Counted from the stretch's first letter, positions 1 through 64,000 are shown. The stretch: DNA of 64,000 bases from an uncultured Flavobacteriaceae bacterium (GCA_913043275.1 CAJWLL010000008.1:1-64000), one strand, 5' to 3'. Notes: a model not told the origin generated them from the sequence alone. Numbers and translations are program-made.

Positions 1-2
1 CA

Positions 3-425
3 GACTGTGATGAGGATGGAGTCTTTGATGAGAAAGATGCTGAAAACTGTAATCCCTACAACGACAGTGACGGTGATGGATTTGCAAATATTGATGAAAT
101 CAGATGTGGGGTTGATCCTAATGACGCTCAAAGTATTTGCCAGGATTATGCATCTATTGGTCTTACAATAACAGACTTTTTATCACCTAATGGTGACGGG
201 TTTAATGATCAGTGGGCAGATGAATCATTCATCAGATATCCCGAAAACGAAGTCTGGATTTATTCTAGATCAGGGCAACTGGTATTAAATCAGCGAAACT
301 ATCAAAATAATTGGGAGGGTGAATTCAATGGCGAATCACTTCCAGAGGGAAGTTATTATTATTTAATCGATTTTAATACTGATGGTAATCCTGATTATAA
401 TGGGTGGATTTATCTAAGTCGATAA
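3..425 (+). CDS. C-terminal end of a large secreted protein with Ca-binding-type Asp-rich repeats and a gliding-motility/T9SS-type C-terminal domain (5' truncated by window)
   Basis: Open frame from base 3: DCDEDGVFDEKDAENC...LTITDFLSPNGDGFNDQW...GESLPEGSYYYLIDFN..GWIYLSR*; 'NGDGxND' and 'LPEGxYYY' typical of CHU_C/T9SS-type C-termini. Confidence 0.85.
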   Translation, partial: DCDEDGVFDEKDAENCNPYNDSDGDGFANIDEIRCGVDPNDAQSICQDYASIGLTITDFLSPNGDGFNDQWADESFIRYPENEVWIYSRSGQLVLNQRNYQNNWEGEFNGESLPEGSYYYLIDFNTDGNPDYNGWIYLSR

Positions 426-431
426 TGTACA

Positions 432-1346
432 ATGAGAAAAATTTTAATAATTTTTTTTTTGTTCCCCGTTAGTTTGATCTCTCAGCAAGATTCTTATTTA
501 TCGCTTTTCAGATATAATATGTTATTGGTTAATCCTGCTTTTTCCGGAGCTGAAGGCAAGCATGTCATGTCTTTAACATCCAGAAATCAGTGGAGTGAAG
601 CTGAGGATAGTCCAAAAACTACAGCTTTATCATATAGTGTAGCAAGTGGTAAAAATGTTGGGCTTGGAATTTCAATTTTATCAGACAAAATTTTTATTGA
701 GAATCAAACAACGATAACGGCTGATTTTTCTTATCGTTTGACCCTTAGTAACGGATCAGCATTATTGCTTGGAATAAAAGCAGGGGGTAACTCATACAGT
801 TCTGACCCTTCCATGCTGCGGGGTTACAATAGTGAAATAGATCCTCTTAAAAAGGCTTTGAGTAGTTTCAACCCTAATTTAGGCGTAGGTTTTTTGTATC
901 AAAGTAGTAATTTATGGTTTTCAGGATCAATGCCAAGATTATTTAATTCTCAGCGTGAGGATGGAGATTTAGTAGTTCAATCCAGAGATAGAATTCACAC
1001 TTATTTGGCGGGAGGAGTTAATTTTTTAATTAATGATAAATTTTCTATAAAACCTAACCTAATGTTTAGACAAACAAAAGGAATTAATTCAGTTACAGAC
1101 TTGGGTTTAAAGGGTGGGTATTTAGATATTTTTGAACTTGGTTTTTCTATTAGGACTGGATCAATATTTTCATCTCAGGCTATACTTAAAATTAATGAAA
1201 ATTTGACACTTGCATATGCTTATGACACATTTAGTAATGATCAGTTGTCAGGGCTAAGTCTAAAAGCTCATGAAATTGCCATTCAATTTAAACTTGGTAG
1301 TGTTCCAGATAATGCAGAAGTGGAAGAGGAGCCAGCTGCTGAATAG
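432..1346 (+). CDS. PorP/SprF family type IX secretion membrane protein
   Basis: QQDSYLSLFRYNMLLVNPAFSGAEG motif; follows a CHU_C cargo gene. Confidence 0.9.
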   Translation: MRKILIIFFLFPVSLISQQDSYLSLFRYNMLLVNPAFSGAEGKHVMSLTSRNQWSEAEDSPKTTALSYSVASGKNVGLGISILSDKIFIENQTTITADFSYRLTLSNGSALLLGIKAGGNSYSSDPSMLRGYNSEIDPLKKALSSFNPNLGVGFLYQSSNLWFSGSMPRLFNSQREDGDLVVQSRDRIHTYLAGGVNFLINDKFSIKPNLMFRQTKGINSVTDLGLKGGYLDIFELGFSIRTGSIFSSQAILKINENLTLAYAYDTFSNDQLSGLSLKAHEIAIQFKLGSVPDNAEVEEEPAAE

Positions 1347-1855
1347 TTTTTTTATTACCCAGATAAATGAAAAACCCCTCACAATTTTAAGTGTGCTGAG
1401 TCTTTCCACAATTGTATTTTGATTTTTCATTAAATTCATTCCAACACGCATACAACATTTGTACATACAAATAAAAATCATTATTCGATTTTCTTATTCA
1501 ATATATTTCAGTTAAATCCCTACCAGGCTAATAAGAATTAATTTTTATAACATTTTACTGCACTAGATCTTTTGTATTATTATTTCTAGGTTTAGTCTTA
1601 TGCGTTTACTAGAAATTTGAAAGACTTATATATAATTTTGGTTATGAATAAGGGATTGAATTTATTCTAAATATGATTGAAATAGGGGAGATTTATTTTT
1701 ATATTTCATGAATATTCAATCAAAATTAAAAATTTACATTTTTAAGAAATATAGGCAGGAAATTTACTAAAAGCTTTTTGCTTTTCCGCCAGTAATGTCC
1801 CTCTAGATTTTTTACTTTGGTAATTCTTATTACTTTTTGGTTGTAAAAATTATTT

Positions 1856-2983
1856 ATGGACGTATCTAATCTATTGGGTATTCTCATTGCAATCTCCGTT
1901 TCGATTTTTGTAATGTATATTGCCAAATTCGAAAACAAAATCGTTCAAAAAATTCTGCATTGGCTTCCAGCTATACTTCTCACCTTTCTCATTCCTGGTA
2001 TCCTATCTTTTATTTTTAATTTGTCTTTGGAAAACATCGTCCTTCACGATTGGAGTAAAGCCTATATCTATCCTATCACCATTTTTTGCATAATGAGTTC
2101 CATGTCCCTAGCACAGCTTAAAATTGTAGGCCTCAAACCACTTTTGCTCTTTTTTATTGGGTCATTTACGATTGCAATCATTCCTGCACTTTTGTTTATG
2201 CTCTACTTCATGGGAAGCGAGCAAATGGTGGACTTATGGAAAGGCATCATTCCCATTGTTGGTAGCTGGATTGGAGGTAGCTCCAGTATGCTAGTACTCA
2301 AAGAATACGTTGCTGTTCGAGAAGACCTTTTTCTCTCGGTTTTGCTGCTGGACAATATGATTCAGAACATCGTAATGATCTTTCTATTTCAGATTATAAG
2401 AAAAACGGATTACTTTAATCAAAAATTTAAAATCACTCAATCCATCACATTTTCGCAAAGTAATAAGGATCCAGCATTAGACACTCAAAAAAACCCTTAT
2501 TTGTCTGTATTGATTTCGTTATTAGTTACTGCTGGTGTAGTGACAATGAATTTTAGTTTTATCACCAACGTGATCATTCTTTCCATTTTAGGTCTTCTGA
2601 TCGGAAACCTTTTAAGATTCTGGTCTTTTGATGTCAACCTTAAAATAGGGTCTATAGGGATAATTGTCATCATGTCAATTTTGGGTCTTAAACTTAAGTT
2701 TAACGACTTTGAACTGCCTATGATTTTGATCCTGTTTATGGTAAATTGGATGATAATTAATCTTTTGGTTATTGCCTATTTCAACTACAAGCTAAAAATC
2801 TCTATGGCTTGGGGTCCTATTGCTATGATGGCCAATATTGGAGGAATTTCCACCTCTCCGGCCTTAGCCTCGGCCTATAATGAAAAATTAATGCCCCATG
2901 CGGTTGTTTTGGCCATCGTGAGCATGGCCACTGGAACTTTTTGGGGATTCCTCACCACCTTTTTGATTGAATTGCAACTCTAG
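1856..2983 (+). CDS. DUF819 family membrane protein
   Basis: 375 aa polytopic protein; GSWIGGSSSMLVLKEY and MANIGGISTSPALASAYN motifs. Confidence 0.8.
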   Translation: MDVSNLLGILIAISVSIFVMYIAKFENKIVQKILHWLPAILLTFLIPGILSFIFNLSLENIVLHDWSKAYIYPITIFCIMSSMSLAQLKIVGLKPLLLFFIGSFTIAIIPALLFMLYFMGSEQMVDLWKGIIPIVGSWIGGSSSMLVLKEYVAVREDLFLSVLLLDNMIQNIVMIFLFQIIRKTDYFNQKFKITQSITFSQSNKDPALDTQKNPYLSVLISLLVTAGVVTMNFSFITNVIILSILGLLIGNLLRFWSFDVNLKIGSIGIIVIMSILGLKLKFNDFELPMILILFMVNWMIINLLVIAYFNYKLKISMAWGPIAMMANIGGISTSPALASAYNEKLMPHAVVLAIVSMATGTFWGFLTTFLIELQL

Positions 2984-2987
2984 AAAA

Positions 2988-3236
2988 ATGGATTGCAGTA
3001 GCAAAAAAAATCAATATTATACAGAAGACGAAGCAGCCGAAGCTTTGATCCGCTCTAATATCCGATTCAATAAGCCTGCGATAAGTTATTACCTCTGTTC
3101 GGAATGCGCTCAATATCACCTAACCTCCCGCGGTCCAAAACATTTACTACTCAACCAGCCAGAAGTGGTGGAACGAATCCATAAAGAACAACAGGTCCAA
3201 GAATGGTCACAAGCTTTAGGTAGAAAAAAAAGTTGA
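2988..3236 (+). CDS. small conserved hypothetical protein (CxxC)
   Basis: ATG at 2988 directly after the DUF819 stop; MDCSSKKNQYYTEDEAAEALIRSN...YYLCSECAQYHLTSRG. Confidence 0.7.
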   Translation: MDCSSKKNQYYTEDEAAEALIRSNIRFNKPAISYYLCSECAQYHLTSRGPKHLLLNQPEVVERIHKEQQVQEWSQALGRKKS

Positions 3237-3248
3237 ACGGCACCCTAA

Positions 3249-3386
3249 TTATTCTTTGATCTGCGGATCTCCCTCTTTTATCTTTTTGAAGTATTCATCC
3301 AAATGGATTTCCCAATGCATTCGGTAATCAAAACCTGTTTCGAATTCCTGATCACACTGACTGCATATGATGATTTTTTTCCCCAT
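3249..3386 (-). CDS. 45-aa C2H2 zinc-finger-like microprotein
   Basis: Reverse strand translation MGKKIIICSQCDQEFETGFDYRMHWEIHLDEYFKKIKEGDPQIKE*; C-x2-C-x3-F-x5-Y-x2-H-x3-H; below the ORF track length cutoff. Confidence 0.65.
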   Translation of the reverse strand: MGKKIIICSQCDQEFETGFDYRMHWEIHLDEYFKKIKEGDPQIKE

Positions 3387-3461
3387 AATTGATGGTGCTA
3401 AATTAATAAAAGCTGGAATATGAGCTATGGAATCTAAAATTTTACTAAAATAATAATTTTC

Positions 3462-3539
3462 AAAAATGACTCAAAAAGTGTCAAAAACGTCAAAAAAACG
3501 CTAAAATTGATCAAAAAAAGGTCTTTTTTGATCAAAAAA
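3462..3539. promoter_or_regulatory. phased A-tracts, predicted intrinsically curved DNA
   Basis: A/T-tract centres at about 3464, 3475, 3485, 3495, 3504.5, 3516, 3526.5 and 3536.5 (9.5-11.5 bp spacing). Confidence 0.7.
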
Positions 3540-3655
3540 CGCCATTATTTAAAAAAATGAATTTTTCAAAACCAGTCATTTATTACGAAAAAAGAGTTGA
3601 TATTTTCTTACTATTCATTAATATTCTACCTTTAAAAGACAACAAAAATCAACAG

Positions 3656-4432
3656 ATGATAAAGGCTTTTTTGTTTGATTTGGACGGTGTCTTTTATCAA
3701 GACAATCAATTACTCCCTGGAGCGAATGCTGCACTAGAATGGTTGCAAGAAGAACAAATCCCATATCGATTTATCACCAACAATACTACCCTCCCAAGAA
3801 AACAACTAACGAAGAAACTAAATGGTTTAGGCCTTAGGATTAGAGAAAATGAACTGGTTAGTGCGAACTATGCTGGGGTTTTGTATTTAAAAAAGCATGG
3901 CATTAGGGCCTGTCAGCTTGTATTAAGTGAATCAGCAAAAGCCGATTATATAGACTTTGACACCGATAACAGCCTACCTGAGGCCATAGTAGTGGGTGAT
4001 ATTGGGTCACATTGGGACTATGATTTACTCAACAAATTGATGAACCAGCTTTTGGAAGGCGCACAGCTGGTTGCCCTTCACAAAGGGCGCTACTTCCAAA
4101 CCGAAAATGGACTAACACTTGACAGCGGGGCATTTGTAGCGGCTCTTGAACACGCTACATCTACCCAAGCCACAGTGGTAGGCAAACCCGAAACCACTTT
4201 TTTTGAATTGGCGACCCAAGGCCTGGACTGTCAAGCTAAAGAAATTGCCATGGTCGGCGATGACCTGATCAACGATATTGATGGGTCACAAAAATTGGGA
4301 CACCTCACTTTTTTGGTCCAAACCGGAAAATTTAGACCAGCCCTTTTTAAAAAATCTGAAATACGACCCCATCACCTCATACCAGCAATAGGAAGCCTTA
4401 AAGAATATATATTAAGTAAAGATTTAATTTGA
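3656..4432 (+). CDS. HAD superfamily phosphatase (NagD/PGP-like, class IIA)
   Basis: MIKAFLFDLDGVFYQ...FITNNTTLPR...GDDLINDIDGSQKLG; internal ATG at 3656 fits family start better than 3557. Confidence 0.85.
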   Translation: MIKAFLFDLDGVFYQDNQLLPGANAALEWLQEEQIPYRFITNNTTLPRKQLTKKLNGLGLRIRENELVSANYAGVLYLKKHGIRACQLVLSESAKADYIDFDTDNSLPEAIVVGDIGSHWDYDLLNKLMNQLLEGAQLVALHKGRYFQTENGLTLDSGAFVAALEHATSTQATVVGKPETTFFELATQGLDCQAKEIAMVGDDLINDIDGSQKLGHLTFLVQTGKFRPALFKKSEIRPHHLIPAIGSLKEYILSKDLI

Positions 4433-4445
4433 TATTATTAAAAAA

Positions 4446-6065
4446 ATGAAAAACAATAATTTAATATTTTTATTATTTATCCTAATTATCGCTTGTAAAT
4501 CTCCTGAAGCGTTTGACACTAAAGTGGTGAACAAGGCCATAGAAAATGCCGATATGTCTCACAAAAGTTTTCAGAGGAGCCTCGATTTTACCCGTTCTTG
4601 GTTACAGAAGGCTGACCCAATTAGCGGATTGATCCCTTCTAATCTTAAATCCAAAGTCGATCTATGGGATCCAGCTAATGCAGCAGCTGATAATTATCCC
4701 TTTATGGTGCTAACGGCTTATTTATTGGACTCCGACCTTTTGAACAGTACCCTTTTGGACATTCTTCACCAAGAAAAAAAACTCAGCTCTAGAGTTGGAG
4801 TACTTCCCGATGTTTATTCCTTTTCAAAAATGGATTTTAATGAATACCCACTTAATATGGGGCATGTCATCTTTGGAGCTTCGGAATACATCAAAGACGG
4901 ACTCATCCCCATAAACGAATTGATGGGCGCTTCACCTTGGCAGGACCGTATGATGGAAATGTTGGACGAGCTTTATCGCTATACCGATGATTTTACCGCC
5001 TTGGAAAAGTATTTTAAAAAGTCCTCTTCGGTAGAAGAAATCAATGGAGAAATGCTACAAACCCTCAGCCGAGTTTACTGGATGACAGGTGACGAAAAAT
5101 ATTTAAACTGGGCCCTTAAAATTGCTGATCATTATTTATTGGACACAGATTTATCGCAAATCAATTACCTCAGGCTAAGGGATCACGGTTGTGAGATTAT
5201 AGGTGGACTAAGTGAACTTTTTCTCAGTTTACACTGGCTTTCTCATCCCAAATTGGACGCCTATAGACCCCCGCTCTACCGACTTTTAGATCGTATTTTG
5301 GTTTACGGCAGAAATGCCGATGGCCTTTTTTACAATGCGATCAACCTCCAAACTCAAGCCGTTGTTGATTACCGTATTGCGGATACCTGGGGCTACATCC
5401 TCAATGCCTATTATACAACTTGGTTGGTGGACAAAAAATTAGAATACATTGATGCATTTCGAAAACCTTTTAAATCATTAAACCGTAATTACCGAAACTA
5501 TAACTGGGAACCGGGAAGCCAAAGGGGACCTTTGGGAAGTCACGATGGTTATGCAGATGCCATAGAAAGCGGAATCAATTTGTTAAACCGTGAAAACGAC
5601 CTTGAGCTCAGTCGTTGGATCGATAGTGAAATTAAAGTAATGTTCGGAATGCAAAAACCCGATGGCATCATTGAGGGCTGGCATGGTGATGGTAATTTTG
5701 CCCGCACGGCTCTGATGTATGGGCTTTGGAAAACCCAAGGTGCCAGACTCTCACCTTGGAATTCATCACTGCGGCTAGGTGCGGAACCCTCTCAAAAAGG
5801 AACCTATTTTGTTATCACCACCCAAAACGACTGGGAAGGACAGCTGATTTTTGATCCCATAAGGCACAAAACCATCCTTAATTTACCTATAGACTATCCT
5901 AGAATTAATCAATTTCCGGAGTGGTTTACCATTGACCCTTCGGCCGACTACCAAATTACGGCTTCAGATAAAAGCCTATCCACTTCCTACAGCGGAGCAA
6001 AATTGTTGGAGGGTATCCGTCTAAAACTCTTTGCAGGGCAGCGTTTGATTATAGCAATTGAATAA
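4446..6065 (+). CDS. lipoprotein, putative alpha/alpha-barrel glycoside-hydrolase-like protein
   Basis: Lipobox LLFILIIAC; helical-repeat Trp-rich sequence; neighbour of DUF1080 protein. Confidence 0.5.
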   Translation: MKNNNLIFLLFILIIACKSPEAFDTKVVNKAIENADMSHKSFQRSLDFTRSWLQKADPISGLIPSNLKSKVDLWDPANAAADNYPFMVLTAYLLDSDLLNSTLLDILHQEKKLSSRVGVLPDVYSFSKMDFNEYPLNMGHVIFGASEYIKDGLIPINELMGASPWQDRMMEMLDELYRYTDDFTALEKYFKKSSSVEEINGEMLQTLSRVYWMTGDEKYLNWALKIADHYLLDTDLSQINYLRLRDHGCEIIGGLSELFLSLHWLSHPKLDAYRPPLYRLLDRILVYGRNADGLFYNAINLQTQAVVDYRIADTWGYILNAYYTTWLVDKKLEYIDAFRKPFKSLNRNYRNYNWEPGSQRGPLGSHDGYADAIESGINLLNRENDLELSRWIDSEIKVMFGMQKPDGIIEGWHGDGNFARTALMYGLWKTQGARLSPWNSSLRLGAEPSQKGTYFVITTQNDWEGQLIFDPIRHKTILNLPIDYPRINQFPEWFTIDPSADYQITASDKSLSTSYSGAKLLEGIRLKLFAGQRLIIAIE

Positions 6066-6095
6066 TTTGCAAAATAAAATAGATCTGTTGGCAGG

Positions 6096-6130
6096 GAAAA
6101 CCCTTTCTCCCCTTTTAAGGTTTTTTTTTA
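6096..6130 (+). terminator. probable intrinsic terminator
   Basis: aaaaccctt..aaggtttttttt hairpin (imperfect) with T-run after 4446-6065 CDS. Confidence 0.45.
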
Positions 6131-6165
6131 CTGAAATTTATTAATTTGACAAATATTGATTTAGG

Positions 6166-7062
6166 ATGATTCGCTATACTTTTTTTATTATACTATTTAT
6201 GGGATTTTATCACTGTGATGCTCCTGATACTTACAATGAGGAAGAATGGATTACTCTTTTCAATGGAACTGATTTGTCCGATTGGACTATAAAATTTGCC
6301 AACCAAGACCTCAATGTTAACCACCGTAATACCTTTCGAGTTGAGGACAGTATGATCCGAATTTCCTATGACCAATATGATACTTTCGAAGATGCCTATG
6401 CCCATATGTATTATAAAAACCCCTATTCCTATTATAAACTAAGATTCGACTATCGATTTACGGGAGAACAGGTCAAAGGGGGCGAAGGATGGAATGTGCG
6501 TAATAGTGGTATCATGTTGCATTCCCAATCGCCCGAAAGCAATGATTATGGTCAGTATTTCCCAGTTTCCATTGAAATCCAACTCTTGGGTGGGCTTGGC
6601 GAAGGTCAGCGAACGACTGGAAATGTTTGTACCCCTGGAACAGCAATAGTCATGGATGGAAAAGTGGATTACCGACATTGTATCTCCTCCAATTCTAAAA
6701 CCTATGATGGCGATGGTTGGGTAAGTGCAGAGGTGGTTGTATTAGGCGGAGAAAGTATTTCCCACTTAATAGAAAAAGATACCGTACTCAAATACCAAAG
6801 CCCTCAGATTGGCGGGGGTTTTACCAACCCCCGTATGGGTGAAAAGGATTGGACTTCCCGTGGGGTGAATGAAAGCAAAGATGCTTGGGTTGCCAAAGAG
6901 GGACAGATTTTAACACAAGGATATATATCTCTTCAAGCTGAGAGCCACCCCATTGATTTTAAAAATATTCAGCTTCTGGAACTCTGCGGATGTAAAGACC
7001 GTAAAGCCAAAAACTATAAATCTTACTTTATTAAAACCGATAATTCCAAATGTTTTTATTGA
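6166..7062 (+). CDS. DUF1080/3-keto-disaccharide hydrolase domain lipoprotein
   Basis: WITLFNGTDLSDWTIKF... typical DUF1080 opening; Cys-rich C-terminus LCGCKDRKAKNYKSY. Confidence 0.8.
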   Translation: MIRYTFFIILFMGFYHCDAPDTYNEEEWITLFNGTDLSDWTIKFANQDLNVNHRNTFRVEDSMIRISYDQYDTFEDAYAHMYYKNPYSYYKLRFDYRFTGEQVKGGEGWNVRNSGIMLHSQSPESNDYGQYFPVSIEIQLLGGLGEGQRTTGNVCTPGTAIVMDGKVDYRHCISSNSKTYDGDGWVSAEVVVLGGESISHLIEKDTVLKYQSPQIGGGFTNPRMGEKDWTSRGVNESKDAWVAKEGQILTQGYISLQAESHPIDFKNIQLLELCGCKDRKAKNYKSYFIKTDNSKCFY

Positions 7063-7344
7063 TATCACATAATTCACAAATTGTAGCTTTTCCAATGACC
7101 AAGTGTAAAAAAGTATTTGATTTAGATAATGTTCTCGAATCAGATCTTTACTAAAATCGTCTTTAAATATCCGCTAAAAAAGATGGATATGGTTCGCCAT
7201 TTATTGGGAATTTTCGTATTTGATCAAACAGCTTTTGTGCGATAGCCCATACCCATACCAATAAATTGTATAAAATTTTTTTAATTCAAGGTGACTATCT
7301 CAGAAAAACATTATTTTAGAGTGTAAAACACAAAAGTTTATATT

Positions 7345-7797
7345 TAAAAATTTAATTATCAAAAATAACAGATCATTTTGCCCACTCGTTGCCGTTTTAG
7401 ATTTTTTAGGAGACAGGTGGTCTCTTTTAGTTGTTCGAGATATATTTAATGGTAAAAAATCATTCGGGGAATTTTTAGAGTCTCCTGAAAAAATTTTACT
7501 AGTGTACTCGCTAATAGGCTAAAGCTTATGGAGAATAAAGGTATTGCCAAACACATTTTGTCTATCGAAGACAAAAAAGTTAAGTGGTACTATTTAACAG
7601 ATCGGGGAATTGACCTTTATCCCCTTTTGTACGAGATGGTTTATTGGAGTGAGCGTAATTTGGATACAGTCCAGCCAATTTCCAAGGATTGGTTTAAAAG
7701 AGACGAAACCTTTACTTTTGAAAAGACCATCACTGTTAACCAAAACAAATACAAGGAAAAAAGGAAAGAACTTTTAGAATTACAAAAAGTGCTTTAG
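7345..7797 (+). pseudogene. HxlR-family transcriptional regulator, frameshifted
   Basis: Frame 1: NNRSFCPLVAVLDFLGDRWSLLVVRDIFNGKKSFGEFLESPEKI, then frame 2: TSVLANRLKLMENKGIAKHILSIEDKKVKWYYLTDRGIDLYP; one base missing near 7493-7502. Confidence 0.75.
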
Positions 7798-7869
7798 TCT
7801 TTGAATAATAAGTAATCATAAGACAATTCAAATTAGTTCCTGATAGTGATTGTAGGGTTTTTTCTTCCT

Positions 7870-8508
7870 CTATTTTTCACTCAACAACTGTGAAACATCT
7901 AGATTAAGTTGGAGTATATCTGGTTTTAAAGAAGCATTGTAAACGCCCCTAAGTCTAAGATGAGTATCAACCAACACAATGTTTTCAGTATGTAGAAACT
8001 CGCTACTGTCTTTAGTGAATCCCAGATCTTTTTCTGCAAAATAGGAACGGCGTGCCAATCGATATATCTCACTTTTTTCTCCAGTGAGCAAATGCCAATT
8101 TTTTTCTTTTATTTTATAGCTTTCTGCAAAAGATCGTAAAGCTGGGATGGAATCCATCCATGGGGTAACTGAAAAAGAAAGTAATGAAAACCGTACTTCA
8201 TTTTTATAGGCGTCGGCTAAGGTTTTAAGATTATTGGTCATTATAGGACATATACTGGAACAACGGGTAAACATAAAATTGGCTACATGTACTTTACCCC
8301 TTAGGCTATCTGCAGTAATTTTTTCGCCATGCTGGTTGGTCGCCTCAAAGTCAGCGATGCTATGTTTGACTTGCATATCTACAGCAGTGGAATCATCAAT
8401 AAATAAAGGCATAAAATCTGGGGTATTGTAATATGGCAAAGGGGTAGGTCTTGTTGAGCAACCCAACCAAATCAAGCATAAAATAATACTATATACTGTC
8501 TGATACAT
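7870..8508 (-). CDS. SCO1/SenC family lipoprotein
   Basis: LGCS lipobox; VHVANFMFTRCSSICPIMT CxxxC copper site; ATG at 8508 gives a clean signal peptide. Confidence 0.85.
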   Translation of the reverse strand: MYQTVYSIILCLIWLGCSTRPTPLPYYNTPDFMPLFIDDSTAVDMQVKHSIADFEATNQHGEKITADSLRGKVHVANFMFTRCSSICPIMTNNLKTLADAYKNEVRFSLLSFSVTPWMDSIPALRSFAESYKIKEKNWHLLTGEKSEIYRLARRSYFAEKDLGFTKDSSEFLHTENIVLVDTHLRLRGVYNASLKPDILQLNLDVSQLLSEK

Positions 8509-9076
8509 TGACACAATTTTTTGTTCCCAACAATCCATAACGTCGATTGTTTTTGATGACATAATTGGTTCTAATTGCACCATTATCATCCCAAAGCTTT
8601 TGATGCCCGACTTGCTGTCCGCGGTCATAATGTAAAGATTTGATTTTTTGTCCTTGCCTGTTCCAAGCCCTTAGATTTCCATGATAAACATCGTCCTTCA
8701 AAGGGTATTCAAAAGCCAAATTTCCATTGTCCCAATATCCTAAATGTAAGCCTTCCTTTTTTCCCATCAGATAGCTCCTTTTTTCAAACAAAACATTATT
8801 AGGGTAGAACCTTTTAAAAATTCCATGTTTTTGACCTTTTAAATAATTTTCAATAAAAAGTGTGTCTCCGCTTTTAGATTCTTGTTTGAATACCATACCT
8901 GTCAAAGGAACCCCTTTGTAAATCTTAAGCCCTCTTTTGTTGACAAGCTGAAGAGTGTCTGCATTGGCAATCAATGAGCGATAGGAATTTCCACTTTCAC
9001 AACAGTAAACCAAGCAAAGTATTAGTAAGAAATTAATTAGTGACAGTGCCCGGTGTTCCAAAAAATCCACTTCCAT
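8489..9076 (-). CDS. MORN-like/toxin-antitoxin-like repeat protein
   Basis: LKGQKHGIFKRFYPNNVLFEKRSYLMGKKEGLHLGYWDNGNLAFEYPLKDDVYHGNL repeats; exact start uncertain. Confidence 0.6.
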   Translation of the reverse strand: MEVDFLEHRALSLINFLLILCLVYCCESGNSYRSLIANADTLQLVNKRGLKIYKGVPLTGMVFKQESKSGDTLFIENYLKGQKHGIFKRFYPNNVLFEKRSYLMGKKEGLHLGYWDNGNLAFEYPLKDDVYHGNLRAWNRQGQKIKSLHYDRGQQVGHQKLWDDNGAIRTNYVIKNNRRYGLLGTKNCVNVSDSI

Positions 9077-9923
9077 TTATATAAGGATCAGCATCGGTTA
9101 TATGATAATGATATATACCATCAGGATAATCAGTGGTTTCGTGACTGTGGCCATGATATTCATCTAGATTATCGTTTGTAACTCGTTTACCGCTTTCTTC
9201 TGGACCATAAACTGGGAATCCATCCAACAGGAAACCCAATAAAGCGTCACTTCCCTTACTGGTAGTAAGATAGTAGGGTTCTAGATGATAATGATAAACT
9301 TTAGTTCCAGTAGGGTGACCACCATATTGGTCAAATGAGTTAACTTCATTTGTTAAGGGCTGATTATTAGGTCCAGCGTATTGATTAAAAAACGCGACAC
9401 CATTAAGAGAAACACCAATAGGTCCTAGAGGTGTGGAGGGTTTTTGGGTTGCCTCAACTGGATTGAGAGGTACCTTATACACATAATCGAAAGTACTAAT
9501 TGTATTAGGGTTTAAATTAAACCTTGTATTTGTGCCATTATAGGCCTCATATAAGTCACTATTGGACGAATAATAAGGGCTCTTGTGATCTGGCGCTCCA
9601 TCCACTTGAATGACAATAAAGTTGCCATCTAGGTAAATTCTTGTGGCAGCATAAATTTTGTTGAATACTACAGGCACTCCTTCTTCTGCAATATTTCCAC
9701 TACTCTCTGTTGATTCAGTCTCGTTAGAACTAGAGGAGGAATCTGATTCTGTGGAAGAATTATTTGATATATCTGAGCTGTCAGAAGATTCATTATTTGA
9801 ATTAGTATTCTCAGTGGTTGTTATTGTTTCATTGGCTAAATTATCATCTGAACTATCACCCTTGCTACAAGAAAAAAGGATGGTAAGTAATAAAATTAGT
9901 AATGAATGAACTCTTTTTCTCAT
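9033..9923 (-). CDS. YHYH-domain lipoprotein with Ser/Asn-rich linker
   Basis: VYHYHLEPYY and GIYHYHITDADPYI motifs; LTILFSCSKGD lipobox. Confidence 0.85.
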   Translation of the reverse strand: MRKRVHSLLILLLTILFSCSKGDSSDDNLANETITTTENTNSNNESSDSSDISNNSSTESDSSSSSNETESTESSGNIAEEGVPVVFNKIYAATRIYLDGNFIVIQVDGAPDHKSPYYSSNSDLYEAYNGTNTRFNLNPNTISTFDYVYKVPLNPVEATQKPSTPLGPIGVSLNGVAFFNQYAGPNNQPLTNEVNSFDQYGGHPTGTKVYHYHLEPYYLTTSKGSDALLGFLLDGFPVYGPEESGKRVTNDNLDEYHGHSHETTDYPDGIYHYHITDADPYINGSGFFGTPGTVTN

Positions 9924-10017
9924 AATCTTTATTATAACCCGCTTAAAAAATTAAATACCCTACAAGAATGAAATTAAAAATTTTTTATCAGATTTTTGCT
10001 TTCTTTTATGGAGTAAT

Positions 10018-12153
10018 CTAAAGTTTTATGATTTTAAAGTCTGTTCTCCTGTTCTTTAAATGTTCATCCTCTTTCAATTGGCAGCAATCACAAAAGTTGA
10101 TCCAGCCTTCCTTACCCTGCTCATTGAGGATGCTTATTGTTTTCTGTGCTTCAGCATTGGTGTTGGCCTGACTGACAATGACTTGGTATAGGTTTTCATT
10201 TGTTTTTTTGATCTCTGGATTGTATCCAAGTGCTTCTAGGTTTTTTTGTTGAATTAAAGCATTTTCGATGTTATTATAGGAGCCGCTAACAATCAAATAA
10301 TCTAGGGTGGTATTACCTTTTGCCATACTCTCTCCATAACCTTTACCAAAAATCCGATCAGGGTTTTGTATTTGCCCCCTTACATAGTCAATGATGGTTT
10401 GATTTCTTTGCTCAGAGAGCTTCAGGTTGTATTCTTTTCTGCCTCTACAATCGGTGAAGGAACTGAGTTCTACAATCATTTCGGGTTGTGTCTTCATGGC
10501 AGCAACTACTGCATCAACTCTATCCTTGTAGTCTATTAATAAATTAGATTTGTCAAATTCGTAAAAAATAGGTAAAAAGGTTTTTTGTATAGCTTGTGGT
10601 AATTTTTCTAATTCGACTTCAGAGCGCTGGAGCAGTACTTTTATTACGGGTGATTTACCGTAGTTGCTTTTTACGGAATAAGAGAAGGAGTCTTTTAATT
10701 GTAAGGCGTCTCTGTTTTTATATAGGAATGAACCATTGGTATTAAGTTTAAGTGCTCCGTGATGTACATTTTCCACTAGCACGGCTTCCTTAGAAAACAA
10801 GGCTGTTAGAGGGTCATAACTCATCATAAGAACGTTGTCGTTTTTTAGAACACCCTTCTGCGATACAATCAGCGTGTCGATGGGGTTGTAGGAATATTGG
10901 TCCTCCTCTCCCATCATTGTTGGGGAGAATTTAAAGGCATAAAGGTCATCTTCACCTTTTCCTGAATCGCGATTGGAGCTGATAAAACCATATTCGAGGT
11001 TTGGATCGAGCGAAAAGGAAAAATCATCCCGATTGCTCTCAAAGGGTGTGGGAAGATCCATAATATCCCATCTTAGGTCAATGATATTGATAGCCAATTT
11101 AGGAGATAAACTTCCATTATCGGTTTTACGGCTGTAAAAAAGATAATTTTTTTGATAGACAAAAGGAAAAATCTCATCTCCTGCTGTATTGATATCTGGC
11201 CCCAGGTTGACGGGAGAACCATAATTCCTGTTTTCTAGTATATCGACATAGTATAAATCCATTCCTCCAAAACCACCAGGCCGATCACTTGCAAAATACA
11301 ATCTTCGATCTTCAGGGCTTACGGCAGGATGAATGGTAGCATAACCTTCACTATTAATGTTAAGGGGCTGTGCAATTTGTTTTTGACTTTTGTTAAAAGT
11401 CCAACTGTAGATGTCGAGTTGTATGGTTTTTTGTTTTTGGGTTTTTTGAGCGCTGCGGGTCAAATAAAGTACTTCCTTTTTGGGGTCCCAACTTGAGGGG
11501 CCATCCTGAAAAACAGAGTTAAGACCCAAGGGAAAAGCCTTCGAAGAATTTGCTTGAAGCGTTTTGGTGTCCCATTCCGCCTGATAAAGGTTATAAATAG
11601 GAGTTTTTGAAAGTATTTTTTTACTTAAACTTTTAGTATAATCATCTGATTGTTTTTTGCTGTAAATCAATAAATTATTTTTTTTAATATTTATTAAATG
11701 CGCCCCAAATTCTGACCCTTCTGTATTGAGCGATAAAGGAATCAACTCGTAGAAAGATGCCAGTGTGTCTTTAAGATTTTGGGGATATTTTTCTATAGGT
11801 AAACGATTCGCTTTTCGTCTGTATTCGTCTCTCAACTTCTCATTGTCAGTAAGGTAGGAAGCAAAATAATAGTAGTCTTTAACCTCTGCAGAATCTGATT
11901 CGGCCAAAGGCCTGAGTATTTTAGCCGCCTGTTTAAGCTGTCTCATTTGCGAATAGACCAAGGAAAAGTTTCTTCTAGATTGCAAGGGGATGGATTCCCC
12001 TAATTTGGAATAGCGAGATAGCGCTTTATCGAAGTCTTGATTTATAAAGTAATAATCCGCCCATTCTATTATACGAGCTTTTTCACTAGAACTCTGAGCG
12101 AGTATTCCATGACAAAAAAATAATCCGAATATCAGTAATTTAGTTTTCATCAT
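10018..12153 (-). CDS. OmpA-family protein with PD40-like repeats (T9SS/gliding associated)
   Basis: LYFASDRPGGFGGMDLYYVDI; C-terminal FDKSNLLIDYKDRVDAVV...DCRGRKEYNLKLSEQRNQTIIDYV. Confidence 0.88.
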   Translation of the reverse strand: MMKTKLLIFGLFFCHGILAQSSSEKARIIEWADYYFINQDFDKALSRYSKLGESIPLQSRRNFSLVYSQMRQLKQAAKILRPLAESDSAEVKDYYYFASYLTDNEKLRDEYRRKANRLPIEKYPQNLKDTLASFYELIPLSLNTEGSEFGAHLINIKKNNLLIYSKKQSDDYTKSLSKKILSKTPIYNLYQAEWDTKTLQANSSKAFPLGLNSVFQDGPSSWDPKKEVLYLTRSAQKTQKQKTIQLDIYSWTFNKSQKQIAQPLNINSEGYATIHPAVSPEDRRLYFASDRPGGFGGMDLYYVDILENRNYGSPVNLGPDINTAGDEIFPFVYQKNYLFYSRKTDNGSLSPKLAINIIDLRWDIMDLPTPFESNRDDFSFSLDPNLEYGFISSNRDSGKGEDDLYAFKFSPTMMGEEDQYSYNPIDTLIVSQKGVLKNDNVLMMSYDPLTALFSKEAVLVENVHHGALKLNTNGSFLYKNRDALQLKDSFSYSVKSNYGKSPVIKVLLQRSEVELEKLPQAIQKTFLPIFYEFDKSNLLIDYKDRVDAVVAAMKTQPEMIVELSSFTDCRGRKEYNLKLSEQRNQTIIDYVRGQIQNPDRIFGKGYGESMAKGNTTLDYLIVSGSYNNIENALIQQKNLEALGYNPEIKKTNENLYQVIVSQANTNAEAQKTISILNEQGKEGWINFCDCCQLKEDEHLKNRRTDFKIIKL

Positions 12154-13091
12154 TAGAATATTCTGGGTGAACGAAGCATGTTTTTGAAAGTAGGGATCAA
12201 ATCAAATCGTAACATGATTTCATGGGTAGCATGATTTGTACTGATCAAATTTCTCAACGAGGAGGTGTTATAGGAATATCCAATGGATATGTTTTTGTTG
12301 AAATTAACCCCTGCAATGACTCCAAAACCACCACCAAACTCGTTGCTTGGAACTCCTTTTTCGAGGGTAGACCTTATTTGAGGGCCGATCCAAAAAAGGT
12401 TTTTATATAACAAGAGAGCACTCAAATCAAAGGCAAAGGCAGAGCCTTTGGTATGTTTAACCAATAAACTGGGTTTTGCATCAAAACTATTAGAGATTTT
12501 CAGTAGTCCTCCCAGTATAACGTAGTAATGCTTTTGTATGTTGAAACTTTCGTTTTCTATAAACCAAGGTACAGAAAATCCCGCATACCATCTTGGACGA
12601 TGATAGTAGACTCCAAAACCAATATTGGGTAAGAACTTTCCCTCTTCATCAAAAGTAAAGGCCTGGTCATTGGCCTGTGTAGTTTGGATAATGTTTTGGT
12701 CAAAATTGAAATTAGTCATTCCAGTTTTGATTCCAATGGCCAAGTAGGCATCATTTATGGAAAGGTGATAGGCTAAGTCAATGGCTACACGAACCCCACT
12801 CATGGGACCAATTTTATCATTTACACCAGAGAGTCCAAAACCAATATTTTTGGAGGTCATCTTGTGGTTAAAAGTAAAAGCTTGTGATTCTGGGCCCCCT
12901 GGAAAATTAATCCATTGCGTCCTGTGTAATATGGCAAATTGGGTGTAATCTTTGGAACCTGAATAGGCTGGATTGAGGCTTTGATGATTGAACATGTATT
13001 GTGAGAAAGTCACCTCTTGTTGTCCTTTTAGTAAAAAAGGATAGCATAAAAGTATTAAAAAAGGAATAAAACAATAGATTACCCACTTCAC
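12153..13091 (-). CDS. PorP/SprF family type IX secretion membrane protein
   Basis: QQEVTFSQYMFNHQSLNPAYSGSKDYTQFAILHRTQW. Confidence 0.92.
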   Translation of the reverse strand: MKWVIYCFIPFLILLCYPFLLKGQQEVTFSQYMFNHQSLNPAYSGSKDYTQFAILHRTQWINFPGGPESQAFTFNHKMTSKNIGFGLSGVNDKIGPMSGVRVAIDLAYHLSINDAYLAIGIKTGMTNFNFDQNIIQTTQANDQAFTFDEEGKFLPNIGFGVYYHRPRWYAGFSVPWFIENESFNIQKHYYVILGGLLKISNSFDAKPSLLVKHTKGSAFAFDLSALLLYKNLFWIGPQIRSTLEKGVPSNEFGGGFGVIAGVNFNKNISIGYSYNTSSLRNLISTNHATHEIMLRFDLIPTFKNMLRSPRIF

Positions 13092-13238
13092 ACAAATAAA
13101 GGTATTAAATAATTAAAGTGATTCTACAAAGACTTCAGCTCAAAGATAGATTAATTACTTGATAGCTTTAATTTGTGATTTAAATCAGTAAATTTATTGC
13201 TTAGCCCCTACCTAGTTTGAAATTAGTAAAATTAAAAA

Positions 13239-16200
13239 ATGAGGGTTTTTTTTTTAAGAAATTTGTTTTCCTTTTTTATGCTGATGGTATTGCAAAGCTT
13301 ATTTGCTCAGCTCAGCAAAGTACACTATATACCACCTATAGCAGCTCATGGAGCTGCAACCTCCAATGCTTATCCACTCGATCAGCACATTTATATTTCT
13401 ACACCTTCAGACAACAATGTTTCATATTCAATCACTCCCGTTGGAGGTGCACCAGCTAGTATTATTTCAGATGTTGTATCGAATTCCTTTCCTAATATTC
13501 ACAATATAGGGACAGGACCGACCAATTTTGCGATCATAAATTCTTTACTTTATGGAGGTACGGTTATTGACGATAAAGGCTATATAATTACAGCTGATTC
13601 ACCGATATACGTGGCCATTAGATTAAGAGCTGGAAGAAGTGGAGACTCAACACCCCCTCAAGCAGGAGCATTGGTAAGTAAAGGTTTATCTGCGCTTGGA
13701 ACTTCCTTTAGGACGGGAACTTATAACAGCCAAAATCCAGGATCAGATAATTATTTAAACTTTGTTTCTTTGATGGCTTCCGAAGACAACACACAAGTTG
13801 TAATCGATAATTTGGATAGGTCGTTAGATTTGGCTGGGATTGTATCTCCAGGTGGTGCCGGAACCTTCTCTAAAACCTTTACCTTGGATAAGGGAGAAAC
13901 TTATTTACTATCTGCAGAAGTTGAAAACGCGACTGCTAATAGAGAAGGATTGATAGGTGTTTTGATTGAATCTGATAAACCCATTGTAGTCAATTGTGGC
14001 TCAGCTAATGGTAGTTTTCACAATGGAAGTGGGAGGGATTATGGAATTGATCAAATTGTAGGTGCTGACAAAATTGGAAGTGAATATGTTTTTGTTAGGG
14101 GAAGTGGATCTTCTGGATGGGAAAACATTCTAATTGTTGCCAATGAGGACGATACAGGAATTTTTGTTGACGGAGGATCAACATCCATTGCTACACTGAC
14201 ATTGGCAGGAGACCATTATATAATTGAAGGAGGAGCATATTCTACTGCTGGATCAGGTAAAACACTTTATATTAAGACCTCAAAGAATGTATTTGCTTGG
14301 CAAGGAATTGGAGGAACTGGAAGTGAGGCCAATCAAGGAATGTTTTTTGTACCTCCGCTTTCATGCCAAAGTCAAGGAGAGGTAAATAATATTCCTTTTA
14401 TTGAAAATATTGGATCAGCATTCTTTCCAGGGTATGTTACTGTAGTGACAAATCAAACTGCATCTGTTACCTTTTCGGACTTGGCTAATTCCAATAAATC
14501 ATTGGATGACTCAAGTTTTTCAGGAGGAGTTAATGTTAGTGGCCCCGAGACAGTTGCGGGAGCAAATTATAAGGCCTATATAATTCAGAATCTCTCAGGA
14601 AATGTTTCCATAAATTCAACGGAAGAGCTTTATTGTGCTTATTACAATCAAAGTGGTGCTGCAACTTCTGGAGGTTTTTACGCCGGTTTTATTTCAGCTC
14701 CAGAGACTGTGCTTGAGTCACCAGTTTTAAGTGGAGAAAAATGTTTGCCTAATGTTCAATTAAGAGCATCGGGGGTAGATGCTTTTGATAGTTATACCTG
14801 GTTTTACGATAACGGGACAGGTTATGTTGATTTGGGGGTTAGTAACAATCCTTACCTGCCAAATGTTCCAGGCGCTTATAAGGTTAGGGCACAAATTACA
14901 TGTGATGGAGTTACTAGTGTTGCATACTCTGAACCTGCTGTTGTAAGTAATTGTCCTCCAGATTTTGATGGAGATGGGATCAATGACAACATCGATCTGG
15001 ATTTGGACAATGATGGCATACTAAATACCTACGAATCTTTTGAGGATTATCAATTAGACATTTCTGATATTAATAACCCTTTGATTATAAAAACTGCTAC
15101 TATTACTACTGCTGGGGCATATACGGTTTCTAATGTATTAGCCACTGATAGTTCAATTGTTCAAACTGCTATAGGAGAGATAACTTCCTCTTTAGCTAGT
15201 GGAGGAAAACAAAATCAAATTGAGTGGAACTTTAATGACAAAGTCAATTTTAAATTAATCCACAGCCTAAATAATAATCATTCATATTTGGATGGGGAGA
15301 TGTTTATCATATCCACAAGCTCTGTAAGTGAGAGCATTTCTCTTTTAAACCCTAACAATGATCTTTTGGTTGACACCAACTACGATAATGACTTCGAAAG
15401 CGGCCTTACCCTTTATTCTTCTAATGAAATAAGGTTTAAGTTTAATAGCTCTGTGACAGCGAGCCCCACCTTTTCATTTTTAGGTCAAAATATGCAAAAC
15501 TTGACTTTAACCCATATTAATAACAGTGGAACAAGTACTTCGGTATTGAAATGGGATTTATTTCTGCATCAAAATGATCTTGACACTAATGGGAATGGTA
15601 CACCCGACGCCTATGATCTTGACAGTGATGGTGATGGTTGTTCGGATGTTATTGAAGCTGGTTTTACAGACAGTGACCCTATACCTGATGGCATTTTGGG
15701 CGCCTCACCCGTAACAGTTAGCACATTGGGTCTGGTAGCCGGTTATGATGGATATGCTATCCCAAGAGATGGTGATCTAACGGGAGTTTACGACTTTCAA
15801 GAAGTAGGAAGTGCCGCTTTGCCCTCCAACATCACTGGCCATCCCAATTCAGAAAGTATTTGTCTGGGAGGCATAGCTAATTTTGAGGTTCAGACTGACT
15901 TGTCCCAACCCATTTTCCAATGGCAAATGTATAATGGAACTGACTGGGTGGACCTAAGTGATAATGCAATCTATAGTAATACCAGTTCTCAATTAATGAG
16001 CGTAACACCTGCCGACAATACTCTGGACAATTCCTCTTACCGGGTTACCGTCGCAAAAGGAGGTTTCCTTTGTAACCCCGCCATTTCCAGCACAGTTTCA
16101 CTTTCGATGGATCCACCAAAAGTCTTTAACTTAGATTCGGCAGTATTTGCCTTGAGTGAGACTGATTCACCCACTTCATTCAATATTACTTTACAGGAGG

Positions 16201-19200
16201 CACCTGCCTCCAATGTGGTATTGGATATTTCCAACCCCGATATTACTGAGGCTATAGTTTCCCCTACCCAGGTCACATTTACGCCTGCCAATTGGAATGT
16301 GCCTCAATCTATTGGCATTACTCCAAATACTGATGGACTTTTAGATGGAGATCAAATCATTTATCCTAGCGTTTCAGTTAATGTTGCGCTGACTCAAAAC
16401 TGTTATACTAATGCTGAAGCAAAGACAGTGACCCTATCGATATTGGATGTAAATTTGGCAGGATTTGAAATTGTAGTTTTGGACAATCTTTCCAACGAAA
16501 ATGGTGATGAGGCCTCTTTCACAGTTAAGCTACTATCAAAGCCCTCTGGTGTAGTTACTCTCGATTTATCATCCAGTGATCTGACTGAGGGTCAATTGAG
16601 TCAATCTAATGTTCAATTCAGTCCTTTCAATTGGGATACTCCCCAAACCATTATAGTAACTGGACTGCCGGACCCCGTTCCATTCAAAGATGGCAATATT
16701 GCTTACCAGATCATTACTGGAAATGTGAGCTCAACTGATGCCAATTACAATGCTTTGGATGGTAGCACAGTAGCCGATGTAGATTTAATCAACCAAGACA
16801 ATTCAGGGCCTGGAATTGAATTGACTGTGGTAGGTGGTTCGGCAGTAACCGATGAAAACGGCACTTCATTTGCTGTTCAGTTTAACTTGCTTTCACAACC
16901 CCTTGGAGGTGCAGATGTAAGCTTTGGTTTAGGGGTTCTAGGGGATGCTGCAGAGGTAATATTATCTTCTACCAGCATAACCATTGCTAATTTGGATTGG
17001 AACAAACCTTTTAACAATCAAATTACTCTAACGGGGGTTGACGATGCCATTATAGATGGGGATATCATATTGGTTTTGGAAACTTTAGATCCCGTTTCAA
17101 CAGATGGGACCTATGATGCATTAGACGCGTCTGATATAGCAGATCTGAACTTTAGAAATTTGGATAATGATCAGGCAGGATTCAGTGTTGGAGCTATTTC
17201 AAATAATTTGAGCGAAAATGAAAATATAGCAAGTTTTACTGTTGTTTTGGATATCAAACCGAATACTGATGTCTTTTTGAATATTACATCTAATGATGAT
17301 GGTGAGGTAGCTGTGGATAATAGTTTCCAACAATTGCAGTTTACCCCACTGAATTGGAATATCCCCCAGACCGTTTTGGTTAGCGGGGTAGACGAAACTA
17401 TAATTGACGGGGATCAGTTTACCCAAATCGTTGTTTCGGTAGATGGCAGTTCGGACGCCAACTTCACATCCGAACCTGCTCAAAATGTCAATGTCATCAA
17501 TATCGATAATGATGTAGCCCAAATTATTTTAACTCCCATAGACCAGCTTAGCGGAGAAGATGGTTCAACGGGAAGCTTTTCAGTGCACTTAAGTGCTACG
17601 CCCTCGACACCAGTTCAAATCAGTTGGGCAAGTACGAATATAAATGAGGGAACCCTCGCCAGTACTACAATTACACTTTCTCCTTCGAATTGGGATCAAC
17701 CCCAAATCATTACGGTTGTCGGGGTTGATGATCTCATTCCCATAAGGGACGGTGCTATCAATTACAACATTTTTATAAATGCTATTTCAAGTACAGACCC
17801 ATATTTTGGAAACATTATTCCCGGCACTATAGCTGCTGTGGCCATGACTAATCAGGACAATGATTTTGCCGGAGTTACCCTCTATTTGTTGGAAGATGAT
17901 TATCAAACAGATGAAAATGGAGATCAAGTTAAGGTCGCTTTTTCTCTTAACACAAAACCTCTGAACGATGAGGATGTAACCCTTCCAGTTGCCCTTCAGG
18001 ACAATATCGATGAAATAGCATTATTGGAAACAGAGATCACCATTGAAAATGAAAATTGGGACAATCCCGAATCAAATGTACTCACCCTTTCAGGCTTGGA
18101 TGACTTTTTGTTGGATGGAAGTCAGGAAGTAAATTTTGTTACGGGAGACCCCCAGTCACTAGATACAAATTATGAACAATTGAATGCTGATTCTGTAGCT
18201 GATTTAATTTTGGTCAATTTAGACAATGACTTTCCTGGAATTCTCGTAAGTGGAGCAATTACGGCTGTTTCTCCAGCAGAATCTGGAACAGTCACCACCT
18301 CCTACAAACTCGTATCTCCTCTAAGTGAATCGACAATTTCAACGACTCTTTCCATTGAATTGAATGTCCAACCCAATGCTGAAGTAATTATTACATTTAT
18401 CGTTCCTGATGCTTCCGAGTTAGGGCTTAACAAAACCTTTTTGACCTTTACCCCCGAGAATTGGAATCAGCCACAAACCATAACCCTCATTGGAATCGAC
18501 GATTATCTCTTTGACGGTGATATTTCAACTAGCTTATTGATTTTAGTCGATCCCTCAACCCCCGATCCAGATTATCTAACTGCAGATTACATCACATTAG
18601 ATCTTACTAACGAAGACGATGATGTAGACCATGACAATGACGGTCTACATGAAAGGTTTGACAACTGTCCTCTTGATTTTAACCCTGAACAAGAAGATTT
18701 GGATGGTGATGGTCTGGGCGATCCTTGTGATCCTGATATCGATGGGGATGGCGTAACCAATGATCAAGAAGCTATAGATCGAACAGAGTCTTATGACAAT
18801 TGCGATTTTCTAGACGCCAGTATAACCCTAATTATTACTTCGGCTCTTGATTGTGATAGGGACGGTGTGCCTGATGATATTGACCTAGATGATGACAATG
18901 ATGGGATATTGGACACTGAAGAAACACAAGAAGATTTTGATCAAAACGGAAAAGGAAATAGCTCAGACTTGGACAGTGATGGTGATGGGTGTTTCGACAC
19001 CGTTGAAGCAGGATTTGAAGACCCGGATCAAGATGGAATTTTGGGAAGTAGCCCAGTGGAGGTTGATGCTCAAGGAAGGGTCATTTCAAGTAATGGCTAT
19101 ACAAAAGCTGCAGACCTTGACAATTCTGGTCAATATGACTATTTGGAATTGCCTGTAAGCCCAACCATAAGCCTCCAACCTTCCTTATCGGTGGTGGTGG

Positions 19201-19748
19201 TTCCCAATCAGGAGACGGTTTTGAGCATCGACCTTAGCTCTAGTGAAATGTTCTTCATACAATGGCAGATCTTGCAACCCCCAAGTAATGACTGGCAAGA
19301 TTTGCAAGCCTCTACCTCCTTTTTAGGGGTTAATTCCAAGAATTTGGTTTTGGTCAACCCTCAAGAGTCATGGGTCAACTGGAAGCTTAGAGCTGCTATA
19401 AGTTCAAAAAACTACTCCTGTGACCCAATTAATTTCTCACAAGAAACTCTTCTTATTTATCAATCCCTATTCATTCCTAATGCCTTTTCGCCTGACAATG
19501 ACGGGGTAAATGAAAACTTGATTATTCAGGGGTTGGGACAATTTCCCGATCACCAATTGACTATATACTCCCGTTGGGAAACACTTGTTCTCAAAGAGGC
19601 ACCCTATAAAAACGATTGGAACGGAGAATTTAGAGCTTCCTATTCCAACTCAAATGATCAAAACTTACCGGAGGGAACTTATTTTTACATTTTAGAATTG
19701 GGCAATGGACAGCCTCCTTTAAAAGGTTTTATATATTTGAAAAGATAA
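13239..19748 (+). CDS. 2169-aa secreted repeat protein (Calx-beta-like repeats, type-3 Ca-binding repeats, T9SS/gliding C-terminus)
   Basis: Seven FTPxNWxxPQ-type repeats, DxDxDG arrays, LFIPNAFSPDNDGVNENLIIQGL..LPEGTYFYILELGNG. Confidence 0.9.
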   Translation: MRVFFLRNLFSFFMLMVLQSLFAQLSKVHYIPPIAAHGAATSNAYPLDQHIYISTPSDNNVSYSITPVGGAPASIISDVVSNSFPNIHNIGTGPTNFAIINSLLYGGTVIDDKGYIITADSPIYVAIRLRAGRSGDSTPPQAGALVSKGLSALGTSFRTGTYNSQNPGSDNYLNFVSLMASEDNTQVVIDNLDRSLDLAGIVSPGGAGTFSKTFTLDKGETYLLSAEVENATANREGLIGVLIESDKPIVVNCGSANGSFHNGSGRDYGIDQIVGADKIGSEYVFVRGSGSSGWENILIVANEDDTGIFVDGGSTSIATLTLAGDHYIIEGGAYSTAGSGKTLYIKTSKNVFAWQGIGGTGSEANQGMFFVPPLSCQSQGEVNNIPFIENIGSAFFPGYVTVVTNQTASVTFSDLANSNKSLDDSSFSGGVNVSGPETVAGANYKAYIIQNLSGNVSINSTEELYCAYYNQSGAATSGGFYAGFISAPETVLESPVLSGEKCLPNVQLRASGVDAFDSYTWFYDNGTGYVDLGVSNNPYLPNVPGAYKVRAQITCDGVTSVAYSEPAVVSNCPPDFDGDGINDNIDLDLDNDGILNTYESFEDYQLDISDINNPLIIKTATITTAGAYTVSNVLATDSSIVQTAIGEITSSLASGGKQNQIEWNFNDKVNFKLIHSLNNNHSYLDGEMFIISTSSVSESISLLNPNNDLLVDTNYDNDFESGLTLYSSNEIRFKFNSSVTASPTFSFLGQNMQNLTLTHINNSGTSTSVLKWDLFLHQNDLDTNGNGTPDAYDLDSDGDGCSDVIEAGFTDSDPIPDGILGASPVTVSTLGLVAGYDGYAIPRDGDLTGVYDFQEVGSAALPSNITGHPNSESICLGGIANFEVQTDLSQPIFQWQMYNGTDWVDLSDNAIYSNTSSQLMSVTPADNTLDNSSYRVTVAKGGFLCNPAISSTVSLSMDPPKVFNLDSAVFALSETDSPTSFNITLQEAPASNVVLDISNPDITEAIVSPTQVTFTPANWNVPQSIGITPNTDGLLDGDQIIYPSVSVNVALTQNCYTNAEAKTVTLSILDVNLAGFEIVVLDNLSNENGDEASFTVKLLSKPSGVVTLDLSSSDLTEGQLSQSNVQFSPFNWDTPQTIIVTGLPDPVPFKDGNIAYQIITGNVSSTDANYNALDGSTVADVDLINQDNSGPGIELTVVGGSAVTDENGTSFAVQFNLLSQPLGGADVSFGLGVLGDAAEVILSSTSITIANLDWNKPFNNQITLTGVDDAIIDGDIILVLETLDPVSTDGTYDALDASDIADLNFRNLDNDQAGFSVGAISNNLSENENIASFTVVLDIKPNTDVFLNITSNDDGEVAVDNSFQQLQFTPLNWNIPQTVLVSGVDETIIDGDQFTQIVVSVDGSSDANFTSEPAQNVNVINIDNDVAQIILTPIDQLSGEDGSTGSFSVHLSATPSTPVQISWASTNINEGTLASTTITLSPSNWDQPQIITVVGVDDLIPIRDGAINYNIFINAISSTDPYFGNIIPGTIAAVAMTNQDNDFAGVTLYLLEDDYQTDENGDQVKVAFSLNTKPLNDEDVTLPVALQDNIDEIALLETEITIENENWDNPESNVLTLSGLDDFLLDGSQEVNFVTGDPQSLDTNYEQLNADSVADLILVNLDNDFPGILVSGAITAVSPAESGTVTTSYKLVSPLSESTISTTLSIELNVQPNAEVIITFIVPDASELGLNKTFLTFTPENWNQPQTITLIGIDDYLFDGDISTSLLILVDPSTPDPDYLTADYITLDLTNEDDDVDHDNDGLHERFDNCPLDFNPEQEDLDGDGLGDPCDPDIDGDGVTNDQEAIDRTESYDNCDFLDASITLIITSALDCDRDGVPDDIDLDDDNDGILDTEETQEDFDQNGKGNSSDLDSDGDGCFDTVEAGFEDPDQDGILGSSPVEVDAQGRVISSNGYTKAADLDNSGQYDYLELPVSPTISLQPSLSVVVVPNQETVLSIDLSSSEMFFIQWQILQPPSNDWQDLQASTSFLGVNSKNLVLVNPQESWVNWKLRAAISSKNYSCDPINFSQETLLIYQSLFIPNAFSPDNDGVNENLIIQGLGQFPDHQLTIYSRWETLVLKEAPYKNDWNGEFRASYSNSNDQNLPEGTYFYILELGNGQPPLKGFIYLKR
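16120..18630 (+). repeat. seven tandem Calx-beta-like protein repeats arranged as a three-unit super-repeat
   Basis: Units begin near 16120, 16458, 16809, 17176, 17518, 17868, 18235; shared W-x-x-P and G-x-D-D/DGD cores. Confidence 0.75.
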
Positions 19749-19769
19749 CTCCATACCTCTGGTCTTGAA

Positions 19770-20150
19770 ATGAAAAATTATTTTTGGGTTGTTTTTTCAA
19801 TTGTTTGGGCGGGATTAATTGTTTATTTAAGTTTTTTCAGTCCCACGGGTGTTGATTCTAAACCATGGTTTGAAAACCAAGACAAATTCGGGCATTTTCT
19901 TTTTTACGCTGTACAGAGTATGGCCTTAATCAAGACTTTTTCTCAAGAAATCGTAATACAAAAATCCATCAGAAGAGGCGCTTTAGGGGCCTTTTTTTTT
20001 GGGGCCCTTATTGAGTTTTCGCAATACTTTTTTACTACTGACCGCGACGGTAATTTTATGGATGCATTGGCTAATGGATTAGGAATACTATTGATGGTAA
20101 TTTTGATCAAAGCCTATCCAAAATTTTTTTACTTTGATCCAATGACTTGA
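19770..20150 (+). CDS. VanZ-like family protein
   Basis: WFENQDKFGHFLFYAVQSMALIKTF..GALIEFSQYFFTTDRDGNFMDALANGLGILL. Confidence 0.8.
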   Translation: MKNYFWVVFSIVWAGLIVYLSFFSPTGVDSKPWFENQDKFGHFLFYAVQSMALIKTFSQEIVIQKSIRRGALGAFFFGALIEFSQYFFTTDRDGNFMDALANGLGILLMVILIKAYPKFFYFDPMT

Positions 20151-20152
20151 AG

Positions 20153-21202
20153 ATGCGAGTAAAATTTCATAAAGTATTACTTAAAAAAAGGTTCCCCCTG
20201 GTAATCAGTAGGGGGGCTAGAGGAGACTCCTATAATCTGTTTTTGTCTTATGAAAAGGATGGATTTGTGGGTTGGGGAGAGGCCGCTCCTAGCAAAAATG
20301 GGAAAGCTGAAACGGTAGAGGAAATGCAAGATCAGCTCAACACATTTCTGAAGCAAGGAATTGAATCCTGCAATACTGAATTTCTTAACCAAAAGGCCAG
20401 AAAAATGGGGATTTCCCCCTCTGCCTATGTGGCTTTGGATATTGCCCTTTGGGATTGGAAAGCTAAAAAAGCCCAATTGCCATTGAATCAACTGCTTCAA
20501 TTGCCCCGACCTTTCATTCCTACTTCCCTCACTCTGGGTATTATTCCTGCTGATCAGGTCAAAGAAAGAATTCGTCTTATGCTCGAAAACTCCTCTGCAA
20601 AAGCCTTAAAAATAAAACTTGGTTCCCAACAGGGGATTGAAGCTGATCAACAAATGTTTGCTAAAGTACTTGAAAGCACTGAAAAATTTCAACTCAAAAT
20701 CAGAGTTGATGCTAACGGGGGCTGGTCAACCCAAGACGCCATTTATATGATCAAATGGTTAGCTGATAGGGGAGTAGAATATATAGAACAACCCTTAGAA
20801 CAAGGACAGGAGTCTGAGCTTCGATACCTTTACCCCAAACGTCCTTTGCCCATTTATTTAGATGAATCTTGTCGATATGCTGATGATGTTGGCAAATGGG
20901 CTGACCATATTGATGGTGTAAACATGAAATTGATGAAATGTGGAGGAATCACCGAAGCCCTACTCATCATTCAAAAGGCCCAAAAATATAAACTTAAAAC
21001 CATGATCGGCTGTATGAGTGAATCCTCTGTTTCCATTGCCGCAGCGGCCGCCCTCTCGGGAGGTATCGACCATATAGATTTGGACTCCCATTATAATTTG
21101 TTACCCGACCCGGCAACAGGAGTCCAATTGATTGACGGTGTCACCCTTCCTGATTTTGTACCGGGACATGGTGGAATTCTAAAACCTCAATACCATGCTT
21201 AA
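20153..21202 (+). CDS. enolase-superfamily dipeptide epimerase / N-acyl amino acid racemase-like protein
   Basis: ALDIALWDWKAKK, KIKLG, RVDANGGWS, EQPLEQ, YLDESCR, MKLMKCGGITEA motifs. Confidence 0.85.
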   Translation: MRVKFHKVLLKKRFPLVISRGARGDSYNLFLSYEKDGFVGWGEAAPSKNGKAETVEEMQDQLNTFLKQGIESCNTEFLNQKARKMGISPSAYVALDIALWDWKAKKAQLPLNQLLQLPRPFIPTSLTLGIIPADQVKERIRLMLENSSAKALKIKLGSQQGIEADQQMFAKVLESTEKFQLKIRVDANGGWSTQDAIYMIKWLADRGVEYIEQPLEQGQESELRYLYPKRPLPIYLDESCRYADDVGKWADHIDGVNMKLMKCGGITEALLIIQKAQKYKLKTMIGCMSESSVSIAAAAALSGGIDHIDLDSHYNLLPDPATGVQLIDGVTLPDFVPGHGGILKPQYHA

Positions 21203-22226
21203 ACCCCATCAAAAAGTTGCAATTTTCATGGAAGGTTTTATCCATAGTGATTATGGCAAAATGGGATTGGGAGTAGTACGTTTTCTCCAAAACCCTATTG
21301 TTGGTATCATTGACTCCGAACTTGCGGGGAGTAATATCAACAAAGAACACCCTATCGATAGAGATGTACCCATCTTTGAAAAACTAGATCAAGTCATTGA
21401 TCAAGGAGCTGAAGTGCTGGTTTTGGGCATTACCCCTTCGGGTGGAAAAATTCCCGATGTATGGCTCCCCATGATTGAAGAAGCTTTGGGTCGAGGACTA
21501 TGTCTCATCAATGGTCTTCATGATTCGCTCGCCCATCGATTTGCAGACCACATCCAAGACCCCAAACAATGGATTTGGGATGTAAGAGTCCCTCAATTTA
21601 CCCCTAAAATTGCATCCGGTCTAGCAGCAAAATTGACCAACAAACGCCTTCTAATGATTGGAACCGATATGGCTTGTGGTAAAATGACCGCAGGCTTGGA
21701 AATTTATCGTTGGGCCTTAGACAAGAAAATCGATACAGCTTTTGTGGCTACTGGTCAAATTGGCATTACATTGATGGGGAGAGGTATTCCCCTTGATGCC
21801 CTTAAGTTAGATTATGCCTGTGGTGCTGTAGAACAAATGGTTTTAAGTCACCAAAACCAAGATCTGGTAGTTGTCGAAGGACAAGGATCGCTATTGCACC
21901 CTGGCAGCACGGCAACGCTATCACTTATGCGGGGTAGTTGTCCCACTCATATGGTCTTGTGCCATAGGGCTGACAAGACTACTTTGAGACATCCTGAATC
22001 TATCAAAATTCCCCCTCTTAAGGATTTTATCGCTCTAAATGAATCATTGGCCTCTGTAGCTGGAACCTATGGTAAACCCAAGGTAATGGGCATTGCCCTG
22101 AACACGGTTAAACTGTCAGAAAAAGAAGCCCAAGAGCATATTGCCCATTTGGAAATCGAGTTGGAAATTCCCGTTACGGATGTCATTCGATTTGGTGTAG
22201 AAAAAATAGTAAAGGAATGGCTATAA
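21195..22226 (+). CDS. DUF1611 family protein (DgcN-like)
   Basis: RLLMIGTDMACGKMTAGLEIYRWA...FVATGQIGITLMGRGIPLDA...VVEGQGSLLHPG; overlaps the epimerase gene. Confidence 0.8.
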   Translation: MLKPHQKVAIFMEGFIHSDYGKMGLGVVRFLQNPIVGIIDSELAGSNINKEHPIDRDVPIFEKLDQVIDQGAEVLVLGITPSGGKIPDVWLPMIEEALGRGLCLINGLHDSLAHRFADHIQDPKQWIWDVRVPQFTPKIASGLAAKLTNKRLLMIGTDMACGKMTAGLEIYRWALDKKIDTAFVATGQIGITLMGRGIPLDALKLDYACGAVEQMVLSHQNQDLVVVEGQGSLLHPGSTATLSLMRGSCPTHMVLCHRADKTTLRHPESIKIPPLKDFIALNESLASVAGTYGKPKVMGIALNTVKLSEKEAQEHIAHLEIELEIPVTDVIRFGVEKIVKEWL

Positions 22227-22227
22227 G

Positions 22228-22677
22228 CTATTTGCAGTGATAATCTGCTGCGCGAGTAGCAATTTGATTGTCCGGTTTTACATTCACCTTATAGCCTAGA
22301 GAATTTGCCCAACCTTTGGTGGCCGATATCAATTTATTGGATTTAAAATTCTTGTCGCTGTTGTAATCCATGTCAATTTCAACCTTTACACTCACCTGAT
22401 GGGTAAGCCACTCAGCCACGTCAATACTCATTTCTGCCTCTTGCCACAATCTGGTCCACATATTAGTAATTAAAACTTCCACTTTTTTGCTTAATATATA
22501 GTGCACCCCCCTACTGCCATAACGATATGCAATCACGGTAGCATATTTTGTTAATTTCCCTACATTTTGAGAGTCAGAGCCGATATGGATTTGTACGTTG
22601 GGGTGTTTTTTGAGAATTTTTAGCGTGTGCTTTATGGGATCTAATCGATGGCCGTTAATATCTCTGAATATTCTCAT
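22228..22677 (-). CDS. DUF458 (YkuK-like, RNase H-like) protein
   Basis: VQIHIGSDSQNVGKLTKYATVIAYRYGSRGVHYILSKK. Confidence 0.75.
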   Translation of the reverse strand: MRIFRDINGHRLDPIKHTLKILKKHPNVQIHIGSDSQNVGKLTKYATVIAYRYGSRGVHYILSKKVEVLITNMWTRLWQEAEMSIDVAEWLTHQVSVKVEIDMDYNSDKNFKSNKLISATKGWANSLGYKVNVKPDNQIATRAADYHCK

Positions 22678-22739
22678 AAAAGAAAATCCTAAGATAGGAA
22701 AGCCATCTAAAAAAATGGTTTTATTTTTGAGTTAAGAAT

Positions 22740-23177
22740 ATGGTTTACGAAACTATTTTTAACATTTTCAATTTGGGGATCATACTTTTTTGGTTAATCC
22801 TTTTGGTTTTTCCCAAAAAGGATTTTACCCAGAAAACCATTGCCTTTCCATGGGTGCCTCTGGCAATTGCTTTGGGATATGTTTTTTTTCTGAGTAATAC
22901 TTCTGGAACATTTTCTACCGATTTCCCCTCACTAAGTAGTTTGACAGAAATGTTTCAAAATGCTGACCCTCATGGAGTAGCTGCCGGGTGGCTTCATTAT
23001 TTGGCCTTCGATTTTTGGGTGGGTTGCTGGATGCTAAAAAATAGCCAAGAAAAAGGTATAAAGCACCTTTGGATGATATTCCCTTTACTATTTACTTTTA
23101 TTCTGGGCCCAATAGGAATATTGTTTTATACTTTGGTGCTTTTGACTCAAAAAAAATTATTTTCTAAAACAGTATGA
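22740..23177 (+). CDS. DUF4281/ABA4-like membrane protein
   Basis: Four-helix protein; DPHGVAAGWLHYLAFDFWVGCWM..FILGPIGILFY. Confidence 0.7.
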   Translation: MVYETIFNIFNLGIILFWLILLVFPKKDFTQKTIAFPWVPLAIALGYVFFLSNTSGTFSTDFPSLSSLTEMFQNADPHGVAAGWLHYLAFDFWVGCWMLKNSQEKGIKHLWMIFPLLFTFILGPIGILFYTLVLLTQKKLFSKTV

Positions 23178-23374
23178 CCAACTCCTTTTTCTTACTCTCT
23201 TTGGCCCTTGGGGTCGCAACAGGAGCCTTGGGTGGTTATATCGCTGAAAAAAAGGGGAGAACCCAACGCTTTGGGTTTGTGATCGGTTTTCTTTTTGGGC
23301 TTATTGGTATTTTGGGTTTATTGATCATGGCAGATAGATCTCAAAACGATGAACTTTCTGATAGATCAGAATAA
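23174..23374 (+). CDS. small membrane protein
   Basis: ALGVATGALGGYIAEKKGRTQRFGFVIGFLFGLIGILGLLIM; overlaps upstream stop. Confidence 0.6.
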   Translation: MTNSFFLLSLALGVATGALGGYIAEKKGRTQRFGFVIGFLFGLIGILGLLIMADRSQNDELSDRSE

Positions 23375-23596
23375 ATTTTTCCAAAGCATATTCCCTATCA
23401 ATAGGCTACAACCTAAGATCAAAGGATAAAAAACAAAAAGCCATAAACTATCTTTAAGACTGAGGAAATTGCCATTGCCCCAGTTGTTAAGAAAGTCGTA
23501 CCAGGTTTTTAGTCCCCATTTAGTGGCTAAAAAATTAGCCAATATCGCGACAATCAAAATCATCAATCCTATTACATATAACTTAATCAATCCCAT
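23366..23596 (-). CDS. small membrane protein
   Basis: 76 aa with hydrophobic segments; convergent to 23174-23374. Confidence 0.4.
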   Translation of the reverse strand: MGLIKLYVIGLMILIVAILANFLATKWGLKTWYDFLNNWGNGNFLSLKDSLWLFVFYPLILGCSLLIGNMLWKNLF

Positions 23597-23629
23597 AAAT
23601 TCATTTAATTTGTAAATAAGCTTTTAGCT

Positions 23630-23794
23630 ATGAAATTCAGAATACTCATCAAATTTCTCATCATAATCTTGTCATTAGGGTGTTTTTTTGTGGTTTATTT
23701 AATGTATTCCAAATTGTCTTTTATTGACACTCCCTATCTCTATGGAGGTATAATACTTATGTTGATCTGGCTTTTACTTCACTTCAAAAAATAG
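23630..23794 (+). CDS. 54-aa two-TM small membrane protein
   Basis: MKFRILIKFLIIILSLGCFFVVYLMYSKLSFIDTPYLYGGIILMLIWLLLHFKK*; not in ORF track (short). Confidence 0.45.
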   Translation: MKFRILIKFLIIILSLGCFFVVYLMYSKLSFIDTPYLYGGIILMLIWLLLHFKK

Positions 23795-23797
23795 CCT

Positions 23798-24517
23798 TTA
23801 CTCTTTGATCAGAATATATGTAGCTCTTACCCCTGTGGCAAGGTTCCACTGGTTAGCAGCAGTCATGTCGCCATTTTCATCATATACTCTGACCTCTGCC
23901 GTATTGGGCCCAGAGGTGCCTTGGTTGAGGGCTACAAAATCAATCTTATTAAAACCTGGGACTAGATCTAAGCTTAAGCCTACAAAGCGCTCTACCAACA
24001 AAACATTGGGTTGAATAACCATGTCGTTGTGAAGAATTCTTACACGATCCCCGTCGGGATATTCGTGGTCTCTAAATATGATTCGGGCTTGATCCCCTTC
24101 AATTCTGTAATCCCCCATGTATTGATTAGTTCTGTATTTATTGGGGTCTTTCCCTGCTTCTACTTCTCTGCCTTTGAGTTTTGAGAGATAAATGTCCCCT
24201 GGATTCAGGAATTTCTCCTGTTCTTCCATATTGATTTTAGAGCCTTTATCATCTAGTGTGGGATCAGTCATGTCCAAAGGCTTTTCCAAAAAATCTCCTT
24301 TTAAATAAGGACTTTCCTCAGCTGGAGGCTTGAAAAGAGAATTAGGTTTATCGCTGCTGTTGGAGGGAAAACTAAAAGAGGGATTGTCATTTTCGATTTG
24401 TGCAATGGCAAATTGAAAGCTAAATATCAAGGCAACCCAAATTGATATGAATGGGGCTGTTGATCCCTTATCAATAAGCGAGGAGTGATATATTTTAAGA
24501 TAGCATTTGGAACGCAC
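23798..24517 (-). CDS. secreted hypothetical protein
   Basis: Signal-like IWVALIFSFQFAIAQ; C-terminal beta-rich domain; true start may be internal. Confidence 0.6.
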   Translation of the reverse strand: MRSKCYLKIYHSSLIDKGSTAPFISIWVALIFSFQFAIAQIENDNPSFSFPSNSSDKPNSLFKPPAEESPYLKGDFLEKPLDMTDPTLDDKGSKINMEEQEKFLNPGDIYLSKLKGREVEAGKDPNKYRTNQYMGDYRIEGDQARIIFRDHEYPDGDRVRILHNDMVIQPNVLLVERFVGLSLDLVPGFNKIDFVALNQGTSGPNTAEVRVYDENGDMTAANQWNLATGVRATYILIKE

Positions 24518-24632
24518 TGAACCTAATTTTTAATACAAACCTATTTAAAAATTCAGAACAGTGGGATTGTTTAACAATATTTTATCAGGTTTATAGATTA
24601 ATGGTTACTTTGGCATTTTAAAAAAAAATATA

Positions 24633-26444
24633 ATGGATTTAGCAGCAATAGATTGGGGAATCATCATCAGTTTTTTTTCAATATCCTTATTTATAGGGAT
24701 TTGGGTTTCCAAAAAAGCAGGATCTTCTAGCAGTGAATTTTTTCTTTCCGGGCGGAACATGCCTTGGTGGTTGCTGGGGGTATCTATGGTGGCCACAACC
24801 TTTTCTACTGATACACCCAATCTGGTTACGGATATTGTCAGAAACAACGGTGTTTCCGGAAACTGGGTTTGGTGGGCTTTTCTCATTACGGGATTACTTA
24901 CCGTATTTGTTTATGCCAAATTGTGGCGTAAGTCTAATGTAAAAACGGATTTAGAGTTTTACGAATTCAGATATGGTGGAAAACCTGCAGGTTTTCTGCG
25001 AAAATTTAGGGCTCTCTATTTGGGAATTCTCTTCAATGTGATCACCATGTCCTCTGTAACACTTGCGGCCATCAAAATTGGTGGGATCATGCTTGGCTTA
25101 GAACCTTGGCAAACCGTCGTAAGTGCAGGCTTGGTTACTGTAGCCTTTAGTACACTGGGAGGTTTTAGAGGGGTACTCTATACCGATTTACTATTATTTG
25201 TGGTTGCCATGGCGGGCTCCATTGGGGCAGCTTATTATTTGGTCAACCTGCCTGAAGTAGGAGGAATGACTGCACTTTTGAATCATGAAAACGTAAGTGA
25301 TAAATTGTCTATACTTCCTGATTTTTCCAATACGGAAGCCCTGATCACTTTACTGATAATTCCCTTGGCGGTCCAGTGGTGGAGTTCCTGGTATCCTGGA
25401 GCAGAACCTGGCGGAGGGGGATATATTGCACAGCGGATGTTGGCCTCCAAAGATGAAAACCATGCCATTGGAGCCACTTTTTTCTTCAATATCATGCACT
25501 ATGCCTTACGTCCTTGGCCTTGGATTTTGGTCGCTTTGGCCTCCTTGGTGGTCTTTCCTGATTTGGCCAGTATCAAAGATGCTTTTCCCAATATTACTGA
25601 TGATAAGCTAGGTCATGATTTAGCTTATTCTGCCATGCTTGTAAAATTACCCCCTGGATTGATCGGTTTGGTTTTGGCCTCCCTTATTGCCGCTTATATG
25701 AGCACCATTTCAACTCAACTCAACTGGGGTTCCTCCTATTTGGTTTACGATTTTTATCAAAATCAAATCAATCCAAATGCTTCCGAAAAAAGGTTGGTTG
25801 CGGTAGGAAGATTGTGTACCATCGGATTGATGATTTTTAGTGCCTTACTTGCTTTATTGTTACAAAGTGCTCTTCAAATTTTTGACATTCTACTTACCTT
25901 CGGTGCTGGAACTGGGTTGATCTTTATTTTGAGATGGTTCTGGTGGCGAATCAATGCATGGAGTGAAATTTCAGCCATGTTTGCCTCTGGAATTTTATCC
26001 ATCCTACTGAAAACTACCAGTTTGGGAGACCATTTTTTTGAAGCTGAAACTGGACTAATGCCCTCTTGGCTCGAATATCCTTTTGTGGTATTGGTGACCT
26101 CGGCAATTTGGATTACGGCCACCTATATGACCTCTGCTGAGGACAAATCTGTTCTTAGAAATTTTTATCAAAAAATACAGCCTGGTGGTCCCGGATGGAA
26201 AAAAGTAATCGATGAGGCTGCAGCAGAGAAGATTAATATCACCGACGACAGTAAAGGGTGGAGTGTCCCTTCAGGAATTACGGCCATGTTACTAGGATGT
26301 GGAATGATCTACAGTGCTATGTTCTCAACAGGATATTGGATTTATGGTCAATATACCCTTGCCGCTTTCACTACATTTGTTTCCATTGCTTTTGGAATCA
26401 TTTTAGTTCGTACCTGGAAAAACGTAAGAGTTAAGGTAATGTGA
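24633..26444 (+). CDS. sodium:solute symporter (SSS family)
   Basis: SSSEFFLSGRNMPWWLLGVSMVATTFSTDTPNLVTDIVR; multiple TMs. Confidence 0.9.
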   Translation: MDLAAIDWGIIISFFSISLFIGIWVSKKAGSSSSEFFLSGRNMPWWLLGVSMVATTFSTDTPNLVTDIVRNNGVSGNWVWWAFLITGLLTVFVYAKLWRKSNVKTDLEFYEFRYGGKPAGFLRKFRALYLGILFNVITMSSVTLAAIKIGGIMLGLEPWQTVVSAGLVTVAFSTLGGFRGVLYTDLLLFVVAMAGSIGAAYYLVNLPEVGGMTALLNHENVSDKLSILPDFSNTEALITLLIIPLAVQWWSSWYPGAEPGGGGYIAQRMLASKDENHAIGATFFFNIMHYALRPWPWILVALASLVVFPDLASIKDAFPNITDDKLGHDLAYSAMLVKLPPGLIGLVLASLIAAYMSTISTQLNWGSSYLVYDFYQNQINPNASEKRLVAVGRLCTIGLMIFSALLALLLQSALQIFDILLTFGAGTGLIFILRWFWWRINAWSEISAMFASGILSILLKTTSLGDHFFEAETGLMPSWLEYPFVVLVTSAIWITATYMTSAEDKSVLRNFYQKIQPGGPGWKKVIDEAAAEKINITDDSKGWSVPSGITAMLLGCGMIYSAMFSTGYWIYGQYTLAAFTTFVSIAFGIILVRTWKNVRVKVM

Positions 26445-26446
26445 AC

Positions 26447-27766
26447 TTAACCTAAAAGTGCACCGGCAATGGTTGCTGACATCAGGGAGACTATCGAACC
26501 AGCTACCATGGCTTTTAGTCCGAGTTCACTCAAATTATTTCTTTGGCCCGGCGCCAGGATACCAATGCCCCCGATTTGGATGCCAATTGAGGCTAGATTG
26601 GCAAAACCACATAACATATAGGTAGCCATGATTACCGATTTTTGGTAGCTGAAATGAAGCGCACTTTCCACCTGCTTGAGGTCTGAAAGTTGGATATAAC
26701 CTACAAACTCACTCGCTACAATTTTTATCCCTAAAAGTTGACCCATAAGTGCCATATCCTCAGCTGCTACGCCAATAATCCACATCAGTGGAGCAAACAA
26801 ATAACCCAGTATAAATTCTATCGAAAATTGATCATATGGGCTATGCTTAGCTACCCATATGTTAAGGCCACTAGCGTCACCGATACCTGAAAAAATGCCA
26901 TTCAATAATGCGATTAAAGAGATAAAAACCAATAGCATAGCTCCTACATTTACTGCCATTTTTACTCCTTCAGCGGTTCCGTTGGAAATGGCGTTGAGAA
27001 CATTATTACCAACGCTATTTTTGGGGACATTGATCAACTCAGGTATTTTGTCTTTTTGAGGAAACATGATCTTGGCAATGACCACTGCTCCCGGTGCCGC
27101 CATCACTGATGCGGCCAAAAGGCTTTTGGCGAAAGCCAATTGCTCAACCGGATCATTCCCTCCCATAAAACCAATATAAGCACCCAATACACTTCCCGCG
27201 ACTGTTGCCATACCTCCAACCATCACCAAAAACAGCTCCGAACGGGTCATTTTTTCCAGATAAGCCTTGATCAATAGAGGAGCTTCAGTTTGTCCTAGAA
27301 AGATATTTCCCGCCACAGCCAAACTCTCCGCCCCTGAAATGCCTAGCAATCTACGCAAGCCCCAAGCTAAAACTTGAACCAGCTTTTGGATAAGGCCAAA
27401 GTAATATAGTAAAGAGGTCAGTGCAGAAAAGAAGATGATTATAGGCAGTGCCTGAAATACAAAAATAAAACCATAGAGGTCCACATTACTAAACTCACCT
27501 AATAGCATTTGGGTTCCCACTTGAGTATAATCCAAGATCTTGACAAAAAAACTGCTTATAAATTCAAAAAAACTTGTGATCCATTTCACTTTGATTACCC
27601 CTACAGCAATGACAAGCTGACCAAGAAGACCCAGGACAACTACTTTCCAAGGAATGTTTTTTCGATTGTTACTAAAGGCATATGCTATAAGTATCAAAAT
27701 TAACATGCCCATTACCCCTCTTAGAAGAGACTCCAAGCTCATGCCTTGGTGAGGGATTATTTCCAT
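26447..27766 (-). CDS. NupC-type concentrative nucleoside transporter
   Basis: NIFLGQTEAPLLIKAYLEKMTRSELFLVMVGGMATVAGSVLGAYIGF; CGFANLASIGIQIGGIG. Confidence 0.92.
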   Translation of the reverse strand: MEIIPHQGMSLESLLRGVMGMLILILIAYAFSNNRKNIPWKVVVLGLLGQLVIAVGVIKVKWITSFFEFISSFFVKILDYTQVGTQMLLGEFSNVDLYGFIFVFQALPIIIFFSALTSLLYYFGLIQKLVQVLAWGLRRLLGISGAESLAVAGNIFLGQTEAPLLIKAYLEKMTRSELFLVMVGGMATVAGSVLGAYIGFMGGNDPVEQLAFAKSLLAASVMAAPGAVVIAKIMFPQKDKIPELINVPKNSVGNNVLNAISNGTAEGVKMAVNVGAMLLVFISLIALLNGIFSGIGDASGLNIWVAKHSPYDQFSIEFILGYLFAPLMWIIGVAAEDMALMGQLLGIKIVASEFVGYIQLSDLKQVESALHFSYQKSVIMATYMLCGFANLASIGIQIGGIGILAPGQRNNLSELGLKAMVAGSIVSLMSATIAGALLG

Positions 27767-27774
27767 AGGGTTGA

Positions 27775-29064
27775 TTAAATTGATTTAGGATGAATTGAAA
27801 TGATAAAAAGCTGTCTAATTCCCCTTTTATCCAATCCGGAAACCAAAACTTGATTGTTGTCGTGGTTCCATCGGGGGGCGGGATCTATCCTTAAATCTTT
27901 TTTGTAAATGCCAGTATCAAAAGAAGGCGTTTTTACCCATGCTCCTGACCTTAGATTCAATATAGTATAAAAATTGGAGCCTGATTTGTTGTTGTATCCA
28001 TTGATTAACCATTGTCCATCAGGTGAAAGACTGATATCTCCTTCGGGTCTTGGAAAAATATCTAGGCTCCCTAATGTGCCGATTATTTTTTTTTGCAGAA
28101 TATCATAGATAACCTGCTGGTTGTCTTTGCTTCCGATTATTTGGGTAGCATTCAACCATTCAGGATGTCCCCCTATGTGTTGATGGCCGGCAATAAATTG
28201 ACTTCCATCGACTTTGATTGAGCATGCAGCATTTAGCCCTTTTCGACCGTCTTTGTCTGATTTCCAACCTGCTCTGACAAAGAAATAAATCCACTGTCCG
28301 TCTCTACTCCAAAGGGTATGATTGATGAAGAGATTTCGGTCTTTTACATCAAATCCATTTCGTTCCAGACCCCGTGCCATTTGTTCAAATGAGATCAGAA
28401 TTTTCTTTCCTGCTGTTTCTATATTGATGATTGCAATTCCATCCTCCTTGGGGGCCGTCACACCATCAGTCCAATCAAAACTTTCTTTATATCCGGTTAC
28501 CGGACGCAAACGCCCCATTCGGGCATAGTTGATAGCTAAAAAATATTTTCCCGAAGGACAAACCCCACTATTGCCAAAAGATTGATTCTTATAATGATAG
28601 GATTTTACCCTTTGGTGTTTTTTAACATCATAGAGAACCGTAAAAACAACTCCGGTTTTGGGATCTCGGTCGTTAAAAAAAAACTGATGATTGGGGTGGT
28701 GAGGATTCCAGTAAAACATGGTGCCTTGCTGGGGATTCCACCCTCGACTTTCGTCCAGCTTTTCAATCTTATAATGTCCTTTTTTTTTGCGATCAAGATG
28801 GATCAGTTTGACATTGGCTGCTTCGCCCTTGCCTGGCAAATGGTCGTGAAAAGGGGAGGACAAGCAAATTAAACGATTTCCTTTTTTGTTCCAAGGGATG
28901 GTTAGTGATTGTCCGATATATCCAAAGAAATGATGATTTGAACCAAAGGTAACTTGCTCGATTTCAACCTTTAAATTTTGCGGATTTTCCTTATAAACCA
29001 TTGAGGTACAAACTGTACCAAGAATAATCCCCCCAGCGTTGACGATAAATTCTCCCCTATTCAA
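27775..29064 (-). CDS. oligogalacturonide-lyase-like beta-propeller protein
   Basis: Repeated blades (WNKKGNRLICLSSPFHDHLPGKGEAANVKLIHLD; SPDGQWLINGYNNKS); hydrophobic N-terminus. Confidence 0.55.
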   Translation of the reverse strand: MNRGEFIVNAGGIILGTVCTSMVYKENPQNLKVEIEQVTFGSNHHFFGYIGQSLTIPWNKKGNRLICLSSPFHDHLPGKGEAANVKLIHLDRKKKGHYKIEKLDESRGWNPQQGTMFYWNPHHPNHQFFFNDRDPKTGVVFTVLYDVKKHQRVKSYHYKNQSFGNSGVCPSGKYFLAINYARMGRLRPVTGYKESFDWTDGVTAPKEDGIAIINIETAGKKILISFEQMARGLERNGFDVKDRNLFINHTLWSRDGQWIYFFVRAGWKSDKDGRKGLNAACSIKVDGSQFIAGHQHIGGHPEWLNATQIIGSKDNQQVIYDILQKKIIGTLGSLDIFPRPEGDISLSPDGQWLINGYNNKSGSNFYTILNLRSGAWVKTPSFDTGIYKKDLRIDPAPRWNHDNNQVLVSGLDKRGIRQLFIISIHPKSI

Positions 29065-29094
29065 AAAAGACGATTTAGAACATAAATATCGTGT

Positions 29095-29232
29095 TTATTT
29101 CGATATCATCTCCAAAATCATATCTCGTGTAGTCATCAATTTAATCTTGTGAACAGAGTCTTTATAGTCACCACTGGAAATTCGGTTTTCCAGCTCTTTT
29201 AATAATTCTTCTACTGTAGTTTTTTTTTTCAT
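29095..29232 (-). CDS. 45-aa small protein
   Basis: MKKKTTVEELLKELENRISSGDYKDSVHKIKLMTTRDMILEMISK*; not in ORF track (short). Confidence 0.4.
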   Translation of the reverse strand: MKKKTTVEELLKELENRISSGDYKDSVHKIKLMTTRDMILEMISK

Positions 29233-29239
29233 AAAAAAT

Positions 29240-29953
29240 TTAAAAAGACATGGGTACTTCCACCAACAAAATTTTGGAATGGGGTTGGGCGAAAAAAGAA
29301 ATTTTTTCTAATTCCCAGATCCCCATTGCATCACGTTTGTCTAGCTTTTGATCCCATAAAGTAAAGGTACCATCAATTACAAAGACATAGACTCCATTTC
29401 CTTTTTTTTTGATTTGGTATTCTGTTATTATGTCCTGGTCAAAATCACCCAAGTGAAACCAAGCGTCTTGGTTAATCCACATGCCTTCATCTTTGGCATT
29501 GGGAGACAAAACTTGATAAAAGGTATTTTGTTTTTTCAATCCCCTTATTGACATTTGATCATAGCGTGGCTGCACATTTTGCTCCTTGGGCATGATCCAA
29601 AGTTGGAGCAAATTGATTGGTTTGTCCCGGTTTTTGTTGTATTCACTGTGATAAACTCCAGTTCCAGCACTCATTACCTGTATCTCACCTTCGGTGATTG
29701 CCCCTACATTACCCATGTTATCCTTGTGTTCAAGGTCTCCCTTCAATGGGATGGTAATGATTTCCATATTGTCGTGAGGGTGTGATCCAAAACCCATGCC
29801 CGGTGCGATGGTGTCATCGTTTAAAACCCTTAAGGCTCCGAAATTCATTCGTTGTGGATCGTAATATTGTGAAAAACTAAAGGAGTAGTTGGCGCTTAAC
29901 CATCCATGATTAGCTTTCCCTCTGGAATTAGCAGGATGATAAATTGTTTTCAT
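29240..29953 (-). CDS. pirin family protein
   Basis: APGMGFGSHPHDNMEIITIPLKGDLEHKDNMGNVGAITEGEIQVMSAGTGVYHSEYN. Confidence 0.93.
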   Translation of the reverse strand: MKTIYHPANSRGKANHGWLSANYSFSFSQYYDPQRMNFGALRVLNDDTIAPGMGFGSHPHDNMEIITIPLKGDLEHKDNMGNVGAITEGEIQVMSAGTGVYHSEYNKNRDKPINLLQLWIMPKEQNVQPRYDQMSIRGLKKQNTFYQVLSPNAKDEGMWINQDAWFHLGDFDQDIITEYQIKKKGNGVYVFVIDGTFTLWDQKLDKRDAMGIWELEKISFFAQPHSKILLVEVPMSF

Positions 29954-29992
29954 ATATTATGTAGACACAATAGTTGTATATACAAATAAATA

Positions 29993-30238
29993 TCATTCTT
30001 CTGAGTTTTCCTTTTTTTTATTTGCATCGTTCACAGCATCTATGAGTTTTGATTTGGCATCCAGATACTTAATAAGAGTTTTGACCTTGGTTTCGGTTTC
30101 CGTTTTTTCTCTGTATTTTGCCTTTTCCTCTGCTATGGTAGATTGAATTTCTTTGTAAGTAGAAAAAACAAAACCCAACACAATGGCCACTGCAATGAGA
30201 ATGGCTAAAATTTCTTCTGTATTGTTTAGACTTAACAT
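29993..30238 (-). CDS. small membrane-anchored coiled-coil protein
   Basis: N-terminal TM EEILAILIAVAIVLGFVFSTY followed by charged helix. Confidence 0.55.
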   Translation of the reverse strand: MLSLNNTEEILAILIAVAIVLGFVFSTYKEIQSTIAEEKAKYREKTETETKVKTLIKYLDAKSKLIDAVNDANKKKENSEE

Positions 30239-30308
30239 TCTAAAAAATTACTCTAATTTAAGAAATCCAAACTATATTTGGAATCGTAAAAAACAGACCA
30301 CTTTGTTG

Positions 30309-32309
30309 ATGAACAAATTCTCCAGAATTTTAATTGCACTGCTAACATTCTTCACGCTCTATGTTCAAGCCCAAGATAGTATTCAGCAAAAAATCACCTT
30401 AAAGGAAATCACCTTAGACGCCATTCGAATCAAGACTCCCAAACGCATTATACCTTTTGCGTTAAGTCACCGCACTTTTAAGCTCCGACAGCTAGACATA
30501 CCCCAGAATTCATTGCAGGATTACCTCACTTCGGTTCCGGGTTTGTATGCTCAAAACTCTCAAAATTTTGCTCAAGACCTTCGGCTTTCTATTCGTGGTT
30601 TTGGCGCGCGCTCCGGTTTTGGCATCAGGGGCATCCAATTGATTGTGGATGGTATACCTGAAACCACTCCTGATGGTCAAGGACAATTGGACAACCTTCC
30701 CTTAGGGCTTATTCAATCCCTTACTGTGCTTAGGGGACCGGCTTCATCTTTTTATGGCAATGCTTCCGGTGGGGTCATTAAGATCAATACATTAGAGGAT
30801 TTTAAAGACAATTTTGTGCGCCTTCGGGCACAAGGCGGTAGCTACTCCAGTAGGAATTTAGCGGCTACTGTTGGATTAAAAAACAATAATACCAAGGCTG
30901 TTTTTTATCAAAACATTACTGAGTCTGAAGGTTATCGCGATCACAGTAAATTCAAACAACAGGTTTTTAATGCTAGGGTTTGGCACGATGTTTCTGATCG
31001 TTCCCAAATCCGTTGGCAATTTAATTACACTCACAGTCCCTATGCCTATGACGCGGGAGGGGTTGATGCACAAAGTGTAGCCCAGAACAGAAGGCAGGCA
31101 CGTGCACAAAACAAAAGCTTTCAAACCTACGAAACCGTTGACCACCTTAAAACAGGCCTTCAATGGGAAAAGCAAATAAACGACAAGCTTAGCTGGGAAA
31201 ACTATGCCTTTTATGCCCGCCGGGATTTTGTAGGACGATTGCCATTTGGTTATGGAGGGGTTATAGATCTTAAAAGAGACTATTACGGACTAGGTTCGGC
31301 TTTGGAATACCAAGTAAATAATAATCACCGGATTCAATTTCGTTTCTCCCTTGCAGATCAAAAAGACCACCGCAAGCGTTTTGAAAACCTCGATGGATCA
31401 TCGGGGGACAAAACCCTTGACCAAGAGGAGCTTTTTTTTAATACCGCTTTAAGTATAATCGATCAAATGAAATGGAGTTTTGGGGTCCTCAGATTGGGCT
31501 TAAGATTTGACCGCCAAAACTTAGGAACCCAGCGGGAAAGTGATCAGGTAAAGCTTAATAGTTTTAATCCCAGTATTGGGTTTACCTTCACCCAATGGGG
31601 TAGTCATGTTATGTTCGCCAGTTTTTCCAGTAGTTTTGAAACCCCAACCCTAAACGAGCTTTCGGCCAATCCCAGCGGTAATAATGGCTTCAACCCAGAT
31701 CTTTCTCCTTCAAAAGCCCGTAACCTTGAATGGGGATGGAGATATACAGCCCCAGGAAATACCCTTGAGGTGATCCTTTATGCAATCAAAACTCGCAACG
31801 AAATTTTGCCCTATGAATTGGCCGCTTTCCCGGGTCGAGATTTTTATCGCAATACAGGGAATACCCGAAGAATGGGCATCGAACTTTTTTGGGAACATCA
31901 AAAAGGACCCCTGGAGTGGTCTATAGCATACAACTATGCTACGCTTAAATTCGATGATTATCTATTAGGAGATCAAAACCTTTCTGGAAATCAGCTGCCT
32001 GGAGTTCCTAAACAACAACTCAGCGGCACATTGTTATACTCTTTTTCAAAGGGATGGGCTAGCGCTCTTCAAGGCCAGTACACAGGAGCACTGTATGCTG
32101 AGGATGCTAATCAGACACAGGTGGAGGATTACTTTCTCTCCAACATCCGGCTATGGAAGTCTTTAGAAAATCTATCTTTTTTTGGGGGTGTCAACAACCT
32201 ACTAGACAGGGACTATTTTGATAATATTCGGATCAACGGATATGGTAAAAGATATTACGAACCAGCTCCTATGAGAAATTTTTATTTTGGAATGAGCTAT
32301 ACATTTTAG
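30309..32309 (+). CDS. TonB-dependent outer-membrane receptor
   Basis: PGLYAQNSQNFAQDLRLSIRGFGARSGFGIRGIQLIVDGIPETTPDGQGQLDN plug; C-terminal NFYFGMSYTF; ATG at 30309 precedes signal peptide. Confidence 0.9.
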   Translation: MNKFSRILIALLTFFTLYVQAQDSIQQKITLKEITLDAIRIKTPKRIIPFALSHRTFKLRQLDIPQNSLQDYLTSVPGLYAQNSQNFAQDLRLSIRGFGARSGFGIRGIQLIVDGIPETTPDGQGQLDNLPLGLIQSLTVLRGPASSFYGNASGGVIKINTLEDFKDNFVRLRAQGGSYSSRNLAATVGLKNNNTKAVFYQNITESEGYRDHSKFKQQVFNARVWHDVSDRSQIRWQFNYTHSPYAYDAGGVDAQSVAQNRRQARAQNKSFQTYETVDHLKTGLQWEKQINDKLSWENYAFYARRDFVGRLPFGYGGVIDLKRDYYGLGSALEYQVNNNHRIQFRFSLADQKDHRKRFENLDGSSGDKTLDQEELFFNTALSIIDQMKWSFGVLRLGLRFDRQNLGTQRESDQVKLNSFNPSIGFTFTQWGSHVMFASFSSSFETPTLNELSANPSGNNGFNPDLSPSKARNLEWGWRYTAPGNTLEVILYAIKTRNEILPYELAAFPGRDFYRNTGNTRRMGIELFWEHQKGPLEWSIAYNYATLKFDDYLLGDQNLSGNQLPGVPKQQLSGTLLYSFSKGWASALQGQYTGALYAEDANQTQVEDYFLSNIRLWKSLENLSFFGGVNNLLDRDYFDNIRINGYGKRYYEPAPMRNFYFGMSYTF

Positions 32310-32641
32310 TTAATTGCTTGAAACTTGAGGCAGACTAATAATATACTTTCTATTATGATTAGCATTACCTATTTAGTTGCCTCATTAAATCATATCTAAT
32401 TTTAAGTGAGACAAAATTATTTTTTTACATAGGATAGAGTAGTTAAATTTTAAACTGGAAGCACAATTGATAAGTAATTGTTTATAAATAAAATAAGGAC
32501 TGAGAGAGTTTTTAATTAAAAACCACCCGCCCCAAACAGATTAATTTAATTGGACTTAGAAATTTATACTCATTAGGATTTATTCTAAAAACAGATCTCA
32601 AGAGAACTCTTTTTTAGGTTTTTTTCAAGTAAATTTGAGTT

Positions 32642-32657
32642 TGGCACAGTTTTTGTA
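32642..32657 (+). promoter_or_regulatory. candidate sigma-54 promoter
   Basis: TGGCAC-AGTTT-TTGTA versus consensus TGGCAC-N5-TTGCW, one mismatch; about 72 bp upstream of the 32730 ATG. Confidence 0.5.
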
Positions 32658-32729
32658 TAGTATGAATAAGTTTTTGAAACTAAATTTTCGAAAATTTTAA
32701 ACATTATTAATTAATTAAATTTTTATCAA

Positions 32730-35087
32730 ATGAAAAAAGGTTTATTAGGTCTTTTAGTTATTGCTCTGACAATTGTTGGATGCCAAAACTATGATGACCA
32801 ATTCGACTCACTGAATGATAAGATTGCACTCCTCTCTTCAGAGGTAACTGCTCTTAAAACAATTCAAACAGCCGTAACATCATTAAGTACTAAACTAGAC
32901 GCTTTAGCGGGTAGTGCACTTACTGATGAAGATTTAAATGATATTCTTAAGGAAGTTGCTGATGTTCAAGCTGCTGTTGATGGAATTGACAACTCTGCTG
33001 TTGAAACTGAGGTTGCCGACCTTAACGCTGAGGTAGATGAAATCTTAGAAAAACTTGGAGATTTATTATCTGCAAATGCTTTCTATGAAGGTAATCTAGT
33101 TATTAAGAATCTTGGTCAATTGGCTAACGCTCATGAAATGATCAAAACAGGTGCTGATGACCCAACAATTACTGTTAAAGGTAATGTTGATGTTGTAGTT
33201 GGTGCTTCTGGTGTTACTAAAGACAGTATTGCATCTGTAAACTTAATTCTTGCAAAAATTAGATCAGTTATGGGTACTGCTACCGTAACTACAGACGCAA
33301 ATGCTGACTTGGCAGCTTTAACTTATGTAACAGGAAATCTTTCTTTAGACGGTACGTCTGGAAAGGCTAATATTGGAGCTGCTAAACTGCTTACTATTGA
33401 TGGTAATATGAGAATTACAGGCATTACTGGCGATTTGGTTTTCCAGTCTTTAGGTTCTGTTGCACATGTTCTAATTACTGAAACCGCTGGAACAGCTACT
33501 GTTACTTCAATAGATTTTTCTGGAATGACATCTGGTAAAGTAGAGACAGGTACTAACAGTATGTCTTTAGGTGGATGTTTGACTGTAAAACTTGGGGGTG
33601 AATTACCTTCTTTTGTTGATCTTCCTAAGTGTACTTCATTTATTCATGGAGGGGCAGTTGCTCAACCAGCTCTTAATTTAACTTTGGGTGGAGCTGCTGC
33701 TGAGTTGTCGCTTGCTGCTACATCATTTACTGGTGAAGTTACAATCACTACTACAGGACACATAAATCTTCCAGCATTAAAAAAAGTTACAAAAACTACC
33801 CTTATTGGTACTAAAGATGCTTTAACGGCTGATCTTCCTTCACTTGAAGAAGTAGACGGTGGTACTCTTCACATCAATGATAAATTTACTACGGTCAATT
33901 TAGATGCTCTTAAAACTTTAAAGAATGACTTAACTATCGACGGTGAAGTTGTTGTTTCGTTGCCAGCACTTGTAGGTGCAAAATCTGGTGCAGGTGTAAC
34001 TACAATTACTTGTGCTGTAGCTACTACTTTTTCTGCTCCAAAACTGGATACTGCATCTAGAGTTATTGATTTGAAAGCAGCAGTTGATCATATTAGTATT
34101 TTGAATCTAAATAACATTTCTACTCCTGTAAGCGAAGTTTTAGAGTGGGCTGCGATCAAAAAAATTGAAGTTGGTGCACAAAAAGGCAATTTTACTACCG
34201 CCAGTGCAACAGCATTAGTAGATCTTATCTTTACAGGATTTAAAAACACTCCTGTAGGTGAGGATAACCAAACTAACATACTTACAATTAATGATGCTAA
34301 TGCAAATATCAAAACTCTTGTAATTGGAGCTACAAGTGCATTGAAAACTTTAAATATTTCTGCAACAGTATTGGAATCGCTTAGCACTGCTGGTGAGATC
34401 ATAAATACTGATGTCCATGATAACGCTGCACTTGAATCATTTAATTTTGCACACACACACCTTCAAGGTGATAGAGAGTCAACTGTAGCCATCAATAACA
34501 ATGATGATGCTAAATTTACTGCTGTTGACATGTCTTCTCTTTCTAAAGTTGGTACTGTTATGATAGTTGGTAATGCAAAATTAGCAAGTATAGTTGCTCC
34601 AAGCACTAGTGTTCTTGCTACTTCACTTGCCACCGTTTCGGTTACTATTAGTGGAAACGATCTTACAGGAACTTATGAATCTGCTACTGCTCCAACTGGG
34701 ACAGTTACTTATTCAGGTCCTAAAATTACAAATGCAACTTTATCTTCTTTCAAAGCTTGGATTACTGCTAATGTAAATGTTGATATTGCTGATCCAATCG
34801 GGACTACTGATAGAACTATAGCTGCTGCAAACCATGCTAGTTTTGCTTTAAATTCTGGTATACCTGCTGCCTTTGGTGGAGTTACTGCAAACCCAGTCAA
34901 ATTCAATATTGATGTCGATAATACCGATGTAGTTGGTACTGATGCTGTTGAAACTGGAAACCTCTCTACACTTATGAATGCCGATGCTGCATCTAAAGCT
35001 GGTGCTACTGGTTCTGCTGGGGATGAGGATTGTGATAATGATGGAGCAGTTACTTCTCACAGAGAATTAGGAACTGTTGTTGACTAA
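32730..35087 (+). CDS. large lipoprotein with coiled-coil N-terminus and LRR/beta-solenoid-like repeats
   Basis: Lipobox TIVGCQNYDD; heptad-like segment; repeated 'LPxLxxVxGGTLxIN', 'ALKTLKNDLTIDGE' pattern. Confidence 0.8.
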   Translation: MKKGLLGLLVIALTIVGCQNYDDQFDSLNDKIALLSSEVTALKTIQTAVTSLSTKLDALAGSALTDEDLNDILKEVADVQAAVDGIDNSAVETEVADLNAEVDEILEKLGDLLSANAFYEGNLVIKNLGQLANAHEMIKTGADDPTITVKGNVDVVVGASGVTKDSIASVNLILAKIRSVMGTATVTTDANADLAALTYVTGNLSLDGTSGKANIGAAKLLTIDGNMRITGITGDLVFQSLGSVAHVLITETAGTATVTSIDFSGMTSGKVETGTNSMSLGGCLTVKLGGELPSFVDLPKCTSFIHGGAVAQPALNLTLGGAAAELSLAATSFTGEVTITTTGHINLPALKKVTKTTLIGTKDALTADLPSLEEVDGGTLHINDKFTTVNLDALKTLKNDLTIDGEVVVSLPALVGAKSGAGVTTITCAVATTFSAPKLDTASRVIDLKAAVDHISILNLNNISTPVSEVLEWAAIKKIEVGAQKGNFTTASATALVDLIFTGFKNTPVGEDNQTNILTINDANANIKTLVIGATSALKTLNISATVLESLSTAGEIINTDVHDNAALESFNFAHTHLQGDRESTVAINNNDDAKFTAVDMSSLSKVGTVMIVGNAKLASIVAPSTSVLATSLATVSVTISGNDLTGTYESATAPTGTVTYSGPKITNATLSSFKAWITANVNVDIADPIGTTDRTIAAANHASFALNSGIPAAFGGVTANPVKFNIDVDNTDVVGTDAVETGNLSTLMNADAASKAGATGSAGDEDCDNDGAVTSHRELGTVVD

Positions 35088-35137
35088 CAATTATCATTTG
35101 AAAATTTAAGATGTTATAAATTACATCTTGAAATCAA

Positions 35138-35167
35138 GAGCCTCCCAATTTGGGAGGCTCTTTTTTT
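35138..35167 (+). terminator. intrinsic terminator
   Basis: gagcctcccaatttgggaggctcttttttt: perfect GC-rich stem plus T-run after 32730-35087 CDS. Confidence 0.92.
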
Positions 35168-36095
35168 ATATCCAAAAGGGAAGGAGTAAAAACAGTAAAG
35201 AAAGCAACTGGATGATGATTACCACGACAAAATGGGCATATCCTTTTTCAATTAGTAAATGGTGTAGGTGATTCTGATCTGGGTGAAAAGGAGATTTTTT
35301 GTTACCAATACGAATGATAAAGACTCTAAGTAAATCCAACAAAGGATAGACAATCAAACTCATGGCCAAAAAAGGTTTGTTGGCACTTAATCCATCTTTT
35401 AATTCATACTCTGACCCCAAAACATGAAAAAGATAAATAGCAATCAATGTTCCCAACATCAAAGAACCTGCATCACCTAAAAAGACCTTATAGTCCTTTT
35501 TAAAGTTAAAATAATATAAAGGTAGTAGACTTAAAACAGTAATCACTCCCAAATTGAAAAAGGGACTAGGCTGGTTGGAAAAATACTCGACCAATAAAAT
35601 CACTTTAATGGTTTCGGTAATGGCCAATCCATCAATTCCATCAATAAAGTTGAAGGAGTTGACAATGACTAAAAAAACAAATACGGTAAAAACCTGACTC
35701 CCCAAGCGAGGAATTTCGTTTAAACCCAGAACGCCGTGAAAATCATCGATGATCAAACCTTGATCGATTAATATCTTGGCAACGAAGATTTGTAAAAAAA
35801 ACTTTAGCTTAAAATCAGCATTGTAAAAATCATCATAAACCCCTACAATAAACATAATACCCAACGGAATCAATAACGAAAAATCAAAAAGGTCAATTTG
35901 ATTTAAATAAAAATAAAAAGAAAAAATAAATAGAGTTATAAAAACACCTATTCCTCCTGTTTTGGTTGCTTTGGTTTGGTGAATGGATCGATGGTTGATA
36001 GCATCAAAATTTTTGAGTCTGGTAAACCACGATTTTAATCCAAAGGAAAAAACAAAGCTGAGCAGAAAAACCAGAAAATAGCTTAAAGGGGTCAT
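35166..36095 (-). CDS. MraY/WecA-like undecaprenyl-phosphate glycosyl-1-phosphate transferase
   Basis: HRSIHQTKATKTGGIGVF, VGVYDDFYNADFKLKF, NSFNFIDGIDGLA, FLGDAGSLMLGTLIAIY, HPDQNHLHHLLI. Confidence 0.9.
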   Translation of the reverse strand: MTPLSYFLVFLLSFVFSFGLKSWFTRLKNFDAINHRSIHQTKATKTGGIGVFITLFIFSFYFYLNQIDLFDFSLLIPLGIMFIVGVYDDFYNADFKLKFFLQIFVAKILIDQGLIIDDFHGVLGLNEIPRLGSQVFTVFVFLVIVNSFNFIDGIDGLAITETIKVILLVEYFSNQPSPFFNLGVITVLSLLPLYYFNFKKDYKVFLGDAGSLMLGTLIAIYLFHVLGSEYELKDGLSANKPFLAMSLIVYPLLDLLRVFIIRIGNKKSPFHPDQNHLHHLLIEKGYAHFVVVIIIQLLSLLFLLLPFWI

Positions 36096-36160
36096 GTTTT
36101 TTGAAAAGTCAAATTCACAAATAAATCTTTATATTGCAAATTAATAAAGAAAAAATAAGA

Positions 36161-38488
36161 ATGGCTAAATCCGCCCCTAGGCAAGCTTCACTTGACACTT
36201 CCAATTTTATTTCCTCCCTACTCATTATTGCATTTCTGTTGGTGGGATTTGTTCCCAATTTGGGAGCCGTAGACAAAATTGCACCTCAGTGGCTTTACCT
36301 AAGTCTTATAAACCTCTTATGTGGTGTTTTTTTATTCATCAACCGTAAAATTTTTAAAGAGCGTTTTTTGTTCGTATTGACTTCCTATATGAGTCTGTCC
36401 TACATTGGTTTTGTGGTCTGGGCAGCCTTCTCCTATTTTTATGCCATCAATCCTACAGAGGTATTGGTAAATATAGTACGTCAATTCAATACCCTATTTA
36501 TGTTTTTACATCTTGGGATTTTGCTTTACAACATCAAAGACAAAAACCGTTTGCTCTCCTTGGCCATTATGGCCATACTGACAGTAGAGTTATATGCGGT
36601 ATTGGAACAAGCCCTACAAATGTATAAGGCTGGTTATATTGATTCTGGTAGCTTAAAGGGTGTAACTGCAAATAGAAATATTACAGCTTTCTCTATTGCT
36701 ATTAAGATTCCATATGTGATGTATCTTATTTTTAGAAATCCAAAACTGTGGTTAAAGATGACTTATTTCTTTGTAATATTTATGAGCCTTTTTTCATTAA
36801 GTATGATCCAAAGTAGGGCTTCATACATTGCAGCAGCATTAATCGGTGTAATGATTTTGGCATGGACTTTATTAAACTATTTTAAATCTCGCTCTTTTAG
36901 GGAGTTTTTCATAAACCTTTATTATTTGTTGCCCTTAATTCTAGCTTTGATTTTGAATAAAGTTTTAATTTCTGACAAGGGCGCAGATGCATTATCTCGT
37001 GCCGCTACGATATCTATAAGTACTAATGATGGTTCGGTCAACCAGCGCCTTCGTTATTATGAAGATGTTTTGACTCATATCACCAAAAACCCCATTAGGG
37101 GGGTTGGGATTGGAAATTGGAAACTGACTTCCATTAATTATGATAAAGAAGACATGTCGGGGTATATCGTGCCATATCATGCTCATAGCGATTTTATTCA
37201 ATTGGGAGCAGAACTCGGTTTTATTGGTTTTTTACTTTACCTCGGGGTATTTATGTTTGCCGTCTATTTTGCCTTTGTGATCTTATTTAAATCAGATCTA
37301 GATGTAGACAACAAATGGTTTGTTTTATTTCTTATCAACGCATTGGGCGTTTATTTTATCGATGCCAATTTGAACTTTCCTATCGCCCGTCCACAAGTTT
37401 TGGCCCCATGGGCCCTGACCATGGCTTTAATTGCCTTTTATTATCATCAGGCAACAAAAAGAAAAGCTTCCCCTAAAAAGGTTAAAGCGTTTACTTTTTT
37501 CCCATTTTTGACAATAGTACTGATGGTGCCTTCAATTATAATTACTAATACTACATATAAATCGCTAAAAGGGCAGTTAGTTTTACTAAGAGATTTTAAT
37601 ACTAACAAGTTTTCCGTTTCACTTGATAAAATAGATTATATAACCCCCGAGTTACCAAATATTACAGTAACGACTATTCCAATGAAGTCCATCAAGGCTA
37701 GATACTATCGCAACGCTAAAAAATATGATAAAGCTTTAGCTCTGCTTAACCAGGGGATACTCGCTAATCCTTATTTGTTTTTTAGTGAAAACCTTAAGGC
37801 TCAGATTTTCCTTGAGCAAGGCAAAATAGATAGTGCTGAGGTCAACGCCAGAAAAGCTTTCTATGGATTACCTAAAAATGCTCTTCATGCTACGACTTAT
37901 GCTCAAATTTTACAGATTACAAAAAATTTATCAGAAGCCAAGAAAGTTTTTAATGAATTAAGTTATAAATCTGGACCCATAATTTGGAAAAACTTTTTGA
38001 TAATGCTTTCTCAGATTGCCCCTCCTGGGGATCTTGATTTGATTAATTTTTCTACCAAAGCTGCGGAATTTTTCCCCGAAGATAAAGAACTTTTTTCTAT
38101 CAAGAAACTAGCTGTTATTGGTCAATTAAAAGTAAATGAAGCGGCAAATATATCTCAAAAGGGATTGGATTTTTTTAACCGACAACTTTATGTTGAGGCT
38201 GCTATTGAATTTGAGAATGCTTCAAAAATTGATTTTCTTGAATATGCTCACTTTGAGAATGCCGCTAGTGCATATTTTATGGCTGGGGATAATCAAAATG
38301 CTTTATTTTTTTCTAACAAAGTAATTAATGAGTTTCAGATTAAAACAGGGAAATCTGAGTATATTAATGGATTAGTATACTTTAATTTTGGAGATAATCT
38401 AAGGGCTTGTGAGCTATTACAAAAAGCAATTGATTACGGTTACAGTCAAGCTCAAGCCACCTTTGACCAGCGGCGATGTAATAAATGA
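36161..38488 (+). CDS. O-antigen ligase/polymerase (Wzy_C-like) with C-terminal TPR-like region
   Basis: NPIRGVGIGNWKLTSINYD...VPYHAHSDFIQLGAELGFIGFLLYL; TPR-like tail. Confidence 0.88.
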   Translation: MAKSAPRQASLDTSNFISSLLIIAFLLVGFVPNLGAVDKIAPQWLYLSLINLLCGVFLFINRKIFKERFLFVLTSYMSLSYIGFVVWAAFSYFYAINPTEVLVNIVRQFNTLFMFLHLGILLYNIKDKNRLLSLAIMAILTVELYAVLEQALQMYKAGYIDSGSLKGVTANRNITAFSIAIKIPYVMYLIFRNPKLWLKMTYFFVIFMSLFSLSMIQSRASYIAAALIGVMILAWTLLNYFKSRSFREFFINLYYLLPLILALILNKVLISDKGADALSRAATISISTNDGSVNQRLRYYEDVLTHITKNPIRGVGIGNWKLTSINYDKEDMSGYIVPYHAHSDFIQLGAELGFIGFLLYLGVFMFAVYFAFVILFKSDLDVDNKWFVLFLINALGVYFIDANLNFPIARPQVLAPWALTMALIAFYYHQATKRKASPKKVKAFTFFPFLTIVLMVPSIIITNTTYKSLKGQLVLLRDFNTNKFSVSLDKIDYITPELPNITVTTIPMKSIKARYYRNAKKYDKALALLNQGILANPYLFFSENLKAQIFLEQGKIDSAEVNARKAFYGLPKNALHATTYAQILQITKNLSEAKKVFNELSYKSGPIIWKNFLIMLSQIAPPGDLDLINFSTKAAEFFPEDKELFSIKKLAVIGQLKVNEAANISQKGLDFFNRQLYVEAAIEFENASKIDFLEYAHFENAASAYFMAGDNQNALFFSNKVINEFQIKTGKSEYINGLVYFNFGDNLRACELLQKAIDYGYSQAQATFDQRRCNK

Positions 38489-38507
38489 ATCCCTATAAAT
38501 TTCTTAA

Positions 38508-39764
38508 ATGAAATACAAAATTGCAGTAATTGGATTGGGATACGTTGGTTTACCACTTGCAGCTGCATTTTCCAAAAAATACACAGTTTTGGGTTATGAC
38601 AATGACTCAGCAAGAGTAAGAGAGCTTAAGTCTGGCATTGACAGAATCGACCAGTTTTCAAAAGCAGATTTAATACAATTGCATAATTTTCTTAATTTTT
38701 CAGATAATCCTGAATCACTGTCTGATTATAACACCTATATCATCACCGTTCCTACTCCGGTTACTCCCTCCAAAAAACCTGATCTGTCTTTTTTGATGAA
38801 TGCTTCAAAAACTGTGGGGCGTTATCTTAAAAAAGGAGATACAGTCATCTATGAAAGTACTGTATATCCAGGATGTACTGAGGAGGACTGTGTTCCGGTT
38901 TTAGAAAAAACATCGGGATTGAAATTTAACACCGATTTTTTTTGTGGTTATTCTCCCGAACGCATCAATCCAGGTGATAAAATCAACACCCTAACCCAAA
39001 TAAAGAAAGTAATTTCAGGTTCTACTCCTAAGGTAACTGAAAAAGTCGATGCATTGTACCTTTCCATCATTAAAGCAGGAACATATAAAGCACCCTCGAT
39101 CAAGGTAGCCGAGGCTGCAAAAGCCATTGAGAATGCACAGCGTGATCTTAATATTTCATTTGTAAATGAATTGGCTTTGATTTTTGATCGTATGCAAATT
39201 GATACTCATGACGTGCTTGAGGCTGCTGCAACTAAGTGGAACTTTCTTCCCTTTAAACCGGGTCTTGTGGGTGGACACTGTATAAGTGTTGATCCTTATT
39301 TTTTAACCCACAAAGCGATCGAATTGGGATACACTCCGGAGGTCATTTTGTCGGGCAGAAATGTTAACAATAGTATTCCACAATTTGTTGCGGCCAAAGT
39401 GGTCGATTTGATGCGGCAAAAAGAAATCTATAATAAGGATGCTAAGGCGTTGATTTTAGGAATTACTTTTAAAGAGAATTTTAATGATATTAGAAACTCT
39501 AAGGTTCCCGAAATATACAAAGCTTTAGAGGCCGAAGGTCTTGAAGTAGAAGTATATGACCCATTGGCCGATCCTGAATTGGTAAAAAAAGAATACGGAA
39601 TTTCTCTCACCAAAGCTCCCAGAAAATATGAAGCTGTAATTCTTGCAGTGGCACACCAGGTGTTTCTTGAAAATGGAGTTAGGAAATATAAAAACTCCAA
39701 TGGAGCTGTACTCTACGATATCAAGTCTTCCCTCGATAGAGAAGTCATCGACGGAAGGCTCTAG
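38508..39764 (+). CDS. nucleotide-sugar dehydrogenase (UDP-HexNAc 6-dehydrogenase, WbpO/TviB-like)
   Basis: IAVIGLGYVGLPLAAAFSKK, VYPGCTEEDCVPVLE, GYSPERINPGDK, GGHCISVDPYFLTHKA. Confidence 0.92.
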   Translation: MKYKIAVIGLGYVGLPLAAAFSKKYTVLGYDNDSARVRELKSGIDRIDQFSKADLIQLHNFLNFSDNPESLSDYNTYIITVPTPVTPSKKPDLSFLMNASKTVGRYLKKGDTVIYESTVYPGCTEEDCVPVLEKTSGLKFNTDFFCGYSPERINPGDKINTLTQIKKVISGSTPKVTEKVDALYLSIIKAGTYKAPSIKVAEAAKAIENAQRDLNISFVNELALIFDRMQIDTHDVLEAAATKWNFLPFKPGLVGGHCISVDPYFLTHKAIELGYTPEVILSGRNVNNSIPQFVAAKVVDLMRQKEIYNKDAKALILGITFKENFNDIRNSKVPEIYKALEAEGLEVEVYDPLADPELVKKEYGISLTKAPRKYEAVILAVAHQVFLENGVRKYKNSNGAVLYDIKSSLDREVIDGRL

Positions 39765-39898
39765 TTTTTTAAAAATATTTAATTATGTATTTCAATTGAA
39801 AAATAATTTAACTAATTGATTGTTAGGCAGTTGTTTTTCTTTATGACACCTTTTATTTTTTGACTAAAACTAAATACTAAAAAAACTTGATAAATAGT

Positions 39899-39929
39899 TT
39901 TGTTATTTAGTTATTATCAAGTACTTTTG
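39899..39929 (+). promoter_or_regulatory. Bacteroidetes-type promoter: TTTG-N19-TACTTTTG
   Basis: TTTG at 39899-39902, 19-nt spacer, TACTTTTG (TAnnTTTG) at 39922-39929. Confidence 0.65.
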
Positions 39930-39970
39930 GTACTCATTAATGCATGGAATACGTTTGATAAAAATTTAAT

Positions 39971-40022
39971 CCCCTTAATTAATTGGTTTAACCTTCAATT
40001 ATTTTAAGGGGTTTTTTCTTTT
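39971..40022 (+). terminator. leader terminator/attenuator hairpin
   Basis: ccccttaattaattg...caattattttaagggg followed by ttttttctttt, ending just before the NusG-like ATG. Confidence 0.75.
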
Positions 40023-40029
40023 AAAAAGT

Positions 40030-40503
40030 ATGAAAAAAAAATGGTTTGTAGTTTATACCCGCCCCCAGCAAGAGCTTAAAGTAGCTCAACAGCTCTCTGC
40101 TATGGGAATTACAAACTACTGTCCAACCATTACCCTTGTGAAACAATATTCCGATAGAAAGAAAAAAGTAATTAAACCCCTACTTTCTTCTTATGTAATG
40201 GTCCATTTGGAGGAAAATAATCATGAGAAAGTTTTTTCATGCTCTGGAATCGTACGCTATCTGTTTTTCCTCGGAAAACCAGCAGTTGTTCCAGTCTTTG
40301 AAATTGATCTAATGCAGGATCACCTAAACGGGGTTTATAGCGATATTAAATTAGCTACCTTAACTGTGGGGGAGTCCCATACAATTAGTAAAGGGCCTTT
40401 TTCAGGGGTCTGTGGAAAGGTAGTTCAAACAGATAATACAAAAGTTAAATTAGAGCTAGCATCACTAGGGATGAGTATTACCCTTAAAAAACAGGCGGCT
40501 TAA
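40030..40503 (+). CDS. NusG-like (UpxY/RfaH-type) transcription antiterminator
   Basis: KKWFVVYTRPQQELKVAQQLSAMGITNYCPTITLVKQYSDRKKKVIKPLLSSYVMV; KOW-like C-terminus. Confidence 0.9.
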   Translation: MKKKWFVVYTRPQQELKVAQQLSAMGITNYCPTITLVKQYSDRKKKVIKPLLSSYVMVHLEENNHEKVFSCSGIVRYLFFLGKPAVVPVFEIDLMQDHLNGVYSDIKLATLTVGESHTISKGPFSGVCGKVVQTDNTKVKLELASLGMSITLKKQAA

Positions 40504-40526
40504 AGACTTAACTTTTTAAAATTTCA

Positions 40527-40607
40527 ATGGAAAATATAACTTTGCCCAATTGGGACAGATGGGGCGGAGCCGTCTTAAAAACCAAAGATTCTAATTATGC
40601 TAGGTGA
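40527..40607 (+). CDS. possible 26-aa small ORF
   Basis: MENITLPNWDRWGGAVLKTKDSNYAR* overlapping the start of the next gene. Confidence 0.3.
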   Translation: MENITLPNWDRWGGAVLKTKDSNYAR

Positions 40608-41115
40608 GCTAATCACTTCTAAAACACGCCTTCGATTACTAATTAAATTTTTTATCTCTCAGGCCAATCGGGGGTATCTAAATGGGCTTGCCACAGAGAT
40701 GGGTGAATCCACAAACGCCATTCGAAAAGAGCTTAATCACCTGCAAGGTGCAGGCTATTTAGAAAAAGTAAAAATGGATAATAAAGTCGAGTACAAGGCT
40801 AACATCAAACATCCACTGTTTGAAGTGATGCAAAAAGTAGTTTTTAAGCATCTCGGGCTAGAGGATGTTGTTGAGACTGTTTTGGAGCGAATGGGAGGTG
40901 TGGATCAGATCATCTTAGTAGGAGATTACGCCAAAGGAAACGACTCCGGTCTCATTGAAGTATTTTTAATTGGCCAGGGGCTTAATATGCAATACATTAT
41001 CCAGCTTGAGGATAAAATCGAAGACCTTATCGGGCGAAAAGTCAGCTTCTATTTAGCCTCTAAGTTTTTAGCGGATCGAGAACATATTGTACTATTTAAT
41101 TCAAAAGATAAATGA
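40597..41115 (+). CDS. winged-helix regulator fused to a degenerate nucleotidyltransferase-like domain
   Basis: N-terminal wHTH (NGLATEMGESTNAIRKELNHLQGAGYLEKVK) plus VDQIILVGDYAKGNDSGLIEVFLIG. Confidence 0.75.
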   Translation: MLGELITSKTRLRLLIKFFISQANRGYLNGLATEMGESTNAIRKELNHLQGAGYLEKVKMDNKVEYKANIKHPLFEVMQKVVFKHLGLEDVVETVLERMGGVDQIILVGDYAKGNDSGLIEVFLIGQGLNMQYIIQLEDKIEDLIGRKVSFYLASKFLADREHIVLFNSKDK

Positions 41116-41462
41116 TATCTATAGAGAGTGAAGAGCGTCCTTGGGGACGATTTTTTGTGCTGCATGATGAGCCGACCTATAAGCTTAAGCGAATAGAAGT
41201 AGATCCAGGGGGAAGACTCTCCTATCAGTTCCATCATAAACGCTCTGAGGCTTGGACCATACTAGAAGGAACGGGCATAATTACTTTAGATGGACAGGAT
41301 AAAAGTTATACCAAAGTGCAAACAGTACTTATCCCTCAAGGAGTAAAACACCGGATTGAAAATAAAGAAGAGCAGAAAGTAGTTTTTATTGAAGTTCAAA
41401 CGGGCAGCTATTTTGGAGAGGATGATATTGTAAGAATTCAAGACGATTATAATAGTGCCTAA
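41112..41462 (+). CDS. cupin, mannose-6-phosphate isomerase type II-like
   Basis: ERPWGRFFVLHDEPTYKLKRIEVDPGGRLSYQFHHKRSEAWTILEGTGIITLDG..IPQGVKHRIEN. Confidence 0.92.
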   Translation: MISIESEERPWGRFFVLHDEPTYKLKRIEVDPGGRLSYQFHHKRSEAWTILEGTGIITLDGQDKSYTKVQTVLIPQGVKHRIENKEEQKVVFIEVQTGSYFGEDDIVRIQDDYNSA

Positions 41463-41888
41463 ATGAGTAAACCAAAAGCGATAATAGTTTCTGGATATTT
41501 TAACCCCCTTCATAAGGGGCATATAGAACTCTTTCATAATGCCAAAGAAAAAGGCGATGAGCTTTTTGTGATTGTAAATAATGACCATCAAAGAGGTCTT
41601 AAAGGCTCCAAAGAGTTTATGAGTGAAAATGAGCGAGTTTTAATTGTCAGTGAACTTAAAATCGTTGATAAGGTTTTCTTATCCATTGATCAGGAAGGAA
41701 CAGTATGTGGTTCAATCGAAAAAATTTTCAAAGAATTTGGTAATTTTTACGATCTGTATTTTGCTAATGGTGGTGACCAGAATAATGATATATGTCCTGA
41801 GCTTCCGCTTTGTAATAAATATGGAATTGGTCTTATTGATGGATTAGGAGATAAGATACAATCTTCATCTTGGCTATTAAAAAAATAA
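41463..41888 (+). CDS. cytidylyltransferase-family nucleotidyltransferase (HIGH motif)
   Basis: IIVSGYFNPLHKGHIELFHNAKEKGDELFVIVNND. Confidence 0.88.
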   Translation: MSKPKAIIVSGYFNPLHKGHIELFHNAKEKGDELFVIVNNDHQRGLKGSKEFMSENERVLIVSELKIVDKVFLSIDQEGTVCGSIEKIFKEFGNFYDLYFANGGDQNNDICPELPLCNKYGIGLIDGLGDKIQSSSWLLKK

Positions 41889-41889
41889 A

Positions 41890-43221
41890 ATGGAGGTAAA
41901 AAACATTTGTTGTATTGGAGCTGGGTATGTTGGAGGACCTACTATGGCAGTTATAGCCCTAAAGTGCCCCCACATCAAAGTCACCGTTTTAGACGCCAAT
42001 CCAGAGAAGATAAAAGCTTGGAACGGGACTTTAGATTCCTTGCCTGTTTATGAGCCAGGTCTAGCTGAGGTAGTAAAAGAGGCACGAGGAAGAAACCTTT
42101 TTTTTTCAAATGATATCGCTGGAAATATCGAAAAAGCTGAGATGATCTTTATGGCGGTTAATACCCCCACTAAAACAGAAGGTGAAGGAGCGGGTATGGC
42201 TGCTGATCTTCGTTACATTGAAGCCTGCGCTTATGATATTGCAAAGTATTCCAAATCAGATAAAATAGTAATTGAAAAGTCAACCCTTCCAGTTCGAACA
42301 GCAGAAAAGATAAAGGATATATTAGATAAGAATTCTACCAACATCCACTTTGAAATACTTTCAAATCCAGAGTTTTTAGCTGAGGGAAGTGCCATTCAGG
42401 ATCTCTTTAAATCAGACCGAGTTTTAATAGGAGGTGATGAATCAGAGTCTGGACAACAAGCGGTTAAGGCCCTAGTTGATATTTATGCCAATTGGATTTC
42501 AAAAGAGAAAATCTTAACTACGAATGTATGGTCCTCTGAGCTTGCTAAACTCGCTTCAAATGCCATGCTGGCCCAGCGTATATCTTCAATAAACAGTCTT
42601 TCTGCACTTTGTGAAAAAACAGGTGCAGATATAAAAGAATTATCCAAAGCAATTGGATCGGATCATCGTATAGGGCCACATTTTTTAAATGCTTCGGTTG
42701 GTTTTGGGGGGAGTTGTTTTCAAAAAGATATATTAAATTTAGTGTATTTATGTAAATATTATGGTTTGGATGAAGTTGCTGATTATTGGCATCACGTAAT
42801 CAAAATAAATGACTTTCAGAAAAAAAGATTTGCTCAAAAAATTTTAGATTATTTTGGAGGTAACTTAAATGGCAAGGTAATTTTAATTCTAGGTTGGGCA
42901 TTTAAAGAAAACACGAATGACTCCAGAGAATCACCAGCTATATATGTATCAAATTACTTATTCAAAGCAGGTGCATCATTAGTTATTTTTGATCCTAAGG
43001 TTTCACAAAATAATATTATTAGTGATATTGAGAATTACTGGGAAATAAAATATAAAGAATCATCTGAAAATTTGCTGATATTAGACGAATTGGAAACAGC
43101 CAACCTAAATATAGATTGTATTGCTATACCAACTTTTTGGTCTCAATTTGAAAAATTCTTGCTAAGATTTTCTTCTGACTTAAATACATATAATAAACCA
43201 ATCTTTCAAATAAAAAATTAA
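41890..43221 (+). CDS. ugd: UDP-glucose 6-dehydrogenase
   Basis: NICCIGAGYVGGPTMAVIALKCPHIKVTVLDANPEKIKAWN; SVGFGGSCFQKDILNLVYL; GWAFKENTNDSRESPAIYV. Confidence 0.92.
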   Translation: MEVKNICCIGAGYVGGPTMAVIALKCPHIKVTVLDANPEKIKAWNGTLDSLPVYEPGLAEVVKEARGRNLFFSNDIAGNIEKAEMIFMAVNTPTKTEGEGAGMAADLRYIEACAYDIAKYSKSDKIVIEKSTLPVRTAEKIKDILDKNSTNIHFEILSNPEFLAEGSAIQDLFKSDRVLIGGDESESGQQAVKALVDIYANWISKEKILTTNVWSSELAKLASNAMLAQRISSINSLSALCEKTGADIKELSKAIGSDHRIGPHFLNASVGFGGSCFQKDILNLVYLCKYYGLDEVADYWHHVIKINDFQKKRFAQKILDYFGGNLNGKVILILGWAFKENTNDSRESPAIYVSNYLFKAGASLVIFDPKVSQNNIISDIENYWEIKYKESSENLLILDELETANLNIDCIAIPTFWSQFEKFLLRFSSDLNTYNKPIFQIKN

Positions 43222-43235
43222 ATCCTTTTATATTT

Positions 43236-44393
43236 ATGATACCCTACGGGAGGCAAAATATTATTGACGAGGATGTTGAGGCTGTTATTAAAATCTTAAA
43301 ATCAGACTATCTAACACAGGGACCCACAACTCCAATTTTTGAAAATAATCTTAAAGAATACACAAATACCAAATATTCAGTTGCTCTAATTAATGCTACA
43401 TCTGCACTTCATATTGCATGCTTGTCTTTGGGGCTAAGTAAGGGAGATTTTTTATGGACTTCACCAATTTCATTTGTTGCATCAGCCAATTGTGCTAGGT
43501 ATTGTGGCGCAGAAATCGATTTTGTTGACATTGATTCTTCATCGTATAATTTATGCCCAATAGCCCTAGAAGAAAAATTAATTCAGGCAAAAAAAAACAA
43601 GAGATTGCCTAAAATAATTATACCAGTTCATCTTTCAGGACAATCTTGTGAAATGAAAAGAATCAAAGAACTTTCAGACCAATATGGATTTAAAATTATA
43701 GAAGACGCTTCACATGCAATAGGAGGTGAATATAGAGGTAAAAAAATAGGTAATTGTGAATATTCTGACATCACTGTCTTTAGTTTTCATCCTGTAAAAA
43801 TTATTACCACTTGTGAAGGAGGGGCATGTATGACAAATCAAAAGAAAATTTATAAAAACTTACAAAGTTTACGAAGTCATGGTATTACAAGAGATCCAAT
43901 TGAAATGATTAACAAAAAGCCTGGAGAGTGGTATTATGAACAAATTCAATTAGGGTTTAATTATAGGCTTAATGATCTTCAAGCAGCTTTAGGCATTAGT
44001 CAATTAAAAAGGGTAGATGAATTTGTGAGAGAGAGAAATTCTATTGCAAATTATTATAATAAAATTTTTAAGGGACACCAATTTGTTAGGACACCTAAAT
44101 TAATAAATGATGTCTACTCTTCATATCACTTGTATATAATTAGGGTTGATTCTATTAAAAGGAAAAATATTTTTGATAGATTAAGAAATTCTGGGGTCTT
44201 TGTAAATATACATTATATTCCTATTTATAAGCATCCTTATTACAAAGACATCGAAAGTTCAAGCTTAACTAACTCAGAAAACTATTATAAAGAAGCAATT
44301 AGTATTCCAATATTTCCATTTTTAAAAAAGGAAATGCTTGATCAAATAAAAAAAGTAATTGATGAAGTAGATAATTTTCAAAGCATATTTTAA
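43236..44393 (+). CDS. DegT/DnrJ-family aminotransferase, PseC-like
   Basis: MIPYGRQNIIDEDVEAVIKILKSDYLTQGPTTPIFE..NATSALHIACLSLGLSKGDFLWTSPISFVASANCARYCGA..VFSFHPVKIITTCEGGA. Confidence 0.88.
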   Translation: MIPYGRQNIIDEDVEAVIKILKSDYLTQGPTTPIFENNLKEYTNTKYSVALINATSALHIACLSLGLSKGDFLWTSPISFVASANCARYCGAEIDFVDIDSSSYNLCPIALEEKLIQAKKNKRLPKIIIPVHLSGQSCEMKRIKELSDQYGFKIIEDASHAIGGEYRGKKIGNCEYSDITVFSFHPVKIITTCEGGACMTNQKKIYKNLQSLRSHGITRDPIEMINKKPGEWYYEQIQLGFNYRLNDLQAALGISQLKRVDEFVRERNSIANYYNKIFKGHQFVRTPKLINDVYSSYHLYIIRVDSIKRKNIFDRLRNSGVFVNIHYIPIYKHPYYKDIESSSLTNSENYYKEAISIPIFPFLKKEMLDQIKKVIDEVDNFQSIF

Positions 44394-45263
44394 TTGGAGA
44401 AAAAACTTATTCTTGGGACCACGCAATTTGGTTTAAGTTATGGAATTAATAATAAAGTTGGCCAAATTTCAAACAATGAAGCAGCTAAGATTCTTGATTA
44501 TGCTTATGAAAAAGACTTAGTCATCCTTGATACAGCACCTGTTTACGGAAATTCGGAGAAATTAATTGGAGATTATTTGAAAAAAAACAAGCATAAGGAA
44601 TTTAGAATCATAACAAAAATTAGTAGTAATAAAGAGTCCTTATCACAACAATTTTTAAAATCTCTTCAAAATATGAGGGTTGAAAAAGTTAATACTATAC
44701 TTTTCCATTCAATTGAATTATATAAACATTTTAAATCAGAAATAAATTCTTTTTTAGAAAAATTTAAGGGGAGTAGATTCAATGAACTAGGGGTTTCATT
44801 ATACACAAATGACGATATAATTTCTGTGATTGGTGATAAAAGAATTGACAGAGTTCAAGTCCCATTTAATTTGCTTGATAATGCTTCAAAAAGGGAATCT
44901 GTTTTTTTAGAATTAAAAGCAGACTCAAAAAAAGTTGATACTCGATCGATATTTTTGCAGGGTTTGTTCTTTAAGCCTCCCCCAGAAATACCATTCTTTT
45001 TCAATCCAATTCGAGAGGAATTGTTTTCTTTACACAAACTTAGCAAGGATTTTCGAATATCAATAAATTGTATTGCTTTAACATATGCAATTCAAAAGAA
45101 TTATATTGACTCTGTTCTAATAGGAGTTGATTCATTTAACCATCTGAAAAAAAATCTTTCTTCAATTAATAATGAGATTCCAAAAGAATTATCAAACATA
45201 ATTGACTCAATTAATATTAAAGATGAGCACATACTAAACCCAAGTTTATGGCCAAAATTTTAA
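44394..45263 (+). CDS. aldo/keto reductase
   Basis: LILGTTQFGLSYGINNKVGQIS..AAKILDYAYEKDLVILDTAPVYGNSEKLIGDYL; TTG start. Confidence 0.88.
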   Translation: MEKKLILGTTQFGLSYGINNKVGQISNNEAAKILDYAYEKDLVILDTAPVYGNSEKLIGDYLKKNKHKEFRIITKISSNKESLSQQFLKSLQNMRVEKVNTILFHSIELYKHFKSEINSFLEKFKGSRFNELGVSLYTNDDIISVIGDKRIDRVQVPFNLLDNASKRESVFLELKADSKKVDTRSIFLQGLFFKPPPEIPFFFNPIREELFSLHKLSKDFRISINCIALTYAIQKNYIDSVLIGVDSFNHLKKNLSSINNEIPKELSNIIDSINIKDEHILNPSLWPKF

Positions 45264-45988
45264 TAGTAACTCAAGCAAGGCTTCAAAGTACAAGACTACC
45301 CAAAAAAATCTTAAAGGAAATTAATGGGAAGAGTTTACTTCGAATTCATTTAAAGAGCTTAAGTAAATCAAAATACTATAAAAATCTAGTTGTAGCTACT
45401 ACCATGGAAAAAGGGATAAAAAAGATTATCGATTGCCTTAAAAGAATGTCTATAAAATACTATCAAGGAAGTGTCCATGATGTTTTAGATAGATATTATA
45501 GAGCATCTTTACCGCACAACCCAGATTATATTGTAAGAGTAACTTCAGATTGTCCTCTTATTGATGCTAGTTTGATGGATGAAATTATTGATTATGCAAT
45601 TGACAAAAACGTTGATTATGTTTCAAATAATTTAATTGAGCAATATCCAGATGGTCAAGATGTTGAAATTATATCCGCGAATGCTCTTCAAATTGCATGG
45701 GAAAGAGCAGAAAGTATTCATGACAGGGAAAATGTAACACCATTTATAAAAAATAATTCGACTTTTTTTGGTCATAATTTATTTACTTCTGAGAATTTCT
45801 CGTGCAATCAAAATTATAATCATATAAGAATGACAGTAGATGAACAGAGTGATTTTGATGCAATTAAGGTACTTATAAATAACTTGGGTTTTGGAAGAGA
45901 CTGGGGTACTTATACAAGGTTCATAGATGATAACCAATATCTATTTAAAAATCAACAAATAATTAGGAATGAGGGCAGTAAATTATAA
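45248..45988 (+). CDS. cytidylyltransferase domain protein (SpsF/PseF-like)
   Basis: ILIVTQARLQSTRLPKKILKEINGKSLL..YIVRVTSDCPLIDASLMDEII. Confidence 0.88.
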   Translation: MAKILIVTQARLQSTRLPKKILKEINGKSLLRIHLKSLSKSKYYKNLVVATTMEKGIKKIIDCLKRMSIKYYQGSVHDVLDRYYRASLPHNPDYIVRVTSDCPLIDASLMDEIIDYAIDKNVDYVSNNLIEQYPDGQDVEIISANALQIAWERAESIHDRENVTPFIKNNSTFFGHNLFTSENFSCNQNYNHIRMTVDEQSDFDAIKVLINNLGFGRDWGTYTRFIDDNQYLFKNQQIIRNEGSKL

Positions 45989-46002
45989 ATTTAGTTTAAG
46001 CT

Positions 46003-47313
46003 ATGGGAAAAGGACAAGATCTATATAAGTATGCAAAAAAATTAATACCTGGGGGGACAATGTTATTGTCAAAAAGACCCGAGATGTTCCTACCTGGGGG
46101 TTGGCCTTCATACTTTTCAAAAACAAAAGGTTGTTGTGTTTGGGATCTTGAGGGAACCAAATATACAGATGTGAGCATCATGGGCATTGGGACAAATACA
46201 TTGGGTTATTCACATCCAAAGGTAGACAGGGCAGTTTACAAGACAATAAAGAAAGGAAATTTAAGTACTTTAAATTGTCCAGAAGAGGTCATACTTGCAG
46301 AGAAATTAATTGAAATTAACCCGTGGGCAGATATGATTAGATATGCGAGGACTGGAGGGGAAGCAAATGCAATAGCAATAAGGATTGCAAGAGCTGCTTC
46401 AGGAAAAAATAAAGTGGCTATTTGTGGTTATCACGGCTGGCATGATTGGTATCTATCTGTTAACCATAATTCCAAAGGGGATTCTTTAAGTAATCATTTA
46501 CTGCCAGATATAGATACCCTAGGGGTTCCTGATGAACTAAAAAATACAGTTTTCCCTTTTCTATATAATAATTATGATCAACTTTTGAATATTGTAAATG
46601 AAAATGATATAGGAATTATTAAAATGGAGGTTGTAAGAAACATTCCTCCTGAGAAAAATTTTTTACAAAAGGTAAGGGCTCTATCAAAACAGAAAAATAT
46701 AATACTCATTTTTGATGAATGTACGTCTGGTTTTAGAGAAACATTTGGCGGTATTCATCAAAAATATAATGTAGAACCAGATATAGCCATGTACGGTAAG
46801 ACATTAGGAAATGGATATGCAATTACTGCTGTAGTTGGAAAGAGAGAAATTATGGAAGCTGCACAAAAAACCTTTATAAGCAGCACTTTTTGGACAGAGA
46901 GAATTGGTCCATCTGCCGCTATATCTTCTCTTGAAGTAATGAAAAAAGAAAGGTCATGGGAAAGGATATCAACTACTGGAGAAAGAATACAAAAAAATTG
47001 GAAGCTGATTTCTGAACGTCAAAAAATCAATATCAAAATACAAGGGATACCAGCATTATCCACATTTAGTTTTGAGCACTCAGATCACCTAAAGTTCAAA
47101 ACTTTTCTTTGTCAAGAACTTTTAAAAAATGGTTATTTGGGTACCACAGCATTTTATTCAAGTATCTCACATTCAGAAAAAATTTTAAATAGATATTTTG
47201 AGGTTTTAGAAGAGATATTTTATGAAATTTCGAAATGTATCAATGGGAGTGCAGATATTAATAATATGCTTAAATATCCCATTGCTCATTCTGGTTTCAG
47301 CCGTCTAAATTGA
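46003..47313 (+). CDS. class III aminotransferase (glutamate-1-semialdehyde aminomutase-like)
   Basis: LIPGGTMLLSKRPEMF; GGEANAIAIRIARAASGKNKVAICGYHGWHDWY; IFDECTSGFRE; MYGKTLGNGYAI. Confidence 0.9.
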   Translation: MGKGQDLYKYAKKLIPGGTMLLSKRPEMFLPGGWPSYFSKTKGCCVWDLEGTKYTDVSIMGIGTNTLGYSHPKVDRAVYKTIKKGNLSTLNCPEEVILAEKLIEINPWADMIRYARTGGEANAIAIRIARAASGKNKVAICGYHGWHDWYLSVNHNSKGDSLSNHLLPDIDTLGVPDELKNTVFPFLYNNYDQLLNIVNENDIGIIKMEVVRNIPPEKNFLQKVRALSKQKNIILIFDECTSGFRETFGGIHQKYNVEPDIAMYGKTLGNGYAITAVVGKREIMEAAQKTFISSTFWTERIGPSAAISSLEVMKKERSWERISTTGERIQKNWKLISERQKINIKIQGIPALSTFSFEHSDHLKFKTFLCQELLKNGYLGTTAFYSSISHSEKILNRYFEVLEEIFYEISKCINGSADINNMLKYPIAHSGFSRLN

Positions 47314-47876
47314 AAATGGATACACAAAATTATTATACACTAAAAAAACAAAATTTTCAATTTGGTATTTATAAATTAATTCCAATTCGGTTTGAAGATC
47401 GATATAAAATAATGGAATGGCGTAATGAGCAATTATATCATTTACGCCAACCAAAACCACTCACAAAATCAGAACAGGATTATTATTTTAAAAATGTAGT
47501 AATACCCCAGAAAACACAAAAAACCCCAGACCAAATATTATTTAGTTTTTTAAAAAAAGATAACCTGGTTGCTTACGGCGGATTGGTTCACATAAATTGG
47601 ATTGACAAAGATGCTGAAATCTCGTTTGTAATTAAAACATCTATTGAAAAGAATAATTTTATAAGTTTTTGGAATATCTATTTAAAACTCATCGAAGATG
47701 TTGCATTTAATTTTTTAAAATTCAAAAAAATTTATATTTATTCTTTTGATGTTAGACCGTTACTTTACAATATAACAAAACAAAATAATTATAAACATGA
47801 GTCTACTTTAGAGCAACACGTAAAAGTTGAAAATATTTTTGTAGATGTACATATTCATTCTAAATTAAAACAGTGA
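47310..47876 (+). CDS. GNAT-type N-acetyltransferase (PseH-like)
   Basis: FGIYKLIPIRFEDRYKIMEWRNEQLYHLRQPKPLTKSEQDYYFKN. Confidence 0.75.
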   Translation: MKMDTQNYYTLKKQNFQFGIYKLIPIRFEDRYKIMEWRNEQLYHLRQPKPLTKSEQDYYFKNVVIPQKTQKTPDQILFSFLKKDNLVAYGGLVHINWIDKDAEISFVIKTSIEKNNFISFWNIYLKLIEDVAFNFLKFKKIYIYSFDVRPLLYNITKQNNYKHESTLEQHVKVENIFVDVHIHSKLKQ

Positions 47877-48517
47877 AGAATTTAAAAATTCAAATATTGA
47901 TCGATAATCCAAATTCATGGATGTGGCAATATGTAGATAGAATCGAAAGTGAAATTTTAAAATACAACTCTTATTGTGAAATAATCGATAAATCTAAAAA
48001 GGTAAAAAAAGGTGATATATTAATTCTCTTATCATGTGAACAAATATTCAAAAAATTAAATCTTAATAAATTCAATTTAGTCGTTCATGCGAGTAATTTG
48101 CCAAGAGGTAAAGGATTTTCACCTGTAACATGGCAAGTTTTAGAGGGGAAAAATAAAATTCCAATTTGTTTGTTAGAAGCAGATGAAAAAGTAGATTCGG
48201 GAGGTATATTTTTTAAAGATTATATTGAACTTGAAGGACACGAATTAATTAATGAAATAAGGGAAAAGCAGTTTTTTAAAACACTAGAACTAATTACAAG
48301 ATTTATAAATGGCAAGGATTATCCAAAAAAAACCTTACAATCTGGTGTAGAATCATTTTACAGAAGAAGAAATAAAGAAGATAGTATTATTGATACAAAT
48401 CAAACGATATCTTCATTATTTAATAAATTAAGAACTGTGGACAATATTAGGTATCCTGCATATTTCAATTTTAAAGGGTATAAGTATTTGATAAAAATTG
48501 AAAAAATTAAAAATTAA
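47873..48517 (+). CDS. formyltransferase-family protein
   Basis: FNLVVHASNLPRGKGFSPVTWQVLEGKNKIPICLLEADEKVDSGGIFFKD. Confidence 0.8.
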   Translation: MKNLKIQILIDNPNSWMWQYVDRIESEILKYNSYCEIIDKSKKVKKGDILILLSCEQIFKKLNLNKFNLVVHASNLPRGKGFSPVTWQVLEGKNKIPICLLEADEKVDSGGIFFKDYIELEGHELINEIREKQFFKTLELITRFINGKDYPKKTLQSGVESFYRRRNKEDSIIDTNQTISSLFNKLRTVDNIRYPAYFNFKGYKYLIKIEKIKN

Positions 48518-48541
48518 TACTTTTAAACTTAAAACTTTCTT

Positions 48542-48670
48542 TTGACCGAAGCTAATCTAATATTGAGTTCAAATTCTATTTATCATAGTTTATTGAAAAA
48601 CTTAAATTTAAAATCAGATCTTGAATGGGTTTATTTAGACAATAAAAATTTGATGAAGCGTTCCAAATAA
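48542..48670 (+). pseudogene. possible gene remnant
   Basis: Open frame LTEANLILSSNSIYHSLLKNLNLKSDLEWVYLDNKNLMKRSK* without ATG, in the only sizeable gap of a packed operon. Confidence 0.35.
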
Positions 48671-48688
48671 TTAGAACAAAATATTAAA

Positions 48689-49723
48689 ATGGATTTTAAT
48701 TTTAAAAGGGTATTTATAGTAGCAGAATTATCTGCTAATCATGGAGGTGATATAAATATAGCTATTGATTCAATAAAAGCAGCAAAAAAATCTGGAGCGG
48801 ATGCTATTAAATTACAGACCTATACTCCAAATACTATGACCATTGATTCAAAAAAAAAAGATTTTATAGTAAATGGTGGAAGTATATGGGATGGTCAAAC
48901 TTTTTTTGACTTGTATGAAAAAGCACATACTCCATGGGAATGGCATTTTGAACTTTTTAAAGTTGCCAGAGAAGAAGGACTAGAGTATTTTTCAACACCC
49001 TTTGATAAAAAAGCTGTTGATTTGCTCGAAGAGTTGGATAATCCTATTTATAAAATTGCTTCATTTGAAATAAATGATATACCTCTAATAAAATATGTAG
49101 CATCAAAAGGTAAACCCATGATATTATCTACAGGAGTTGCTACTATTGAAGACATTAAATTAGCGCTTGATACAATTAGAGCTGAAGGTAATAACCAAAT
49201 AGCATTATTAAAATGCACTTCCAGCTATCCTGCCCCTATAAATGAAGCCAATTTACTAATGATTAGGGACTTTAAACAAAAATTTAAAGTAGTCACAGGT
49301 CTTTCTGATCATACAATAAGTAATACTTCTGCTATTGTAGCAACCTCGCTTGGGGCAAAAATTATCGAAAAGCATTTTATTCTGGACAAATCTATTGGAG
49401 GACCTGATGCTTCATTTTCACTTGATGCGAAAGAATTCTCCAACATGGTTAATGCAGTAAGAGAAACTGAATCAGCAATTGGTGAAATAGATTACGAACT
49501 TACCAAAAAGCAAAAGTTAGGAAAAATATTTTCAAGATCTTTATATGTTGTCAAGGATTCAAATAAAGGTGAAATAATTACAGATGAAAATATACGGTCT
49601 ATAAGGCCAGGATTTGGAGGACATCCAAAATATTTGGATAAATTAATTGGGAAACAATTTAAAAATAATTTTAAAAGAGGCGATAGATTTACAAATGATG
49701 ATATTAAGGGTCATTTAAAATGA
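48689..49723 (+). CDS. NeuB/PseI-type nonulosonate synthase
   Basis: VFIVAELSANHGGDINIAIDSIKAAKKSGADAIKLQTYTPNTMTID; C-terminal SAF domain. Confidence 0.9.
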   Translation: MDFNFKRVFIVAELSANHGGDINIAIDSIKAAKKSGADAIKLQTYTPNTMTIDSKKKDFIVNGGSIWDGQTFFDLYEKAHTPWEWHFELFKVAREEGLEYFSTPFDKKAVDLLEELDNPIYKIASFEINDIPLIKYVASKGKPMILSTGVATIEDIKLALDTIRAEGNNQIALLKCTSSYPAPINEANLLMIRDFKQKFKVVTGLSDHTISNTSAIVATSLGAKIIEKHFILDKSIGGPDASFSLDAKEFSNMVNAVRETESAIGEIDYELTKKQKLGKIFSRSLYVVKDSNKGEIITDENIRSIRPGFGGHPKYLDKLIGKQFKNNFKRGDRFTNDDIKGHLK

Positions 49724-50451
49724 AAAAGATAGCTGCTATAATTGAAGCTCGAATGACATCAAGTAGACTTCCAGGTAAAGTCCTACTAGAATCAGGAATT
49801 AATAAACCGCTATTACTTTGTTTAATTGAAAGAATTAGAAAAGTAAAAAACATTGATCAAATAATAATTGCAACAACAACGAATAGTCAGGATAACAAAA
49901 TTGTAGAATTTTGTAAAGAAAATAAAATCAATTTTTTTAGAGGGAGTGAAAACGATGTTATGGCTAGAGTTTTAAATGCCTCACTAAAATTTGAAGTTGA
50001 TATTATTATTGAAATTACAGGTGATTGCCCAATTATAGACCCTGAAATAATAAGCTTAGTTTTAAACACACATTTAGAAAACCAATATGACTACACTTCT
50101 AATTGCAATTTTAGATCTTTTCCAGACGGCATGGATGTGCAAGTTTTTTCGACTAAAATACTTTCAAATTCATATAAATTAGTAAAAACTAAATTGGAAA
50201 AAGAGCATGTAACTTTAGAAATAAGAAAGTCATCTAAATATTCTAAAATCAATTTAGTAGCTCCACAAAATTATTTTTTACCAGACCTAGGACTAACTTT
50301 AGATGAAGAAGGAGATTATCTTTTGATTTCTTCTTTGTTCAAACACTTTAAAAATAATGATTTTGGGTTGAAACAAATTTTAGATTTCCTTAAAGAAAAG
50401 AATCAACTCATAGAACTTAACAAAAATGTGGTTAGAAAAGGAGACACTTAA
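49720..50451 (+). CDS. cytidylyltransferase domain protein (SpsF-like)
   Basis: IAAIIEARMTSSRLPGKVLLESGINKPLLLCLIERI..IIIEITGDCPIIDPEII. Confidence 0.88.
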   Translation: MKKIAAIIEARMTSSRLPGKVLLESGINKPLLLCLIERIRKVKNIDQIIIATTTNSQDNKIVEFCKENKINFFRGSENDVMARVLNASLKFEVDIIIEITGDCPIIDPEIISLVLNTHLENQYDYTSNCNFRSFPDGMDVQVFSTKILSNSYKLVKTKLEKEHVTLEIRKSSKYSKINLVAPQNYFLPDLGLTLDEEGDYLLISSLFKHFKNNDFGLKQILDFLKEKNQLIELNKNVVRKGDT

Positions 50452-51316
50452 AAACACAAAACTAGGAGTAATTTTATGTGACGCGGGAGGTACCTTCCAT
50501 ACCATTTCATTGTTGGAGGAATTTAAAATAAAACCGAATTTTTATTGTGATGGACCTTCACTTGAAATTCTTAAATTTTCAGAGCCAAAGAAATCTCTCA
50601 AACAATTTATCAGTGATAATGATTTAATTTTGACATCTAATAGCTGGTCTTCAGATATTGAACTCAGAGCTATTAAGGAGGCAAAACATAAAGGGAAGAA
50701 AGTATTTACAGTCCTAGACCATGTTGTTAATTTCGATAATAGATTTATTTTAAATGGCGAACTTTTATTACCAGATTCTATCATCTTATTTGACAATGAA
50801 TCATTTATAAAAGCTAAAGAAATTTTTGGGAAATATGATGTCAGTTTATATCAGTGCAAATCAAATTATTTTTTAAATAAATTTCTTAATGAAATAAAAA
50901 TCAACAGTCCGAAAAAAAACTTTATACTTTATATAGATGAACCTATTAAGGATCACTATGAAAAAATGTTAAAAAATAAATTTGAATATAGGGGCTTTAA
51001 TGAATACACAGGAATAAATTTTTTTATGGAGAAAATAAAAGAGACAAAGTTTGAAAAATTTAATATTGACATTAAATTACACCCATCTTCAAAAGCCAAC
51101 AAATATGACTATTTAAGGCATGATCAAATTAAAATTTTGAATCCAAAAATAAAATTTGAGAGTATAATATCTGCATATAATTTTGTAGTTGGCTATGAAT
51201 CAATGGCCCTTTATCTTGCAACTAAAATTGAGCCAAGAATTAATGTCTATTCATTAATCCCTCCTTTCGTAAAAGACAAAAATATTTTTAACTTAAACTC
51301 TTTTTATGATCTTTAA
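50426..51316 (+). CDS. hypothetical protein, possible GT-B-like/polysialyltransferase-like protein
   Basis: FNIDIKLHPSSKANKYDYL..NFVVGYESMALYLATKIEPRINVYSL; no confident family. Confidence 0.5.
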   Translation: MWLEKETLKNTKLGVILCDAGGTFHTISLLEEFKIKPNFYCDGPSLEILKFSEPKKSLKQFISDNDLILTSNSWSSDIELRAIKEAKHKGKKVFTVLDHVVNFDNRFILNGELLLPDSIILFDNESFIKAKEIFGKYDVSLYQCKSNYFLNKFLNEIKINSPKKNFILYIDEPIKDHYEKMLKNKFEYRGFNEYTGINFFMEKIKETKFEKFNIDIKLHPSSKANKYDYLRHDQIKILNPKIKFESIISAYNFVVGYESMALYLATKIEPRINVYSLIPPFVKDKNIFNLNSFYDL

Positions 51317-52256
51317 CGTTGCTTTGTTTGGTTTAGGGAATGTGGGATTTAAATACGATAAATATGCCAAAAATAAATCTTATTTAACTCATTATTCAAC
51401 AATTAAAAACCTAGATGGTTTTAAGCTTAGCTTAGCTATTGACAATGACAAAAATAATAGAAAAGAATTTGAAAAAATTACCAAGATCAAAGCAATTTCT
51501 ACAGATGAATTACCAAGAGGGAATAAAAAAATTGATATAGTAATAATAGCAACACCACTTAAAACTCATATTGAGATAATTAAAAAGGCAGTTATTTTGA
51601 AGCCTAAGTTTATCTTATGTGAAAAACCTCTTTCTTTATCAAATATTGAAACAAAGGATATAATTAAGTTATGTTCCTTTAACAAAATTAATTTGGAACT
51701 TAATTATTTTAGAAGATTTGAAAAATCAGCTGTAGAAATTAAAAAAAAATTAAACAACATTTCTTTTTTTAGAGCGACGGTCTTTTATTCTAATGGATTT
51801 ATTAATAACGGATCTCACTTTTTAGATCTAATAACCTATTGGTTTGGGAAACCAAAAAACATTTTTTTGAAAAAACAAAACGGAATATTAACAAAGTCTT
51901 ACAAAGATTATGACCTGGATTTTGAATTAAATTATGGGATTGGGGATGTGAATTTCTTTTCTTGGAAAGAAAATCTTTATTCAAACTATAGCATAAGAAT
52001 TTATACAGATTTATTTAAAATAGACTACGATATTAACGGTTATAAAACTACAATGCATAGTAGGATTGATGATCCAGAATATAAAGGTTTTAAAAGATTA
52101 AATGAGGAATCAATAATCATCAAAAATAATTTAAGTAATGGGTTTAAGCCTATATACTTAAAAATTTATTCTAACATGGAGAAAATGGTTGAAACGGATT
52201 TTAATAAAATTCAAATTGTGCCAAAAATAATTAATCGAATTTTAAAACAAATATGA
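51306..52256 (+). CDS. Gfo/Idh/MocA-family oxidoreductase
   Basis: NVALFGLGNVGFKYDKY..DIVIIATPLKTHIEIIKKAVILKPKFILCEKPLS. Confidence 0.88.
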   Translation: MIFNVALFGLGNVGFKYDKYAKNKSYLTHYSTIKNLDGFKLSLAIDNDKNNRKEFEKITKIKAISTDELPRGNKKIDIVIIATPLKTHIEIIKKAVILKPKFILCEKPLSLSNIETKDIIKLCSFNKINLELNYFRRFEKSAVEIKKKLNNISFFRATVFYSNGFINNGSHFLDLITYWFGKPKNIFLKKQNGILTKSYKDYDLDFELNYGIGDVNFFSWKENLYSNYSIRIYTDLFKIDYDINGYKTTMHSRIDDPEYKGFKRLNEESIIIKNNLSNGFKPIYLKIYSNMEKMVETDFNKIQIVPKIINRILKQI

Positions 52257-53530
52257 AAAATAGACTAGCCATCCTTGGAGGAGAAAAAACTATAAACCAT
52301 TCTTTCAAAAGGTTTAATACAATTGGTGATGAAGAAATAAATGCGGTGGTTAAAGTCATGAAATCAGGTGTGCTATCAAGCTTTTTGGGATCCTGGTCTC
52401 CCGAATTTTATGGAGGGAAATATGTCAAAGCTTTAGAAAAAGCTTTTGAAAAAAAATATAATGTTAAATATGCGTTAGCCGTTAACTCATGGACCTCAGG
52501 ACTAATATGTGCAGTTGGAGCTCTTGATATAGAGCCAGGCGATGAGATTATTTTAACTCCTTTTACTATGTGCGCTTGTGCTTCAGCAATAATACATTGG
52601 AATGCAATACCAGTATTCGTAGATATAGATGAAGACACTTTTAATATTGACCCTAGCTTAATTGAAAATCACATCACAAAAAAAACAAAAGCAATAATAG
52701 CTGTTGATATTTTTGGACATCCATGTGAAATATCAAAAATTATGAGAATTGCAAAAAAACATAATCTTAAAGTTATTTCTGATTCAGCTCAATCACCGTG
52801 GTCCAAAAATCAAGATAGGGTAATTGGAACACAATCTGATATTGGTGGATACAGTCTAAATTATCACAAACATATCCATACCGGTGAAGGTGGAATAATA
52901 GTTACAAATGATCAAAATTATTATCAAAGAATGGCACTAATACGGAATCATGCTGAAGCAGTTGTTGGTGATATGGGGAGAATGGATCTAAACAACATGA
53001 TTGGATATAATTTTAGAATGGGTGAAATAGAAGCTGCTATTGGTATAGAACAATTAAAAAAATTAGAAAGCATCGTTCAGAGAAAACAGGAAATATGCAA
53101 TTTATTATCACAAGGGCTAAGTTTCTTGGATGGGCTTATCACCCCATATATAAATAAAAAAAATACACATTCATTCTATGTTTATCCCATAAAATTAGAT
53201 AAGTTAAAAATAAGGGTATCTAGAGAAAGAATAGTTGAAGCATTAATTGAAGAAGGAATATATGAAGGATTAGCAAATGGTTACGTAAATCTTCATTTAC
53301 TACCAATTTTTCAAAAAAAAATTGCATATGGTAAAAGTGGTTATCCTTGGAATTTAACCCAAAACGGAAAAACCATTTCATATAAAAAAGGAATTTGTCC
53401 TGTCGCAGAAAAACTCCAAGATGAGACTTTAATAATGTTTGAGGTTTGTTTATTTGAACTTTCAAACTCAGATATAGAGTTAATTATCAAAGCTTTTAAA
53501 AAAGTATGGAAAAACCTAGATAAACTGTGA
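52253..53530 (+). CDS. DegT/DnrJ/EryC1/StrS-family aminotransferase
   Basis: YALAVNSWTSGLICAVGALDIEPGDEIILTPFTMCACASAIIHWNAIPVFVDIDEDTFNIDPSLI; YSLNYHKHIHTGEGGIIVTND. Confidence 0.92.
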   Translation: MKNRLAILGGEKTINHSFKRFNTIGDEEINAVVKVMKSGVLSSFLGSWSPEFYGGKYVKALEKAFEKKYNVKYALAVNSWTSGLICAVGALDIEPGDEIILTPFTMCACASAIIHWNAIPVFVDIDEDTFNIDPSLIENHITKKTKAIIAVDIFGHPCEISKIMRIAKKHNLKVISDSAQSPWSKNQDRVIGTQSDIGGYSLNYHKHIHTGEGGIIVTNDQNYYQRMALIRNHAEAVVGDMGRMDLNNMIGYNFRMGEIEAAIGIEQLKKLESIVQRKQEICNLLSQGLSFLDGLITPYINKKNTHSFYVYPIKLDKLKIRVSRERIVEALIEEGIYEGLANGYVNLHLLPIFQKKIAYGKSGYPWNLTQNGKTISYKKGICPVAEKLQDETLIMFEVCLFELSNSDIELIIKAFKKVWKNLDKL

Positions 53531-53702
53531 ATATAATACTAATTAATAAAGCAGAAGATTTTTCAAAGATTAATGAAATCAATGCAGATCTCGCTTAGAC
53601 AAAGTATACTGGTGTAAAAGTCTTAGAAAATTAAAACTTTAAATACAGTAACAAAGCTAAAACCTAAATAAAATTTAGAAAAGGCCTAGCATAAAATAAC
53701 TT
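53527..53702 (+). pseudogene. possible decayed gene between DegT and formyltransferase genes
   Basis: GTG overlapping upstream stop (gtga), VNIILINKAEDFSKINEINADLA* then stops in all frames. Confidence 0.35.
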
Positions 53703-54380
53703 ATGGAAATATCATTAATAATGAATCAAAATTCATATGTTGGAAGAGAATACTTAGAGGCATTGAAAAAAGAAGACATAAAAGTAGATGTGTTATCTAT
53801 TGGCCTACATCCAGAGAGAGATTTAATAGAGGAAGAACGTTGCGGTAAATTATGGTCTCCAAAAGACCAAGTGAGTTTAGCCAAATACCATTATTTCTAT
53901 AATTTCCCCCACTTAAAATCAAAACAACTAAATAGGTTTTTAATTATGAAAAAATACGATTTGGGGATCCAAGGAGGTACAGATATAATAAAGGAAAATA
54001 TCATTGATAAATACAAATTAGGTATCTTAAATTTTCACCCAGGTCTTCTCCCTCAATATAGAGGTTGTAGTGCACCAGAATGGCAAATTTACGAAAATAA
54101 AAATGTTTATTCGACTTGTCATATTATTGATAAAGGAATTGATACAGGCAAAATTGTTGCAAAAAAACAATTAAACACAAATTATAAAAGCTATTACCAT
54201 TTTAGAGCATCTATATATAAAGAAATTTCTATTTTCTTAGTTAATACAATTAAGAATATTATAGAAAATAAGGGTTTTGTTAATAAACCATATAATCAGG
54301 AGGAGAAAATAGCAGTTTATAGAAAATATATTGGAAAAAAAAAAATTGACTACATCAAAAAAAATTATTTCAATGAGTAA
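53703..54380 (+). CDS. formyltransferase-family protein
   Basis: KLGILNFHPGLLPQYRGCSAPEWQIYENKNVYSTCHIIDKGIDTGKIV. Confidence 0.88.
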   Translation: MEISLIMNQNSYVGREYLEALKKEDIKVDVLSIGLHPERDLIEEERCGKLWSPKDQVSLAKYHYFYNFPHLKSKQLNRFLIMKKYDLGIQGGTDIIKENIIDKYKLGILNFHPGLLPQYRGCSAPEWQIYENKNVYSTCHIIDKGIDTGKIVAKKQLNTNYKSYYHFRASIYKEISIFLVNTIKNIIENKGFVNKPYNQEEKIAVYRKYIGKKKIDYIKKNYFNE

Positions 54381-54415
54381 AATTTGACAAATTTTATAAA
54401 AAATTATAGTTAACG

Positions 54416-54952
54416 ATGCTAAATAAAAAATTTATTGTTTTTGATAGGGATGGAACTTTAATAAAATATGTTCCTTATTTAAGTAATCCGTCGTCCGTAG
54501 AATTAATTCCCGGTGTAAAGGAATTTATAAATAATTTACTCAAAAACTCCAATAAACTTTTCTTACATACAAACCAATCTGGCGTAAGCAGAGGATTATT
54601 TAATATTCAAGAAGTTATAAAATGTAATGAAAGATTATTTGAATTATTAGGATTTGGGGATGACTTATTTGAAAGAATTTGTATTGCTACAGAATTAAGT
54701 TTATCTAATAATTCCTATCGTAAACCCTCACCAAGATTTGCAAATGAAATAATCAATGATTACGAAATCGATAAAAGTGATTTATTTTATATTGGAGATA
54801 ATATTTCTGATCTTGAAACAGCTAATAATACTGGATGCAATGCATATGGTATTCTTAATAAAAAATTAAATTATAGTGTTGAAAACAACACTTTGGGATA
54901 TAGAATTTTTAAAAACATTATAGATCTAAATAACTTTTTATATGAAAACTAA
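54416..54952 (+). CDS. gmhB: D,D-heptose 1,7-bisphosphate phosphatase-like HAD protein
   Basis: FIVFDRDGTLIKYVPYLSNPSSVELIPGVKEFI..TNQSGVSRGLF..KPSPRFANEII..YIGDNISDLETA. Confidence 0.8.
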   Translation: MLNKKFIVFDRDGTLIKYVPYLSNPSSVELIPGVKEFINNLLKNSNKLFLHTNQSGVSRGLFNIQEVIKCNERLFELLGFGDDLFERICIATELSLSNNSYRKPSPRFANEIINDYEIDKSDLFYIGDNISDLETANNTGCNAYGILNKKLNYSVENNTLGYRIFKNIIDLNNFLYEN

Positions 54953-56306
54953 TTTAGAAAAATATTGTATATCATTTTCATCTACAATTAAAGAGGCAAT
55001 TGAAAAAATTGAAATTAATGAAGAAGGATTTATTTTAATTATTAATGAAAAAAATGTTCTTCTTGGAATAGCTACAGATGGAGATATTAGAAGGCATTTG
55101 ATAAAAAAAGGAGTATTAAATGATAAAATAGTGGAATGTTCAAATAAAAATTTCATAAGTGTTGATCAAAAAACTTCTTATGAAGAAATTTATAAAATGC
55201 TAGATGATAATATTAAGTTACTACCAGTTTTAAACAACAAAAAGGTTTTAGTAAATGTTATTACCAAAAAAAATATTCCAGAAAGACAACAAAGAGATTA
55301 TTACAGTAGGGCAAAAGCTCCAGTTAGAATTAGTTTTAGCGGAGGTGGATCTGACACCACATCTTATTTGAAAAATAATAATGGAGCTGTAATAAACACA
55401 ACTATATCCCTTTTCAGTCATTGTTCATTAAAAAAAAGGGAAGATAAAAAAATCATCATTGATTCAATTGATTTAAATCAAAATAGTAGTTTTCAGGACT
55501 TAAATCAAATGAATTCAAATCCAGGAAAATTTAAACTAATAAATGCATTATTGAATACAATTAATCTTGATCATGGCGTAGAACTCTCTTTAAAGTCTGA
55601 CTTCCCTTTTTCATCAGGATTAGGGGGGTCTTCAGCAGTTTGTGCTTCAATATTGGGTTGCTTCAATGAGTTTAGAAATGACAAATGGGATGAATATGAA
55701 ATCTCTGAATTAGCTTACCAAGCCGAAAGATTATATCTAGGTATTGAAGGAGGTTGGCAAGATCAATATGCAACGGTTTTCGGAGGCTTCAACTTGATGG
55801 AATTTAAATCAAAAAATAATTTGGTAATCCCGATAAGGATATCAAACGAAAAAAAATTAGAGCTCGAAGCATCACTTATTCTTTGTTATACAAATAGTAA
55901 TCATTTAGATTTAAACATACACCACAATCAAAAAAATAATTTAGTAAACAAATTAGTTCTAAAAAATATTTCAAAAAGCGTTCACTTAACTTATGAAATT
56001 AGAGATCATTTATTAAAAGGTGAAATAAATAAAATGGGCCAGTCTTTAAATAAATCTTGGGAATTAAAGAAAACTTTTAGCAATAAGATTTCCAATGAAA
56101 AACTCAATATTATATATCAAAAAGCAATTTTAAATGGAGCTAAAGGGGGGAAACTTTTAGGTGCTGGTGGAGGTGGTTTTTTTCTTTTTTTTGTTGACAT
56201 TGAAAATAAAAATAAATTGATTAAATGGATTTTAAAAGCAAAAATGACTTATATAAATGTAAACTTTGAAAATGAAGGGATGACTTCATGGAGCGTAAGG
56301 GTTTAA
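54942..56306 (+). CDS. tandem CBS domains fused to GHMP sugar kinase (HddA-like heptose kinase)
   Basis: CBS: ILIINEKNVLLGIATDGDIRRHLIKKG; kinase: RAKAPVRISFSGGGSDTTSYLKNNNGAVIN, PFSSGLGGSSAVCASILGC, GAKGGKLLGAGGGGFFLFF. Confidence 0.85.
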   Translation: MKTNLEKYCISFSSTIKEAIEKIEINEEGFILIINEKNVLLGIATDGDIRRHLIKKGVLNDKIVECSNKNFISVDQKTSYEEIYKMLDDNIKLLPVLNNKKVLVNVITKKNIPERQQRDYYSRAKAPVRISFSGGGSDTTSYLKNNNGAVINTTISLFSHCSLKKREDKKIIIDSIDLNQNSSFQDLNQMNSNPGKFKLINALLNTINLDHGVELSLKSDFPFSSGLGGSSAVCASILGCFNEFRNDKWDEYEISELAYQAERLYLGIEGGWQDQYATVFGGFNLMEFKSKNNLVIPIRISNEKKLELEASLILCYTNSNHLDLNIHHNQKNNLVNKLVLKNISKSVHLTYEIRDHLLKGEINKMGQSLNKSWELKKTFSNKISNEKLNIIYQKAILNGAKGGKLLGAGGGGFFLFFVDIENKNKLIKWILKAKMTYINVNFENEGMTSWSVRV

Positions 56307-56308
56307 CT

Positions 56309-58198
56309 ATGAAAATAGGAAATAATATTATTGGACAAAAAAAAGTTTTTGTGATAGCAGAAATTGGAAATAATCACAATGGTAGCTTTGAATTGGCTTT
56401 GAAAATGATTGATCAATCAATTGAAATTGGAGTTGATTGTGTTAAATTTCAAATGAGAAAATTGAATGAAGTATATAGAAGCAAGAGTTTAAACAAATTA
56501 GGTGATGATTTAGGAACCGAATATACAATCGATTTACTTAGTAGATTTGAGTTAAGTATTGAGGAGCACAGAAAGATCTTTAATTATTGTAAAGAAAAAG
56601 GGATACTTTATATGTGTACACCTTGGGATTTAAAAAGTGTAGAAATTTTAGAAGATCTTGGAGTTTTAGCATATAAAATTGCATCTGCAGATTTGACAAA
56701 TATACCACTAATAGAAAAGCTTATTAAAACTAAAAAACCTTTGATTTTGTCAACTGGTATGAGCACTCTTAGTGAAATTAAAAAAACAGTTAATCTCCTA
56801 AACACTAATAAATCTGAATTTGCAGTCTTACATTGTAACAGTACATATCCTGCTCCATTTCATGATATAAATCTAAATTGGATATCAAATTTAAAATTAG
56901 AACATAATATTATAGGATATTCAGGACACGAAAGAGGCACAAGTGTTTCTATTGCTGCAGTCGCATTAGGGGCAAAAATAATTGAAAGACACTTTACTTT
57001 GGATAGGAAAATGGAAGGTCCTGATCATGCAGCAAGTCTTGAATTTGATGAATTTGTTGATTTAGTTAAAGGAATAAGACAAGTTGAAGAAGCATTAGGG
57101 TCAAAATCTACAGAAAGGAAACTTAGCCAAGGTGAAATGATAAATAGAGAAAATTTAGGTAAAAGTCTAGTTGCTTCAAGGGAAATAAAGGATGGAGATA
57201 TAATCTCTGAACAAGACATAAAAATTGTTAGTCCTGGGCAGGGTCTGTCTCCTCATTATAAAAATGAATTGATTGGAGTAAAAATTACGAGAAATATTGA
57301 ATCAGAGGATTTTTTCTTTAAATCAGATATTTATGGAAAGAGAGAATTCAAAAAGAATTATAATTTTTCATTAAAATGGGGTGTACCTGTAAGATATCAT
57401 GATTTTCAAAAGTTTAATGATATGATAAATCCAGATTTTTTTGAATTTCATTTATCCTATAGCGATATGGAATTGAAAATAGAAGATTATATAAGAGATA
57501 AATATAATTGTGGATTCGTTGTCCATGCCCCAGAGCTTTATGAAGGAAGCCATCTTATGGACTTAACAACAGATGATAATGAATATTTAAAGTTTTCAAT
57601 TTTACAAACCCAAAAAGTAATTGATATTACTAGAAAATTAAATGGATTTTTTCCAAATGAACTAAATCCTAAAATTGTTGCTAATATTGGAGGCTTTTCA
57701 ATGGATAAGCCATTTGATGAAAACAAAAAAAATGAACATTATGATCGTTTTTTTAGTAATCTTAAAAAGCTAGATATGGAAGGCGTGGAAATAATTCCTC
57801 AAACCATGGCACCTTTTCCTTGGCATTTTGGAGGACAACGATATCAAAATCTTTTTGTTCATGTAGATGAAATTATTAAATATTGTAATGAGTTCAATAT
57901 TAAAATGTGTTTTGATGTTTCACATAGTATGCTAACCTCAAATTATTTCCAATATGATTTTTATGAATTTGCAAAAAAAATTGCGCCATACACCACTCAC
58001 ATTCATATGGGAGACGCTTCAGGGTTGAATGGTGAGGGGTTACAAATAGGTGATGGGATTATTGATTTTAATCGTCTTGGCGAGATATTAATTTCTGGTG
58101 CAAGCAAATCAACTTTTATACCTGAAATTTGGCAGGGGCACAAAAATGACGGAGAAGGATTCTTTATTGCATTAGAAAGATTGGAAAATAAAATATAA
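56309..58198 (+). CDS. NeuB-like synthase with SAF domain fused to TIM-barrel sugar isomerase-like domain
   Basis: VFVIAEIGNNHNGSFELALKMIDQSIEIGVDCVKFQMRK; SAF; then MCFDVSHSMLTSNYF..APYTTHIHMGDASGLNGEGLQIGDGIIDF. Confidence 0.9.
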   Translation: MKIGNNIIGQKKVFVIAEIGNNHNGSFELALKMIDQSIEIGVDCVKFQMRKLNEVYRSKSLNKLGDDLGTEYTIDLLSRFELSIEEHRKIFNYCKEKGILYMCTPWDLKSVEILEDLGVLAYKIASADLTNIPLIEKLIKTKKPLILSTGMSTLSEIKKTVNLLNTNKSEFAVLHCNSTYPAPFHDINLNWISNLKLEHNIIGYSGHERGTSVSIAAVALGAKIIERHFTLDRKMEGPDHAASLEFDEFVDLVKGIRQVEEALGSKSTERKLSQGEMINRENLGKSLVASREIKDGDIISEQDIKIVSPGQGLSPHYKNELIGVKITRNIESEDFFFKSDIYGKREFKKNYNFSLKWGVPVRYHDFQKFNDMINPDFFEFHLSYSDMELKIEDYIRDKYNCGFVVHAPELYEGSHLMDLTTDDNEYLKFSILQTQKVIDITRKLNGFFPNELNPKIVANIGGFSMDKPFDENKKNEHYDRFFSNLKKLDMEGVEIIPQTMAPFPWHFGGQRYQNLFVHVDEIIKYCNEFNIKMCFDVSHSMLTSNYFQYDFYEFAKKIAPYTTHIHMGDASGLNGEGLQIGDGIIDFNRLGEILISGASKSTFIPEIWQGHKNDGEGFFIALERLENKI

Positions 58199-58640
58199 TG
58201 ATTAATAATTTAAAACTTGAAATTAGAAATTCTATAGATGTAAAACAGCAACTATATAATAATACTAACGAATTAGGTAAAATAGAAATCCTTTACCAGC
58301 AATATGTTTAGGAACAAATTCATCCAATTTAACAGCAATAGCCAATGATTATGGTTACAAAAACATTTTTTTAAGAGAGATGTTAGCTATAGGAGAAAAA
58401 GGAGATCTTTTTATTCCAATAAGTACAAGTGGAAACAGTGAAAATATACTTGAAGTAATAAAAGAAGCAAAGAAAATGGGAATAAATATTATTGGTTTAA
58501 CAGGTAAATTGGGTGGTAAAATGAGTCAAATTTGTGATACAATAAATATTCCTTCATTGATTACTGAAAAAATTCAAGAATGTCATATTATGGTTGGTCG
58601 CATAGTTTTTGCTCAAATAGAAAAAATTTTATTTCAATGA
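58198..58640 (+). pseudogene. SIS-domain phosphoheptose isomerase (GmhA-like) with internal deletion/frameshift
   Basis: N-term MINNLKLEIRNSIDVKQQLYNNTNELGKIEI.., then in another frame LPAICLGTNSSNLTAIANDYGYKNIFLREMLAIGEKGDLFIPISTSGNSENILEVIKEAK; GNGGSAADAQH segment missing. Confidence 0.75.
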
Positions 58641-59485
58641 ATTGTTATTTGTGTAGGAGTGAAAATTTTAAAATTGTGAACGAGGGGACTAGAGATAAAA
58701 ATAACATATCTGTTATTGAATGTATGAATTGTGGTTTAGTTACACTTGATTCTCACAAGCACATAGATGAAACTTTTTATAGAGATTCTAAAATGCATTC
58801 AACTAAAATTAAAATATCAAATTGGTTGGAGGAGACTCAAATTGACGATAATCGTAGAATTAAATTTTTGAAAGAGAAAATTACAAATAAAAAAATTTTA
58901 GATTTTGGATGTGGTAATGGAGGATTTTTATTAAAAGCTAATAGTTTAACAAACGAAGCAAAAGGGATAGAACCAGAAATGCAGTTTAAGTCTTTTTTTA
59001 AAAAAAATAATCTTAAAGTGCTTAATTCATTAATTGACTTACCCCCTGAGAAGTTTGATTTAATTACAGCTTTCCATGTATTTGAGCATCTAAAAGATCC
59101 AATTCAAATGCTTTCTAATCTTAAGCATTTTCTCGGGACCAAATCAGAAATAATAATAGAAGTACCAAATTCCGACGATGCTCTTTTGACTTATTATCAA
59201 TCCAAAAAATTTGCAAATTTCACATACTGGAGCCAACATTTATTTTTGTTTAATGAAAAAACTTTAGAAAATTTATTTATTAAATCAAATTATAAAATCA
59301 ACTGGATTAAACAAATACAAAGATATCCTTTATCAAATCATTTGTATTGGCTTTCAAAAGGATTGCCTAACGGACACAAAATTTTTACTGCAATGAGCGA
59401 TACAAAATTAAATTTTGAATACGAAAAAATATTAAAACGCGAAAAAATATGCGATACTCTTTTAGCTTCAATTAGCCTAAACTAA
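58637..59485 (+). CDS. class I SAM methyltransferase with N-terminal zinc-binding motif
   Basis: MNCYLCRSENFKIV..CMNCGLV; ILDFGCGNGGFLLKA; ITAFHVFEHLKDP; ATG at 58637 overlaps SIS stop. Confidence 0.88.
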   Translation: MNCYLCRSENFKIVNEGTRDKNNISVIECMNCGLVTLDSHKHIDETFYRDSKMHSTKIKISNWLEETQIDDNRRIKFLKEKITNKKILDFGCGNGGFLLKANSLTNEAKGIEPEMQFKSFFKKNNLKVLNSLIDLPPEKFDLITAFHVFEHLKDPIQMLSNLKHFLGTKSEIIIEVPNSDDALLTYYQSKKFANFTYWSQHLFLFNEKTLENLFIKSNYKINWIKQIQRYPLSNHLYWLSKGLPNGHKIFTAMSDTKLNFEYEKILKREKICDTLLASISLN

Positions 59486-59516
59486 AAAACTTAAATAATT
59501 GAAAAATCACTAGGAA

Positions 59517-60350
59517 ATGAAAATTGGAGTTATGCAAGGAAGACTTCTACCAAAATATAAAGGTAGATATCAAGCCCATCCACAGGGATATTGGCAAAAA
59601 GAGTTTTTTTTGGCAAAAAAACTTGGGTTAGATTTTATTGAATTCATATTAGATTTTGAAGATTTTGAAAGAAACCCTTTACATACTGAAAGTGGAGTAA
59701 AACAAATATTAAATATTTCAAAAAAGACAGGAGTAGCTGTTAATTCAATTTGTGCTGATTACTTTATGCACGCCCCAATACATTCAGAGAATAAAAAATT
59801 ATCAAGAAAGAGCATTGATGTTTTAATCAAATTATTATTTAGTTCAAAAAAACTTAAAATCACTGATATTGTTATTCCTTGCGTAGATCAGTCAGCATTG
59901 AAAGGGGATAATGATATAGAGAGGCTTTTATATAATTTGAAATCACCCTTAATTTTAGCAAATAAATTCAACATCAACTTAGCTTTAGAGACTGATTTGC
60001 CACCACTAAAATTTAAAGATCTTTTGTCTAGGTTTGATAATTATAGAATTACTGTTAATTATGATCTTGGCAACAGTGCTTCATTAGGTTATAGAATTGA
60101 AGAGGAATTTGAAGCTTATGCTAGAAAAATTTCTTGTATTCATATTAAAGATAGGGTTCTAAATGGTGGTTCAGTTATTCTTGGTGATGGAGATGTGAAT
60201 TTCCAATATTTTAAAAATTTTTTAAAAAACTCGAGTTTTGATGGGCCTATAATTATGCAGGCTTACAGAGATGATGAAGGAGTCGAGATATTTTCTAAAC
60301 AGTTAAAATGGTTTAAAAATCTTTATTATGATTGCGGTAATTCCAGCTAG
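59517..60350 (+). CDS. sugar phosphate isomerase/epimerase (xylose-isomerase-like TIM barrel)
   Basis: KIGVMQGRLLPKYKGRYQAHP..LALETDLPP..VNYDLGNSASLGY..CIHIKDR. Confidence 0.85.
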   Translation: MKIGVMQGRLLPKYKGRYQAHPQGYWQKEFFLAKKLGLDFIEFILDFEDFERNPLHTESGVKQILNISKKTGVAVNSICADYFMHAPIHSENKKLSRKSIDVLIKLLFSSKKLKITDIVIPCVDQSALKGDNDIERLLYNLKSPLILANKFNINLALETDLPPLKFKDLLSRFDNYRITVNYDLGNSASLGYRIEEEFEAYARKISCIHIKDRVLNGGSVILGDGDVNFQYFKNFLKNSSFDGPIIMQAYRDDEGVEIFSKQLKWFKNLYYDCGNSS

Positions 60351-61044
60351 AAGCGGATCTAAAGGTGTTATAGATAAAAATATAAAAACATTGGATGGAA
60401 TGCCTTTATTGGCTTACAGCATCCTTTCGGCTAAGACAATACCATTAATAAAGAGAGTAATAGTTTCTACTGATTCTTTAAAATATGCTACAATTGCAAA
60501 AAAGTATGGGGCAGAAGTTCCTTTTTTGAGACCTAATGAGATATCCCAAGATAATTCCTCAGATTTTGATGTATTTAACCATTTGATAGATTGGCTTAAG
60601 CAAAATGAAGAGAACATACCAAATATATTTGTTCATCTTAGACCAACAACTCCATTAAGAGAAAGAGAAGTATTAATTGAAGCAATAAACCATTTCATAA
60701 AAAATAAACATAGGGCAACTTCACAAAGGTCATGTCATTTAGCACCAGAATCCCCATTTAAGTGGTTTTTTAAGGACGAAAAAGGGTATTTCAAAGCTTT
60801 AAAAAATGGACTTAACCCTGAGAATATTAATAAACCGAGACAAACATTTCCTGATGTTTATATTCCTAATGGATATATTGATTTAATTAAATCAAATAAT
60901 ATCCTTGAAAAAAATACGTTACATGGAGAAAAAATGTTGGTTTACGAAACTCCTTTTACCTTAGAGGTAGACACTGAAGATGATTTACAATATTTATCCT
61001 ATGCAAAAGAAAAAACTATAACAAAAAAAACATCAAAATCATAG
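60328..61044 (+). CDS. acylneuraminate cytidylyltransferase (NeuA-like)
   Basis: MIAVIPARSGSKGVIDKNIKTLDGMPLLAYSILSAK..VHLRPTTPLRE. Confidence 0.92.
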   Translation: MIAVIPARSGSKGVIDKNIKTLDGMPLLAYSILSAKTIPLIKRVIVSTDSLKYATIAKKYGAEVPFLRPNEISQDNSSDFDVFNHLIDWLKQNEENIPNIFVHLRPTTPLREREVLIEAINHFIKNKHRATSQRSCHLAPESPFKWFFKDEKGYFKALKNGLNPENINKPRQTFPDVYIPNGYIDLIKSNNILEKNTLHGEKMLVYETPFTLEVDTEDDLQYLSYAKEKTITKKTSKS

Positions 61045-61048
61045 ACAC

Positions 61049-62443
61049 ATGGCAGGTGAAGGATTCTCTCATATTCCAAAAAAAGTAAAAAAGATAAAGA
61101 CAAAATACAGAAAGATATGTACTTCAATTCCTGTCCCTGAAAGCATTCCAATTTTACAAAGAGTATATGAGACTGAATCTCATTCAATGCATGGTCAATT
61201 ACCAATCATTTGGGACAGAGCTAATGGATTTCAAGTTTATGATTCTTGGGGTAATAAGTGGCTTGACTTTTCTAGTACGATTTTTGTTGCAAATGCTGGT
61301 CACTCAAATAATAGGATTGTAAATGCACTTAAGACTCTTCTAGAAAAGCCTCTAATTCAGACATATACTTTTACTTCTCCAGAGCGATACGAGTATTTGG
61401 ATTACTTGATAAATAACACACCATCATATTTTGAAAAAGCATTTTTGCTATCTGCTGGAACTGAAGCGACTGAGGCATCTTTGAAGTTAATGAGATTGTA
61501 CGGCAAGAATAAGGGAAAGAAAAAGGGGGGGATTTTATGTTTTGAAGGAAACTGGCATGGTAGAACTCTTGGCGCACAAATGATGAGTTATGATAAAAAC
61601 CAAAAAGATTGGATAGGATATTTAGACCCTAACATATATCATCTACCTTTCCCTTATCCTTGGTTAAACAAGGAAATAGAGGACCCAAAACTTTTTTTTA
61701 GAGATTCAATAGCTAAACTTTGTAAAGAAAGTAAAATTGATCCAAAAAATGATCTTTGTGGAATAATGATGGAAACATTTCAAGGATGGGGATCAATATT
61801 TTACCCTGAAGAATTTGTCCAAGAAGTTTCATTATTTGCAAAAGAGAACGATTTGATTTTATGTTTTGATGAAATGCAATCTGGATTTGGAAGAACAGGA
61901 GAACTGTTTGGCTATATGAATTATAAAGTTAAACCAGATTTGATAGCTTGTGGAAAGGGTGCCAGTTCTAGTTTGCCCTTATCAATTGTTTTGGGAAGAA
62001 AAGAAATAATGGATTTACCTCAAATAGGCTCAATGAGTTCTACTCATTCAGCCAATCCTATGGTTTGTAAAGCTGGGAAGGCTAATCTTGAAGCATTATT
62101 AGAAGATGGATTAATTGAAAATTCAAAAAACCTTGGATTCTTTTTTCATGTTGAATTAAAAAAGTTAAAACAAAAGTATTCGAATTATATTTCAATGATA
62201 AATGGGAAAGGATTGCTTGCAGCTGTTTTATTCAATGATAAATCTGACAAAACACCTTTAAAAAATTTATGTGATCTAATTAGTGAGAAATGTCTTCAAA
62301 AAGGTCTTTTAGTAGTCCATACAGGAAGAGAATCGATTAAATTAGCCCCCCCCTTATGTATAAATAAAGAGGCCCTGAATGAAGGGCTAATAGTTTTCGA
62401 TGAAGCAATCAAAGAAAGCATTTTTGAATTATATGGTAATTAA
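61049..62443 (+). CDS. class III aminotransferase
   Basis: WLDFSSTIFVANAGHSNNRIVNAL; LSAGTEATEASLKLMRLYG; CFDEMQSGFGRTGELFGY; GKGASSSLPLSIVLGR. Confidence 0.92.
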   Translation: MAGEGFSHIPKKVKKIKTKYRKICTSIPVPESIPILQRVYETESHSMHGQLPIIWDRANGFQVYDSWGNKWLDFSSTIFVANAGHSNNRIVNALKTLLEKPLIQTYTFTSPERYEYLDYLINNTPSYFEKAFLLSAGTEATEASLKLMRLYGKNKGKKKGGILCFEGNWHGRTLGAQMMSYDKNQKDWIGYLDPNIYHLPFPYPWLNKEIEDPKLFFRDSIAKLCKESKIDPKNDLCGIMMETFQGWGSIFYPEEFVQEVSLFAKENDLILCFDEMQSGFGRTGELFGYMNYKVKPDLIACGKGASSSLPLSIVLGRKEIMDLPQIGSMSSTHSANPMVCKAGKANLEALLEDGLIENSKNLGFFFHVELKKLKQKYSNYISMINGKGLLAAVLFNDKSDKTPLKNLCDLISEKCLQKGLLVVHTGRESIKLAPPLCINKEALNEGLIVFDEAIKESIFELYGN

Positions 62444-62864
62444 CACTAGACATATTGGATTAGTTGTTAATAATTTGGATTCCACAATCAAATTCTACAA
62501 CTCTTTGGGATTTAAGGTTATAAACAGAAAAATTGAACAAGGTGAATATATTGAAAAGTTGGTTAAAATTAAGGATGTTAAATTGGAATGGGTTAAACTA
62601 AAACTAATTGATGATTCAATTTTAGAACTTTTAAAATATCACGGTAATGAAAAAAAATTGAATAAACCCCTTCAAAAGTCTAATAAATTTGGATGGTCTC
62701 ATATTTCATTTACTGTAAAATCAATAATTAACACAATAAAAATTATTAATGAAAATGGAGGTAAAGCTGACAATAATTTTCAGTTTTCACCCGATGGTAA
62801 AGTAAAGGTTTTATATTGTAATGACATTGAAGGAAACATATTAGAAATTGTTGAAGAAATTTAA
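62433..62864 (+). CDS. glyoxalase/VOC superfamily protein
   Basis: TRHIGLVVNNLDSTIKFYNSLGFKVINRKIEQG..SHISFTVKSI; ATG at 62433. Confidence 0.85.
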   Translation: MVINTRHIGLVVNNLDSTIKFYNSLGFKVINRKIEQGEYIEKLVKIKDVKLEWVKLKLIDDSILELLKYHGNEKKLNKPLQKSNKFGWSHISFTVKSIINTIKIINENGGKADNNFQFSPDGKVKVLYCNDIEGNILEIVEEI

Positions 62865-62869
62865 TTAAT

Positions 62870-63532
62870 ATGTCAAATTATTTAAATGTAATCTATAATA
62901 AAGAAGATAGGCCACTCAACTCCTATCCTGAAAAACTGATCTCATTTTTGATCAAAAAATACAACCTGTCTTCAGGATTGAAAATATTGGAACCTGGTGT
63001 AGGTAGAGGAGATTTTTTAAATGAATTCAAAAAAAAGGGTTTTATATGTTATGGATGTGATATTTCTGAACATGCAGGTGATGAAGCAAAGGGAATAGAA
63101 ATTAAAAAAGGAATAAATTTTAATACAGATATTTTACCCTATCCTAGTGATTTTTTTGATGTAGTTTATTCGAAATCATTAATGGAACACCTTGTGAACC
63201 CAGGAAATTACTTAAGAGAAGTATACCGAATTTTAAAGCCTGGGGGAAAAATAATTAGTTTGATTCCAGATTGGGAGGCTAATTACAAAATTTATTATGA
63301 TGATCATACTCATAAGACTCCATTTACTATTGAATCTCTGAAGAATATATTGATAATTTTTAAGTTTAGAAATATTAATGTTATTAAATTTAGGCAGTTA
63401 CCTAATAATTGGAAATACCCTGTATTAGATTTAATATCCTCAATAATCTCTCCATTTGTTCCAATCAGAACAAAAAATAAGTTTTTAAAGTGGTCTCGTG
63501 AACTAATGTTAATTGGATATGGCGAAAAATAG
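62870..63532 (+). CDS. class I SAM methyltransferase
   Basis: LKILEPGVGRGDFLNEFKKKGFICYGCDIS; VVYSKSLMEHLVNPGNYLREVYRILKPGGKIISLIPDW. Confidence 0.9.
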   Translation: MSNYLNVIYNKEDRPLNSYPEKLISFLIKKYNLSSGLKILEPGVGRGDFLNEFKKKGFICYGCDISEHAGDEAKGIEIKKGINFNTDILPYPSDFFDVVYSKSLMEHLVNPGNYLREVYRILKPGGKIISLIPDWEANYKIYYDDHTHKTPFTIESLKNILIIFKFRNINVIKFRQLPNNWKYPVLDLISSIISPFVPIRTKNKFLKWSRELMLIGYGEK

Positions 63533-64000
63533 AAAAATTATAATTATTGGAGGAACTGGAGGAATCGGGAAAGAAATAACAAATGACTTTTTAAAGTTAG
63601 GTGATGAGGTAGCGGTAGTTTCAAGAGGTAAAATCGAATCCAAATCAAAAAAATTAAAATATTTTAAATGTGACACAACCGACCATTTGGAATATGAAAA
63701 AGTAGCAAATGAAATTAAAAACTACTTTGAAAATAAAATTGATTCAATAATTTGTCTAGTTGGTGATGGTTCAGGGGTAAGAATAAATTTTAATAGTATT
63801 GATCGTTGGAAAATTGATTGGGATAAAAATTTTAATTCATCTTTTTTTTCGGTAAGCTATTTTTTCAATTCTTTAAATAAAAACAGTAGCATAATTCTAA
63901 TATCCTCTATAGCTGGAATGGAATATCTTGGAGCTCCAGACAGTTATTCTGTTGCAAAATCATCCATTATTACTTTTACAAAGGTGCTTTCAAAATATTT
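63519..64000 (+). CDS. short-chain dehydrogenase/reductase, 3' truncated by window
   Basis: MAKNRKIIIIGGTGGIGKEITNDF..SIILISSIAGMEYLGAPDSYSVAKSSIITFTKVL. Confidence 0.88.
   Translation, partial: MAKNRKIIIIGGTGGIGKEITNDFLKLGDEVAVVSRGKIESKSKKLKYFKCDTTDHLEYEKVANEIKNYFENKIDSIICLVGDGSGVRINFNSIDRWKIDWDKNFNSSFFSVSYFFNSLNKNSSIILISSIAGMEYLGAPDSYSVAKSSIITFTKVLSKY

Follow-up and report, generated by a model that had tools for sequence, protein, structure and literature searches.

A diverged acetyltransferase-fold protein as a probable replacement of PseG in a pseudaminic acid gene module of Bacteroidota

How does a bacterium make a pseudaminic acid-like sugar from a gene cluster that encodes PseC and PseI, and neither PseB nor PseG? 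This question is raised by a locus in the 64,000 nt stretch of DNA analysed here (CAJWLL010000008.1:1-64000 of GCA_913043275.1, from an uncultured Flavobacteriaceae bacterium; referred to as the window). A first-pass annotation had described eight clustered genes of atypical composition at 43236-50451 and predicted an aminated, N-formylated nonulosonic acid-like product. An ORF check confirmed all eight ORFs at the stated positions; they are collinear and nearly contiguous (Table 1), and the absence of PseB and PseG from the window was borne out. Besides the gene content itself, the identification of PseC and PseI as members of their families is a direct result, since both proteins passed the cut-offs of NCBIfam equivalog models. 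The aldo/keto reductase (AKR), the two cytidylyltransferases (SpsF-a, SpsF-b) and the class III aminotransferase (AT3) gave matches at family level only. AT3 had been called GSAM-like: it matches the family PF00202, but stayed below the cut-off of every GSAM model (196 bits versus a cut-off of 527 for HemL). The source genome is a 2.0 Mb draft of 64 contigs with 88% completeness, and the 66.9 kb contig carrying the window ends 2.9 kb beyond it. The polysaccharide locus extends beyond 50451, and a separate NeuB-type cluster is found further downstream.

Table 1. Assigned and predicted features of the locus and of the second cluster downstream
Feature	Position	Strand	Basis
PseC	43236-44393	+	TIGR03588, 515 bits, cut-off 423 (NCBIfam equivalog, passed)
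AKR, aldo/keto reductase, predicted to oxidise Pse at C8	44394-45263	+	PF00248; catalytic tetrad; EpaA precedent
SpsF-a cytidylyltransferase, predicted to activate the modified sugar with CMP	45248-45988	+	PF02348; nearest solved structure 6oew
AT3, class III aminotransferase, predicted to transaminate at C8	46003-47313	+	PF00202; orthologues in 29 loci
GNATx, diverged PseH-fold protein, predicted UDP-sugar hydrolase replacing PseG	47310-47876	+	PseG alternation, loop loss, fold
N-formyltransferase in PseH slot, predicted C4-amine formylation (nonulosonate C7)	47873-48517	+	PF00551
PseI, pseudaminic acid synthase	48689-49723	+	TIGR03586, 488 bits, cut-off 340 (NCBIfam equivalog, passed)
SpsF-b, second cytidylyltransferase	49720-50451	+	PF02348; not conserved in the module
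NeuB fused to xylose-isomerase-like TIM barrel (second cluster)	56288-58198
PseF-like synthetase (second cluster)	60328-61044
Second class III aminotransferase (second cluster)	61049-62443
Glyoxalase-fold protein (second cluster)	62400-62864

The cluster is a variant of the pseudaminic acid (Pse) module of Bacteroidota. In comparison to the CMP-Pse5Ac7Ac pathway of Helicobacter and Campylobacter (PseB, PseC, PseH, PseG, PseI, PseF), PseC and PseI correspond at equivalog level and the gene order follows the same logic, but GNATx takes the PseG slot, a formyltransferase takes the PseH slot and SpsF replaces PseF; PseB is outside the cluster, and AKR and AT3 are extra. The arrangement PseC-AKR-SpsF-AT3-...-PseI was found in about 30 other genomes and is therefore not due to chance. 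AT3 orthologues with 54-67% identity occur at 29 loci, nearly all from Bacteroidota, plus Devosia, and relatives with 40-67% identity were present in 13 other genomes of a 396-genome sample of the phylum. The conserved order is PseB-PseC-(PseH)-AKR-SpsF-AT3-(PseG or GNATx)-(PseH, formyltransferase, deacetylase)-PseI. As to the composition, the lack of PseB and PseG is indeed atypical, but the module as such is widespread in Bacteroidota and not unique to this genome. A plasmid collection contained three plasmids with AT3 and none with GNATx. On a Pseudosulfitobacter plasmid the neighbouring genes are annotated as pseB, pseC, AKR, GNAT, hypothetical protein, class III aminotransferase, pseG and pseI, and the class III aminotransferase is an SpsF-AT3 fusion.

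The genome-wide search for pseB and pseG proposed by the first-pass annotation revealed no PseG above the cut-off in the draft, with a partial match of 24 bits only, and a PseG protein query gave nothing; a single FnlA-type enzyme on another contig was found as relative of PseB. In the sample of 396 Bacteroidota genomes, 56 encode PseI above the cut-off, and here we directly observed a strict alternation: PseG only was found in 47 genomes and GNATx only in nine, while no genome had both or neither (Fisher p = 1.3e-10). Two GNATx genomes (G170, G226) are single-contig assemblies with 99-100% completeness and no PseG. Among 41 genomes with AT3, PseG occurs in 21 and GNATx in 14; the two never occur together, and six genomes lack both. 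Exactly one of the two genes is present at 25 of the 29 AT3 loci. GNATx also holds the PseG slot in complete Pse operons without AT3, namely PseB-PseC-PseF-GNATx-PseH-PseI (L124), PseB-PseC-PseF-[GNATx+PseH]-PseI (L125) and PseB-PseC-PseF-GNATx-formyltransferase-PseI (L126). The standard form is PseB-PseC-PseF-PseG-PseH-PseI (L134), and both GNATx and PseG are found fused to PseH, in matching order. GNATx goes with the core Pse pathway and not with AT3; its occurrence in operons lacking AT3 also led us to reject a role as acetyltransferase for a new 8-amine. On a PseI tree the GNATx/PseG state changes at least six times, three times on well-supported branches, and the three independent pairs all go in opposite directions, but are too few for significance alone. 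The simplest reading is that GNATx probably performs the PseG step, with a predicted UDP-sugar hydrolase activity.

A search of 299 Pseudomonadota genomes, run with no positive control, gave no GNATx, and a scan of viral contigs with the GNATx pattern was negative as well. The literature searched, with most subscription journals outside its scope, contained no report of GNATx replacing PseG. Neither PseG nor GNATx was detected in two single-cell genomes (L041, L065). Judged by PseI, these two contain the closest cousins of the window cluster, and they have an extra NeuB-like protein before SpsF. Of the ORFs downstream in L041, inspected for a hydrolase, one is asparagine-synthase-like and one is without a match. 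In the window, the ORF at 50426-51316 was considered as a substitute for PseG and rejected, as GNATx better fills the gap. This 296 aa protein has no match in Pfam, NCBIfam or PDB, and an HP motif suggests a glycosyltransferase.

The product of 47310-47876 had been annotated as a PseH-like GNAT. Its predicted structure (pLDDT 89.7) has a PseH-like fold, with PseH of H. pylori (PDB 4ri1) as top Foldseek match and closest solved fold (TM 0.74-0.80), and Pfam Acetyltransf_4 matched 13 of 13 GNATx proteins. Identity to H. pylori PseH is as low as 15-17%, however, and the acetyl-CoA signature of PseH is missing; a reading as PseH is not supported. The acetyl-CoA loop GxGxA/G was present at the aligned position in none of 21 GNATx proteins, compared to 36 of 45 PseH-type GNATs from the same clusters. 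In the column of the catalytic Tyr or its equivalent, 20 of the 21 GNATx proteins have L, I, V or T and the remaining one has F, while all 45 controls have Y, F or S. This loss of motifs is a direct observation. GNATx proteins have invariant motifs of their own (WRNEQ-x-YHLRQ, YGGLVHINWxDxNAExSF, DxRPxxY), with R38, H44, R46, H94 and R149 among the invariant residues, and are not detected by the PseG model TIGR03590.

The GNAT fold, with PseH as closest relative, could also mean that GNATx transfers acyl groups from an unusual donor, that an unlinked general hydrolase removes UDP, and that the alternation reflects two versions of the pathway. One of the distant phage relatives of GNATx has even kept the acetyl-CoA loop. 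We regard this explanation as possible but rather unlikely: the loop is lost in all 21 GNATx proteins and the usual catalytic aromatic in 20 of them, a normal, loop-bearing PseH adjoins GNATx or is fused to it in most loci, and the alternation with PseG is complete across the 56 PseI genomes. Our preferred reading, with a rough probability of 0.5, is that GNATx represents a new class of UDP-sugar hydrolases with a PseH fold and lost acetyl-CoA binding, which assumed the role of PseG, the two having been exchanged several times in Bacteroidota, and which would here feed the synthesis of a new 8-amino, N-formyl Pse.

In regard to PseB, the sole relative in the 88% complete draft is the FnlA-type enzyme, which scored 510 bits with FnlA and 327 bits with PseB (cut-off 407.75), both below cut-off. 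Its gene is located at the start of contig C1 and adjoins FnlB- and FnlC-like genes; no end overlap between contigs C8 and C1, which would join the cluster to FnlA, was found. In four other clusters without adjacent PseB (L041, L044, L053, L065), FnlA-type enzymes with 313-320 bits are the only members of this class in the entire genome, and the FnlA-type gene lies within about 30 kb of the cluster together with an FnlC-like gene. Counting the window, each of the five PseB-less clusters examined is accompanied by an FnlA-type dehydratase encoded in its genome, in four cases no more than about 30 kb away. Since FnlA-type enzymes are able to make the substrate of PseC, a single dehydratase serving FucNAc and Pse is plausible.

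The incompleteness of the draft, its 64 contigs and the end of the contig shortly after the window could also suggest that ordinary Pse is made and that PseB and PseG are just missing from the assembly. This is very unlikely, considering that PseG is missing from each of the eight other GNATx genomes in the 396-genome sample, the two single-contig assemblies among them, that the FnlA pattern recurs at the four other PseB-less clusters, and that AKR and AT3 are absent from ordinary Pse pathways. The GNATx/PseG alternation and an FnlA-type dehydratase able to supply the PseC substrate would together account for the atypical absences of the cluster.

For the additional genes, we compared the cluster to systems with known products. 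The catalytic tetrad of AKR (D, Y, K, H) is invariant across ten relatives. In Acinetobacter, EpaA, an SpsF-AKR fusion, converts Pse to 8-epi-Pse together with a short-chain dehydrogenase, as demonstrated by NMR (PMC12053666), and the AKR-SpsF pairing therefore points to action at C8. Both our cluster and EpaA-EpaB of Acinetobacter prophages (PMC12053666) pair a cytidylyltransferase with an aldo/keto reductase acting with Pse, but our cluster has a class III aminotransferase instead of the dehydrogenase EpaB; EpaA was likened by its description. Together, AKR and AT3 probably replace the hydroxyl at C8 of Pse with an amine: based on gene association and this precedent, the 8-ketone would be transaminated rather than reduced, leading to 8-amino-Pse. 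In the hexose precursor, the later C8 oxygen is part of the ring and so becomes accessible only once PseI has acted, in line with the recurrent fusions of the cytidylyltransferase with AKR or AT3 (AT3-SpsF in L053, L058-L060 and L067; AKR-SpsF in EpaA and in one Vibrio cluster). Among 41 PseI loci, AT3 is present at 29 and PseF at seven without any overlap. As the two never co-occur, SpsF-a is probably the CMP synthetase of the modified sugar. A phage collection searched for AKR, SpsF, AT3 and GNATx contained no EpaA-like record.

The Pse cluster of Vibrio B9-25K2 (PMC7371886) likewise has PseC followed by AKR-SpsF, but as one fusion protein followed by a dehydrogenase, with PseB and PseG present and no AT3 described. 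The diacetyl-Pse of this strain shows odd retention time and fragmentation (PMC7371886). The fusion and the dehydrogenase resemble EpaA-EpaB, and 8-epi-Pse would explain this behaviour. An 8-amino nonulosonate is known from the O-polysaccharide of Flexibacter (Tenacibaculum) maritimum, 5-acetamido-7-(3-hydroxybutyramido)-8-amino-3,5,7,8,9-pentadeoxynonulosonic acid (PMC3210612). The extra amine is therefore not new chemically. Likened by sugar structure alone, this sugar of a member of the same phylum shares the predicted C8 amine on a Pse-type sugar, but carries 3-hydroxybutyryl where formyl is predicted here.

The nearest known relatives of AT3 are glutamate semialdehyde enzymes, and AT3 also occurs in phage clusters without visible PseC, where a different transamination is possible. 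AKR and AT3 might accordingly produce an acyl group resembling an amino acid, or act on a different sugar, instead of aminating C8 of Pse. We consider this doubtful, because AT3 as well as AKR are found fused to SpsF, the site of action of EpaA is C8, and PseF is missing from AT3 clusters. C8 amination of Pse remains the preferred role of the two proteins.

In the window and in L045, L056 and L126, GNATx occurs without PseH and a formyltransferase occupies the PseH slot, pointing to the C4 amine (nonulosonate C7) as the site of N-formylation. The catalytic motif of the formyltransferase retains His and Asp, and has Val instead of the usual Asn. Two diverged loci (L128, L129) have neither PseH nor formyltransferase. 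A pair of formyltransferase and PIG-L-type deacetylase recurs between AT3 and PseI at five loci (L039, L042, L044, L046, L050) and may exchange N-acetyl for N-formyl. N-formylated Pse is already known, and the combination of 8-amino and N-formyl groups may be undescribed.

Taken together, we give an even chance to the view that the cluster makes a CMP-activated, 8-amino, N-formylated Pse derivative for a surface polysaccharide, with GNATx removing UDP. In step 1 of this route, the FnlA-type dehydratase encoded elsewhere in the genome would form UDP-4-keto-6-deoxy-L-AltNAc, the substrate of PseC, which would aminate C4 (step 2). The C4 amine would be formylated by the formyltransferase as replacement of PseH (step 3), and UDP would be removed by GNATx, with its PseH fold and lost acetyl-CoA site, as replacement of PseG (step 4). 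PseI would condense the sugar with phosphoenolpyruvate (step 5), AKR would oxidise the C8 hydroxyl and AT3 would aminate the resulting ketone (step 6), and SpsF-a would activate the product with CMP (step 7). We infer each of these catalytic steps, above all steps 1, 3, 4 and 6. An aminated and N-formylated nonulosonate, as predicted initially, is still the best prediction for the product, but its amination has the precedent in F. maritimum. That a diverged GNAT has probably replaced PseG is a stronger result than the idea of an undescribed sugar, which is only partly supported.

If true, this would supply a missing step for many environmental Bacteroidota whose Pse pathway seems incomplete by annotation, and would reveal a hydrolase derived from an acetyltransferase fold. 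It would also suggest an origin of the 8-amine in the orphan Flexibacter sugar. Current libraries call GNATx only a generic GNAT acetyltransferase, and predictions of Pse-making bacteria would therefore change. By formula, 8-amino-Pse5Ac7Ac has the composition of known acetamidino nonulosonates, so that these sugars are not separable by mass alone.

Related gene sets were also seen in phages. IMG/VR viral contigs (L246, L247, L249, L251, L253-L256) carry PseB, AKR, SpsF, AT3 and a distant GNATx relative, several of them with PseI. PseC and PseG are not visible in these sets, and the acetyl-CoA loop is intact in at least one of the distant GNATx relatives. In the window, a second nonulosonate-like cluster (51306-62864) follows downstream. 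Besides the features listed in Table 1 it holds a DegT aminotransferase, a Gfo/Idh oxidoreductase and another formyltransferase. The regions 54416-56306 and 41463-41888 encode a GmhB-like HAD phosphatase, a fusion of a CBS domain and an HddA-like GHMP kinase, and a nucleotidyltransferase-like protein; the kinase was assigned by search, the phosphatase and the nucleotidyltransferase-like protein by eye. These genes are probably involved in the synthesis of activated D-glycero-D-manno-heptose.
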